Shown here: positions 1 to 38,324 of the stretch, piece by piece | How positions within the stretch are numbered: position 1 is the first letter of the stretch | How the letters are laid out: each line of letters opens with the position of its first letter | Source of the DNA: Anaerotruncus sp. | Lineage (GTDB): Bacteria; Bacillota; Clostridia; Oscillospirales; Ruminococcaceae | Length of the DNA: 38,324 nt | Reading direction: 5' to 3' | NCBI GenBank assembly: GCA_021770005.1 | Contig: JAETRV010000025.1 | Span: 1-38,324, forward strand | The notes under the pieces: generated by a model | Told to the model about the DNA's origin: nothing | The model's database searches: none | The model's input: only the letters and a program-made list of their open reading frames with translations | Program-made: the position numbers and the translations under genes

Positions 1-44
1 ATTCATAATCGGAGGATGTCGGATGGACGAGGCATTTTTTCGCC

Positions 45-104
45 CTGCAAGGCGAAAAAACGCAGACAATACTTTGTGTATTGCAAGGTTTTTCAACGCA
101 GCAG
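45..104. repeat. Core of a dispersed intergenic repeat
   Basis: About 60 bases aligning with 7951-8008: both start CTGCAAG, share a GTATT-centred middle and end with ACGCAGCAG. The copy here lies downstream of sigF and overlaps a perfect 10-bp palindrome (35-44 with 51-60, loop CTGCAA). No terminal inverted repeats are visible at this copy, so it may be degenerate or cut by the window edge. Confidence 0.5.
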
Positions 105-172
105 GTCGGAAAAAGGACCGTTCAGACGGCGTCAAACGGTTGTGAATACGGGTTCTTAAACGAGGACAGGCC

Positions 173-859
173 CTACCCGCTGAGCTGGGCACGCAGAGCC
201 GCAAGAATTTTTTTCTCCCTGCGGGAAACCTGCACCTGTGTCATCCCCAGCACCTGTGCGGTCTGGGTCTGGGTCTTTTCCGAGAAATACCGAAGGACGA
301 TCAACTTGCGGTCGTTCGGCGCAAGCTCCCCGACCACCTGTTTGAGCGCGATCAGGTCGGAAAGCAGGTCCTCCGGGGATTCAACCGGCAGGTCGATCTG
401 CATCCCTCCATCCTCATCACTCCCGGTCAGCGAGATGGGCGGCGCGGAGGCGCAGACCGCCTCCACCACCTGTTCTTCCGGCAGATCGAGCGACTGGGCG
501 AGTTCCGAGATGCCCGGTTCCCGTCCCCAAAGATTGGAGAGCCGCTCCCGTTCCCGGTTGACCCGGATGGACAGCTCCTTGAGGGTGCGCGAAACCTTGA
601 CCGCGCCGCCATCCCGGAAGAGACGGCGCATCTCACCGAGGATGACCGGCACCGCATAGGTCGAAAAGCGCACCCCTCGTCCCTCATCAAACGCATCCGC
701 CGCCTTGCAAAGCCCTATGCATCCCGCCTGAAATAGGTCGTCATATTCGATCCCTCTGCCTTTAAACCGGTGCGCACAGGAGTGCACCAGCCCGATATTG
801 TTAGAGATCGTTTCCTCCCGTCTGGCTGCGGACGCCTGACATTCGATCATCGGCCTCAT
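173..859 (-). CDS. sigF: RNA polymerase sporulation sigma factor sigma-F
   Basis: A 228-residue sigma-70 family protein, the forespore-specific sigma-F that directs early transcription in the prespore after asymmetric division. Region 2 is seen around residues 18-85 (GLVHSCAHRFKGRG, then YDDLFQAGCIGLCKAADAFD and RFSTYAVPVILGEMRR). Region 3 lies mid-protein, and region 4 with its helix-turn-helix is at the C terminus (TQTAQVLGMTQVQVSRREKK). It is the last gene of an operon in the canonical order spoIIAA-spoIIAB-sigF, and its ATG overlaps the spoIIAB stop in an ATGA, pointing to translational coupling. By family knowledge it is held inactive by SpoIIAB. A second in-frame ATG lies three codons downstream. 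The identity rests on both sequence and operon context. Confidence 0.97.
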   Translation of the reverse strand: MRPMIECQASAARREETISNNIGLVHSCAHRFKGRGIEYDDLFQAGCIGLCKAADAFDEGRGVRFSTYAVPVILGEMRRLFRDGGAVKVSRTLKELSIRVNRERERLSNLWGREPGISELAQSLDLPEEQVVEAVCASAPPISLTGSDEDGGMQIDLPVESPEDLLSDLIALKQVVGELAPNDRKLIVLRYFSEKTQTQTAQVLGMTQVQVSRREKKILAALRAQLSG

Positions 860-1293
860 TCCCCCTTGCAGCGGATGCTCCTTTCCAGCGTCACCGTTGT
901 CCCCTTCCCCTCTTTGGAAACGACCTTCACCCGGTCCATCAGGCTCTGCATCACTGCAAAGCCAAGGCCGGCGCGTTCCTCCTCGGGGGCAGAGGTATAC
1001 ATTGGTTCCATCGCCCGCTGGATATCCGGGATTCCGCAGCCTTTGTCACGCACCTTGATCTGAATGCGGCGGTCCGGATAGAGATTCGCAGATATGTAAA
1101 CGACCCCCAGGCGGTCGCGGTATCCATGTACAATGCAGTTGGTCACCGCTTCGCTGACCGCTGTCTTGATGTCCGCAAGCTCCTCGACCGTCGGGTCGAG
1201 CTGCGCTACAAATGCCGCGACTGCTGTGCGGGAGAATGCTTCGTTCACCGACCTCCCCTCAAATTGAACTTTCATCGCATTGATCGGTTTCAT
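856..1293 (-). CDS. spoIIAB: Anti-sigma-F factor / serine kinase SpoIIAB
   Basis: A 145-residue GHKL-type ATPase that binds sigma-F and phosphorylates SpoIIAA. Visible motifs are the N-box (AVSEAVTNCIVHGYRD, about residues 45-60), the G1 box (VRDKGCGIPD, about 81-90) and the G2 box (RAGLGFAVMQSLMD, about 108-121). The length matches the family. Its start overlaps the spoIIAA stop and its stop overlaps the sigF start, both as ATGA, so the three proteins should be made in linked amounts, as the partner-switching mechanism requires. Confidence 0.97.
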   Translation of the reverse strand: MKPINAMKVQFEGRSVNEAFSRTAVAAFVAQLDPTVEELADIKTAVSEAVTNCIVHGYRDRLGVVYISANLYPDRRIQIKVRDKGCGIPDIQRAMEPMYTSAPEEERAGLGFAVMQSLMDRVKVVSKEGKGTTVTLERSIRCKGE

Positions 1294-1721
1294 GCTTCCT
1301 CCCCTCCGATCTCCAGTGGGATTTCTTCCAGCTCTTCTTCCACGCTCCTGGTTTCCGCCATTTCCTCTTCCGAAGCAGGTTCCGCTGAAAGAACCTTCCG
1401 CCTACGCTGTTCCGGCTTGTCCAGAATTGCAAGACGGTCCAGCCCTGCAAGCATCATCACCTTTTTCAGGTGCCCTGCAATATTGACAAGATGCAGGCTT
1501 CCTCCCAGCTCCTGCATCAGTTTGTACCGTCCCATTACCAGACCGATCCCCGAGGAATCCATAAAGCTGACCTCTCGGAAATCCAAATCCAGCTCCTGCA
1601 CCTGCCCGGTCATAACCGCATTGTCGATCGCTTCACGCAATTCCTTTGCATTGTGATGGTCGATTTCACCGATCAGCCGCGCAATGCAGTATTCCTCGGC
1701 AATCTCAATTTGTACAGACAT
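1290..1721 (-). CDS. spoIIAA: Anti-sigma-F factor antagonist SpoIIAA, acidic tail
   Basis: STAS-domain protein of 143 residues. The motif MDSSGIGLVMGRYK at residues 54-67 contains the serine (S56 or S57) that SpoIIAB phosphorylates; the dephosphorylated form releases sigma-F. The start at 1721 is preferred because AGAAAGGATG precedes it at good spacing; the open frame continues upstream to 1877 but that part has no family similarity and crosses a terminator hairpin. Bacillus SpoIIAA is about 117 residues. Here an extra stretch from about residue 103, beginning with a basic RRRK and followed by a glutamate-rich tail, extends the protein. First gene of the operon. Confidence 0.93.
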   Translation of the reverse strand: MSVQIEIAEEYCIARLIGEIDHHNAKELREAIDNAVMTGQVQELDLDFREVSFMDSSGIGLVMGRYKLMQELGGSLHLVNIAGHLKKVMMLAGLDRLAILDKPEQRRRKVLSAEPASEEEMAETRSVEEELEEIPLEIGGEEA

Positions 1722-1772
1722 CGTTTCTACATCCTTTCTATTGTCGAACAGCTGCACACTACCCGAAAAAAT

Positions 1773-1803
1773 AAAAAGCTCTATCACTAGGATAGAGCTT
1801 TTT
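1773..1803 (-). terminator. Intrinsic terminator between the surface protein and spoIIA
   Basis: Perfect 13-bp inverted repeat AAAAAGCTCTATC / GATAGAGCTTTTT (1773-1785 with 1791-1803) with a 5-base loop. Reading on the minus strand the stem runs into TTTTTATTTTTT, so it should end transcripts from the upstream surface-protein gene and separate it from spoIIA. The spoIIA promoter must then lie in about 50 bases; I could not identify a convincing one. Confidence 0.85.
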
Positions 1804-1915
1804 GGATAAAAAGATTGTCGCAAATGGTCGGGCAGTGTGGATTTCTCAATGGGAGTCTGTTGCAGCGTCTCACACAAAACATAAAAGTTTCAAACAATCA
1901 GAGAGAGCAGCCCCA

Positions 1916-4900
1916 TTATGCCTTCCGGTATTTCCAGAACCAGATGCCGCCCATCGCTGCCGCCGCTGCGATTAAAAAGATCAGCAAAGCCGTTGTACCG
2001 CTGCCGCCAGTTTGTGTGGAATCGCTTATGGGCGTGGTTTCCGATTCATAGATATTCGGAATGTTTTTCTCCACGCCCTGTTCTGCCAGCTCTGAGGTCT
2101 CAGCAAGGCCCCGTTGGGGATGGGTGATCTCCGGCGTGCCTGCTGGCGTCAGAATGTGATCCGCAAGAACGGGTGCTGTTACCTCCCACACGCCGCCTGT
2201 CGTCGGATTCAGCTTGCTGGGGTCGTGGGCAGGAGTCTCAAACTTCCTACCTGCCAGGTAGGAGAGGGGATAGAAAATCCGGTTGGACTCATTCAGCGCC
2301 GCTTCGGACGGGATGGTAATCTTCTTTCCGCCGTTCCATGTGATCACCAGGGTGATTGCTTCACTCTTGCGCAGAGCATCCATCACGCGGGCGGGCAACC
2401 GGTCATAGCCGCGGGCGTTTACCTTGACGGTATCGCCGGGTTTCGCATGCTCGATGGTGTCCTGAACCTCTTTCCAGAAGGTATACTCGGTATTCCGGTA
2501 GCTGGAGCCGCCTTTGGAGGAGCTGTCCGACGACGAACCGCCATCTGTAGAGCCGCCGCCCGTGGAACCGTCACCTGTGGAGCCGCCGCCCGTGGAATTA
2601 TCGTCCGTGGAACCACCGGTTTTGTCATAGCCAATAGCATAGGTGGAGAATTTGCTGGCATAGATGGTCACCAGACCGGTACCAATCTCATACCGTTCAC
2701 CGGAGCCGCCGTTTGACAGAGCCTCTGTAACGCCGTCATGTGTCCGGTAGACGGTGATGCCAGGTTTACTGGTATCGAATGGAATCTTGATTTCAATGAT
2801 ATGATGGTTGCTGCCGCCAATATCGGTAGGATTCCCTTGGTCAACCTGTAGCATCAAACGAATATCCAGATAAAGCCCGATTTCCTTGCCCGACTGATCG
2901 GCGAAAGAGGCAACCGGTGTCTGGTTGTCCTGCTTGGTTTCTGATGCTACATGCAAAGCAACGGTAATGGATGTGCTGCCCTGCGGAATATCCTGTCCGG
3001 CAGCGATCTGTTCTACGCCGCCTGCGACGATAGCGGGAACCCCATTTTCTACCTTCACCTCACTGTTTTTCTTCTCTTCTGGTAGGGAGATATTCTGTTC
3101 CACCGCATTTCCATCTGTAAGTTCCACAAGGATGGTCATAAACTTTCCATCCTTCTCCGCCTTGACATTATAGAAACCGGGAATCATGCTGGTAAAACGA
3201 TATGATCCATCGGCGGTCGTTGTAACCGGAGCAACCCCGTCCACCGGTTTGCCGCCCCGCATCAGGGTGACGATTGCGCCTTCCACCGGCTGTTGATTGT
3301 CCGTTACCTCCCCGGAAATATCATAAGTATCGTCCACAACCTGTATGCTGAGTGCCTGCTGGACACTGCCTGCTGCATTGGAAGCGGTAACGGTAAAAAA
3401 GAAGGTTCCCTCTTCAGCAGGGGTTCCGCTGATAATGCCGGTCGTGCTGTCCAGCGTCAGCCCCTCCGGCAGCTTGCCGTCTGAAATACGCCAGGTAATC
3501 GGTTTTGTACCAGAAGCCGTCAGAGTCTGATGGTAGGGTTTCCCTGCCATACCGCTGGGAAGCTCCCCAATTGAAATAACCGGTGCAGTTTGCTCGATGG
3601 ATTCTGTTGCAGCCAGCTGCACTACATGTCCATCGCCGTCCTGTATCTCATAATCGCTGTTGTCGCTGCTGAAATATCCGGAAGCATCGGCGCTGTTCGC
3701 ACCGGTGACAGCGACCGGACTTTCCGCAGTGGGAACGGATGTCGTGGTGACGCCAAATTTTGCGCCCGCACGCAGCCCACCTGCTCCGACCAAGACAGTC
3801 GAGCCGGTTGGAAGATGGAGGTTGTTGCCCTCGGTGCCCTTGCGATTCCCTGTGACGATAGGGGAACCTGAGAGCGTGACCGTGCTGGACTTTACCACAA
3901 ACAGGCCGCCTCCGTTGCCAGCTGCTGTATTTCCAGTGATCTCACCCCCGGACAGGGCCAGCGTACCGCCCATGATGCAGACGCCGCCGCCCTGGGCGGT
4001 TGCGGCATGGTTGCCGCTGATCTCACCGGCGGATAGGGAGGCTTCCCCATCGCTGAAAATGCCGCCGCCGCTCAAAGCGTTGTTCCCGCTGATCTTACCG
4101 CCTGCCATGGTGAACGACGCACCCGGCATAGCATGTACGCCGCCGCCATTTCCGGCGGTATTGCAGCAGATCTCTCCGCCATACATGGCAAACGATGCGC
4201 CGGACTGTGCCAGATAAACGCCGCCGCCCGGGCTCCCGCTATTTTCATCCAAAGCCCGTCCTTCGTTTCCGGCGATGGTGCCGCCATACAGGTTCAGTGT
4301 GCCGTCCACCAATATGCCGGGGTTGTTGCCTGCGGAGTTCCCTCGCTTTGCCCCGGTGATTAGGCCGTTTGCAATCGTAACCGGTTTGCCGGTTGCCGGA
4401 TCGGTGATGGTGTGGCTGCCGCTGTCTCCGGCGCAGTCGCAGAGGCGCAGGGACGCACCCTGCTCCACATGGATAACCGGTTTCGCGATGACGCCGTTGG
4501 CCAGCGCCAGTTTATGCCCGTTCAGGCAGAGGTTCACCGCCCCTGTGACCGAAAGACTGTCGGTCAGGGTCACATCGCTGGAGAGGCAGACGTTCCCGCC
4601 CGGGAAAGCGCCGGTTCCATCCCATGCGGAAAAGTCAACCGGGTCGATGCTGCCGCATGCCGCGCTCATGTCGTGGGCGTGCTCGGGCGCGACAGGGGAA
4701 ACGGCGGTCACGGTGACAGGGTAGCCCGGCATGACAAAGGAGAATTTGCCGTCACCCGCGTCGTCCACTGGCACCGTATCCGAGCCGCCGGTTTTTGTCA
4801 CGATGATCCCCCCGGCCGCGCTCTCCCCGGAGATGGTGACCTTGGCCTTCTTGGACCGTTTGACCACGCCGGTTTGGTCGCCGACCTTCAGATTGTCCTT

Positions 4901-7882
4901 CAGGATGACTTCATAGGTGGGGATTTTCAACTCTTTTCCCTCAAGGATGATCTGGTCCTCATTGTCGGCGGTAAAATAGTCGGAGATTTCCGCATTGCCC
5001 ATCCGATCGGTCCAACCGCTTGTGAACACGGTATCCCTGCCGCCGGTCGAAACGCCGATGGAGGATGGTTCCATCCGGTCTACGATCTCCGCCACCGCCA
5101 GATCCTCCAGGTAAAGGTTCTGCTCCTTGCCGTTTCTGGTGTTTCCGTCGATCTTCGCGCTCCCCGAGAGGAACAGCTTGGCGGCAAGTTTCGGATCGGA
5201 CTCCCTTCCACTGATGCTTGTGGTGACAGCTACGCCGCCGCCCTCGTTTTCCAGGATCTCGCCGCCGCTCAGCCGGAAGACGCCTGATTCTTTATTGTAA
5301 GCGTTGCTTTGGACATAGACGCCGCCGCCAATGGTTCCGAAACTGACGGCGTTGCGGGAGATCTTACCACCGGTCATGGTCAGTTTACCGGTTTCCTTCA
5401 CGGCAATCCCGCCGCCGCCATTGTAGCTGCCCTCGTACCGGTTGTTGGTGACCTCGCCGCCATAGAAATTCATGGTGCCTTCCAGCGAAACGCCGCCGCC
5501 CTCTCCGCTGGACCGGTTGCCGATGATGCTGCCGCCGTAGAGGTTCACGGTATTCCTGGGGTCGATGCTGGAGATACCGCCGCCCCTGGTGCTGTAATTC
5601 CCAGCGACATTGCCGCCATACATATTCAGTGTACCGTTATAAATATAGCTCGAGTAGTGATCCAGAGAGATACCGCCCCGGTTGCCGGCGGAAGGGTTCT
5701 CCGTACCGCCGGTGATGACGCCTCCGGTCAGGGTGTCGTACTCCCCGCTGGGCGGATTCTCCGAGATGGTGTAGGTGGTGTAGTTTGCGTCCCACTGGCC
5801 ATAGTAGGTCTTGTTGGTGCTGTTGCAGTCGCAGAGGTTGAGTGTGCCGTACTCCTGCACCCGAACCACAGAGCCTTCCTGGTTATCCAGCTTCAGTTGA
5901 TGACCGTTGAGGCAGAGGTTCAGCACCACAGGGGTATCTTCCTCACCCCGAATGGACAGGCTTCTTGAGAGGAGGGTGTCGCCGGTGAGGACCGCATTGA
6001 CCACCGGCGTACTCATAGCGATCGTGCAGTCGGTGAGTGTTCCGCTCCATTCGGTATCGTAGGTGATATCGGTGTGGGAAGTGTGGTCGCCAACCGACAG
6101 GCTGCCGCCGCAGATGCAATGGGTGTGGGGGCCTGTGGTCCCGCCTGGCAAAATCTGGACCGAATAGTTCTTGCTGTTGCCCATGATGTCAGGCACATTT
6201 TCCAGATGATACGTGTCCGATTCATCCGCGGTAAAGCGATCGGAATAATCGTTGGTATCCTGAAAGTCTGTGACTTTTATCCCCTTTTTCTCATCTGGGA
6301 TATAGCGGGAGCGCACCCCGATCGGTGTGACAGGGTCCAGATTCTCGTCAACCGAAACCACCCTGTTCAGGGCCAGGTAAAGGTTGCTGGGTTCGCCTGC
6401 GCTGCCCTGGGTATTTCCCGAGATATTGATGTTGCCGGTGAGAGTGACCTCGCTCTTAGGGCCTACATACAGACCACCGCCGCCGACATTCCGCGCGTCC
6501 CCCAGGTGATGGTTGTTGAGAATCGCCGCATTGTCAGACATCTTGAATACGACCCGATCCGCTGTACCAGCAACGCTGTCCGCACCCCCTTCGAGCCGTA
6601 CACCGCCGCCATATCCGCTTGAATTGCGCAAGCCCGCGGTGTTGTTTCGTACGACCGCATTGCCGGACATCTCAAACGTCGTGACCGCGAGCACCTTACT
6701 CATCGAGCTGGCACTCACACCGCCGCCGCTCAGGCCAGCGGTATTGCCTACGATTGCTCCTCCATGCATATAAAAGGACGCATTTCTCTGCATGCCGGTA
6801 CCGTCGCTGTCGCCGCCAACCACATATACGCCCCCGCCATTCCCCGGCGCGTGGTTTCCCACAATATTGCCGCCATACATGTGGAAGGTGGCGCCCAGTT
6901 CCTGCATGCCCACAAAGATCCCGCCGCCGTTGCCGTAGTAAAGCGAACTGTTTGACGGGCTGACCCCTCCGGTGATGACGCCGCCGGTCAGGGTTTCGGT
7001 TCCGTTTGCTTCGTCCAACACCCACAGGCCATCGAGATTGGGGGTAAACTTGTGCTGTGTCTTTCCACAGTCGCAGAGGTTCAAGGTGGTCCTTGAGGCC
7101 AGCCGAATCACCGGGTGCGAACCGCTTCCCTTCAGCACATGGCCATTCAGGCAAAGATTGACCGTTGTGTCCGGGCCATAATTGCATGTGATTACATTCG
7201 ACAACTCCACATCATCGGTCAGGTAGAGATTGACGACACCGTCTTTGTCGCTATCGGTAAAATTGATGTCTGTGCCATCCCATGCCTCAAACGTGATCGT
7301 ATTTCCGGTCTCCGCACAGTCCACGCTCATTTCATGGATGTGGTCGCCCTCCAGCGTCATGAGCTGGTTGTTGAAGAAATCGAATAGGCTTTCAAAAACC
7401 TCCAGATGGATGAGCCGCTCCTTTTCCTTCTCGCTCAACGCCTCATAGGCTTCAAACGCCGCCTGTAGCCGGTCATAGATTTCCTGCTGTTGCTCTTTGG
7501 TCATTTCCTGCACCTGTTCCACCGTAGGCAGGGCGTCGATGAGCTGCTGTACCTCCTGTACTGCCGCGGCGGACTGCTTGCACTGCTCGCAGTTGGCCGG
7601 ATCAAAGATACAGGGGCTCCCCTCCACAGCGGGGGAGTAGCTGCACCCATCCGCGTGGTCGATCTCGCCATCGTCGTCGGTATCGGTGCAGCCCATGTCA
7701 CAGGGAACCTCCGGGGTGCCCTCGACATAGCCGCATTCCTCGTTGTGTTCCGTATGGTGTTCGCACGAACTGTTTACGCCGTTCGTGCCGCTATCCTGTA
7801 CGTCTTCGGCCCAGACGGTGGTCCCCATCTGGGAAACAACCATCGCTGCCGCCAGTATAAAACTGAAAATTCTTTTCCTCAT
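1916..7882 (-). CDS. Very large secreted beta-helix surface protein
   Basis: A 1988-residue cell-surface protein. The start at 7882 is chosen because AAGGAG lies 7 bases upstream and it opens directly on a signal peptide (MRKRIFSFILAAAMVVSQ, probable cleavage after VWA). Residues about 40-75 contain CEHHTEHNEECGY and an EF-hand-like DTDDDGEIDHAD. Three large modules follow, each with an NLCLNGH motif (near residues 241, 659 and 1121), an LCDC motif, LTGG(V/L)ITGG-type turns and many Gly-rich GNxxGxGGGV repeats, typical of a right-handed parallel beta-helix. Then come a putative Ig-like domain (about 1430-1517), a carboxypeptidase-regulatory-like fold (about 1518-1600), a Gly/Ser linker (about 1755-1795) and a C-terminal domain. 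The end has STQTG, a hydrophobic segment and WKYRKA, resembling a sortase signal without the usual proline. Adhesion or glycan binding is inferred only. Confidence 0.88.
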   Translation of the reverse strand: MRKRIFSFILAAAMVVSQMGTTVWAEDVQDSGTNGVNSSCEHHTEHNEECGYVEGTPEVPCDMGCTDTDDDGEIDHADGCSYSPAVEGSPCIFDPANCEQCKQSAAAVQEVQQLIDALPTVEQVQEMTKEQQQEIYDRLQAAFEAYEALSEKEKERLIHLEVFESLFDFFNNQLMTLEGDHIHEMSVDCAETGNTITFEAWDGTDINFTDSDKDGVVNLYLTDDVELSNVITCNYGPDTTVNLCLNGHVLKGSGSHPVIRLASRTTLNLCDCGKTQHKFTPNLDGLWVLDEANGTETLTGGVITGGVSPSNSSLYYGNGGGIFVGMQELGATFHMYGGNIVGNHAPGNGGGVYVVGGDSDGTGMQRNASFYMHGGAIVGNTAGLSGGGVSASSMSKVLAVTTFEMSGNAVVRNNTAGLRNSSGYGGGVRLEGGADSVAGTADRVVFKMSDNAAILNNHHLGDARNVGGGGLYVGPKSEVTLTGNINISGNTQGSAGEPSNLYLALNRVVSVDENLDPVTPIGVRSRYIPDEKKGIKVTDFQDTNDYSDRFTADESDTYHLENVPDIMGNSKNYSVQILPGGTTGPHTHCICGGSLSVGDHTSHTDITYDTEWSGTLTDCTIAMSTPVVNAVLTGDTLLSRSLSIRGEEDTPVVLNLCLNGHQLKLDNQEGSVVRVQEYGTLNLCDCNSTNKTYYGQWDANYTTYTISENPPSGEYDTLTGGVITGGTENPSAGNRGGISLDHYSSYIYNGTLNMYGGNVAGNYSTRGGGISSIDPRNTVNLYGGSIIGNRSSGEGGGVSLEGTMNFYGGEVTNNRYEGSYNGGGGIAVKETGKLTMTGGKISRNAVSFGTIGGGVYVQSNAYNKESGVFRLSGGEILENEGGGVAVTTSISGRESDPKLAAKLFLSGSAKIDGNTRNGKEQNLYLEDLAVAEIVDRMEPSSIGVSTGGRDTVFTSGWTDRMGNAEISDYFTADNEDQIILEGKELKIPTYEVILKDNLKVGDQTGVVKRSKKAKVTISGESAAGGIIVTKTGGSDTVPVDDAGDGKFSFVMPGYPVTVTAVSPVAPEHAHDMSAACGSIDPVDFSAWDGTGAFPGGNVCLSSDVTLTDSLSVTGAVNLCLNGHKLALANGVIAKPVIHVEQGASLRLCDCAGDSGSHTITDPATGKPVTIANGLITGAKRGNSAGNNPGILVDGTLNLYGGTIAGNEGRALDENSGSPGGGVYLAQSGASFAMYGGEICCNTAGNGGGVHAMPGASFTMAGGKISGNNALSGGGIFSDGEASLSAGEISGNHAATAQGGGVCIMGGTLALSGGEITGNTAAGNGGGLFVVKSSTVTLSGSPIVTGNRKGTEGNNLHLPTGSTVLVGAGGLRAGAKFGVTTTSVPTAESPVAVTGANSADASGYFSSDNSDYEIQDGDGHVVQLAATESIEQTAPVISIGELPSGMAGKPYHQTLTASGTKPITWRISDGKLPEGLTLDSTTGIISGTPAEEGTFFFTVTASNAAGSVQQALSIQVVDDTYDISGEVTDNQQPVEGAIVTLMRGGKPVDGVAPVTTTADGSYRFTSMIPGFYNVKAEKDGKFMTILVELTDGNAVEQNISLPEEKKNSEVKVENGVPAIVAGGVEQIAAGQDIPQGSTSITVALHVASETKQDNQTPVASFADQSGKEIGLYLDIRLMLQVDQGNPTDIGGSNHHIIEIKIPFDTSKPGITVYRTHDGVTEALSNGGSGERYEIGTGLVTIYASKFSTYAIGYDKTGGSTDDNSTGGGSTGDGSTGGGSTDGGSSSDSSSKGGSSYRNTEYTFWKEVQDTIEHAKPGDTVKVNARGYDRLPARVMDALRKSEAITLVITWNGGKKITIPSEAALNESNRIFYPLSYLAGRKFETPAHDPSKLNPTTGGVWEVTAPVLADHILTPAGTPEITHPQRGLAETSELAEQGVEKNIPNIYESETTPISDSTQTGGSGTTALLIFLIAAAAAMGGIWFWKYRKA

Positions 7883-7896
7883 ATCGTTTCTCCTTT

Positions 7897-8061
7897 TAGG
7901 GCTTGTTTGAAAATAGAGAGATTGACGGATTTTTCGCAAGAGACGAGCAGCTGCAAGAAGAAAAGCGCAGAAATACTCTATGTATTCCGAGCATTTTCGA
8001 CGCAGCAGATGCCGTTCCTTGTAGAAAAAGACGGTAATTTCGATTTTTCAAACAGCCCCTA
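7897..8061. mobile_element. 165-bp inverted-repeat element (MITE-like)
   Basis: The ends are inverted repeats: TAGGGCTTGTTTGAAAAT (7897-7914) and, inverted, TAGGGGCTGTTTGAAAAA (8044-8061), identical at 15 of 18 positions and each bounded by TA. The interior holds the repeat core also found at 45-104. No transposase is encoded. Its left edge is 15 bases upstream of the surface-protein ATG, immediately next to the ribosome binding site, so it forms most of that gene's 5' leader. Confidence 0.7.
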
Positions 8062-8107
8062 GATTCTGTGTTGCAGTGCTGCCGGTTCAGACGAAGAATA
8101 TGTAAAA

Positions 8108-8150
8108 AGGTGCGTCTCTCCCATGGAAAATCCATAGAAAAGATGCACCT
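8108..8150 (-). terminator. Intrinsic terminator after the 120-residue unknown gene
   Basis: On the minus strand AGGTGCATCT pairs with AGACGCACCT (one mismatch) around an inner TATGG/CCATG stem and is followed by TTTTT. It lies about 160 bases after the stop of the gene at 8308-8670 and upstream of the surface-protein leader. Confidence 0.65.
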
Positions 8151-8207
8151 ATCCATCTATCATTCCGTTTTTGAGTAGCAAAAAAGGCAGAACTTAAATT
8201 CTGTTCA

Positions 8208-8236
8208 ATGGTAATGTAGCGTTCCATCTTTGTCAA
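8208..8236 (-). promoter_or_regulatory. Candidate sigma-A promoter upstream of the surface protein
   Basis: TTGACA (8231-8236), a 17-base spacer and TACCAT (8208-8213) read towards the surface-protein gene about 320 bases away. The -35 is perfect but the -10 matches only 4 of 6, and a terminator hairpin (8108-8150) lies between it and the gene. It may therefore be a chance match or an attenuated promoter. Confidence 0.3.
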
Positions 8237-8307
8237 CCCTTTCTGAGGAAAATACGTCCAAACTTTTCGCTATAGATTTATGCAATTTTATTCATATACT
8301 CTCTTTG

Positions 8308-8670
8308 TCACAGTGATGGCGGGACATAGCTTGGAATCAAATCAACATCAAAGAATAGATTGTATAGCTCATCTAATAGGTCAGGCATAGACATATTCCT
8401 GTAATACCATAGCAGATGGTGTTCCCTTTGGTTCAGCGTAATCAGCACAGGGAGCTTGCCGCAAGACGGATAAGGGACGGGTGTTACAGCAACGCAGATA
8501 CCGGTACTGCCGAACGATGCATCCAATACCGCTTTCAGATGCTGCAAAATGCTGTATAGATCATCGCTTGCCTCTATAGGGCAGTCGGTGACTGCATCTG
8601 TCAGGTCGCCCCTATGTTTTGCAGCGAAATCTGTCATAGCGCTCATGCTCCTTTTCGATCCAACATACAA
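8308..8670 (-). CDS. Unknown 120-residue protein, likely LytTR target
   Basis: I do not recognise a family. The TTG at 8670 is preferred because a full AAAGGAGG sits 7 bases upstream; ATG codons at 8646 and 8637 are alternatives, the latter also with an AGGAG at good spacing. There is no signal peptide and no clear membrane segment. The middle is hydrophobic (GICVAVTPVPYPSCGKLPVL) and the C-terminal part is aromatic and acidic (LLWYYRNMSMPDLLDELYNL), ending YVPPSL. The gene follows the sensor kinase on the same strand, but has its own promoter with a LytTR-type direct repeat matching the one before the response regulator. It is therefore probably a regulated output of that system. Its function is open. 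Confidence 0.7.
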   Translation of the reverse strand: MYVGSKRSMSAMTDFAAKHRGDLTDAVTDCPIEASDDLYSILQHLKAVLDASFGSTGICVAVTPVPYPSCGKLPVLITLNQREHHLLWYYRNMSMPDLLDELYNLFFDVDLIPSYVPPSL

Positions 8671-8726
8671 CGCTTTCCCTCCTTTATACACATGGGAGAA
8701 TGGCAAAATGTTTGCAATATGTCTAA

Positions 8727-8791
8727 ATTATAGCAAATAAGAGCCCCCATTGGGGGCTCTTATCGAAAACGTCTTTTGAAACTGCGAAAAC
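8727..8791 (-). promoter_or_regulatory. LytTR-type promoter of the unknown 120-residue gene
   Basis: Reading on the minus strand: GTTTTCGCA (8783-8791), 12 bases, GTTTTCGAT (8762-8770), 29 bases containing a palindrome, then TATAAT (8727-8732). Two 9-mers separated by 12 bases (21-bp period) is the known layout of LytTR-domain binding sites. There is no -35 consensus, as expected for an activator-dependent promoter. The distal 9-mer begins directly after the sensor-kinase stop codon. The same layout recurs at 11090-11154. Confidence 0.72.
8739..8761. terminator. Palindrome over the -35 region / possible kinase terminator
   Basis: Perfect 10-bp inverted repeat AAGAGCCCCC / GGGGGCTCTT with loop ATT. 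It could terminate the sensor-kinase transcript (followed by TTATTTG on the minus strand, a poor T-tract) or serve as an operator, because it covers the -35 region of the next promoter and has a counterpart at 11102-11124. Confidence 0.55.
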
Positions 8792-8793
8792 AG

Positions 8794-10098
8794 TTATGCT
8801 GGAATATCCCTCAGTACAGCTTTAAGGACAAACTCCTGCCCTTGTACCTCCACGCTGAACCAACCGTCGTATCGATGTACCGTCTTCTGAATACTCAGCA
8901 GGCCGAAGCCGTGTCCCTGCTCCTTTTTGCTGCTGGCAGGAAGGGTACCGCGCCGGAATCCCATCGCGCCGGAAATAGGATTGATTACGGTGATGACGAT
9001 CCGCCCGTCCGTCCGGGTTGCTTGTACCTTCAAGGAGCGCGGAATATCCTGGGGGAGCTTTTCCACGGCCTCTATGGCATTTTGCAGCGCGTTGCCAAAG
9101 ATTACGCACAGATGCAGCGGGTCTACAATGTTCAGAACCGGCAGGTGTGTCTGACATTGGAACCCTATGCCTTGTTTTTCGCAGATCGCCTCGTAATGGT
9201 TGAGCAGGGCGTTCACCGCGCCGCTGATACAATACGGGTGATAGATCGAGGTCGGGAGAGAATCCTCCATAGCCGCAACATAGGAAGATATCCCGTCTAT
9301 ATCCTTTTGACCACACAGGCTGCTTAGGGTGTTGACATGGTGGCGCAGGTCGTGAAGATGGATGCGGTTTTCCTGAATCTGGGCTGTCAGCTCGGCATAA
9401 TACCGCTCGGACAGCGCCAGCTGGGCTTCCAGCTCCTTAGTCCGTTCAGCCGCGGCCTGTACCCGGTTCAGAGAAACGACCAGCATGGATAAAACCACGC
9501 CGCTGCTCACGCATACCATCAGCAGATTGATATGCTCCCCTTGCCGGTGGAAGATCAGATCGGGATAGATGGTCATCAAGAGGATCATCATCTCCTGTAA
9601 AAATACCGTCATAGCCAGCGGCGTCCACGGCACCCCTTCCACATTCAGCAAGCGTTTAAATCGTGGAATCAGGAACAGCACCGCAAACACGGTGCCCAAA
9701 AGCACGCCAATCATCCGTACAGTGAGCATCCCCATATTGGCTGTATCGAATGGGAAGAACCAGGACCCCACCACATAGCCCGCTGTGGAAGCAAGAACAG
9801 AGGCAACATCGCATGAGAAGAAGATGCACCAGAACTGCCCGCCTCTCTGACGGGCAACAAACAGCCCCACAATGATCTGGGGAAACCAATAGACCACACC
9901 AAAAATCATAATTGCGGTTTCCGGATCGAACAGAAGCGCCAGAACACCACATCCTCCCAGCAAAGCTAGCCCTACCGTATTAAAGAGCAAAAAAGTGGCC
10001 CTTCTGGAAAACCGGGAGTGCAAAGCCGCTGCCATTGTGTTTAGCTGGCAAAAGATCAACACTGTATTAAAAATTAAGTTGGTGATGTGCAGGCTCAT
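8794..10098 (-). CDS. GHKL-type sensor histidine kinase (AgrC-like)
   Basis: A 434-residue membrane kinase. About six hydrophobic segments fill residues 1-210. A coiled linker (AAAERTKELEAQLALSERYY) leads to the phosphoacceptor region HDLRHH at 249-254. The ATPase domain shows an N-box (FGNALQNAIEAV, 334-345) and a G2 box (GHGFGLLSI, 395-403). This combination is typical of AgrC/quorum- or peptide-sensing kinases paired with LytTR regulators. Its ATG overlaps the response-regulator stop in an ATGA. Neither an AgrB protease nor a convincing AgrD peptide gene is visible nearby, so the signal is unknown. Confidence 0.9.
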   Translation of the reverse strand: MSLHITNLIFNTVLIFCQLNTMAAALHSRFSRRATFLLFNTVGLALLGGCGVLALLFDPETAIMIFGVVYWFPQIIVGLFVARQRGGQFWCIFFSCDVASVLASTAGYVVGSWFFPFDTANMGMLTVRMIGVLLGTVFAVLFLIPRFKRLLNVEGVPWTPLAMTVFLQEMMILLMTIYPDLIFHRQGEHINLLMVCVSSGVVLSMLVVSLNRVQAAAERTKELEAQLALSERYYAELTAQIQENRIHLHDLRHHVNTLSSLCGQKDIDGISSYVAAMEDSLPTSIYHPYCISGAVNALLNHYEAICEKQGIGFQCQTHLPVLNIVDPLHLCVIFGNALQNAIEAVEKLPQDIPRSLKVQATRTDGRIVITVINPISGAMGFRRGTLPASSKKEQGHGFGLLSIQKTVHRYDGWFSVEVQGQEFVLKAVLRDIPA

Positions 10099-10826
10099 AC
10101 TTCCCTTCCTTTTCCGGTCAATGCATATTCCACAAAAAAGCGGTAGTAGGTATCCGCCATCACCTTGCGATCCCGTATACGGATGGGGATTGCCCTCCCA
10201 TCCTTGAGGACGAAATCCTCATTCACATCGGCGATATGCTCCATATTGACAAGGAAGCTCTGATGACAGCGGAGAAAGCGTTCGTCTAGCCGGGTGGCCA
10301 GTTCTCCTAGCTTTTCGCTGCTCCCGATCACCTCGCCGCTGGCCAGATGAATGCGGATGCTGTGATTGTCGCTCTCGATAAAAAGGATCTCTTCCAGAAA
10401 AAGATATCTGTGCCGCCGGTTCGAACGGACGCAAACACGCTGCTTGTCCGGCTGAATAAGTACCCGCTCCAGCAGCTTTTGCAGCTTCTCTTCCTGCAAA
10501 GGCTTAAGCAGATAGCCGGCCGCCTCCACATCATAGCTCTCCACGGCGAAATCCGGCGAGGTGGTGAGAAAGATAATGGGCATTTTTTGTCCCTGCTCCC
10601 GTAACTTTTGAGCAATTTCTATACCGGTAAATCCATCCAAAAAAATATCTAAAAATAGCAGGGAAAAATCCTGATATCCCTCCTCCAAATCTGCCAACAG
10701 GGCTTCCCCGGAAAAATATGTAGCAATCCGTATTTTCTCTCCACGGCCACACAATAATTTTTCCAATACATCTCGAAGGTGGTATTGATCGTCCTGCACA
10801 TCCTCACAAATCCCAATATTCAGCAC
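10095..10826 (-). CDS. LytTR-family response regulator (AgrA/LytR-like)
   Basis: A 243-residue two-component response regulator. The start is taken at GTG 10826 because AGAAAGGA lies just upstream; the open frame extends to an ATG at 10865 without a ribosome binding site. The receiver domain covers about 1-125, with the acidic pair E8-D9 and phospho-acceptor D60 in LLFLDIFLDG. The LytTR DNA-binding domain covers about 135-235 (EEILFIESDNHSIRIH, RCHQSFLVNMEHI). It overlaps the kinase gene by four bases. The promoter at 11090-11154 carries a perfect LytTR-type direct repeat, so autoregulation is likely, with a repeat element inserted between promoter and gene. Confidence 0.92.
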   Translation of the reverse strand: MLNIGICEDVQDDQYHLRDVLEKLLCGRGEKIRIATYFSGEALLADLEEGYQDFSLLFLDIFLDGFTGIEIAQKLREQGQKMPIIFLTTSPDFAVESYDVEAAGYLLKPLQEEKLQKLLERVLIQPDKQRVCVRSNRRHRYLFLEEILFIESDNHSIRIHLASGEVIGSSEKLGELATRLDERFLRCHQSFLVNMEHIADVNEDFVLKDGRAIPIRIRDRKVMADTYYRFFVEYALTGKGREV

Positions 10827-10894
10827 ATTTACATTCCTTTCTATGTTTCGTGTTTCTGTATGCACCTTTGCATGCTACCTGTTAGCCTAATGAA

Positions 10895-11051
10895 ATGCCT
10901 GTTTCATATCTAAAGTTTGAGTCGATTTCTTGTGCCCGCTGCGGTTCGCAGTGCGGCAGCAGTCAGGTGAATTGCCGCCCAAAGGGCGGCAAGAGGGAAC
11001 TTTTTCTCTTAATGATAAAGTTCCCTGCAAAAGATTCTGAACAGGCCCTAA
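10895..11051. repeat. Structured intergenic repeat, copy A
   Basis: About 157 bp related to 13702-13892. Shared blocks are CCTGTTTC-TATCTAAAG at one end, GCCGCCC-(3)-GGGCGGC (10974-10990), a second hairpin AGGGAACTTT/AAAGTTCCCT (10994-11003 with 11017-11026), and AACAGG near the other end. It lies between the LytTR promoter and the response-regulator start and would be transcribed as its 5' leader. Confidence 0.7.
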
Positions 11052-11089
11052 TACAAATACTGCTCAAGGGCATTCTATTCCGAACTTTA

Positions 11090-11154
11090 AGTATATCAAA
11101 TAAGGGCCCCTATGTGGCGCCCTTTGCGAAAATGGCTTTTGAAATTGCGAAAAT
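11090..11154 (-). promoter_or_regulatory. LytTR-type promoter of the two-component operon
   Basis: On the minus strand: ATTTTCGCA (11146-11154), exactly 12 bases, ATTTTCGCA again (11125-11133), 29 bases containing an inverted repeat, then TATACT (11090-11095). The two 9-mers are identical. Spacing to the -10 is the same 29 bases as in the promoter at 8727-8791. It points to the response-regulator gene about 265 bases downstream. The stretch 11155-11343 holds only a weak 36-codon frame (starting ATG at 11265) and a 7-bp inverted repeat, ATCAAGT/ACTTGAT (11266-11292). Confidence 0.75.
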
Positions 11155-11343
11155 AATCATACTGCCGGGCAAAGAAACGTGTTCTGCGAAAGACCTTCCC
11201 ACGGTTGCAGCAGCCGGGCAGCACCCAGATAAAAAGTAACGATAGGCAGGCCAGCCCTCACCTGCATCAAGTCACATCCTTTTGCACTTGATACACTCTT
11301 TTACATCTCTCCGGCAGCATGACTATGCTTCCAAACAGACACT

Positions 11344-12138
11344 TCAAAAGGATTCCTGTGCTTTCTCGTTTTTCTGCCCGTTCTTTTGGGAAGGGTCCGA
11401 CGCAATCTCCAAATAAGCCTTCAGATAATCAATCCGTTCTCCATCCTCTTTTGCGGTGAGCAGATAACGGGCCAACAGGCATCCGGTACGGTAACGGGTT
11501 TGGAGACGGGTCAGCGTCTGGATCACATCACTTTCGTAATCTCGGTCCACTTTTTCTCGGATCAAAAATGTGACAAAGTGGGTTCCCGGACGTTTTTTCC
11601 AAAGCAGGTTTTGCCCGCTGTACTCCGGAGAAACAATGATGCTTCGAACCTCGGTAGACATATCCTGCGTATTGAAGTACCGCACATAGCAGGAGGGGTC
11701 CTGGACATATTGTGTAAGTTTGTCCCGCTCGAAGTAATCAAAGGTAGCTACTGCATCAAAAGGGACTTCTTCCTCGGAAATGCCGAGCTGCATCAACCGC
11801 TGCACAGCTTCCAGATGCTCGAGCTGGTTCTGGGTGCGGCGGTACATCTGGCCATAGCTGCGGATTTTCTGTTTCAGGTGGAGCTGGACCTCCTCTATCT
11901 GGCGGGTGTACTGTTCAAGCGTGCACTCCTCCATCTCATGCACATTGGAAACCGGAATGCCCAGATTTCGAAAAAAAATCACATTTGCGATTCTCATGAG
12001 ATCCCGGATGGTATATTGACGGTATCGGTTGGCCCCTTTTTTTACCGAAAACAGTCCCTTTTCCTCCCAAAACCGGAGGGTAGGCGCCGGAATATTAAGC
12101 AGCTGGGCAATTTCACTAATTGAGAACAATTTATTCAT
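11344..12138 (-). CDS. MerR-family transcriptional regulator
   Basis: A 264-residue regulator starting at ATG 12138, chosen because it opens directly on the winged-helix domain (FSISEIAQLLNIPAPTLRFW, with YRQYTIRDLMRIANVIFFR as the second half). The usual MerR dimerisation coiled coil follows (about 75-120, EEVQLHLKQKIRSYGQMYRR). The C-terminal 130 residues are a probable effector-binding domain that I cannot assign. It is divergent from the YfcC transporter and the amidohydrolase. The shared promoter region has a classic MerR operator, so it most likely activates the transporter promoter and, because its own -35 overlaps the operator, controls itself. Confidence 0.9.
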   Translation of the reverse strand: MNKLFSISEIAQLLNIPAPTLRFWEEKGLFSVKKGANRYRQYTIRDLMRIANVIFFRNLGIPVSNVHEMEECTLEQYTRQIEEVQLHLKQKIRSYGQMYRRTQNQLEHLEAVQRLMQLGISEEEVPFDAVATFDYFERDKLTQYVQDPSCYVRYFNTQDMSTEVRSIIVSPEYSGQNLLWKKRPGTHFVTFLIREKVDRDYESDVIQTLTRLQTRYRTGCLLARYLLTAKEDGERIDYLKAYLEIASDPSQKNGQKNEKAQESF

Positions 12139-12163
12139 ACGATTCACCGAAAAGTTTTTCTCT

Positions 12164-12192
12164 ATTATACCAGTTTCTGCATTGACATTCAA
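12164..12192 (-). promoter_or_regulatory. Promoter of the MerR regulator gene
   Basis: TTGAAT (12187-12192), 17-base spacer, TATAAT (12164-12169) on the minus strand. The -35 lies inside the palindrome bound by MerR-type proteins, which would give autoregulation. Confidence 0.65.
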
Positions 12193-12212
12193 GCGGCTTG
12201 AATGTGTATAAT
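12182..12212 (+). promoter_or_regulatory. MerR-type promoter with 19-bp spacer and palindrome
   Basis: TTGACA (12182-12187), a 19-base spacer and TATAAT (12207-12212). Inside lies the perfect inverted repeat ACATTCAAG-CGG-CTTGAATGT (12185-12205). Both hexamers are consensus but 2 bp too far apart, the known hallmark of promoters that MerR proteins activate by DNA distortion. It drives the transporter starting at 12267. Confidence 0.88.
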
Positions 12213-12266
12213 TTGTTAAGAAGCGCGCTGTAACCATCAAAATCTTTTAAGAAATGAGGAGAAGGT

Positions 12267-13670
12267 ATGGAGACTGCTAAGAAAAAACGCTTTCAATTCA
12301 AGATGCCCCACAACTATGTGATCCTGATCACGATCATGTTCCTGATGCTGATCCTGACGCACATCATCCCTGCCGGCGAATACCAGCGGGTGGAGGATCC
12401 GGTATCGGGCAAGATGGTTGTTGTGCCGGGGTCCTATGCAACGATTGAGGCGGATGCCCCGGGACTGTTCGATCTCTTCCTAGCGTTGGAACAGGGATAT
12501 GTGGAAGCTGCTGACATCATGTTCCTGATCATCTTCGCTTACGGCTTTGTCTATGTATTGACCAAAAACGGAACCATGGATGCGGCACTGGGTACGATGG
12601 TCAAAAAGGTGGGCAATCAGGTACAAATTCTGATTCCCATTACCATGCTGATTCTGGGTATCCTGGCCTCCACCATGGGTATCTATGAAGAGGTGTATGG
12701 TCTGTTCCCGGTATTTGTAGGCATCTTCCTGGCCTTGGGCTATGACTCGCTGGTGGGTGGCGCTACCATCTTCCTCGGCGTGTCAATCGGTTATGCCGCA
12801 GGTACCACCAATCCTTATAACGTGGCGGTTGCGCAGGATGTGGCTGGTGTAGACCTTTATTCGGGCATGTGGATGCGCTGGCTGGTCTTCTTCGTATTCG
12901 AAGCGGTCACCATCGTCTATCTGATGCGGTATGCTCGCAAGGTGAAGGCTGACCCCACCAAATCGGTCCTGTACGGCCTGGACATGGATCAGGTAGAACG
13001 CAAGAATCTGGAGGACCTGAACGAGGTCAAGATGACCGGCCGCCAGAAGCTCTGCCTGCTGCTCTTCTTTGGGACCATCGCATTTCTTCTGTATGCGGTG
13101 CTCAAGCTCGGTTGGTATGTGGATGAGATTTCCGCCCTGTTCCTCATGGCCATGGTTGCTGCCGGGATCATCAGCGGCTATTCTGCCACCGAAATCTGCA
13201 AGACCTTTATCGAATCCACAAAATCCATGGTATCCTCCATGCTGGTGGTCGGTTTCACCCGTGGTATTACCATCCTGATGAAACAGGGCTGCATCACCGA
13301 TACTATCGTGTACGGCTTGGTCAGCCTGTTGGAGGGCGGCAGCAAATACATCGCCGCTTACGGTATGCTGATTGTGCAGAACCTGATTAAGTTCTTTATC
13401 AATGGTTCTACCAGCCAGGCAACTATTACTATGCCGATCATGGCGCCCACTGCGGAGCTGGTCGGCCTGAGCAAGCAGATCGCGGTCATGGCTTACCAGT
13501 TCGGAAACGGCTTCGCAGATTTCTTCTGGCCCACCGGCTGTGCGCTCTGCTGTGGACTGATGGGCGTGCCGCTCAACAAATGGTACAAATTTGCAACCCC
13601 GCTGTTCCTGATCTTTGTTGTGTTGGAATTCGCGTTCCTGACCTTCGCAGTGGCCATCGGCTATTGCTAA
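12267..13670 (+). CDS. YfcC-family (C4-dicarboxylate carrier-like) permease 1
   Basis: A 467-residue integral membrane transporter of the YfcC/DcuC-like anaerobic carrier family, with about 11-12 hydrophobic segments. Family features include MPHNYVILITIMFLMLILTH then IIPAGEY near the N terminus, GTTNPYNVAVAQ around residues 178-189, and NGSTSQATITMPIMAP around 378-393. An AGGAGAAGG ribosome binding site precedes the ATG. It is the first gene downstream of the MerR-type promoter. The substrate is not readable from sequence; amino acids, peptides or dicarboxylates are possible. About 60% similar by eye to the second permease at 15240-16631. Confidence 0.9.
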   Translation: METAKKKRFQFKMPHNYVILITIMFLMLILTHIIPAGEYQRVEDPVSGKMVVVPGSYATIEADAPGLFDLFLALEQGYVEAADIMFLIIFAYGFVYVLTKNGTMDAALGTMVKKVGNQVQILIPITMLILGILASTMGIYEEVYGLFPVFVGIFLALGYDSLVGGATIFLGVSIGYAAGTTNPYNVAVAQDVAGVDLYSGMWMRWLVFFVFEAVTIVYLMRYARKVKADPTKSVLYGLDMDQVERKNLEDLNEVKMTGRQKLCLLLFFGTIAFLLYAVLKLGWYVDEISALFLMAMVAAGIISGYSATEICKTFIESTKSMVSSMLVVGFTRGITILMKQGCITDTIVYGLVSLLEGGSKYIAAYGMLIVQNLIKFFINGSTSQATITMPIMAPTAELVGLSKQIAVMAYQFGNGFADFFWPTGCALCCGLMGVPLNKWYKFATPLFLIFVVLEFAFLTFAVAIGYC

Positions 13671-13701
13671 ATCTAGAAAACCTGTCCCGTCTTTTTCTGT
13701 A

Positions 13702-13892
13702 AGAACCTGTTTCGTATCTAAAGCTTTACTCAATTTTTCTCGAAAAATTGCGGGGTCGAGGGGCAGAGCCCCCCGCCGCGCGCACGCGGCGGAATACTTT
13801 ATCCTGTAAGTGTAAATTGCCGCCCTTTGGGCGGCAAGAGGGGGCTTTTTACAAGAGAAAAAGCCCCCTGAGAAAAATGCTAAACAGGTTCT
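13702..13892. repeat. Structured intergenic repeat, copy B (MITE-like)
   Basis: A 191-bp element bounded by AGAACCTGTTT (13702-13712) and its exact inverse AAACAGGTTCT (13882-13892). Internally it holds four hairpins: CAATTTTT/AAAAATTG, CCGCCGCG/CGCGGCGG, GCCGCCC/GGGCGGC and AGGGGGCTTTTT/AAAAAGCCCCCT. A 26-base GC-rich block at 13750-13775 recurs inverted at 28227-28252. No coding capacity. Together with the terminator at 13963 it explains the gene-free stretch 13671-14025. Confidence 0.75.
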
Positions 13893-13962
13893 AATGGAAA
13901 TACCGAGGCAGCAGCTTCGGGCAGGAAACAGGTTTTCACACGCACATGAAAAAATAGAGGGC

Positions 13963-13993
13963 AAAAAGGATATGGGATACCCGTATCCTTTTT
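13963..13993 (+). terminator. Terminator hairpin upstream of the amidohydrolase
   Basis: AAAAAGGATATGGG / CCCGTATCCTTTTT, 14 bp with one mismatch and a 3-base loop, ending in five T. It probably ends or attenuates the permease transcript 33 bases before the amidohydrolase start codon. Confidence 0.65.
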
Positions 13994-14025
13994 GCAGCGT
14001 CTCACGGCAGAAAGGAGAATGTTGC

Positions 14026-15159
14026 ATGCTGATTCAAAATGGAAATGTCCTGCTCTTTGAGGAGGGCGGATTTGTCGTACGGGACATCCGGGTGGAAGAG
14101 GGGAAAATCGCGGAGATTGCTCCTTCCCTCTCCCCCAAAGAGGGCGAGACCTGCTATGATGCCTCCGGGAAATATGTAACCCCCGGGATGATTGATGCCC
14201 ACAGCCACATCTGCATCAGCGAAGAAGGGATGGGCGATGTCGGGGACGACTGCTGCGATTACTCCGATGCATTGACCCCTGAGCTGGAAGTGCTGGATGG
14301 CCTGTATCCCTTTGACCGGGCCGTCGCGGCTTCGGTTCGGTCCGGCGTCACCTGTGCCTGCGTGTGTCCAGGCAGCGATGGCGTCATAGGGGGCGTGTCT
14401 TCGGTGATCCGGCTGTCCGGCTCGGTGGCGGACCAAATGCTGGTGCGCCGGTATGCAGCCATGAAATGCAGCTTGGGCGAGAACCCCAAGTGCGCCAAAC
14501 ATGGATTTGCCTCCCGTATGGGGGTGGCATGGCAGTTCCGCAAATGCCTGGAAGATGCATTGGACTACCGTCATAGCAAGGAGGAAGCGCAGGCAGCCGG
14601 CAGCTATTTCAAAAAAGACCGGGGCATGGAACATATGCTGCTGGTATTGGATAAAAAAATGCCGATCCATGTGCATGCCCACCGTTCAGACGATATCTGC
14701 ACCGCAGTCCGGCTGGCACAGGAGTACGACCTGGACATGGTTCTGGTGCATGGCACCGATGCGATCCCTGTGGTGGATTATCTGGCGCAGTTCCCCTATC
14801 CGGTGATCGTTGGCCCTGGCATGACCCCGCGTTCCAAACATGAGACATGGGATAAAACCTATGAAACCGCTGGGATCCTGCATAAGGCAGGCATCAAGGT
14901 ATGCATTACCGCTGACCACGACGTGACCCCGCTCTACTTCCTGTCGGTCTATGCCGGGCTGGCAGTGCGCTATGGGCTGGACGAGATCGAGGGCTTGAAG
15001 GCCGTCACAATCAACCCCGCTCAGGTCCTGGGGGTCGATGACCGCAAAGGCCAGCTCAAAGCCGGCCTGGACGCGGACATTGTCATCTGGTCCGAGCATC
15101 CGTTTGCCTGCAAAGCGAATCCAGAGCAGGTATTTCTGGAGGGTATTGCGGTCTGTTAA
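14026..15159 (+). CDS. Metal-dependent amidohydrolase
   Basis: A 377-residue cytoplasmic hydrolase of the amidohydrolase superfamily, imidazolonepropionase/dipeptidase-like. The metal-binding HxH is H59-H61 (TPGMIDAHSH), with further likely ligands in HVHAH (215-219), VHGT (H242) and ITADHD (D297). The C terminus has the usual AVTINPAQVLGV...GLDADIVIW ending. The ATG at 14026 is chosen for its AGAAAGGAG and because the family fold begins there; the open frame extends upstream through the terminator. Lying between two YfcC permeases, it probably hydrolyses a ring or amide compound they import. The substrate is unknown. Confidence 0.88.
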   Translation: MLIQNGNVLLFEEGGFVVRDIRVEEGKIAEIAPSLSPKEGETCYDASGKYVTPGMIDAHSHICISEEGMGDVGDDCCDYSDALTPELEVLDGLYPFDRAVAASVRSGVTCACVCPGSDGVIGGVSSVIRLSGSVADQMLVRRYAAMKCSLGENPKCAKHGFASRMGVAWQFRKCLEDALDYRHSKEEAQAAGSYFKKDRGMEHMLLVLDKKMPIHVHAHRSDDICTAVRLAQEYDLDMVLVHGTDAIPVVDYLAQFPYPVIVGPGMTPRSKHETWDKTYETAGILHKAGIKVCITADHDVTPLYFLSVYAGLAVRYGLDEIEGLKAVTINPAQVLGVDDRKGQLKAGLDADIVIWSEHPFACKANPEQVFLEGIAVC

Positions 15160-15171
15160 ATCGGGAAGGTG

Positions 15172-15208
15172 CCATCGCGGGCTTCAAAGGATTTGGGGCC
15201 TGCGGTGG
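15172..15208 (+). other. Intercistronic hairpin before permease 2
   Basis: CCATCGCGGGC (15172-15182) pairs with GCCTGCGGTGG (15198-15208) in 11 pairs including two G-U. No T-tract follows, so it is more likely an mRNA processing or stability element than a terminator. Confidence 0.4.
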
Positions 15209-15239
15209 TTTCACCGTATGATGTAAGGAGTGTATCCGC

Positions 15240-16631
15240 TTGGGTAATCTGAAAAATAAGCTGTTACGCATCAAAATGCCGCATACGTATGTCCTGCTTA
15301 CGATGATCCTGCTCTCGGTTGTAGTGTTGACCTATCTGATCCCTGCCGGTGAATACGAGCGGGTGTTGGACGAGGTGAGTGGAAAAATGGTGGTGCTCCC
15401 GGAATCATTCCATTATGTGGAGGGAATCCGGCCCGGTTTTTTTGATGTTTTTCTGGCGCTTCAGCATGGTTATGTCAGCGCGGCAAACATCCTGTTCCTG
15501 ATTGTGTTTGCCTATTCTTATGTCTACCTTCTTACCGAAAACGGGACGCTGAATCGGGCGATTCAGGTGCTGGTCCGGTGTCTGGGCAGCCATACCTATC
15601 TGCTGATCCCGGTGTGTATGCTCCTGTTTGGCCTGCTGGGAGCGACCTTGGGCATTTTCGAGGAGACTTACGGCCTTGTCCCGGTGTTCATCGGAATTAT
15701 GACCGCTCTGGGCTATGACCCGCTGGTTGGCGGCGCAATGGTCTATGTGGGGGTGGCTACCGGTTTTGCCGCCGCATTGACCAACCCGTTCTCGGTGGGG
15801 ATCGCCCAGAGCATCGCAGAGGTGCCGATCAACTCCGGCCTTGGGTACCGGGTTGTCATCTTTGCAGTATTCCAGACGGTGGCCATCTGGTACGTGATGC
15901 GGTATGCGCGCCGGGTCAAAGCCGACCCTACCAAATCTGTGCTCTATGGGGAGCCCTATGAGGTACAAATCCCGGCCCCCAAGGAAGAAGATGATGTATT
16001 TACTCTTCGTCAAAAGCTGTGCCTGCTCCTGTTCTTTGTGACGATCGGTATTTTGCTGTATGGCACGACCCAGCTGGGATGGTATATTGACGAGATTGCC
16101 GCCATGTTCCTGATGATGATGGTGATTACCGGTGTGGTTGGAGGATACAACGCAACACAAATCTGCCAAAGTTTCATCGCTTCTACCAAAAGCGTCGTCC
16201 CCTCTATTCTGGTCATCGGTTTTACACGGGGGATCCTGCTCACGATGCAGAACGCTATGATCTCCGACACCATCGTGTATGGTCTGGCGCGTATGCTCAA
16301 CTACTCAAACCGGGTCTTTTCTGCGGTGGGGATGTTGATTTTACAGAATATCATCAACTTTTTCATCACCGGTTCTTCCAGTCAGGCGACCATCACCATG
16401 CCTATTATGGCACCGGTGGCGGACATTGTCGGGCTCAGCCGACAGACAGCGGTCCTCTGCTATTGCTTCGGCGACGGCTTTTCTGATATGTTCTGGCCGA
16501 CTGCCTGTTCCCTGGAATGTGGCTTGATGGGGATATCTTTGGATAAGTGGTACAAATTCATGGCTCCCCTGTTTGCGATTATGGTTGTGTTGCAGCTGGT
16601 CTTTATTGGAATATCGGTTTATGTATATTGA
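15240..16631 (+). CDS. YfcC-family (C4-dicarboxylate carrier-like) permease 2
   Basis: A 463-residue paralogue of the permease at 12267. Shared landmarks are KMPHTYVLLT and LIPAGEYERV near the N terminus, ALTNPFSVGIAQS in the middle, MRYARRVKADPTKSVLYG (almost identical in both) and TGSSSQATITMPIMAP near the C terminus. The start is a TTG with AAGGAG nine bases upstream. It follows the amidohydrolase by 80 bases and is closed by a strong terminator. Two diverged copies around one hydrolase suggest uptake of related substrates, or uptake of substrate and export of product. Confidence 0.9.
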   Translation: MGNLKNKLLRIKMPHTYVLLTMILLSVVVLTYLIPAGEYERVLDEVSGKMVVLPESFHYVEGIRPGFFDVFLALQHGYVSAANILFLIVFAYSYVYLLTENGTLNRAIQVLVRCLGSHTYLLIPVCMLLFGLLGATLGIFEETYGLVPVFIGIMTALGYDPLVGGAMVYVGVATGFAAALTNPFSVGIAQSIAEVPINSGLGYRVVIFAVFQTVAIWYVMRYARRVKADPTKSVLYGEPYEVQIPAPKEEDDVFTLRQKLCLLLFFVTIGILLYGTTQLGWYIDEIAAMFLMMMVITGVVGGYNATQICQSFIASTKSVVPSILVIGFTRGILLTMQNAMISDTIVYGLARMLNYSNRVFSAVGMLILQNIINFFITGSSSQATITMPIMAPVADIVGLSRQTAVLCYCFGDGFSDMFWPTACSLECGLMGISLDKWYKFMAPLFAIMVVLQLVFIGISVYVY

Positions 16632-16664
16632 TTTCTATCAAAAACGCAAGGGCTCGTAAATAGA

Positions 16665-16700
16665 ATCCGCCGGGAGTTTTTCAACCCCCGGCGGATTTTT
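16665..16700 (+). terminator. Intrinsic terminator after permease 2
   Basis: ATCCGCCGGG (16665-16674) pairs perfectly with CCCGGCGGAT (16687-16696), followed by TTTTTCTTT. Convergent with the gene ending at 16734. Confidence 0.9.
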
Positions 16701-16733
16701 CTTTCGTTTCTCTAAACACAAGCAGCCTACAAG

Positions 16734-17858
16734 TCACCTGCTGCTAGACGACGTTGCCCCCACAAATGCCATTGTTTCGTCAATGATCTGGTAAAGCTCC
16801 TCCGGAGAGACATTGGTTGAGCCGTATTCTACTACAACACCGTCCGGATAAAGAACCCCCAAATGCCCATAATACTGCTTTTCGTCCCCCGGCTCATCGG
16901 ACGGGAGCAGCCTTGCCTCCAAGACCTGCCGGGTGATCTCTTCCGCCCGGAAAAGCGGATTCTGCGTTGTATCAAAATATTCCTCTGGGATCGAATCCGC
17001 ATAGGGGATTTCATACAGCCTTAGATCAAATGTCTCGGGCTTTTCTAGGTCCACAAGCCGGACAGACTGTTCCTCGGTATAATCATAGACCGAAACCCGC
17101 AGTTCTTTTGTATAATCCTGGTTGAGGAACCAAACCGAAAGTGCATAGGAATCTATCCCACCGCTTGAAAAGGTGGTCGCCGACGGTGCGGACCTTGGCA
17201 GCCAGTCCCCCCAGGGAAGCCGCTTCTGCGCCTGCTCGAGCGATTCCAACGGCTGATAATCCGGGGATACCATCTTGGGAGCATAGTCGGTACCCACGTC
17301 CTCCACATCGTCCACCACGTCCTCTTCCAGCGACCGCCCCATCTGCGGTTCTACCCCGTGTTCGATTGGTCCACCAGTTGACGGCTCTTCCACTAAATGA
17401 GGGGCTCCTGCCGGCGCATCCGCTGTTACGACTCCGGCTGATTCCAACAGGACATCCTCTTGATCCTCCTGGATGGAAAACGCCTGCGCTTCTGGCACCG
17501 CTCCCAATCCGGCATCTATTAGTGCAGGAACGTCCTCGGGAAAAGCTTCCGCAGCATTCTGCGAACTCATCTGCTTCTCCTCTCCGATCAGTGCACCCGC
17601 ACTTTTTTCCACGCTGTTCATCACCCTCACCGACCCAAGGACCACTACAAAACAGGCAGCAACTCCGACGAACGCCCTCCAATACCAGTATCTGCGCGGT
17701 TTTTCCTCGCTCAGATCAAGATGTTCCAGCTGATAGCGCATCCTATCCGGTTGAAGCGAATGGGGGAGCCTGATGTCTTGGTTGAGTGCATCAAACTGCC
17801 CGCGAAAAAATTCCAGATTTTCCTGCAATTCTCTTTCTTTTGCCACATTCACACGCAT
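16734..17858 (-). CDS. Membrane-anchored partner (probable anti-sigma) protein
   Basis: A 374-residue protein with a cytoplasmic N terminus of about 60 residues (KERELQENLEFFRGQFDALN), one membrane segment (AFVGVAACFVVVLGSVRV, about 63-80) and a long acidic extracellular part. Only 19 bases separate it from the ECF sigma gene on the same strand, the standard position of an anti-sigma factor. I see no zinc-binding ZAS motif (HxxxCxxC), so the function is inferred from topology and context. AGAAAGGAG is only three bases from the ATG at 17858; GTG at 17852 has better spacing and may be the real start. Confidence 0.72.
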   Translation of the reverse strand: MRVNVAKERELQENLEFFRGQFDALNQDIRLPHSLQPDRMRYQLEHLDLSEEKPRRYWYWRAFVGVAACFVVVLGSVRVMNSVEKSAGALIGEEKQMSSQNAAEAFPEDVPALIDAGLGAVPEAQAFSIQEDQEDVLLESAGVVTADAPAGAPHLVEEPSTGGPIEHGVEPQMGRSLEEDVVDDVEDVGTDYAPKMVSPDYQPLESLEQAQKRLPWGDWLPRSAPSATTFSSGGIDSYALSVWFLNQDYTKELRVSVYDYTEEQSVRLVDLEKPETFDLRLYEIPYADSIPEEYFDTTQNPLFRAEEITRQVLEARLLPSDEPGDEKQYYGHLGVLYPDGVVVEYGSTNVSPEELYQIIDETMAFVGATSSSSR

Positions 17859-17877
17859 TCACTCCTTTCTGTCCTGT

Positions 17878-18405
17878 CTAGCTTTCCAGCTGGGCGCGCA
17901 GCTTTTTGAGGGTGCGGTGCAGCTTGGAGCTGACCGTCCCCTGCGGCGCGCCGAGGATTTGGGCGGTTTCCCGTACGGTATATCCCTGTACCACTGCGAG
18001 CGCGACAATCTGCCGCTCCTGCGCATTGAGGGTTTCCAGCGCGTGCAGAAGCGCGATCTTTTGGGTAGACTGCGCTTCTACCCCCTCCCCCTCTTCCGAC
18101 AGGTCGAGGAAATCATCGATATCCAATTGATTGCGTCCGCTTATGTATTGCCCGATCTTGCGTTTGCACCGGATCGACAGGATTCGCATAATCCACGGTT
18201 TAAAGCTATTCTCGTCCCGCAGCTTTCCAATCCCCTTATATGCTTCGATGAATGTTTCGCTTACCACATCCTGTGCATCGTGGGAATTGCCAAGCGAATA
18301 GAGCGCAACGCGATAGAGGTCCTCCGCAATCTGCTGGTAGACCTTTGCAAAGCTGTCCTTATCCCCAAGGCGCGCCTGCCTCACCGCATTTATGTCAACA
18401 ACCAT
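17878..18405 (-). CDS. ECF-type RNA polymerase sigma factor
   Basis: A 175-residue sigma factor of the extracytoplasmic-function class, with only regions 2 and 4. Region 2: DAQDVVSETFIEAYKGIGKL and FKPWIMRILSIRCKRK. Region 4: LETLNAQERQIVALAVVQGY then TVRETAQILGAPQGTVSSKL. The ATG at 18405 (MVVDINAVRQARLGD) is preferred; the frame can be extended to a GTG at 18438 that lacks a ribosome binding site. It is followed by a membrane protein likely to hold it inactive. Confidence 0.92.
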   Translation of the reverse strand: MVVDINAVRQARLGDKDSFAKVYQQIAEDLYRVALYSLGNSHDAQDVVSETFIEAYKGIGKLRDENSFKPWIMRILSIRCKRKIGQYISGRNQLDIDDFLDLSEEGEGVEAQSTQKIALLHALETLNAQERQIVALAVVQGYTVRETAQILGAPQGTVSSKLHRTLKKLRAQLES

Positions 18406-18530
18406 CTTATACCACCATTCTCCTGCCAAACGGTTCACCTATATAGTGGGCCGCCGGCTCCCTTTTACTGCACATCTGTAAAATTTTTATAATCAGGGGC
18501 GCGCTGCACACGGCAGCGCTTTCAAATATG

Positions 18531-18561
18531 AAAAATGTGCCGGCAGTCCCCACCGGCACAT
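18531..18561 (-). terminator. Intrinsic terminator after the Gly/Ala-rich gene
   Basis: ATGTGCCGG / CCGGCACAT (18535-18543 with 18553-18561), perfect 9-bp stem, followed on the minus strand by TTTTTC. It lies 30 bases beyond the stop of the gene at 18590-18928. Confidence 0.85.
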
Positions 18562-18589
18562 TCAGTATAACACACTATGTTCCGTTTGC

Positions 18590-18928
18590 CTATGCTTCTA
18601 TAATATCGGTTGGATTTTCCACCGTCAGAATCGCATAGACACAGGTGGTCACCACCGAAAGGAAGTTTGCGAGCAGATTGATCTGCGTCTGGGTCAGATT
18701 GTCGCAGAGGATATTCGCCACCGTTGCAGCAACATAGATAAACTGCGCTCCCTGCCCACTTTTCGGCTGTGGAGCCTGATTGGACAGTCCTCCCGCCGCG
18801 GCGGCCGCGCCCTTCTGCCCCTTAATCGGCCCAAGGCTTCCCACCGTACTTGCGGTCCCAGTCGCACTTGTGCTATCGAGCGCTCCTGCACCCGCCGCCC
18901 CTACCACGCCTGCCGAGCCTGTCTCCAT
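18590..18928 (-). CDS. Small Gly/Ala-rich protein of unknown function
   Basis: A 112-residue protein starting at ATG 18928, preceded by GGGGAGG at 8 bases. Residues 1-60 are low-complexity Gly/Ala/Ser/Thr with no predicted fold. Residues about 63-112 are an amphipathic helical segment (IYVAATVANILCDNLTQTQI, NLLANFLSVVTTCVYAILTV). The helical part is reminiscent of short conserved domains found in small Oscillospirales proteins with a QINLLANFL-like core, but I cannot name it with confidence. Single gene with its own terminator; no signal peptide. Confidence 0.75.
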   Translation of the reverse strand: METGSAGVVGAAGAGALDSTSATGTASTVGSLGPIKGQKGAAAAAGGLSNQAPQPKSGQGAQFIYVAATVANILCDNLTQTQINLLANFLSVVTTCVYAILTVENPTDIIEA

Positions 18929-18969
18929 ATGCACCACCTCCCCACACAGTTTATGCAGAGAGGATCCTT

Positions 18970-19980
18970 TTAGCCAACCTTCATTTTAAGATCACCGCTT
19001 TTGATCCAGCCCATCCGGAGGAAGAAATGGTAGAACACCATCGTCAAAACCGCAGGCAGGATCACCTGCATGACCGCCATTTCCGCCAACAGGATCGGAA
19101 ATGCCGTGTCTGCACCCATCGCAGCGACCGTTCCAAACTGTCCAACCAGCCCGCTAGTGCCCATTCCTGCGCCTGAAGCGGTGTTGGTCATCCCGAGCAC
19201 TCGGGTCGAGATAGGGCCGAGGATTGCGCCTGCCAGCGTTGGAGGGACCCACAGCATCGGACGGCGCATGATGTTTGAGAACTGAAGCATCGAGGTGCCG
19301 ACTCCGACGCTCACAAGCCCGCCCCAGCCATTTTCTTTGAAGCCCATCACCGCAAAGCCGACCATCTGTGCGCAGCAGCCAACAGTCGCCGCACCGGCAG
19401 CAATCCCGCTCAGATCAAGCATGATGCAGAGAGCAGCCGAGGAGATCGGCGCAGTGAGCGCCATGCCGACCACCACTGAAACGATAATACCCATAGGGAT
19501 CGGAGACAGCTCGGTCGCGGTATTGATGATCCCGCCGAGAAAACTCATGAAATCCTGGACATACGCACCTGTAAAATCACCGATCAGGCCACCTGAAACG
19601 ATCGTGACAATCGGAGTGAGGATGATATCCACCCCGGTTTTCCCGGCGACCAGCGAACCGATTTCACTCCCAGCCACCGCCGCTATGTACGCGCCAACCG
19701 GCCCGCCTGCCGCGTAACCAATCGCACCACAGGCCACACAGGAGAAGGTAACCAGCGGTTTGGAGCCAAGCCCCCAGGCCACCGCGGTACCGATCGCCGC
19801 GCCGACCACCGGCGAGGAAGCGGACAACACCTCGGTGAGCACCGACAGGAAACCCAATCCCGGCAGCTTGGCAAGCTGAGAGATCACCAGACCGATGATG
19901 AGCGAAGAGAACAGCCCGAGTGCCATAGCGCTCATCGCGTCGATCAGGTAGCGTTTGAAAAACTTTTTGACCAGATCCAT
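18970..19980 (-). CDS. PfoR / PTS-IIC-like membrane protein
   Basis: A 336-residue integral membrane protein with about 9-10 hydrophobic segments, Gly/Ala rich. It resembles the EIIC-like family that includes the PfoR perfringolysin regulator of Clostridium (for example GFLSVLTEVLSASSPVVGAA, PIVTIVSGGLIGDFTGAYVQ, GTSMLQFSNIMRRPMLWVPP). No phosphorylatable EIIA or EIIB domain is attached, so sugar PTS transport is not demonstrated. The ATG at 19980 with AAAGGG nine bases upstream is chosen because the open frame above it has no family similarity. It has its own promoter and a leader of about 180 bases. Confidence 0.85.
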   Translation of the reverse strand: MDLVKKFFKRYLIDAMSAMALGLFSSLIIGLVISQLAKLPGLGFLSVLTEVLSASSPVVGAAIGTAVAWGLGSKPLVTFSCVACGAIGYAAGGPVGAYIAAVAGSEIGSLVAGKTGVDIILTPIVTIVSGGLIGDFTGAYVQDFMSFLGGIINTATELSPIPMGIIVSVVVGMALTAPISSAALCIMLDLSGIAAGAATVGCCAQMVGFAVMGFKENGWGGLVSVGVGTSMLQFSNIMRRPMLWVPPTLAGAILGPISTRVLGMTNTASGAGMGTSGLVGQFGTVAAMGADTAFPILLAEMAVMQVILPAVLTMVFYHFFLRMGWIKSGDLKMKVG

Positions 19981-20166
19981 TGCATACAACCCTTTCTTAC
20001 TCTGGCAGTTTGCCGAGGCAAACCCTGCATACCTGACCGGGTGCCGCGCGTACGCGGCTCCCCTGATCCGGATACAGGTTTCGTCCCGCGTCCTGTGGTT
20101 CCCTGCCATTTCATCGGTTGCGCAACAAAGCCATTTTTTGTTTTTAGACCCCTCCGGGCCTTTTGC

Positions 20167-20195
20167 ATTCTAGCATAATTTACCGGGCCCGTCAA
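20167..20195 (-). promoter_or_regulatory. Sigma-A promoter of the PfoR-like gene
   Basis: TTGACG (20190-20195), 17-base spacer, TAGAAT (20167-20172). It sits just after the purD stop codon and gives a long leader containing the hairpin GCCGCG-TACG-CGCGGC around 20043-20058. I could not match the leader to a riboswitch I know. Confidence 0.75.
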
Positions 20196-20209
20196 CCAGC
20201 TTTTGAAGG

Positions 20210-21478
20210 TCAGCGGTTTTTCGCGCCGATGTCCCGGCGCAGATGCATCCCCTCAAAGGAGATATTCTCTGCGGCAGCATAAGCCGCCCTGACCGCCTGT
20301 TCCCCGTCCGGCGCGGTACAGGTCACGCCCAGCACTCTGCCGCCTGCGGTCAGATAGGAATCCCCATCCCGCTTGGTACCTGCGTGATAAACCGTCGCAC
20401 CGGGGACTTGCCCTTCCGCATCCAAGCCGGAGATCTGCTTGCCGGTTTCGTATTTCACCGGATACCCCCCGCTTGCGAGGATCACGCAGGCAGCGCTGTC
20501 CTTCGAAAAACGGACCTCGGTTTCCGCCAGCCGTTTTTCCGAAATCGCCAGCATGATCTCGAGCAGGTCGGTTTCTAGCAGCGGAAGCACCACCTGTGTC
20601 TCGGGATCTCCAAAGCGGCAGTTGTATTCGATCACATACGGGCCTTTCGGGGTGAGCATCAGCCCAAAATAGAGGCAGCCGGAAAACGGCCGGCCTTCCG
20701 CCTTCATCGCATTGAGAGTCGGGCGGAAAATTCGATCCATGCAGGTCTGCGCGATCTCTGGCGTATAATGGATGTTAGGGGCAACGGTGCCCATCCCGCC
20801 GGTATTCAACCCCTGGTCGCCGTCCAGCGCGCGCTTGTGATCCATCGACGAAACCATCGGTACGACCGTCTCTCCGTCGCAGAACGCCAATACGCTGACT
20901 TCCGGTCCGGTCAGGAACTCCTCAACCACCACCTGGCTGCCCGACGCGCCGAACACCCGGTCCTCCATGATGCTGTGCAGGGCATCCACCGCTTCTGTTT
21001 GATTCTGGGCGATAATGACCCCTTTGCCGAGCGCAAGCCCATCTGCTTTGATGACAACCGGATATTCCCCCCGCTGCTCGATATACGCAATCGCCGCTTT
21101 CGGGTCGGAAAAGACCTCGTAAGCCGCAGTCGGGATGCCGTATTTTTTCATCAAATTTTTGGAAAACACCTTGCTTCCCTCGATCTGTGCAGCCGCCTTA
21201 TCTGGGCCGAACGTCCGGATACCCGCCGCATGCAGCGCATCGACCATCCCGAGCACCAGCGGGTCGTCCGGCGTGACCACCACAAAATCGACGCCCTGCC
21301 CCTTGGCAAACGACACCATTCCTTCGATGTCGGTCGCCTTGACCGGCACACATTCCGCATCCGCCGAGATACCGCCGTTACCGGGCGCGCAGTAGATTTT
21401 TTCTGCCTTCGGATTCTCTTTGAGTTTCCGGATCACCGCGTGTTCGCGGCCCCCTGAACCCACCACCAATAGTTTCAT
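20210..21478 (-). CDS. purD: Phosphoribosylamine-glycine ligase (GARS)
   Basis: A 422-residue ATP-grasp enzyme making glycinamide ribonucleotide from phosphoribosylamine, glycine and ATP, the second step of purine synthesis. Visible are the N-terminal VVGSGGREHAVIRKL, ATP-grasp lid and binding segments (YPVVIKADGLALGKGVI, EEFLTGPEVSVLAF), the family signature CRFGDPETQVVLPLL and the C-terminal GRVLGVTC region. Length is typical. Last gene of the pur operon; 58 bases after the transformylase gene, with AGGG upstream of the ATG. Confidence 0.97.
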   Translation of the reverse strand: MKLLVVGSGGREHAVIRKLKENPKAEKIYCAPGNGGISADAECVPVKATDIEGMVSFAKGQGVDFVVVTPDDPLVLGMVDALHAAGIRTFGPDKAAAQIEGSKVFSKNLMKKYGIPTAAYEVFSDPKAAIAYIEQRGEYPVVIKADGLALGKGVIIAQNQTEAVDALHSIMEDRVFGASGSQVVVEEFLTGPEVSVLAFCDGETVVPMVSSMDHKRALDGDQGLNTGGMGTVAPNIHYTPEIAQTCMDRIFRPTLNAMKAEGRPFSGCLYFGLMLTPKGPYVIEYNCRFGDPETQVVLPLLETDLLEIMLAISEKRLAETEVRFSKDSAACVILASGGYPVKYETGKQISGLDAEGQVPGATVYHAGTKRDGDSYLTAGGRVLGVTCTAPDGEQAVRAAYAAAENISFEGMHLRRDIGAKNR

Positions 21479-21536
21479 TCATTTTCCCTCCATACAGCTT
21501 GCGGGGATGCGCAGAACGCATCCCCGCAGAGATTTT

Positions 21537-22712
21537 TCAATGATGGAACAGCCGGATGCCGGTAAACGCCATCGCAATGCCATATTTGTTACAGGTTTCG
21601 ATGACATGATCGTCACGGATCGAGCCGCCCGGCTGCGCGATATACCGCACCCCGCTCCGATGTGCACGCTCTATGTTGTCTCCGAACGGGAAAAATGCGT
21701 CCGAACCGAGTGATACGCCATCCAGCGTGTCGAGCCATGCGCGTTTTTCCTCGCGGGTGAGAGGTGCGGGACATTCGGTGAAAAACTGCTGCCACGCTCC
21801 GTCGGCGAGCACATCCATGTAATCGTCCGAGATATAAACGTCGATCGTGTTATCCCGGTCGGGGCGGCGGATGTCCGCTTTAAACGGCAGGTTCAGCACC
21901 TTTTCATGCTGGCGCAGATACCAGATGTCCGCCTTATTGCCCGCCAGACGGGTACAGTGGATCCGGCTCTGCTGGCCTGCCCCCACGCCGATCGCCTGCC
22001 CGCCTTTGGCATAACAGACCGAATTGGACTGAGTGTATTTCAGGGTAATCAGCGCGATGATAAGGTCACGTTTTGCGTCCTCGGTCATCTCTTTTTCGTC
22101 GGTGACCAGATTTTCCAGCAGCGCCCCGCTGATCTCCAGCTCATTTCTGCCCTGCTCAAAGGTGATCCCAAACACGTCCTTATGCTCAACCGGCGCGGGA
22201 CAATAGTCCGGGTCGATCTTCACGACGTTGTATCCGCCCTTACGCTTGGTTTTCAGGATCGCGAGCGCTTCCTCGGTATAACCGGGCGCAATGATCCCGT
22301 CCGAGACCTCCCGCGCGAGCAGGGTAGCGGTTTCCGCGTCGCAGATATCCGAAAGCGCGGCCCAGTCGCCGTAGCTGCTCATCCGGTCGGCGCCGCGCGC
22401 GCGCGCATAGGCACAGGCGACTGGTGAAAGCGCGAGGTCATCCACGAAATAAATCTTCTTTTCGGTCTCGGTCAACGGCAATCCAACCGCCGCCCCTGCC
22501 GGACTGACATGTTTAAATGAAGCTGCACTCGGCAGGCCAGTTGCCGCTTTGAGTTCCCGGACAAGCTGCCAACTGTTAAACGCGTCGAGAAAGTTGATAT
22601 AGCCGGGTTTGCCGTTCAGTACCTCAACCGGAAGTTCCCCCGCCTGCATAAAGATTCTGGCTGGTTTCTGGTTGGGGTTGCAGCCGTATTTGAGTTCGAG
22701 CTGGTTTGCCAT
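21537..22712 (-). CDS. purH: AICAR transformylase (stand-alone PurH C-terminal domain)
   Basis: A 391-residue enzyme that formylates AICAR with 10-formyl-THF, the ninth step. It holds only the transformylase part of bifunctional PurH: the KHVSPAGAAVG motif (about 67-77), NSVCYAKGGQAIGVGAGQQS and the C-terminal AQPGGSIRDDHVIETC then AFTGIRLFHH. The N-terminal IMP cyclohydrolase domain of the usual 510-520-residue PurH is missing, and a separate cyclohydrolase gene lies just upstream, 11 bases away. The ATG at 22712 follows GAGGAGG at six bases. Confidence 0.94.
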   Translation of the reverse strand: MANQLELKYGCNPNQKPARIFMQAGELPVEVLNGKPGYINFLDAFNSWQLVRELKAATGLPSAASFKHVSPAGAAVGLPLTETEKKIYFVDDLALSPVACAYARARGADRMSSYGDWAALSDICDAETATLLAREVSDGIIAPGYTEEALAILKTKRKGGYNVVKIDPDYCPAPVEHKDVFGITFEQGRNELEISGALLENLVTDEKEMTEDAKRDLIIALITLKYTQSNSVCYAKGGQAIGVGAGQQSRIHCTRLAGNKADIWYLRQHEKVLNLPFKADIRRPDRDNTIDVYISDDYMDVLADGAWQQFFTECPAPLTREEKRAWLDTLDGVSLGSDAFFPFGDNIERAHRSGVRYIAQPGGSIRDDHVIETCNKYGIAMAFTGIRLFHH

Positions 22713-22723
22713 GCTGTTCCTCC

Positions 22724-23539
22724 TCACTGGTTTTGATTCACAATTCGTGTTTCGCAGGTGCCCGCTTCCACGTCGATATACCGCACAAAAAGCGAAACCT
22801 TGTTATCCGGGTTGAGCGCATTCCAGACCGCGTCGGTAAATGCGTCGATCCCACCGTCGATCCCGACGCAGGCCGGTTCCCCCTCAAACGACGGGATCGG
22901 GTTGCCGTCGCACCGGTAGGTGTGGATAAAATGCCCCTCTCCTGCAACCGGTTCCATATATTCATAGAAAAACCGCTGGACACTGTCCGGGTTGCCGTTC
23001 GCACTCTTGAGAATCGAGAGCTGATACCGGAATCCCTCAAGCGCACCCGAGATGCGCGGCGTGAAGTTAGGCGGGTCCGGCTCAAAAGTGCGGGTACGGA
23101 GCGCCTCTTCGAAGGTCCTGCCCTGCTGGAACGCTTCATAGACGGTATCCGTCTGGTCGCCGTTGGTCACGACGGTCACAACGCCGTCGGAGTATCCCCG
23201 CATCGGGGCTGACCCTGCGCCCTGCACAACGGGGGGCTGCTCCCCCGCGCGGATAAAAGCGATTGGCCCGTCCCCGGTTCCCGATTCCAACGACCGGAAC
23301 ACCCGCACCGGATGATAGATAATCAGGCTGGGGTCGGTCAGTTTGGCGGGATCGAACGCCTGGGTACGGATCCCCTCCCCGTCCTCCACAAAGACACGGT
23401 TGCGGCTATTCTCGCTGCGCCCCATGATGAAATAGACAATCACCGCATGCCGGCCGTCGGCATGTTTCCCAATCACGATACCGCGCCCGGGATAACTGTT
23501 GTTTTGCAGAAGCTGCTCCAGATTTTGTCTGTTTGCCAT
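22724..23539 (-). CDS. purO: IMP cyclohydrolase, PurO-like
   Basis: A 271-residue protein related to the IMP cyclohydrolase (PurO) family first known from archaea, closing FAICAR to IMP, the last step. Seen are NNSYPGRGIVIGKHADGRHA (residues 13-32), YFIMGRSENSRNRVF, and the C-terminal EPACVGIDGGIDAFTDAVWN, typical of the family. It complements the transformylase-only PurH next to it, so together they replace bifunctional PurH. The ATG at 23539 is supported by GGAGG at six bases. The symbol is by family, not by tested activity. Confidence 0.85.
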   Translation of the reverse strand: MANRQNLEQLLQNNSYPGRGIVIGKHADGRHAVIVYFIMGRSENSRNRVFVEDGEGIRTQAFDPAKLTDPSLIIYHPVRVFRSLESGTGDGPIAFIRAGEQPPVVQGAGSAPMRGYSDGVVTVVTNGDQTDTVYEAFQQGRTFEEALRTRTFEPDPPNFTPRISGALEGFRYQLSILKSANGNPDSVQRFFYEYMEPVAGEGHFIHTYRCDGNPIPSFEGEPACVGIDGGIDAFTDAVWNALNPDNKVSLFVRYIDVEAGTCETRIVNQNQ

Positions 23540-23553
23540 CTTCATCCTCCGTC

Positions 23554-24153
23554 TCAGTTGGATTTCGCGTTGCAGACCAGCGCGACCGCACGAGGCAGAA
23601 GTTCCCATTCCGCCTGCTCCATCACCCGGCGCTGAAGCGTTTCGGGGGTGTCGCTCGGCAGCACCTCGACCGCCTTTTGCAGGATGATCTGTCCGCCGTC
23701 GGTCACCTCGTTGACAAAGTGCACCGTCGCACCGGTCACCTTGACCCCGTAGGTCAACGCGGCCTGATGAACCCGGATGCCGTAATATCCGTCCCCACAG
23801 AACGCCGGGACCAGCGACGGATGCACATTGATGATGCGGCGGGTGTAGTTGCTCACGACCTCGCTGCCGAGGATATGCATAAACCCGGCCAGCACAACCA
23901 GGTCCGCACTGGCACGCTGGAGCGCCGCAAGGATTGCCGCGTCGTAGTCCTCGCGCGCCTTGTAAAAGCTGCGGGGGATGACCTCGCAGGGAATCCCTGC
24001 CTTTTCTGCCCGTTTGATGGCATAAGCGTCCGGGTTCGAGCTGATGACCTCGACGATCTCGCCCGCGCCCAGCTCGTCACGCTCCTGCGCGTCGATCAGT
24101 GCCTGCAAGTTGGTGCCGCCGCCCGAAACCAGTACAACAATCCGTTTTAACAT
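23554..24153 (-). CDS. purN: Phosphoribosylglycinamide formyltransferase (GART)
   Basis: A 199-residue 10-formyl-THF-dependent transferase converting GAR to FGAR, the third step. The N-terminal RIVVLVSGGGTNLQALIDA is the phosphate-binding region. The catalytic segment shows INVHPSLVPAF (family INIHPSLLP), and VKVTGATVHFVNEVTDGGQI contains the catalytic Asp. Start codon overlaps the purM stop by seven bases. Length is normal. Confidence 0.97.
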   Translation of the reverse strand: MLKRIVVLVSGGGTNLQALIDAQERDELGAGEIVEVISSNPDAYAIKRAEKAGIPCEVIPRSFYKAREDYDAAILAALQRASADLVVLAGFMHILGSEVVSNYTRRIINVHPSLVPAFCGDGYYGIRVHQAALTYGVKVTGATVHFVNEVTDGGQIILQKAVEVLPSDTPETLQRRVMEQAEWELLPRAVALVCNAKSN

Positions 24154-25184
24154 AATTCGATCCCCTTTTCGCCGTTCTCGATCTGCCCGATGACTTTTGC
24201 GCGCTCACCATGCGCATTCAGGATTTCAACTGCGCGGTCCGCATCCTCCCTGCCGACCGTCAGGATCATCCCGACCCCCATGTTGAAGGTATTGAACATA
24301 TCATGTTCCGGGATACCGCCCGTCTTTTGGATCAGGTCAAAGATGGGCAGTATTTCGACCGCGGCACGCTCAATTTTTGCGCGTTTCCCATCGGGCAGGG
24401 CGCGCGGGATATTTTCATAGAAACCGCCGCCCGTGATATGGGAAACCGATTTGACCGTCAGCTGCTCCATCACCGCCAGCACCGGTTTGACATAGATTCT
24501 GGTCGGGGTGAGCAACGCTTCACCGAGGGTCATGCCCAGCTCGTCATAATATTGGGAAAGCCCGCCCTTCTCAACGTCAAACACCTTGCGCACGAGGGAA
24601 AACCCGTTGGAATGCACCCCGCTTGAGGCGATTGCCACCAGCGCGTCCCCTGCCCCGACCTGGCTGGAATCGAGGATTTTGGAGCGGTCGACCGCTCCGA
24701 CTGAAAACCCCGCAAGATCGTACTCGTCCTCCGGGTAAAATCCGGGCATCTCGGCGGTTTCGCCGCCGGTCAGCGCGCAGCCCGCCTGTACGCAGCCCTC
24801 AGCCACGCCCGAGACGATCGTTGCAATCTTCTCTGGGACATTTTTTCCACAGGCGATATAGTCAAGGAAAAGAAGCGGTTTCGCGCCGCAGCAGACGATG
24901 TCATTGACACACATCGCAACGCAGTCGATTCCGACCGTGTCATGCTTGTCCATCAGAAACGCCAGCTTGAGCTTGGTGCCGACCCCGTCGGTGCCCGCGC
25001 AGAGCACCGGATGCGGCATCCCGGTGAGATCCATCTCGAACAGGCCGCCGAACCCGCCGATCCCGCCGAGCACCCCGCCGGTCATCGTCCGCGCAACATG
25101 CGCTTTCATCAGCTCCACCGCCTTGTATCCGGCGGTCACGTCGACACCCGCCGCTTTGTAGGCGTCGGAATAACTATTCTGCAT
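24147..25184 (-). CDS. purM: Phosphoribosylformylglycinamidine cyclo-ligase (AIRS)
   Basis: A 345-residue ATP-dependent enzyme forming AIR from FGAM, the fifth step. It starts SYSDAYKAAGVDVTAGYKAV as the family does and shows GTDGVGTKLKLAF, DCVAMCVNDIVCCGAKPLLF, LTGGETAEMPGFY and HITGGGFYENIPR. The ATG at 25184 follows AGGAGGAAG and lies inside the purF 3' end (overlap of 11 bases); the longer open frame upstream is purF in another frame. Confidence 0.97.
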   Translation of the reverse strand: MQNSYSDAYKAAGVDVTAGYKAVELMKAHVARTMTGGVLGGIGGFGGLFEMDLTGMPHPVLCAGTDGVGTKLKLAFLMDKHDTVGIDCVAMCVNDIVCCGAKPLLFLDYIACGKNVPEKIATIVSGVAEGCVQAGCALTGGETAEMPGFYPEDEYDLAGFSVGAVDRSKILDSSQVGAGDALVAIASSGVHSNGFSLVRKVFDVEKGGLSQYYDELGMTLGEALLTPTRIYVKPVLAVMEQLTVKSVSHITGGGFYENIPRALPDGKRAKIERAAVEILPIFDLIQKTGGIPEHDMFNTFNMGVGMILTVGREDADRAVEILNAHGERAKVIGQIENGEKGIELC

Positions 25185-26625
25185 CTGTCTCTTCCTCCTG
25201 CTTCGCTGCGCTGATCTTCTTTTCAAACTTGTTCTTCTCCATTTTATCGGGCACCGCGATCGGATATTCCCCCGAGAAACAGCCCACGCAGAAGCCGCAG
25301 TTTGCGCCACGGGCGATCTCCTTGACCCCCTCAATGCTGAGATAGGTCAGCGAATCCACCCCGATCTGCTTTGCAATCTCAGGGACGGTCATCCGGCAGG
25401 CAATCAGCTTATCCCGGCTGTCGATGTCGGTACCAAAATAACAGGGATTTTTAAACGGCGGCGCTGTGACCGCAAAATGCACCTCGCGTGCGCCTGCATC
25501 ACGCAGCAGCCGGACGATCCGCGCACAGGTGGTCCCGCGGACGATCGAGTCGTCAATCAGCACCACCCGCTTATCCCGGACGGTTTCGGCAATCACATTC
25601 AGCTTAATCCGCACCGAATCCTCCCGCTGGCCCTGGGTCGGCTGGATAAAGGTACGGCCGATATAGCGGTTTTTGATGAACCCGACCCCATATGGAATGC
25701 CGCTCTCCTGTGAATAGCCGAGCGCAGCATCCAAGCCCGAATCCGGCACGCCGACCACCACATCCGCCTCGACCGGATTTTCTCGGTAGAGGATGCGTCC
25801 GGCACGCTGCCGCGCCTCATGGACACTCACCCCTTGGATCACCGAATCGGGACGCGCGAAATAAACATATTCAAAGACGCAGAAGCTCGATTCGCCGCCG
25901 CAGTGGGAGTGCAGGCTGTGCAGCCCGTTTTCATCGACAACCACAATCTCTCCCGGCTCAACATCCCGGACAAACTTGGCGCCGATGCTATCAAGCGCAC
26001 AGGTCTCGGACGCGAACACCACGCCGCCGCTTGCGGTTTCACCAATGCAGAGTGGACGGAACCCATTGGGGTCTCTCACCGCAATCAGCTTTTTCGGGGA
26101 CATAACAATCAGCGAATAGGCTCCTTTGATCGAATACATTGCCTTTGCAATCGCGTCCTCAATGCTTGGGGAGAGCAGCCGTTCGCGGGTGATGATATAG
26201 CTGATGACCTCCGAATCGTTGGTGGTGTGGAAGATCGCGCCGTTCAGCTCCAACTGACGGCGCAGCTCGGGCGCGTTGACCAGGTTGCCGTTGTGGGCCA
26301 ACGCCATTGCACCCTTGCAGTGGCGTACCACCAGCGGCTGGGCGTTGACCGCACTGCTGGTACCGGTGGTCGAGTAGCGGCAGTGCCCCACCGCCATGGT
26401 CCCCCATCCGAGTTTTTCCAGATTGTCACGGCTGAATACGTCGGGCACCAATCCTACGTCTTTGTGGCAGACGATCAGCCCATCGTCGTTGACCGCGATC
26501 CCGCAGCTTTCCTGCCCGCGGTGCTGCAACGCGTAGAGCGCGTAATAGGCGCTGCTCGCGACATCCGACTGTTCCTTCTCGTAGATACCGAATACGCCGC
26601 ATTCCTCATGGATTGTATCGAACAT
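25174..26625 (-). CDS. purF: Amidophosphoribosyltransferase
   Basis: A 483-residue enzyme making phosphoribosylamine from PRPP and glutamine, the first committed step. The N-terminal nucleophile cysteine is C9 in HEECGVFGIY, so an eight-residue propeptide must be removed. The glutaminase domain is followed by the PRPP loop VVLIDDSIVRGTTCARIV. Cysteines in SFCVFEY, NPCYFGTD and CGFCVGC match the four ligands of the [4Fe-4S] Bacillus-type enzyme. AGGAG precedes the ATG; the gap to purC is 49 bases. Confidence 0.97.
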   Translation of the reverse strand: MFDTIHEECGVFGIYEKEQSDVASSAYYALYALQHRGQESCGIAVNDDGLIVCHKDVGLVPDVFSRDNLEKLGWGTMAVGHCRYSTTGTSSAVNAQPLVVRHCKGAMALAHNGNLVNAPELRRQLELNGAIFHTTNDSEVISYIITRERLLSPSIEDAIAKAMYSIKGAYSLIVMSPKKLIAVRDPNGFRPLCIGETASGGVVFASETCALDSIGAKFVRDVEPGEIVVVDENGLHSLHSHCGGESSFCVFEYVYFARPDSVIQGVSVHEARQRAGRILYRENPVEADVVVGVPDSGLDAALGYSQESGIPYGVGFIKNRYIGRTFIQPTQGQREDSVRIKLNVIAETVRDKRVVLIDDSIVRGTTCARIVRLLRDAGAREVHFAVTAPPFKNPCYFGTDIDSRDKLIACRMTVPEIAKQIGVDSLTYLSIEGVKEIARGANCGFCVGCFSGEYPIAVPDKMEKNKFEKKISAAKQEEETDAE

Positions 26626-26674
26626 GCTTTCACTCCTATAAAATCAGGTTCCCAGGCGGATGTTTCCGCTGGGA

Positions 26675-27385
26675 TTATTCCCCCATCAGCCGTTTCATCA
26701 CCTCGTGGTAAGCGTCCTCCACGCCGCCAAGATCCCGGCGGAACCGGTCTTTGTCCAGCTTTTCGCCGGTCTTGCTGTCCCAGAACCGGCAGGTGTCGGG
26801 CGAAATCTCGTCCGCAAGGATGATCGTCCCGTCGCTGGTCCTGCCAAACTCGAGCTTAAAGTCGATCAGCTCGATCCCGAGGTCTTTCAGGTAGGCGGTC
26901 AGAATCTCGTTGATCTTGAATGCATAGTTTGCAATCATCTGAAGCTCCTCCGGGGTGGCGAGCTCCATGGCGAACACGTGGTAATCGTTAATCATCGGAT
27001 CGCCCAGCTCATCGTCCTTGTAGCTGTACTCGAGGACCGTTTTGGCAAGTTTTTTGCCCTCGGGCAGCCCCAGGCGTTTGGAGAGCGAACCGGCTGCAAT
27101 GTTGCGGACGATCACCTCAAGCGGCACGATTGTGACCTTTTTCACCAAAGTTTCGCGGTCGGAAAGTTCCTCAATCAGATGGGTCGGGATGCCGTTTTTC
27201 TCGAGCAGACGCATCAGATGGTTGGAAACCTTATTGTTGATGATCCCCTTTTCGGCAATGGTGCCCTTCTTCAGCCCGTTAAATGCGGTTGCATCGTCCT
27301 TATAGTCAACAATATAGGCGTTCGGATCGTCGGTTTTAAATACTTTCTTCGCTTTTCCCTCGTAGAGCTGTTCCAGTTTTTTCAT
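26675..27385 (-). CDS. purC: SAICAR synthetase
   Basis: A 236-residue ATP-dependent ligase joining CAIR and aspartate, the seventh step. Seen are the N-terminal [20 protein letters not shown], family motif [11 protein letters not shown]-like [40 protein letters not shown] and SPDTCRFWD. Length equals the bacterial short form. AAGGAG precedes the ATG. It follows purE by 24 bases. Confidence 0.97.
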
Positions 27386-27409
27386 GTCAATCGTCTCCTT
27401 CTCTATCCA

Positions 27410-27910
27410 TTAAGATTGAAATTGTTCCTGCATTTTTGCATCTTTTGCAATGACTTCCTGTTCCATCTGGTCCTTGCGCACAGTGAGCCGGTAAGCGACC
27501 TCCGCGTCAAACACCCCGATGATCTGCGCGGCAAGCAGGCCGGCATTCTTTGCGCCGTCGATCGCGACCGTCGCAACCGGGATACCGGCAGGCATCTGGA
27601 CAGTCGCGAGCAGCGCGTCCAGCCCATCCAAGGTGGAGGACTTGACCGGGATCCCAATGACCGGCAGGGTCGTATGTGCGGCGAGTACGCCCGCGAGATG
27701 GGCAGCCTTGCCCGCTGCCGCGATGATCGCGGCGAACCCGTTTTCACGCGCATTGGCCGCGAACTGGCAAGCGATTGCCGGGGTGCGGTGGGCGCTCATC
27801 ACATGCACCTCGGTTGGGATTCCAAGCTCTTTGAGAACGTCAATCGCGCTTTTTACCACCGGCAGATCGCTGTCGCTGCCCATAATGACCGCTACTTTTT
27901 TTTCAGCCAT
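27410..27910 (-). CDS. purE: N5-CAIR mutase (class I PurE)
   Basis: A 166-residue enzyme interconverting N5-CAIR and CAIR. The signature GSDSDLPVVKSAIDVLKELG with VHVMSAHRTP (His in AHR) identifies the family, followed by AAAGKAAHLAGVLAAHTTLP and GIPVATVAIDGAKNAGLLAA. The ATG at 27910 follows AAAGGA; upstream in-frame codons belong to the leader. First structural gene of the operon, behind a leader ORF and terminator hairpin. No purK, which usually supplies N5-CAIR, is in the window. Confidence 0.96.
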   Translation of the reverse strand: MAEKKVAVIMGSDSDLPVVKSAIDVLKELGIPTEVHVMSAHRTPAIACQFAANARENGFAAIIAAAGKAAHLAGVLAAHTTLPVIGIPVKSSTLDGLDALLATVQMPAGIPVATVAIDGAKNAGLLAAQIIGVFDAEVAYRLTVRKDQMEQEVIAKDAKMQEQFQS

Positions 27911-27930
27911 TTCGACACATCCTTTTCTGC

Positions 27931-27968
27931 AAAAAATGAAAACAGGCTGCGGTCTGGCCCGCAACCTG
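27931..27968 (-). terminator. Attenuator-type terminator in the purE leader
   Basis: On the minus strand CAGGTTGCGG (27959-27968) pairs with CCGCAGCCTG (27943-27952), ten pairs including one G-U, then TTTTCATTTTTT. It lies between the promoter and purE, so it should stop transcription before the operon unless relieved. Confidence 0.8.
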
Positions 27969-27982
27969 CAAAAATCCCGCAA

Positions 27983-28075
27983 CTATCTCCGGATACCCGG
28001 ATAAGCTACAAAAACATGCCCGAAGATGCAGCTATAGCGGCGCAAACTGCCGTATCCCGCCGTCTGCCACACCAT
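27983..28075 (-). CDS. Candidate 30-codon leader peptide of the pur operon
   Basis: A short frame starting MVWQTAGYGSLRRY and ending AYPGIRR, with a full AAAGGAGG seven bases before its ATG, the best ribosome binding site in this region. It lies between the promoter and the terminator hairpin, ending 15 bases before that hairpin. It has no run of one amino acid, so it does not look like a classical amino-acid attenuator. Translation is inferred only. Confidence 0.55.
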   Translation of the reverse strand: MVWQTAGYGSLRRYSCIFGHVFVAYPGIRR

Positions 28076-28106
28076 CCTGACGCCTCCTTTTGATCCTCTT
28101 TTCTAG

Positions 28107-28135
28107 ATTCTACATGAAAACACCGGTAATTTCAA
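28107..28135 (-). promoter_or_regulatory. Sigma-A promoter of the pur operon
   Basis: TTGAAA (28130-28135), 17-base spacer, TAGAAT (28107-28112). The leader from here to purE is about 190 bases. I see no guanine riboswitch or clear PurR box in it. Confidence 0.8.
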
Positions 28136-28226
28136 TTAGAAAACTGTAAACATGCAAAAGATTGGCGGGTTGATTCAATCTATATGGAATCATGCGTCTG
28201 TTTTTGTGAATTCACACAACGCCTGC

Positions 28227-28296
28227 CGGGGGGCTCCGCCCCTCGACCCCGCCACCTTTGAAAAGGTGGACGAAACTTTTGATCTAAAAGTGAAAA
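28227..28296. repeat. Structured intergenic repeat, copy C (partial, inverted)
   Basis: The 26 bases at 28227-28252 are the inverse of 13750-13775 with one difference. Next to it the hairpin CCACCTTT/AAAGGTGG (28252-28259 with 28262-28269) takes the place of CAATTTTT/AAAAATTG in copy B, and AAACTTTTGATCT matches the arm beyond. It fills the gap between the pur promoter and the zinc-ribbon gene. Confidence 0.65.
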
Positions 28297-28333
28297 AGCA
28301 CCCTGCAAAAATGCTGTACCGTTTTCTAGACCG

Positions 28334-28816
28334 TTATGCCTGTGCATCCTCCGCTTTTTCCGCATTCTCGGGCAGCGCGGGGACTTCGGACGCCTCCGTC
28401 TCCTGTGCGGGCGCTTCCTCTGCTGATGCGTCCTCCTCGGAATGTTCTTCTGGTTTTCTCTCCAACCGGGCGCCACACCGCGCACAGTAAAGCGCACCCA
28501 CCGGATTCGCCGCCATACATTCGGTGCATTTTACAACATTTTTCATCTCGTCGATCTTGTTGGTCAGCTCGGCAAGCTCCTCCCGCTGCGACTCGATCTC
28601 AGCGATGCACATGCTGATAAGCTCCTCATTCTCGGTGCCTGCCTTGTTCAGCTCGTAGATGATCTCCCCCAGCTTGAGATAGTTCGCGTCGATGTCCCCA
28701 CGAAGCTGGGAAGCCTGTATCTTGAGACGGGTAAGCTCAACGACCTCCTCGGTTTTGTTCCCCGCTACCTTCGCCAAATCCTTTGCTTTTGCAAGGACTT
28801 CATCCAATTTTCCCAT
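28334..28816 (-). CDS. Coiled-coil zinc-ribbon protein
   Basis: A 160-residue protein with a long helical, coiled-coil N-terminal part (about 1-92, LDEVLAKAKDLAKVAGNKTE and ESQREELAELTNKIDEMKNV), then a four-cysteine zinc ribbon C97-x2-C100...C111-x2-C114 (KCTECMAANP, YCARCGARLE) and an acidic, Ala/Glu-rich disordered tail. No catalytic motif. Single gene with its own promoter. Similar small proteins are common in Clostridia without assigned function. Confidence 0.85.
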   Translation of the reverse strand: MGKLDEVLAKAKDLAKVAGNKTEEVVELTRLKIQASQLRGDIDANYLKLGEIIYELNKAGTENEELISMCIAEIESQREELAELTNKIDEMKNVVKCTECMAANPVGALYCARCGARLERKPEEHSEEDASAEEAPAQETEASEVPALPENAEKAEDAQA

Positions 28817-28912
28817 AAAAACTCCCTTCCGCCGCTTCGCCCGGCTGTTCCATCTGCGTTTCCGCCGCGAAGAGAAATCTGCGGACGCATTCGTTTTTCT
28901 TTTTCAAATCCT

Positions 28913-28941
28913 ATTATAACGCAAAGAAACAGCTGTTACAA
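28913..28941 (-). promoter_or_regulatory. Promoter of the zinc-ribbon gene
   Basis: TTGTAA (28936-28941), 17-base spacer, TATAAT (28913-28918). It separates this gene from the hemZ operon upstream. Confidence 0.7.
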
Positions 28942-28968
28942 GTAGGTTTTTTTGAACAATTTTAATTT

Positions 28969-30474
28969 TCAGCCCTGCCCGTAAAACTGCCGGATCTTCT
29001 TCTTGCGCTCCCGGACGGTATCGAACCGTTCGATGTATTCATACGGATATTTGTAATTAAACACCCGCTCGATCCTGCCGTCCGACCGGCGGCAAAGCTT
29101 GGTCGAGCCGCCCGCGCCGACTGCCAGGACGGTATGGGAATCGTCCATGATATAGATGTTATAAAGGCCCTCGGTTCCGGGTTTCGCATACCCTACATTT
29201 TCCAGGCTTGAAAGGCTCCCCGCCTGCCGGTAGAGGTAATAGGGGTTAAGGCCCGCGCTGGTGATCCGTTGGCGCGCCTCGTCCACCATTCCACACACCA
29301 GGTCCAACTCGGCGCGCGCTTGTAGAAAAGTCAGATTTGCCGCCCGCTTGACAGTGAGGGTGTGCACCGTGATATTTTCCGGATCGAGCCGCAAAACCCC
29401 GTCCAGCGTCCGGGAAAAGCCCTCGCGTGTATCGGTTGGGAGCCCGGCAATCAGGTCCATATTGATGTTGTCGAATCCTTCCTCCCGCGCCATCCGATAG
29501 GCTTCCTCCAACTGCGCCGAAGTATGCCGCCGCCCGATCTCCCGGAGCACTCCGTCCTCGAGGGTCTGCGGGTTGATGCTGACCCGGCGCGCACCATGGG
29601 AGCGGATCGTCCGCAGTTTTTCCGGGGTAACGGTGTCCGGCCGCCCAGCCTCCACGGTATATTCCCACAGTCCGCTTAGGTCAAACGAGGCAGAGATCGT
29701 GTCCATCAATCGCGCGAGCTGTTCAGCTGTGAGGGTGGTCGGGGTGCCGCCGCCAAAATAGACCGTCCGCAGACGCAGCCCCAATTCGGAGACAATCTGT
29801 GCAAGGCCGGTCAGCTCCTCACAAAGCCGGTCGAGATAGGCTGGAATCAGCTTTGCCGCCCGGTCGATCGAGTGCGAAACGAACGAACAGTAGGAGCATC
29901 GGGTCGGGCAAAACGGGATCGACACATAGAGCGAAAAGTCCCGGTCTGAGAGCCGGTCGAGCAGCGGCTGCTCGATCTGTGCGGTATCGAGCGCGAGCTG
30001 GAACCGCGCTTTACTCACCAGACGTCCCTCGACAAAATGCCGGTGCAGGGCGGTTTCCTCCAACCCGTTCTCAAGCTGGGTGAGAAACAGCCGAACCGGA
30101 CGGATGCCGGTCAAAACGCCCCACTGGGGTGTCAGCCCGGTCAGCTGGGAAAGCAGGCCGTAGAGCAGGACCGCAAATTTGTGTTCGAGCAGCTTGGGCG
30201 GATCGTCCGGCCCGGCGCAGTCCTCAAGCAGGATCACAACCGGCTTTTTGTCCTCCCAACTTTCTGTATCGGTAAACAGCCCGCTCTGCACGCGCGCACG
30301 CAGACGGGCACGCAAAAGCAGCCGCTGCCCATCCAGCAGGGCATAAAGGTACTCCCCTTCCGCCCCGTCATCAGGCGCACCTTCGGCCATCTCGATTTTT
30401 TCCCCGAAGAAAAAGACCTGGGCGAGCCGTTGCAGCTCGTAGCCAAACCGGTGGCCCTTAATATAGAAGGTCAT
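28969..30474 (-). CDS. hemZ: Coproporphyrinogen dehydrogenase-like radical SAM protein
   Basis: A 501-residue radical SAM enzyme of the HemN/HemZ group. The cluster motif CPTRCSYC gives C189, C193 and C196 (CxxxCxxC), preceded by LYVSIPF and followed by TVYFGGGTPTTL and NINMDLIAGLPTDTREGF, both typical of HemN-like proteins. The extra N-terminal region of about 175 residues is as in HemZ. Whether it oxidises coproporphyrinogen or handles haem otherwise is not shown; no other haem genes are here. Its start overlaps the upstream MBL-hydrolase gene by 17 bases. Confidence 0.9.
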   Translation of the reverse strand: MTFYIKGHRFGYELQRLAQVFFFGEKIEMAEGAPDDGAEGEYLYALLDGQRLLLRARLRARVQSGLFTDTESWEDKKPVVILLEDCAGPDDPPKLLEHKFAVLLYGLLSQLTGLTPQWGVLTGIRPVRLFLTQLENGLEETALHRHFVEGRLVSKARFQLALDTAQIEQPLLDRLSDRDFSLYVSIPFCPTRCSYCSFVSHSIDRAAKLIPAYLDRLCEELTGLAQIVSELGLRLRTVYFGGGTPTTLTAEQLARLMDTISASFDLSGLWEYTVEAGRPDTVTPEKLRTIRSHGARRVSINPQTLEDGVLREIGRRHTSAQLEEAYRMAREEGFDNINMDLIAGLPTDTREGFSRTLDGVLRLDPENITVHTLTVKRAANLTFLQARAELDLVCGMVDEARQRITSAGLNPYYLYRQAGSLSSLENVGYAKPGTEGLYNIYIMDDSHTVLAVGAGGSTKLCRRSDGRIERVFNYKYPYEYIERFDTVRERKKKIRQFYGQG

Positions 30475-31105
30475 CCGGCGACATCCTCACATACTGGTTA
30501 TATCTGCGCTCCTGTTCGAGCGTGCTCTCCGGTCCATGCCCCGGCAGGACACGATAGTCCCCCGGCAGCGCAGCGAGCTTTTTCAGGGATTTGAGCATCG
30601 TCTGGTAGTTGCCGCCGTAAAGGTCGCACCGGCCGCAGTCCCCTGCAAACAGGGTATCTCCGGTGAACAGCAGCTCCCCGCACCGGTAGGTGATATCCCC
30701 TTTGGTATGGCCGGGGGTTAGAATCGCGGTGAAGTCCATCCCGCCGGTCCGGATGGTGTCCCCGTCTTTCAAAGTCAGGTCGGCCTCCATCAGATAGGGG
30801 TCCTCCCCTGCCGGGAACCGCGCGGACGCAAGGCTCTTGCTCCGGTCGGTGAGCTGTTCGGCGTCCTGCTCGCTGATAACAATCTTCGCGCCGTACTTCT
30901 GCGCAATCGCCTTAACCCCACCGATATGATCATAATGCCCGTGGGTCAGCAGGATATATTCCGGCTTCAATCCCTTGGCATCGAGAAAACCTATCAGCTT
31001 TTCCGGCTGCGCACCCGGGTCAACCACTGCACAGCCGCCGCTTTCGTCCGAAACGATATAACAGTTGGTCCCGATTGGGCCAACCGGTTTGATGTAAAGT
31101 TCCAT
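30458..31105 (-). CDS. MBL-fold metallo-hydrolase (glyoxalase II-like)
   Basis: A 215-residue cytoplasmic metallo-beta-lactamase-fold hydrolase. The metal motif THGHYDH has H55, H57, D59 and H60; further ligands are in LTPGHTKGDI, LFTGDTLFAGDCGR and VLPGHGPEST. Such proteins are usually annotated as hydroxyacylglutathione hydrolase-like, but substrate is uncertain. GAAGGGG precedes the ATG. It follows dtd by 15 bases and overlaps hemZ. Confidence 0.92.
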   Translation of the reverse strand: MELYIKPVGPIGTNCYIVSDESGGCAVVDPGAQPEKLIGFLDAKGLKPEYILLTHGHYDHIGGVKAIAQKYGAKIVISEQDAEQLTDRSKSLASARFPAGEDPYLMEADLTLKDGDTIRTGGMDFTAILTPGHTKGDITYRCGELLFTGDTLFAGDCGRCDLYGGNYQTMLKSLKKLAALPGDYRVLPGHGPESTLEQERRYNQYVRMSPDDLLY

Positions 31106-31120
31106 CTTTCCGCCCCTTCT

Positions 31121-31579
31121 CTATTTTTTCATGAGTTCGTCGGTATCCAGCAGGATGGTAACCGGCCCGTCGTTAACCAGTGAAACCTGCATATCCGCCC
31201 GGAAAACGCCGGTCTGCACCGTGGCGACTCCGGCGTCCTTCGCCGCCGCGACAAACCGCTCGTAGAGCGCATTGGCCGTTTCCGGCGCTGCCGCACCGGT
31301 GAACGATGGACGCCGCCCATGCCGCGCATCGGCACAGAGGGTGAAGTTGGAAACGACCAGCATCCCACCGCCCACATCGAGCAGAGACCGGTTGAGCTTG
31401 CCGTTTTCGTCTTCGAAGATGCGCAGATTGGCCGACTTTTCCGCGAGGAAATCCGCCTCGTCGACCCCGTCTTGGCCAGTCACGCCGAGCAGGATCAGAA
31501 GCCCCTGCCCAATCTCACCGGCAATCTCCTCACCGGTCTCAACCTTCGCGGACGAAACCCGCTGTAATACTGCTTTCAT
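31121..31579 (-). CDS. dtd: D-aminoacyl-tRNA deacylase
   Basis: A 152-residue enzyme that removes D-amino acids wrongly attached to tRNA. The N-terminal MKAVLQRVSSAKV is family-typical, and the active-site motifs appear as VVSNFTLCADARHGRRP (usual SQFTL, here SNFTL) and LVNDGPVTILLD. The start at 31579 is chosen on family length; the ribosome binding site (GGGG then T6) is weak, suggesting coupling to relA, which ends 13 bases upstream. Confidence 0.95.
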   Translation of the reverse strand: MKAVLQRVSSAKVETGEEIAGEIGQGLLILLGVTGQDGVDEADFLAEKSANLRIFEDENGKLNRSLLDVGGGMLVVSNFTLCADARHGRRPSFTGAAAPETANALYERFVAAAKDAGVATVQTGVFRADMQVSLVNDGPVTILLDTDELMKK

Positions 31580-31592
31580 AAAAAACCCCGTT

Positions 31593-33791
31593 CTACTGTA
31601 CCGATCGCGAGACGCTTTCCACGCCCGGGATTTTGGACAGGTTATTGATGATAAACTGGAGCTGTTCAATATCGCTGACCGTAAAGGTCACGGTGACAAT
31701 ATTCTCACCCTGCTTGGCCTCCCGCGCAACCAGTGTGGAAATCGAAATCCGCATACTGGAAAGCGCCACCGAAATATCCGCAAGCGAGCCGATCCTACCG
31801 TCGGTGAGAATTTCAATCGTGCTCTTGAAGCTCTCCTTTTTGGCCGATTCCATCGCCCATTCGGAGTGTACCCATCGTTCGGCGTTGTTTGGGTCATTGA
31901 GCGAATTGACGACATTCTGGCAGTCCTTTTTGTGGATCGAAACCCCGTAGCCGCGGGTGACAAACCCGATGATCTCGTCCCCCGGGAGCGGGTTGCAGCA
32001 GCGCGCGAACTTGACCAGACAGCTGTCCAGGCCCTCGACGATCACGCCGCTCGACGCCCGTTTTTTCCGGGGCGGCACCTTGGCCGCCAGGACCCGCTCG
32101 GTCGGGTCCTCGGGCAGGTTGGAGCGGTACTGGCGGGTAAAATCGTCTTTGATCCGCGGCATGATCTTGGAGAGCAGCACCCCGCCATAGCCGATCGCTG
32201 CAAGGAAGTCCTCCACCGCCTCAAAATGCTGGCGTTTAGCGATTCCCATCAGAAATTCCTTTAGTTTCCCGTCGGGCAGCGAGATCATGTTGCGCCGGAA
32301 CTCCCGTTCCAGCTCGTTGCGGCCCTGCTCAATATTCTCCTCCCGGCGCTCCTTCTTGTACCAGTTGCGGATCTTGTTACGTGCTTGAGAGGTCTTGGCG
32401 ATCTTGAGCCAGTCGCGGCTCGGGGTATGGTCCTTGGAATTGGTGGTGATGATCTCGATGATCTGCCCGGTGTGCACTTTGGTGTCCAGCGCGACCATCC
32501 GCCCGTCCACCTTCGCACCCACCATCCGGTTCCCGACCTCGGTGTGAATCGCATAGGCGAAGTCGATCACCGTCGAGCCTGCTGGCAGGCTGATGACCCG
32601 CCCTTTCGGGGTGAACACATAAACCTCCTCAGGGGCAAGGTCGCTCTTGATCGAGTGGACGATATCCTCTACATCGTCGGCCTCTTTCTGGTTCTCGATC
32701 AACTGCCGGATCCATGCGAGCCGCTCTTCCAGCTTATCCTTGCCCGAGATGCCCGCCTTATATTTCCAATGCGCCGCGATGCCATATTCGGCTGTATGGT
32801 GCATATCCCAAGTGCGGATCTGCACTTCGAACGGGATCGCTTCCTTGTCAATCACGGTGGTGTGCAGGCTCTGGTACATGTTGGGCTTGGGGGTGGAGAT
32901 ATAGTCCTTAAACCGGTTGGGGATCGGCTGGAACAGGTCGTGGATGATGCCCAGCACATTGTAGCAATCCATCACCGAATCAACGATGATCCGCACCGCA
33001 TAGATGTCAAAAATCTCCTCGAACGCTCTGCCCTGCATATACATCTTCCGGTAGATGCCATAGACACTCTTGACCCGCCCATCGATATGGATTTCGCTGT
33101 ATTCGGTGGAGAGACGCTCCCGGATTTTCCGTTTGATCTTGTCGAGGAAGTTCTGGCGGTCCACCTGCTTGAGCGCAAGCATCCGTTCGATCTCCCGGTA
33201 GGCGACCGGGTCGAGATACCGCAGCGAACGGTCCTCCAGCTCCTCCTTGACCGCGCGGATTCCCAGCCTGTGCGCGAGCGGCGCATAGACCTCCATCGTC
33301 TCGAGCGCCTTGTCCCGGCGTTTCTGCTCGGGCATGACCTCGATCGTGCGCATATTGTGCAGCCGGTCCGCCAGCTTGATGATGATAACCCGTACATCCT
33401 GCGCCATCGCCAGCAGCATCTTGCGGACGTTCTCCGCCTGCCGCTCCTCACGCGAGGTCTGGTAGCTGATCTGCCCCAGCTTGGTCACACCATTGACCAG
33501 TAGGGCGACGTCGCTGCCGAACTGCCGGGAAATCTGCTCGAGCGGGATTTCGGTATCCTCCACCACATCATGGAGAAGCGCCGCCTGGATGCACTCGGTG
33601 TCCATGCCCAGGTCGACCAGGATCATCGCCACCGCGATCGGATGGGAGATATATGGTTCCCCCGAGACCCTGCACTGCCCTTGGTGGGCGGCGTTGGCCA
33701 GATCGTATGCACTGGTGATCCTGCTTTTATCGTGGGGCTTTCCGCTCTTATCCAGAAGGTCGAGCAGGTCCTGTATCTCATAATATTTCAT
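31593..33791 (-). CDS. relA: Bifunctional (p)ppGpp synthetase/hydrolase (RSH)
   Basis: A 732-residue stringent-response enzyme. The N-terminal HD hydrolase domain has H50, H74-D75 (ALLHDVVEDTE); the synthetase domain follows (RIIVDSVMDCYNVLGIIHDL, KDYISTPKPNMYQSLHTTVI). A TGS domain (VYVFTPKGRVISLPAGSTVI) starts near residue 390, then the helical and zinc-finger-like part (KFARCCNPLPGDEIIGFVTR) and a C-terminal ACT domain. All catalytic regions are intact, so both activities are expected. AGGAG precedes the ATG. Conserved neighbourhood recJ-relA-dtd. Confidence 0.97.
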   Translation of the reverse strand: MKYYEIQDLLDLLDKSGKPHDKSRITSAYDLANAAHQGQCRVSGEPYISHPIAVAMILVDLGMDTECIQAALLHDVVEDTEIPLEQISRQFGSDVALLVNGVTKLGQISYQTSREERQAENVRKMLLAMAQDVRVIIIKLADRLHNMRTIEVMPEQKRRDKALETMEVYAPLAHRLGIRAVKEELEDRSLRYLDPVAYREIERMLALKQVDRQNFLDKIKRKIRERLSTEYSEIHIDGRVKSVYGIYRKMYMQGRAFEEIFDIYAVRIIVDSVMDCYNVLGIIHDLFQPIPNRFKDYISTPKPNMYQSLHTTVIDKEAIPFEVQIRTWDMHHTAEYGIAAHWKYKAGISGKDKLEERLAWIRQLIENQKEADDVEDIVHSIKSDLAPEEVYVFTPKGRVISLPAGSTVIDFAYAIHTEVGNRMVGAKVDGRMVALDTKVHTGQIIEIITTNSKDHTPSRDWLKIAKTSQARNKIRNWYKKERREENIEQGRNELEREFRRNMISLPDGKLKEFLMGIAKRQHFEAVEDFLAAIGYGGVLLSKIMPRIKDDFTRQYRSNLPEDPTERVLAAKVPPRKKRASSGVIVEGLDSCLVKFARCCNPLPGDEIIGFVTRGYGVSIHKKDCQNVVNSLNDPNNAERWVHSEWAMESAKKESFKSTIEILTDGRIGSLADISVALSSMRISISTLVAREAKQGENIVTVTFTVSDIEQLQFIINNLSKIPGVESVSRSVQ

Positions 33792-33829
33792 TTGCCATCA
33801 CTCCTACGACGGGTTTCCGATTTCCCGCA

Positions 33830-35866
33830 TTACGCTTGCAGCGCGCGCAGAATTTTTGAACTGGAGATATCCACCTTCTCCGGATTGCGCACCACCGAAA
33901 GGCTCTTCCCGCAGCCGCTGGGACGGCAGGTGATCAGCCGCATTTCATCAAGCACGTCCAACGCAATCTTGAGCTTACACAGGCTGGAAATGCTCTTGCA
34001 GAGCCGGGCGTAGAGCAGCTCGTCGGAGGCTTCCAGTTCCCCCTTGGAGCGCAGATACCGGTAGACCACCGCTATCTCGTCCCGATTGGGGCAGACCTGC
34101 ACACGCACCGGCTTTTCGAGTGTCTCCCGGCGGGCAATCTGTTGGTAAAGCTGCTCGGAATGATGAATCTGGTCGTAATCGACCCCCGAAAGGTGGATGT
34201 CCCTGACCTTGACTGAAACCCGCAGTTCCCCGTTCCACTCCCCTACATCGGCTGTCACCGCGAGGTCGACCGTGTCGCCGGGTGCATATGGGAAACTCTG
34301 CTGCGTCATCCCAAAATAAACTGCATAGAATACCGTACCCTCCCCCGAAAACCGAAGGCGCAGATGTTTTCCTTCGCCAATCGGATAGATTCCTTGAAGG
34401 GTGCAGTTTTCCACAACAAATACGGGTGACTCGTTGCCCGAACCGAACGGCTCAAGCATCGAAAGCGGCTGTATTCCCTCGACTGTAAGGGAGCGCGGGG
34501 AAACGGTGCAGTCGATCCGGAGGGTCTGCTGGGGCATCTGCGGATGGTGCATCTCCGCCCATCTGTTGATTGCGTCGATAAAATCTGGGATTTTGTCGGT
34601 CCGGACGGTCAGCCCCGCCGCCTGGTTATGCCCGCCATAGCGGGTCAGATGTTCGGAGCAAGCGTTGATGGCGTCGATGATCGAGAATCCCTCGACACTT
34701 CGCCCCGATCCGCGGGAGGTTTCCCCCTCGATCGAAAGGACGATGCAGGGTTTGCCAAACCGCTCGACCATCCGGGATGCCACAATTCCCACAATCCCAT
34801 GGTGCCAGTCCTCCCCACAGATTACAATGACCCGATGGCGGAGCAGCTGCTCATCCGCATTGATTCGCTCCATGATCTGCGCGACGATCCGATCCTCGAT
34901 CTCCCGCCGCTTCTCATTGAGTGCATTGATCCCGCCGGCGAGCGTGTCGGGCTCATCCGCCCCGCCCGCAAACAGCTCGATCGCCTGGTCCGCCTGGTCG
35001 AACCTGCCCGCTGAATTGATCCGCGGCACGATCCCATAGGCGATATTTTCACAGGAGAGAGCTTTATCCGACATCCCGCAGACCCGGATCAACGCGGCAA
35101 GTCCCTCGTTTCCAGTATTTTGCAGCAACGCCAGCCCCCGTTGAACGATAAACCGGTTCTCCCCCGAGAGCGGCACAATGTCCGCGATTGTGGCGACTGT
35201 CACCAGGTCTCCATATTGGTCGAGCATCATCTCATCATCTGCGCCTTCGAGCGCACAGGCCAGCTTGAACGCCACCCCCACTCCCGCCAGATATTCGCAT
35301 CCGCTTTCATCGTCGAGCCGGTGTGGGTCGACAACCGCAACCGCTCGGGGCAGGACGTCGCGCGGTTTATGGTGGTCGGTGACGACCACATCCAGACCGA
35401 TTGAAACCGCGTAATCGACCTCTTCCAGTGCGGTCACCCCATTATCGACCGTCACCACCAGCGAGACTCCGTAATCGTGAATCTGCTTGAGCGCATTTTT
35501 ATTCATGCCGTAGCCTTCGCGGTCCCGATCGGGGATGTAGTAGCAGACATCCACCCCCATCGACTCGAGATAACTATACAAAAGCACTGTCGACATGATT
35601 CCATCGCAGTCGTAGTCCCCGTAGACCGCCACCCGCTCACCGTTTTCCGCAGCCTGCCGGATGCGTACAACCGCTTTGTCCATATCCTTTAGCAGCATCG
35701 GATCGGTAAGCCTGCTCCCCGAAAGAAACGCGCTTGCTTTTTCTATGGTGTCATAGCCCCTGGCCGCCAGTACCCGCGCTACCAGAAGCGGCAACTTCAG
35801 CTTCTCCGCAAGGCAGGCAGCTGCGGCTTCATCTGTCCTTTTGAAGCTCCAATGTTTGATGGGCAC
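33830..35866 (-). CDS. recJ: Single-stranded-DNA-specific exonuclease RecJ
   Basis: A 678-residue 5'-3' exonuclease for recombination and mismatch/base-excision repair. The DHH-family motifs are VYGDYDCDGIMS (D84, D86, D88) and VVTDHHKPR (DHH at 164-166); the DHHA1 part shows GIVGIVASRMVERFGKPCIV and GRSVEGFSIIDAINA then GGHNQAAGLTV. A further C-terminal region of about 110 residues follows the OB fold. Starts with GTG behind GGGGGAA. First gene of the cluster, with its own promoter. Confidence 0.96.
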   Translation of the reverse strand: MPIKHWSFKRTDEAAAACLAEKLKLPLLVARVLAARGYDTIEKASAFLSGSRLTDPMLLKDMDKAVVRIRQAAENGERVAVYGDYDCDGIMSTVLLYSYLESMGVDVCYYIPDRDREGYGMNKNALKQIHDYGVSLVVTVDNGVTALEEVDYAVSIGLDVVVTDHHKPRDVLPRAVAVVDPHRLDDESGCEYLAGVGVAFKLACALEGADDEMMLDQYGDLVTVATIADIVPLSGENRFIVQRGLALLQNTGNEGLAALIRVCGMSDKALSCENIAYGIVPRINSAGRFDQADQAIELFAGGADEPDTLAGGINALNEKRREIEDRIVAQIMERINADEQLLRHRVIVICGEDWHHGIVGIVASRMVERFGKPCIVLSIEGETSRGSGRSVEGFSIIDAINACSEHLTRYGGHNQAAGLTVRTDKIPDFIDAINRWAEMHHPQMPQQTLRIDCTVSPRSLTVEGIQPLSMLEPFGSGNESPVFVVENCTLQGIYPIGEGKHLRLRFSGEGTVFYAVYFGMTQQSFPYAPGDTVDLAVTADVGEWNGELRVSVKVRDIHLSGVDYDQIHHSEQLYQQIARRETLEKPVRVQVCPNRDEIAVVYRYLRSKGELEASDELLYARLCKSISSLCKLKIALDVLDEMRLITCRPSGCGKSLSVVRNPEKVDISSSKILRALQA

Positions 35867-35962
35867 GCTGATTCCCCCGTAGCACTCAATTTACATTGCC
35901 TTGTAACCCTGTATTCTTTCCGCGTCCCTGGAAATGCCTGAACGCATCGTCGAATTGGGACT

Positions 35963-35991
35963 ATTTTAACACTTTTTTCAATAAAACACAA
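35963..35991 (-). promoter_or_regulatory. Candidate promoter of the recJ-relA cluster
   Basis: TTGTGT (35986-35991), 17-base spacer, TAAAAT (35963-35968), about 97 bases before the recJ start. The -35 is weak. Confidence 0.5.
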
Positions 35992-36107
35992 TAGAATGGT
36001 CCAAAAGTCCTGATCTCTCCCACACAGAACTGTCTGAAAGGCGCCTTTCTGTTCCTAATGATCTTGTATTGATCGTGTGGAGAATACCGATGAAGAGAAG
36101 GCAGATA

Positions 36108-36992
36108 CTAAAACAGATCCACAACTGTTGCCCCACACCCGACCGGATGGGTCAAAAAGACTGTACTGGCCTGGTCGTAAAGCCTGCGCATACAATGCCG
36201 CGCGTGCGACCGCTTCTCGAACAACCCAAACACCGCCGAGCCACTTCCACTCATCATCGCGCCGGCAGCGCCGCCCGAAAGGAGTCGTTCATGGAGCGTG
36301 CGCACCTCATCGAGCTCGGCAACCTCCTCCAGCACATTATACATCCCCTTGGCCAGCCCATGCAGATCCCCCGCTCTCAGCTTCTCAATCAATCGTTCGG
36401 TATCTGGACGCCGGGCTGCACCCCGCCGGTCATACCTGTTGTAACTTTCCCGGGTAGAAATACCCGCTGCCGGTTTCGCAACAACAATATGGCACTTCGG
36501 CAGAGCGGGCAGCGGCATCATCTGCTCTCCGATTCCCCGCGCCCGTTGGATCCCGCCCACAATACAGAACGGCACATCCGCGCCAATCTCCCGGCCGAGC
36601 CGGCAAAGTGATTCCAGGTCCGCCCCAACTTCAAACAGCGTATTCATTCCCACCAGAACGCCCGCCGCATCTGCGCTTCCGCCACCCATACCCGCCTGCA
36701 TCGGCAAACGCTTTTGGATATCGATCGAGATTGCAGAGGCATCCAGCCCGAATCGCTCAAAAAAAAGACGCGCGGCGATATGCGCATAATTCGTATCATC
36801 GCTTGGAACCCGAGGCCGATCACAAGAGATATAAATCCCCTTTCCAGACATACGGGTGATGGTTACTGTATCCCGCAGATCAATCGCCTGCATGATCGTG
36901 TCAATCTCGTGATACCCATCCTCACGCACACCTGTAATATCCAGCGAAAGGTTGATCTTCCCCGGCGCATCTACAATCACTGTCTTTTTCAA
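36108..36992 (-). CDS. ispE: 4-diphosphocytidyl-2-C-methyl-D-erythritol kinase
   Basis: A 294-residue GHMP kinase of the MEP isoprenoid pathway, phosphorylating CDP-ME. Seen are the N-terminal DAPGKINLSLDITGVREDGYH (first 20 typical of IspE), the ATP loop PMQAGMGGGSADAAG and the C-terminal MSGSGSAVFGLF. The start is taken at TTG 36992, preceded by AGGTGG at six bases and giving the usual length; an upstream ATG at 37076 would add 28 unrelated residues. Single gene. Confidence 0.95.
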   Translation of the reverse strand: MKKTVIVDAPGKINLSLDITGVREDGYHEIDTIMQAIDLRDTVTITRMSGKGIYISCDRPRVPSDDTNYAHIAARLFFERFGLDASAISIDIQKRLPMQAGMGGGSADAAGVLVGMNTLFEVGADLESLCRLGREIGADVPFCIVGGIQRARGIGEQMMPLPALPKCHIVVAKPAAGISTRESYNRYDRRGAARRPDTERLIEKLRAGDLHGLAKGMYNVLEEVAELDEVRTLHERLLSGGAAGAMMSGSGSAVFGLFEKRSHARHCMRRLYDQASTVFLTHPVGCGATVVDLF

Positions 36993-37174
36993 AATCCGCC
37001 ACCTGCCTTTTTCATGCGCAAACGGTCCTTGCGCAATCACCCATGTCCTACATACTTTTCCGATACTGCGCCGCAATCGCGGAGCGATTTGGTGTAATTG
37101 ACCGTCCGAACGGAAGCGGGCAACTGCCCGCGGATCGTTCTGGCCATAATCCCTATAATATCCGCGCTGCGGTT

Positions 37175-37203
37175 ATTATACTACGAATTTGTTCAATATT
37201 CAA
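37175..37203 (-). promoter_or_regulatory. Sigma-A promoter of ispE
   Basis: TTGAAT (37198-37203), 17-base spacer, TATAAT (37175-37180), reading towards ispE. It sets an outer limit for the mobile element, which must begin to its right. Confidence 0.8.
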
Positions 37204-37208
37204 CGCCC

Positions 37209-37245
37209 AGCAAAGCCTTAAATTCAAGGCTTTGCTGAATTTTTT
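37209..37245 (+). terminator. Terminator-like hairpin at the element border
   Basis: Perfect 11-bp stem AGCAAAGCCTT / AAGGCTTTGCT (37209-37219 with 37226-37236), loop AAATTC, followed on the plus strand by GAATTTTTT. No plus-strand gene lies to its left, so its role is unclear. The rest of 36993-37326 holds only the ispE promoter. Confidence 0.6.
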
Positions 37246-37326
37246 AAGTGACCAAAACAGCCAAAAAGCAGGGGTAATAGTAACACACAGATAACAGGGC
37301 TTTAATGGCCTGCTGCCTGGATATTT

Positions 37327-37542
37327 TCATGATTTATCATCGGGTACATACTCTATAACCTCTCCCGGCTGGCACTCCAAAAGCCTGCAAATCATCTCAA
37401 GGTTCTCCCAGGAAACCGGCTTCTTGATCCGCAACTTCTGTACGGTTGATTCGCTGAACAGCTTGTCCTTCCTGATCCGGTAGGTCGAATATCCCTTCTC
37501 CTTTAAGGCAGGCAGAACATCCAGTTTGTAGACAAGGGGCAT
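37327..37542 (-). CDS. Small XRE/Cro-type HTH regulator
   Basis: A 71-residue single-domain DNA-binding protein (KLDVLPALKEKGYSTYRIRK, then SESTVQKLRIKKPVSWENLE and ICRLLECQPGEVIEYVPDD), typical of the short Cro/CI-like repressors carried by conjugative and mobilisable elements. The ATG at 37542 follows AGGGAG at seven bases. It is divergent from the transcript at 37.7 kb, and two inverted repeats lie between them as possible operators. Confidence 0.88.
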   Translation of the reverse strand: MPLVYKLDVLPALKEKGYSTYRIRKDKLFSESTVQKLRIKKPVSWENLEMICRLLECQPGEVIEYVPDDKS

Positions 37543-37621
37543 ACGCTCACTCCCTTTCGTTTGAAATTTGGAATCACATCTCCAACCATTCATATTATAC
37601 GCCCTTTAAAACACGAAATAA

Positions 37622-37650
37622 AGAGTATAATATTCACAAAAATATACTCT
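37622..37650. promoter_or_regulatory. Inverted repeat, possible operator 1
   Basis: AGAGTATA (37622-37629) and its exact inverse TATACTCT (37643-37650), 13 bases apart, between the HTH gene and the divergent transcript. Confidence 0.5.
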
Positions 37651-37657
37651 AATATTC

Positions 37658-37708
37658 GTACCTATTATGGGTAGAAAATGATCTATAAATCGTGTATACT
37701 ATAGGTAC
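37658..37708 (+). promoter_or_regulatory. Promoter flanked by an inverted repeat, possible operator 2
   Basis: GTACCTAT (37658-37665) and its exact inverse ATAGGTAC (37701-37708) enclose a TATACT -10-like hexamer (37695-37700). The -35 is poor. The placement suggests control of the plus-strand transcript by the divergent HTH protein. Confidence 0.5.
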
Positions 37709-37840
37709 AGATTAAGGGAAGGCAGACGAAGTAGGCGGAAAGCCGAAACAAGAATGCAGCGTAAAGCCGGGAACGGATAAGGGAGATTGAGATTGCCAGA
37801 GCGCATAGATGCTTAAAGCCCCCCGGTCCTTAACCCAAAG
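37709..37840 (+). ncRNA. Candidate structured leader RNA
   Basis: About 130 gene-free bases after the promoter. TTAAGG (37712-37717) can pair with CCTTAA (37828-37833), enclosing local stems such as GGC-GGAAA-GCC around 37734-37744. No open frame with a ribosome binding site. I do not recognise a named RNA family; structure is inferred by eye. Confidence 0.35.
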
Positions 37841-37868
37841 GAAGTCATAAGATCAAATTTAGAAAAGA

Positions 37869-37926
37869 GCGTCCGCTGGGGTCACCCCTTGGCGTTGACG
37901 ATGACGGGGCAGAAAGGACAAGCAAT
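37869..37926 (+). promoter_or_regulatory. 58-nt leader motif, copy 1
   Basis: Starts GCGTCCGC, folds as CGCTGGGG/CCCCTTGGCG, continues GGCGTTGACGATGACGGGG and ends AGAAAGGA before the ATG of the 62-residue gene. It aligns end to end with 38197-38254, same length, both ending at a start codon. A nine-codon frame inside (ATG at 37911) stops with a TGA overlapping the next ATG. Confidence 0.65.
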
Positions 37927-38115
37927 ATGAAGGCTCAGAATATGACAATAGACATTAACCGGCTCGATACCGACCAGCTCGCACAGATCGCGGCGATGCT
38001 CTATGAAACGAGACCGTCCGCTGATCTGGTCAAGGCTGTAAATGACCGAATCGCTTTTCTCTCTGGCTGGATGAGTGAGAAAGCTGAGGCTGAATATGCC
38101 GAGAGGTTCTGCTAA
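37927..38115 (+). CDS. Small unknown protein of a mobile element
   Basis: A 62-residue, mostly helical, acidic protein (MTIDINRLDTDQLAQIAAML, then DLVKAVNDRIAFLSGWMSEK). No recognised domain, signal peptide or membrane segment. Preceded by AGAAAGGA at eight bases, at the end of the 58-nt leader motif. Together with the HTH gene and the repeated leader, it looks like the first small gene of an integrative element. Confidence 0.75.
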   Translation: MKAQNMTIDINRLDTDQLAQIAAMLYETRPSADLVKAVNDRIAFLSGWMSEKAEAEYAERFC

Positions 38116-38196
38116 TCAGTGTTTAATGGTGAAATGTGGGAAGACCTTGCTGGAGCCGCCAAAAAGATTCACAGATAGCCGAAACGCCCTAAGTGG

Positions 38197-38254
38197 GCGT
38201 CCGCCGGAGATCGCCTCCCGGCGCTGATGATGGCAGGCGAGAAAGGAAAATATT
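38197..38254 (+). promoter_or_regulatory. 58-nt leader motif, copy 2
   Basis: Starts GCGTCCGC, folds as CGCCGGAG/CTCCCGGCG, continues GGCGCTGATGATGGCAGG and ends AGAAAGGA before the next start codon. It is preceded by a further hairpin CGCCC-TAAGT-GGGCG (38185-38199). Confidence 0.65.
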
Positions 38255-38324
38255 ATGGGTAGAACAATGCTTGATATTCTGAAAGGCAGGCTGATTGACG
38301 GCCTGGAAATTGTTCAGGTAAAGG
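38255..38324 (+). CDS. Start of a further small gene (cut by the window)
   Basis: An open frame of 23 codons beginning MGRTMLDILKGRLIDGLEIV, running off the end of the window. AGAAAGGA lies eight bases before the ATG at the end of leader copy 2. Too short to assign a function. Confidence 0.6.
   Translation, partial: MGRTMLDILKGRLIDGLEIVQVK

Follow-up and report, generated by a model that had tools for sequence, protein, structure and literature searches.

Matching LytTR-type promoters on either side of a two-component operon in Anaerotruncus sp., and a third copy of the site in a genome of the same genus

The 38,324-nucleotide stretch of Anaerotruncus sp. DNA analysed here (the window) contains a real and specific pair of like promoter regions, sites A and B, which are the sole exact matches to their common pattern in the 2.93 Mb genome and both of which flank one LytTR operon. 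We consider it probable (roughly 60%) that they are activator-dependent promoters of an autoregulated LytTR two-component system with one adjacent target. Layouts of this kind are known, whereas neither the target protein nor the palindrome found in both promoters has been characterised. The sites define a sharp candidate operator for an uncharacterised LytTR system, and, as the genome has only two such promoters, the output of the system, one small protein of an unnamed family, is directly testable. Along the minus strand, a MerR-type gene (12240-11344) is followed by site A, the response regulator, the kinase, site B and a small gene (8670-8308), with these features:

11125..11154, minus strand: putative operator of site A, ATTTTCGCA-N12-ATTTTCGCA, with repeats at 11154-11146 and 11133-11125
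11102..11124, minus strand: imperfect palindrome of site A, AAGGGCGCCACATAGGGGCCCTT, covering the -35 position
11090..11098, minus strand: extended -10 of site A, TGATATACT
10934..11051, minus strand: interspersed repeat in the response-regulator leader, from a genome match search
10095..10865, minus strand: response regulator with receiver (PF00072) and LytTR (PF04397) domains
8794..10098, minus strand: sensor kinase with GHKL domain PF14501 (Pfam), AgrC-like by that domain
8762..8791, minus strand: putative operator of site B, GTTTTCGCA-N12-GTTTTCGAT, with repeats at 8791-8783 and 8770-8762
8737..8763, minus strand: perfect 27-bp palindrome of site B, 13-nt arms with 1 nt between them
8727..8735, minus strand: extended -10 of site B, TGCTATAAT
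8308..8670, minus strand: putative target gene (120-aa protein), TTG start at 8670 with Shine-Dalgarno AAAGGAGGG; the mechanical ORF begins at 8706

Both sites have the geometry of LytTR direct repeats, that is, repeats of 9-10 bp with a period of about 21 upstream of a promoter. A reading of the letters without database searches (the sequence-only reading) had reported 9-mers 12 bases apart before the response regulator and before the 120-residue gene, with 29 bases between the proximal repeat and the -10; this was reproduced exactly, both sites lying on the minus strand and the -10 hexamers being TATACT at 11095-11090 (A) and TATAAT at 8732-8727 (B). The known binding of LytTR domains to 9-bp repeats spaced by about 12 bp likewise agrees with operators described in two published accounts (PMC6193735, PMC2766830). 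The exact repeat in A is 10 nt long (period 21), and the pair in B agrees at only 7/9 positions. The second repeat of B is degenerate because the palindrome takes in its last two bases. The operator of B begins 2 nt past the kinase stop codon. In an ungapped comparison A and B are identical at 51/65 bases: 8/9 in the first repeat, 10/12 in the N12 spacer, 6/9 in the second repeat, 22/29 in the gap and 5/6 in the -10. The spacers of A, B and a third site, found in the same-genus genome G002 (see below), have TTTCAAAAG in common, and ATTTGNTAT is also shared by all three.

It is this likeness, rather than the repeat of A alone, that constitutes the strong evidence. Exact 9-mer repeats with period 21 occur in the 38-kb window at site A and also at ~17294 and 30539; therefore, the repeat of A by itself is modest evidence. 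Elsewhere in the window the best ungapped 65-bp match to A reached 30 (minus strand) or 32 (plus strand) identities and that to B 32 or 35, respectively; the best match to A in six 1-Mb Markov sequences was 33-35 of 65. TTTTCGCANTTTCAAAAG, with up to 3 mismatches allowed, was found in the window only at A and B (shuffle mean 0.10). A scan of the whole genome (155 contigs with 2.93 Mb in total, completeness 96.5%), which the sequence-only reading had proposed, left A and B as the only sites and yielded no third member. The 27-bp pattern used for it was written from A and B and thus matches them by construction, so that the absence of others is what counts: there was no further exact match, and one at 3 mismatches. 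Similarly, a sequence model made from these two sites and that of G002 scored 83.8 bits at A and 80.9 bits at B, values that are high because both belong to the model, and nothing else in the genome exceeded 13.8 bits.

Between operator and -10 both sites contain a palindrome. In A its 9-nt arms pair at 89%, and the RNA hairpins folded to -14.8 kcal/mol (A), -20.7 kcal/mol (B) and -7.6 kcal/mol (G002). One pair of the palindrome is changed on both sides between A and B, from G-C to A-T (positions 4 and 20 of the 23-mer). A terminator scan flagged the G002 palindrome as terminator-like and neither A nor B. The palindrome most likely acts as a terminator-like insulator, and that of site B stands where transcription of the kinase gene might also terminate. 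The presence of this element at both sites poses the question of how such promoters are protected against read-through or are gated.

Two other explanations involve this element. That a second dimeric regulator, bound to the palindrome, represses or gates both promoters while the LytTR protein serves as activator is quite improbable. In its favor, each of the three sites has a dyad covering the -35 position (CGCC/GGGG for A, CCCCC/GGGGG for B, CCCC/GGGG for G002), and a run of G stands 11 nt before each of the three -10 hexamers; however, the outer arms are unconserved in G002, and no candidate repressor was found. Somewhat less improbable, though still unlikely, is that the shared stretch arose by copying of an intergenic repeat or a terminator and involves no regulator. 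Intergenic repeats are abundant in these genomes, the palindrome resembles terminator stems (as do some of the weak model matches elsewhere, and the G002 copy is listed as terminator-like), and all three elements come after a gene read in the same direction. Against this, the genome holds two copies only, the likeness (by eye) does not extend beyond the first repeat on one side and the -10 on the other, the two-sided change keeps the palindrome paired, and each site has an extended -10. A mobile repeat as the origin of A and B was set aside in view of the two copies and their sharp ends.

No good -35 hexamer was found: with spacers of 15-19 nt the best TTGACA-like hexamer agreed at 3/6 positions in A, 2/6 in B and 4/6 in G002, and the three promoters therefore look like extended -10 promoters that would require an activator. 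Neither the proposed -10 of A nor that of B was among the elements given by a promoter scan. The scan offered another reading at A, TTGATA-16-TAGAAT (11099-11072, minus strand), whose TTGATA overlaps the proposed extended -10 and which has no equivalent at B, as well as TTGATA-16-TATACT in G002; its totals were 5 against 4.4 expected in the window stretch and 3 against 1.2 expected in the G002 stretch. At E up to 1, the interspersed repeat in the response-regulator leader had 49 matches in G002 and 55 in the genome of the window; the counts include the query and pieces at the level of chance, and scoring was limited to 40 candidates per genome. The palindrome, the missing -35 box and this leader repeat are features beyond those of the sequence-only reading.

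The response regulator has a receiver-LytTR architecture (PF00072, E 1.5e-16; PF04397, E 7.5e-15) and matches the structures of ComE and AgrA by sequence. Its true start, as read from the DNA, is likely the GTG at 10826. The translation carries FLRCHQS, a DNA-contact motif of the FhRhHRS type with Q where that motif has R and AgrA has N; AgrA has FFRCHNS, and its LytTR domain is described as a dimer on direct repeats (PMC4227749). The kinase and regulator genes overlap by 4 bases. Among eight neighbouring proteins scanned with Pfam, no AgrB/AgrD-type peptide genes were recognised.

From this arrangement we infer the following course of events. The membrane kinase would sense a signal and the regulator would become phosphorylated; its phosphorylated dimer would bind the two direct repeats, which lie one period of 21, or about two helical turns, apart, and would recruit RNA polymerase to an extended -10 promoter that has no usable -35. 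Site A would thus provide positive autoregulation of the regulator-kinase operon, and site B would drive the adjoining 120-aa gene. The palindrome between operator and -10 would insulate the promoter from read-through, most clearly at B, directly past the kinase stop.

Several characterised systems resemble this scheme. The HdrRM/BrsRM systems of Streptococcus mutans have 9-bp repeats 12 bp apart (9-12-9) just ahead of the promoter of the operon, an extended -10 in several cases, and autoregulation, which is proposed here too (PMC6193735). They differ in pairing a regulator with an inhibitory membrane protein instead of a receiver-type regulator with a kinase, and in repeats that are mostly ACCACTTAC-like, unlike those of A and B; the promoters there are given with a -35, and the passages on them mention no palindrome. 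The distance from repeat to -10, 29, 29 and 30 in A, B and G002, is below most of the values calculated from the S. mutans table, which are 27-33 with four of five at 31-33 (PMC6193735). The streptococcal SilA-SilB pair is likewise a LytTR two-component system with two direct-repeat promoters, a period of 21 and an AT-rich spacer, the comparison being one of layout and spacing; the SilA operator is described as 10-11-10, and a spacer one base longer or shorter abolished activity (PMC2766830). SilA-SilB has a peptide signal, SilCR, whereas none was recognised at the window locus. Extended -10 elements are given for several LytTR promoters across the two accounts (PMC6193735, PMC2766830). In Staphylococcus aureus a dimer of AgrA occupies direct repeats before two promoters of one locus, P2 and P3, which also have poor core promoters; however, the proximal repeats there are centred near -60, those of A and B at about -46 from the inferred start, and in P2 and P3 a -35 box is present, at 18 and 20 nt from the -10 (PMC4227749).

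Beyond the genome of the window, the 27-bp pattern with at most one mismatch was found in 4/396 genomes of the family, including the window's own and G002. With up to 3 mismatches, 61 genomes gave 44 matches against 47 for a reversed control; such matches are meaningless, and therefore only exact ones were used in that scan. There was no exact match in viral contigs. At E <= 0.001 the sequence model, run with stricter filters that lose weak matches, found 11 of the 396 genomes: the window's own, G002 and nine with weak matches (19.9-25.2 bits). All nine, including G014, were inspected, and none convincingly has the full arrangement; several of the matches are terminator-like, and the rest, G072 apart, look like chance. 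The match in G072 (L176:1501-1568, 24.3 bits) resembles the site in degenerate form; it contains a C/G-rich stretch as well as TTGCTATAAT and precedes what may be a membrane-protein gene.

No true orthologue of the regulator was found, and the site is absent beside all 80 relatives compared: the best model score in 82 loci (these 80 and two loci with target homologues) was 13.8 bits, and the two nearest relatives (52% and 51% identical) have no TTTTCG on either strand in 500 bases upstream. Other repeats of 9-mers (at least 8/9 identical) do stand upstream of the relatives and, in favor of a LytTR geometry, are most frequent at period 20 (18 loci) and period 21 (15 loci); each of the 17 remaining periods tried from 13 to 31 had 2-9 loci, 5.1 on average; the test covered 76 of the 80 relatives and up to 350 bases upstream, and the loci are related, so no probability is attached to it.

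The third site lies in G002, where the 27-bp pattern is matched exactly at C1:743032-743058. Its operator has 28/30 bases as in A and 24/30 as in B, with 30 bases to its -10, and its model score is 78.6 bits (it is part of the model, hence high by construction). The comparison proposed in the sequence-only reading, which took loss of the repeats in related genomes as a refutation, thus comes out divided: beside the regulator they are not conserved, and the site as such is conserved in G002. The site is 250 bp past the gene of a GH2 glycosidase and is oriented towards one for a VTT-domain protein; no convincing reading frame was seen downstream, Rfam gave nothing in the region, and no LytTR gene was found near it. 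Just after the site comes an apparently non-coding stretch of 190 bp. The window's genome has a counterpart with 80% identity on contig C57 and another, with 74% identity over 95 bp, on contig C89; the sequence model finds no site on either contig. The copies of this stretch lie in unlinked places:

L155:9785-9974 and L207:7814-8004: the two copies of the 190-bp stretch
L208:3905-3999: partial repeat

In G002 nine proteins matched the regulator at E <= 1e-5, the best being 37-38% identical (one, on C18, aligns over the receiver only, and another, on C9, is cut by a contig end), and none matched the kinase at E <= 1e-20. For the MerR gene beside site A there is a counterpart of 90% identity in G002, where the DNA matches the window in three pieces within 11408-16632 at 84-86% (MerR, antiporter and amidohydrolase genes). 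No synteny towards the two-component system was seen within the 19.5 kb compared. As synteny stops at 11408, everything from the two-component system onward is absent from that place in G002. A site apparently conserved without its regulator is, judged by sequence comparison, the main result against a simple one-regulator reading.

The question of which regulator owns the operator follows from this site. As G002 has it without a close relative of the regulator or the kinase, and as it is absent in 80 relatives, another regulator may share the operator. A stronger form, which we consider doubtful, is that the operator belongs to a different regulator common to both genomes and that the two-component system is a cross-regulated target. 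Besides the strong third site, G002 has counterparts, at 83-89% identity, of three further LytTR-type regulators encoded in the window's genome, which could fill this role; against it, the best score of a site consensus in 11 loci holding 12 such regulators in both genomes was 17/25, and both sites in the window's genome flank one LytTR operon. Just as tentatively, the three sites may represent a composite module, in which a LytTR-type activator site stands at a fixed distance from a palindrome covering the -35 position (terminator-like insulator or second operator). Such a module would be maintained as one piece in unlinked places and would serve several regulators of the genus, an apparently non-coding transcript in G002 being among its uses. 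For the autoregulated system with one local target, which the sequence-only reading had put forward, the geometry, the uniqueness in the genome and the flanking position speak in favor; the G002 site without a close regulator and the 80 relatives without the site speak against it, and binding of the regulator is putative. At L156:7813-10689 and L184, G002 also has two near-identical LytTR-type regulators in tandem plus a third copy where a contig ends; upstream of each stands a longer direct repeat, TCTGCATGAGATGT, of period 20.

The putative target had no match in Pfam, NCBIfam, PADLOC or PHROGs and one weak match among solved structures (E 0.34), and no homologues were found in plasmids or viral contigs. 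Its structure predicted alone had a mean pLDDT of 52.3, too low for a fold search, which was therefore omitted. Among 149 relatives it occurs in its own genome only, and among 394 genomes of the order clear homologues were found in G694 (36% identity, E 2.8e-12) and G731 (33%, E 2e-7), both belonging to one other family; 14 further matches were at E 0.003-0.1 only. The homologue genes are:

L223:8872-9210 and L224:8911-9243: genes for proteins of 110-112 aa, between AAA-type and CobT/VWA-type genes

At both loci the flanking genes have 604-611 and 715-720 residues, and the upstream gene reads like a single-strand DNA-binding protein; AAA_5, CobT/VWA and single-strand DNA-binding assignments come from a scan of the G731 neighbours, those in G694 being judged by size and reading only. 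Given these two homologues in another family, with their AAA-type and CobT/VWA-type neighbours, the target is no orphan. A three-way alignment has 24 invariant columns, and the protein would be a stand-alone member of a small unnamed family that elsewhere accompanies an AAA-VWA pair, possibly on mobile elements.

Several minor observations concern the rest of the window. A gene for a 2007-aa surface-type protein (He_PIG, CarboxypepD_reg; 173-7939, minus strand) adjoins those for a sigma factor, an HATPase_c_2 protein and a STAS protein. By eye, like stretches, CTAGGRGCTGYTTGAAAAATCGAAA..CCGTCTTTTTCTACAA on the minus strand, were seen at 8017-8066 of the window and at L016:1737-1785, and could mark where a mobile element ends. 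Finally, a type II hammerhead ribozyme (Rfam RF02276, 49.3 bits) is located at 38177-38242 on the plus strand.
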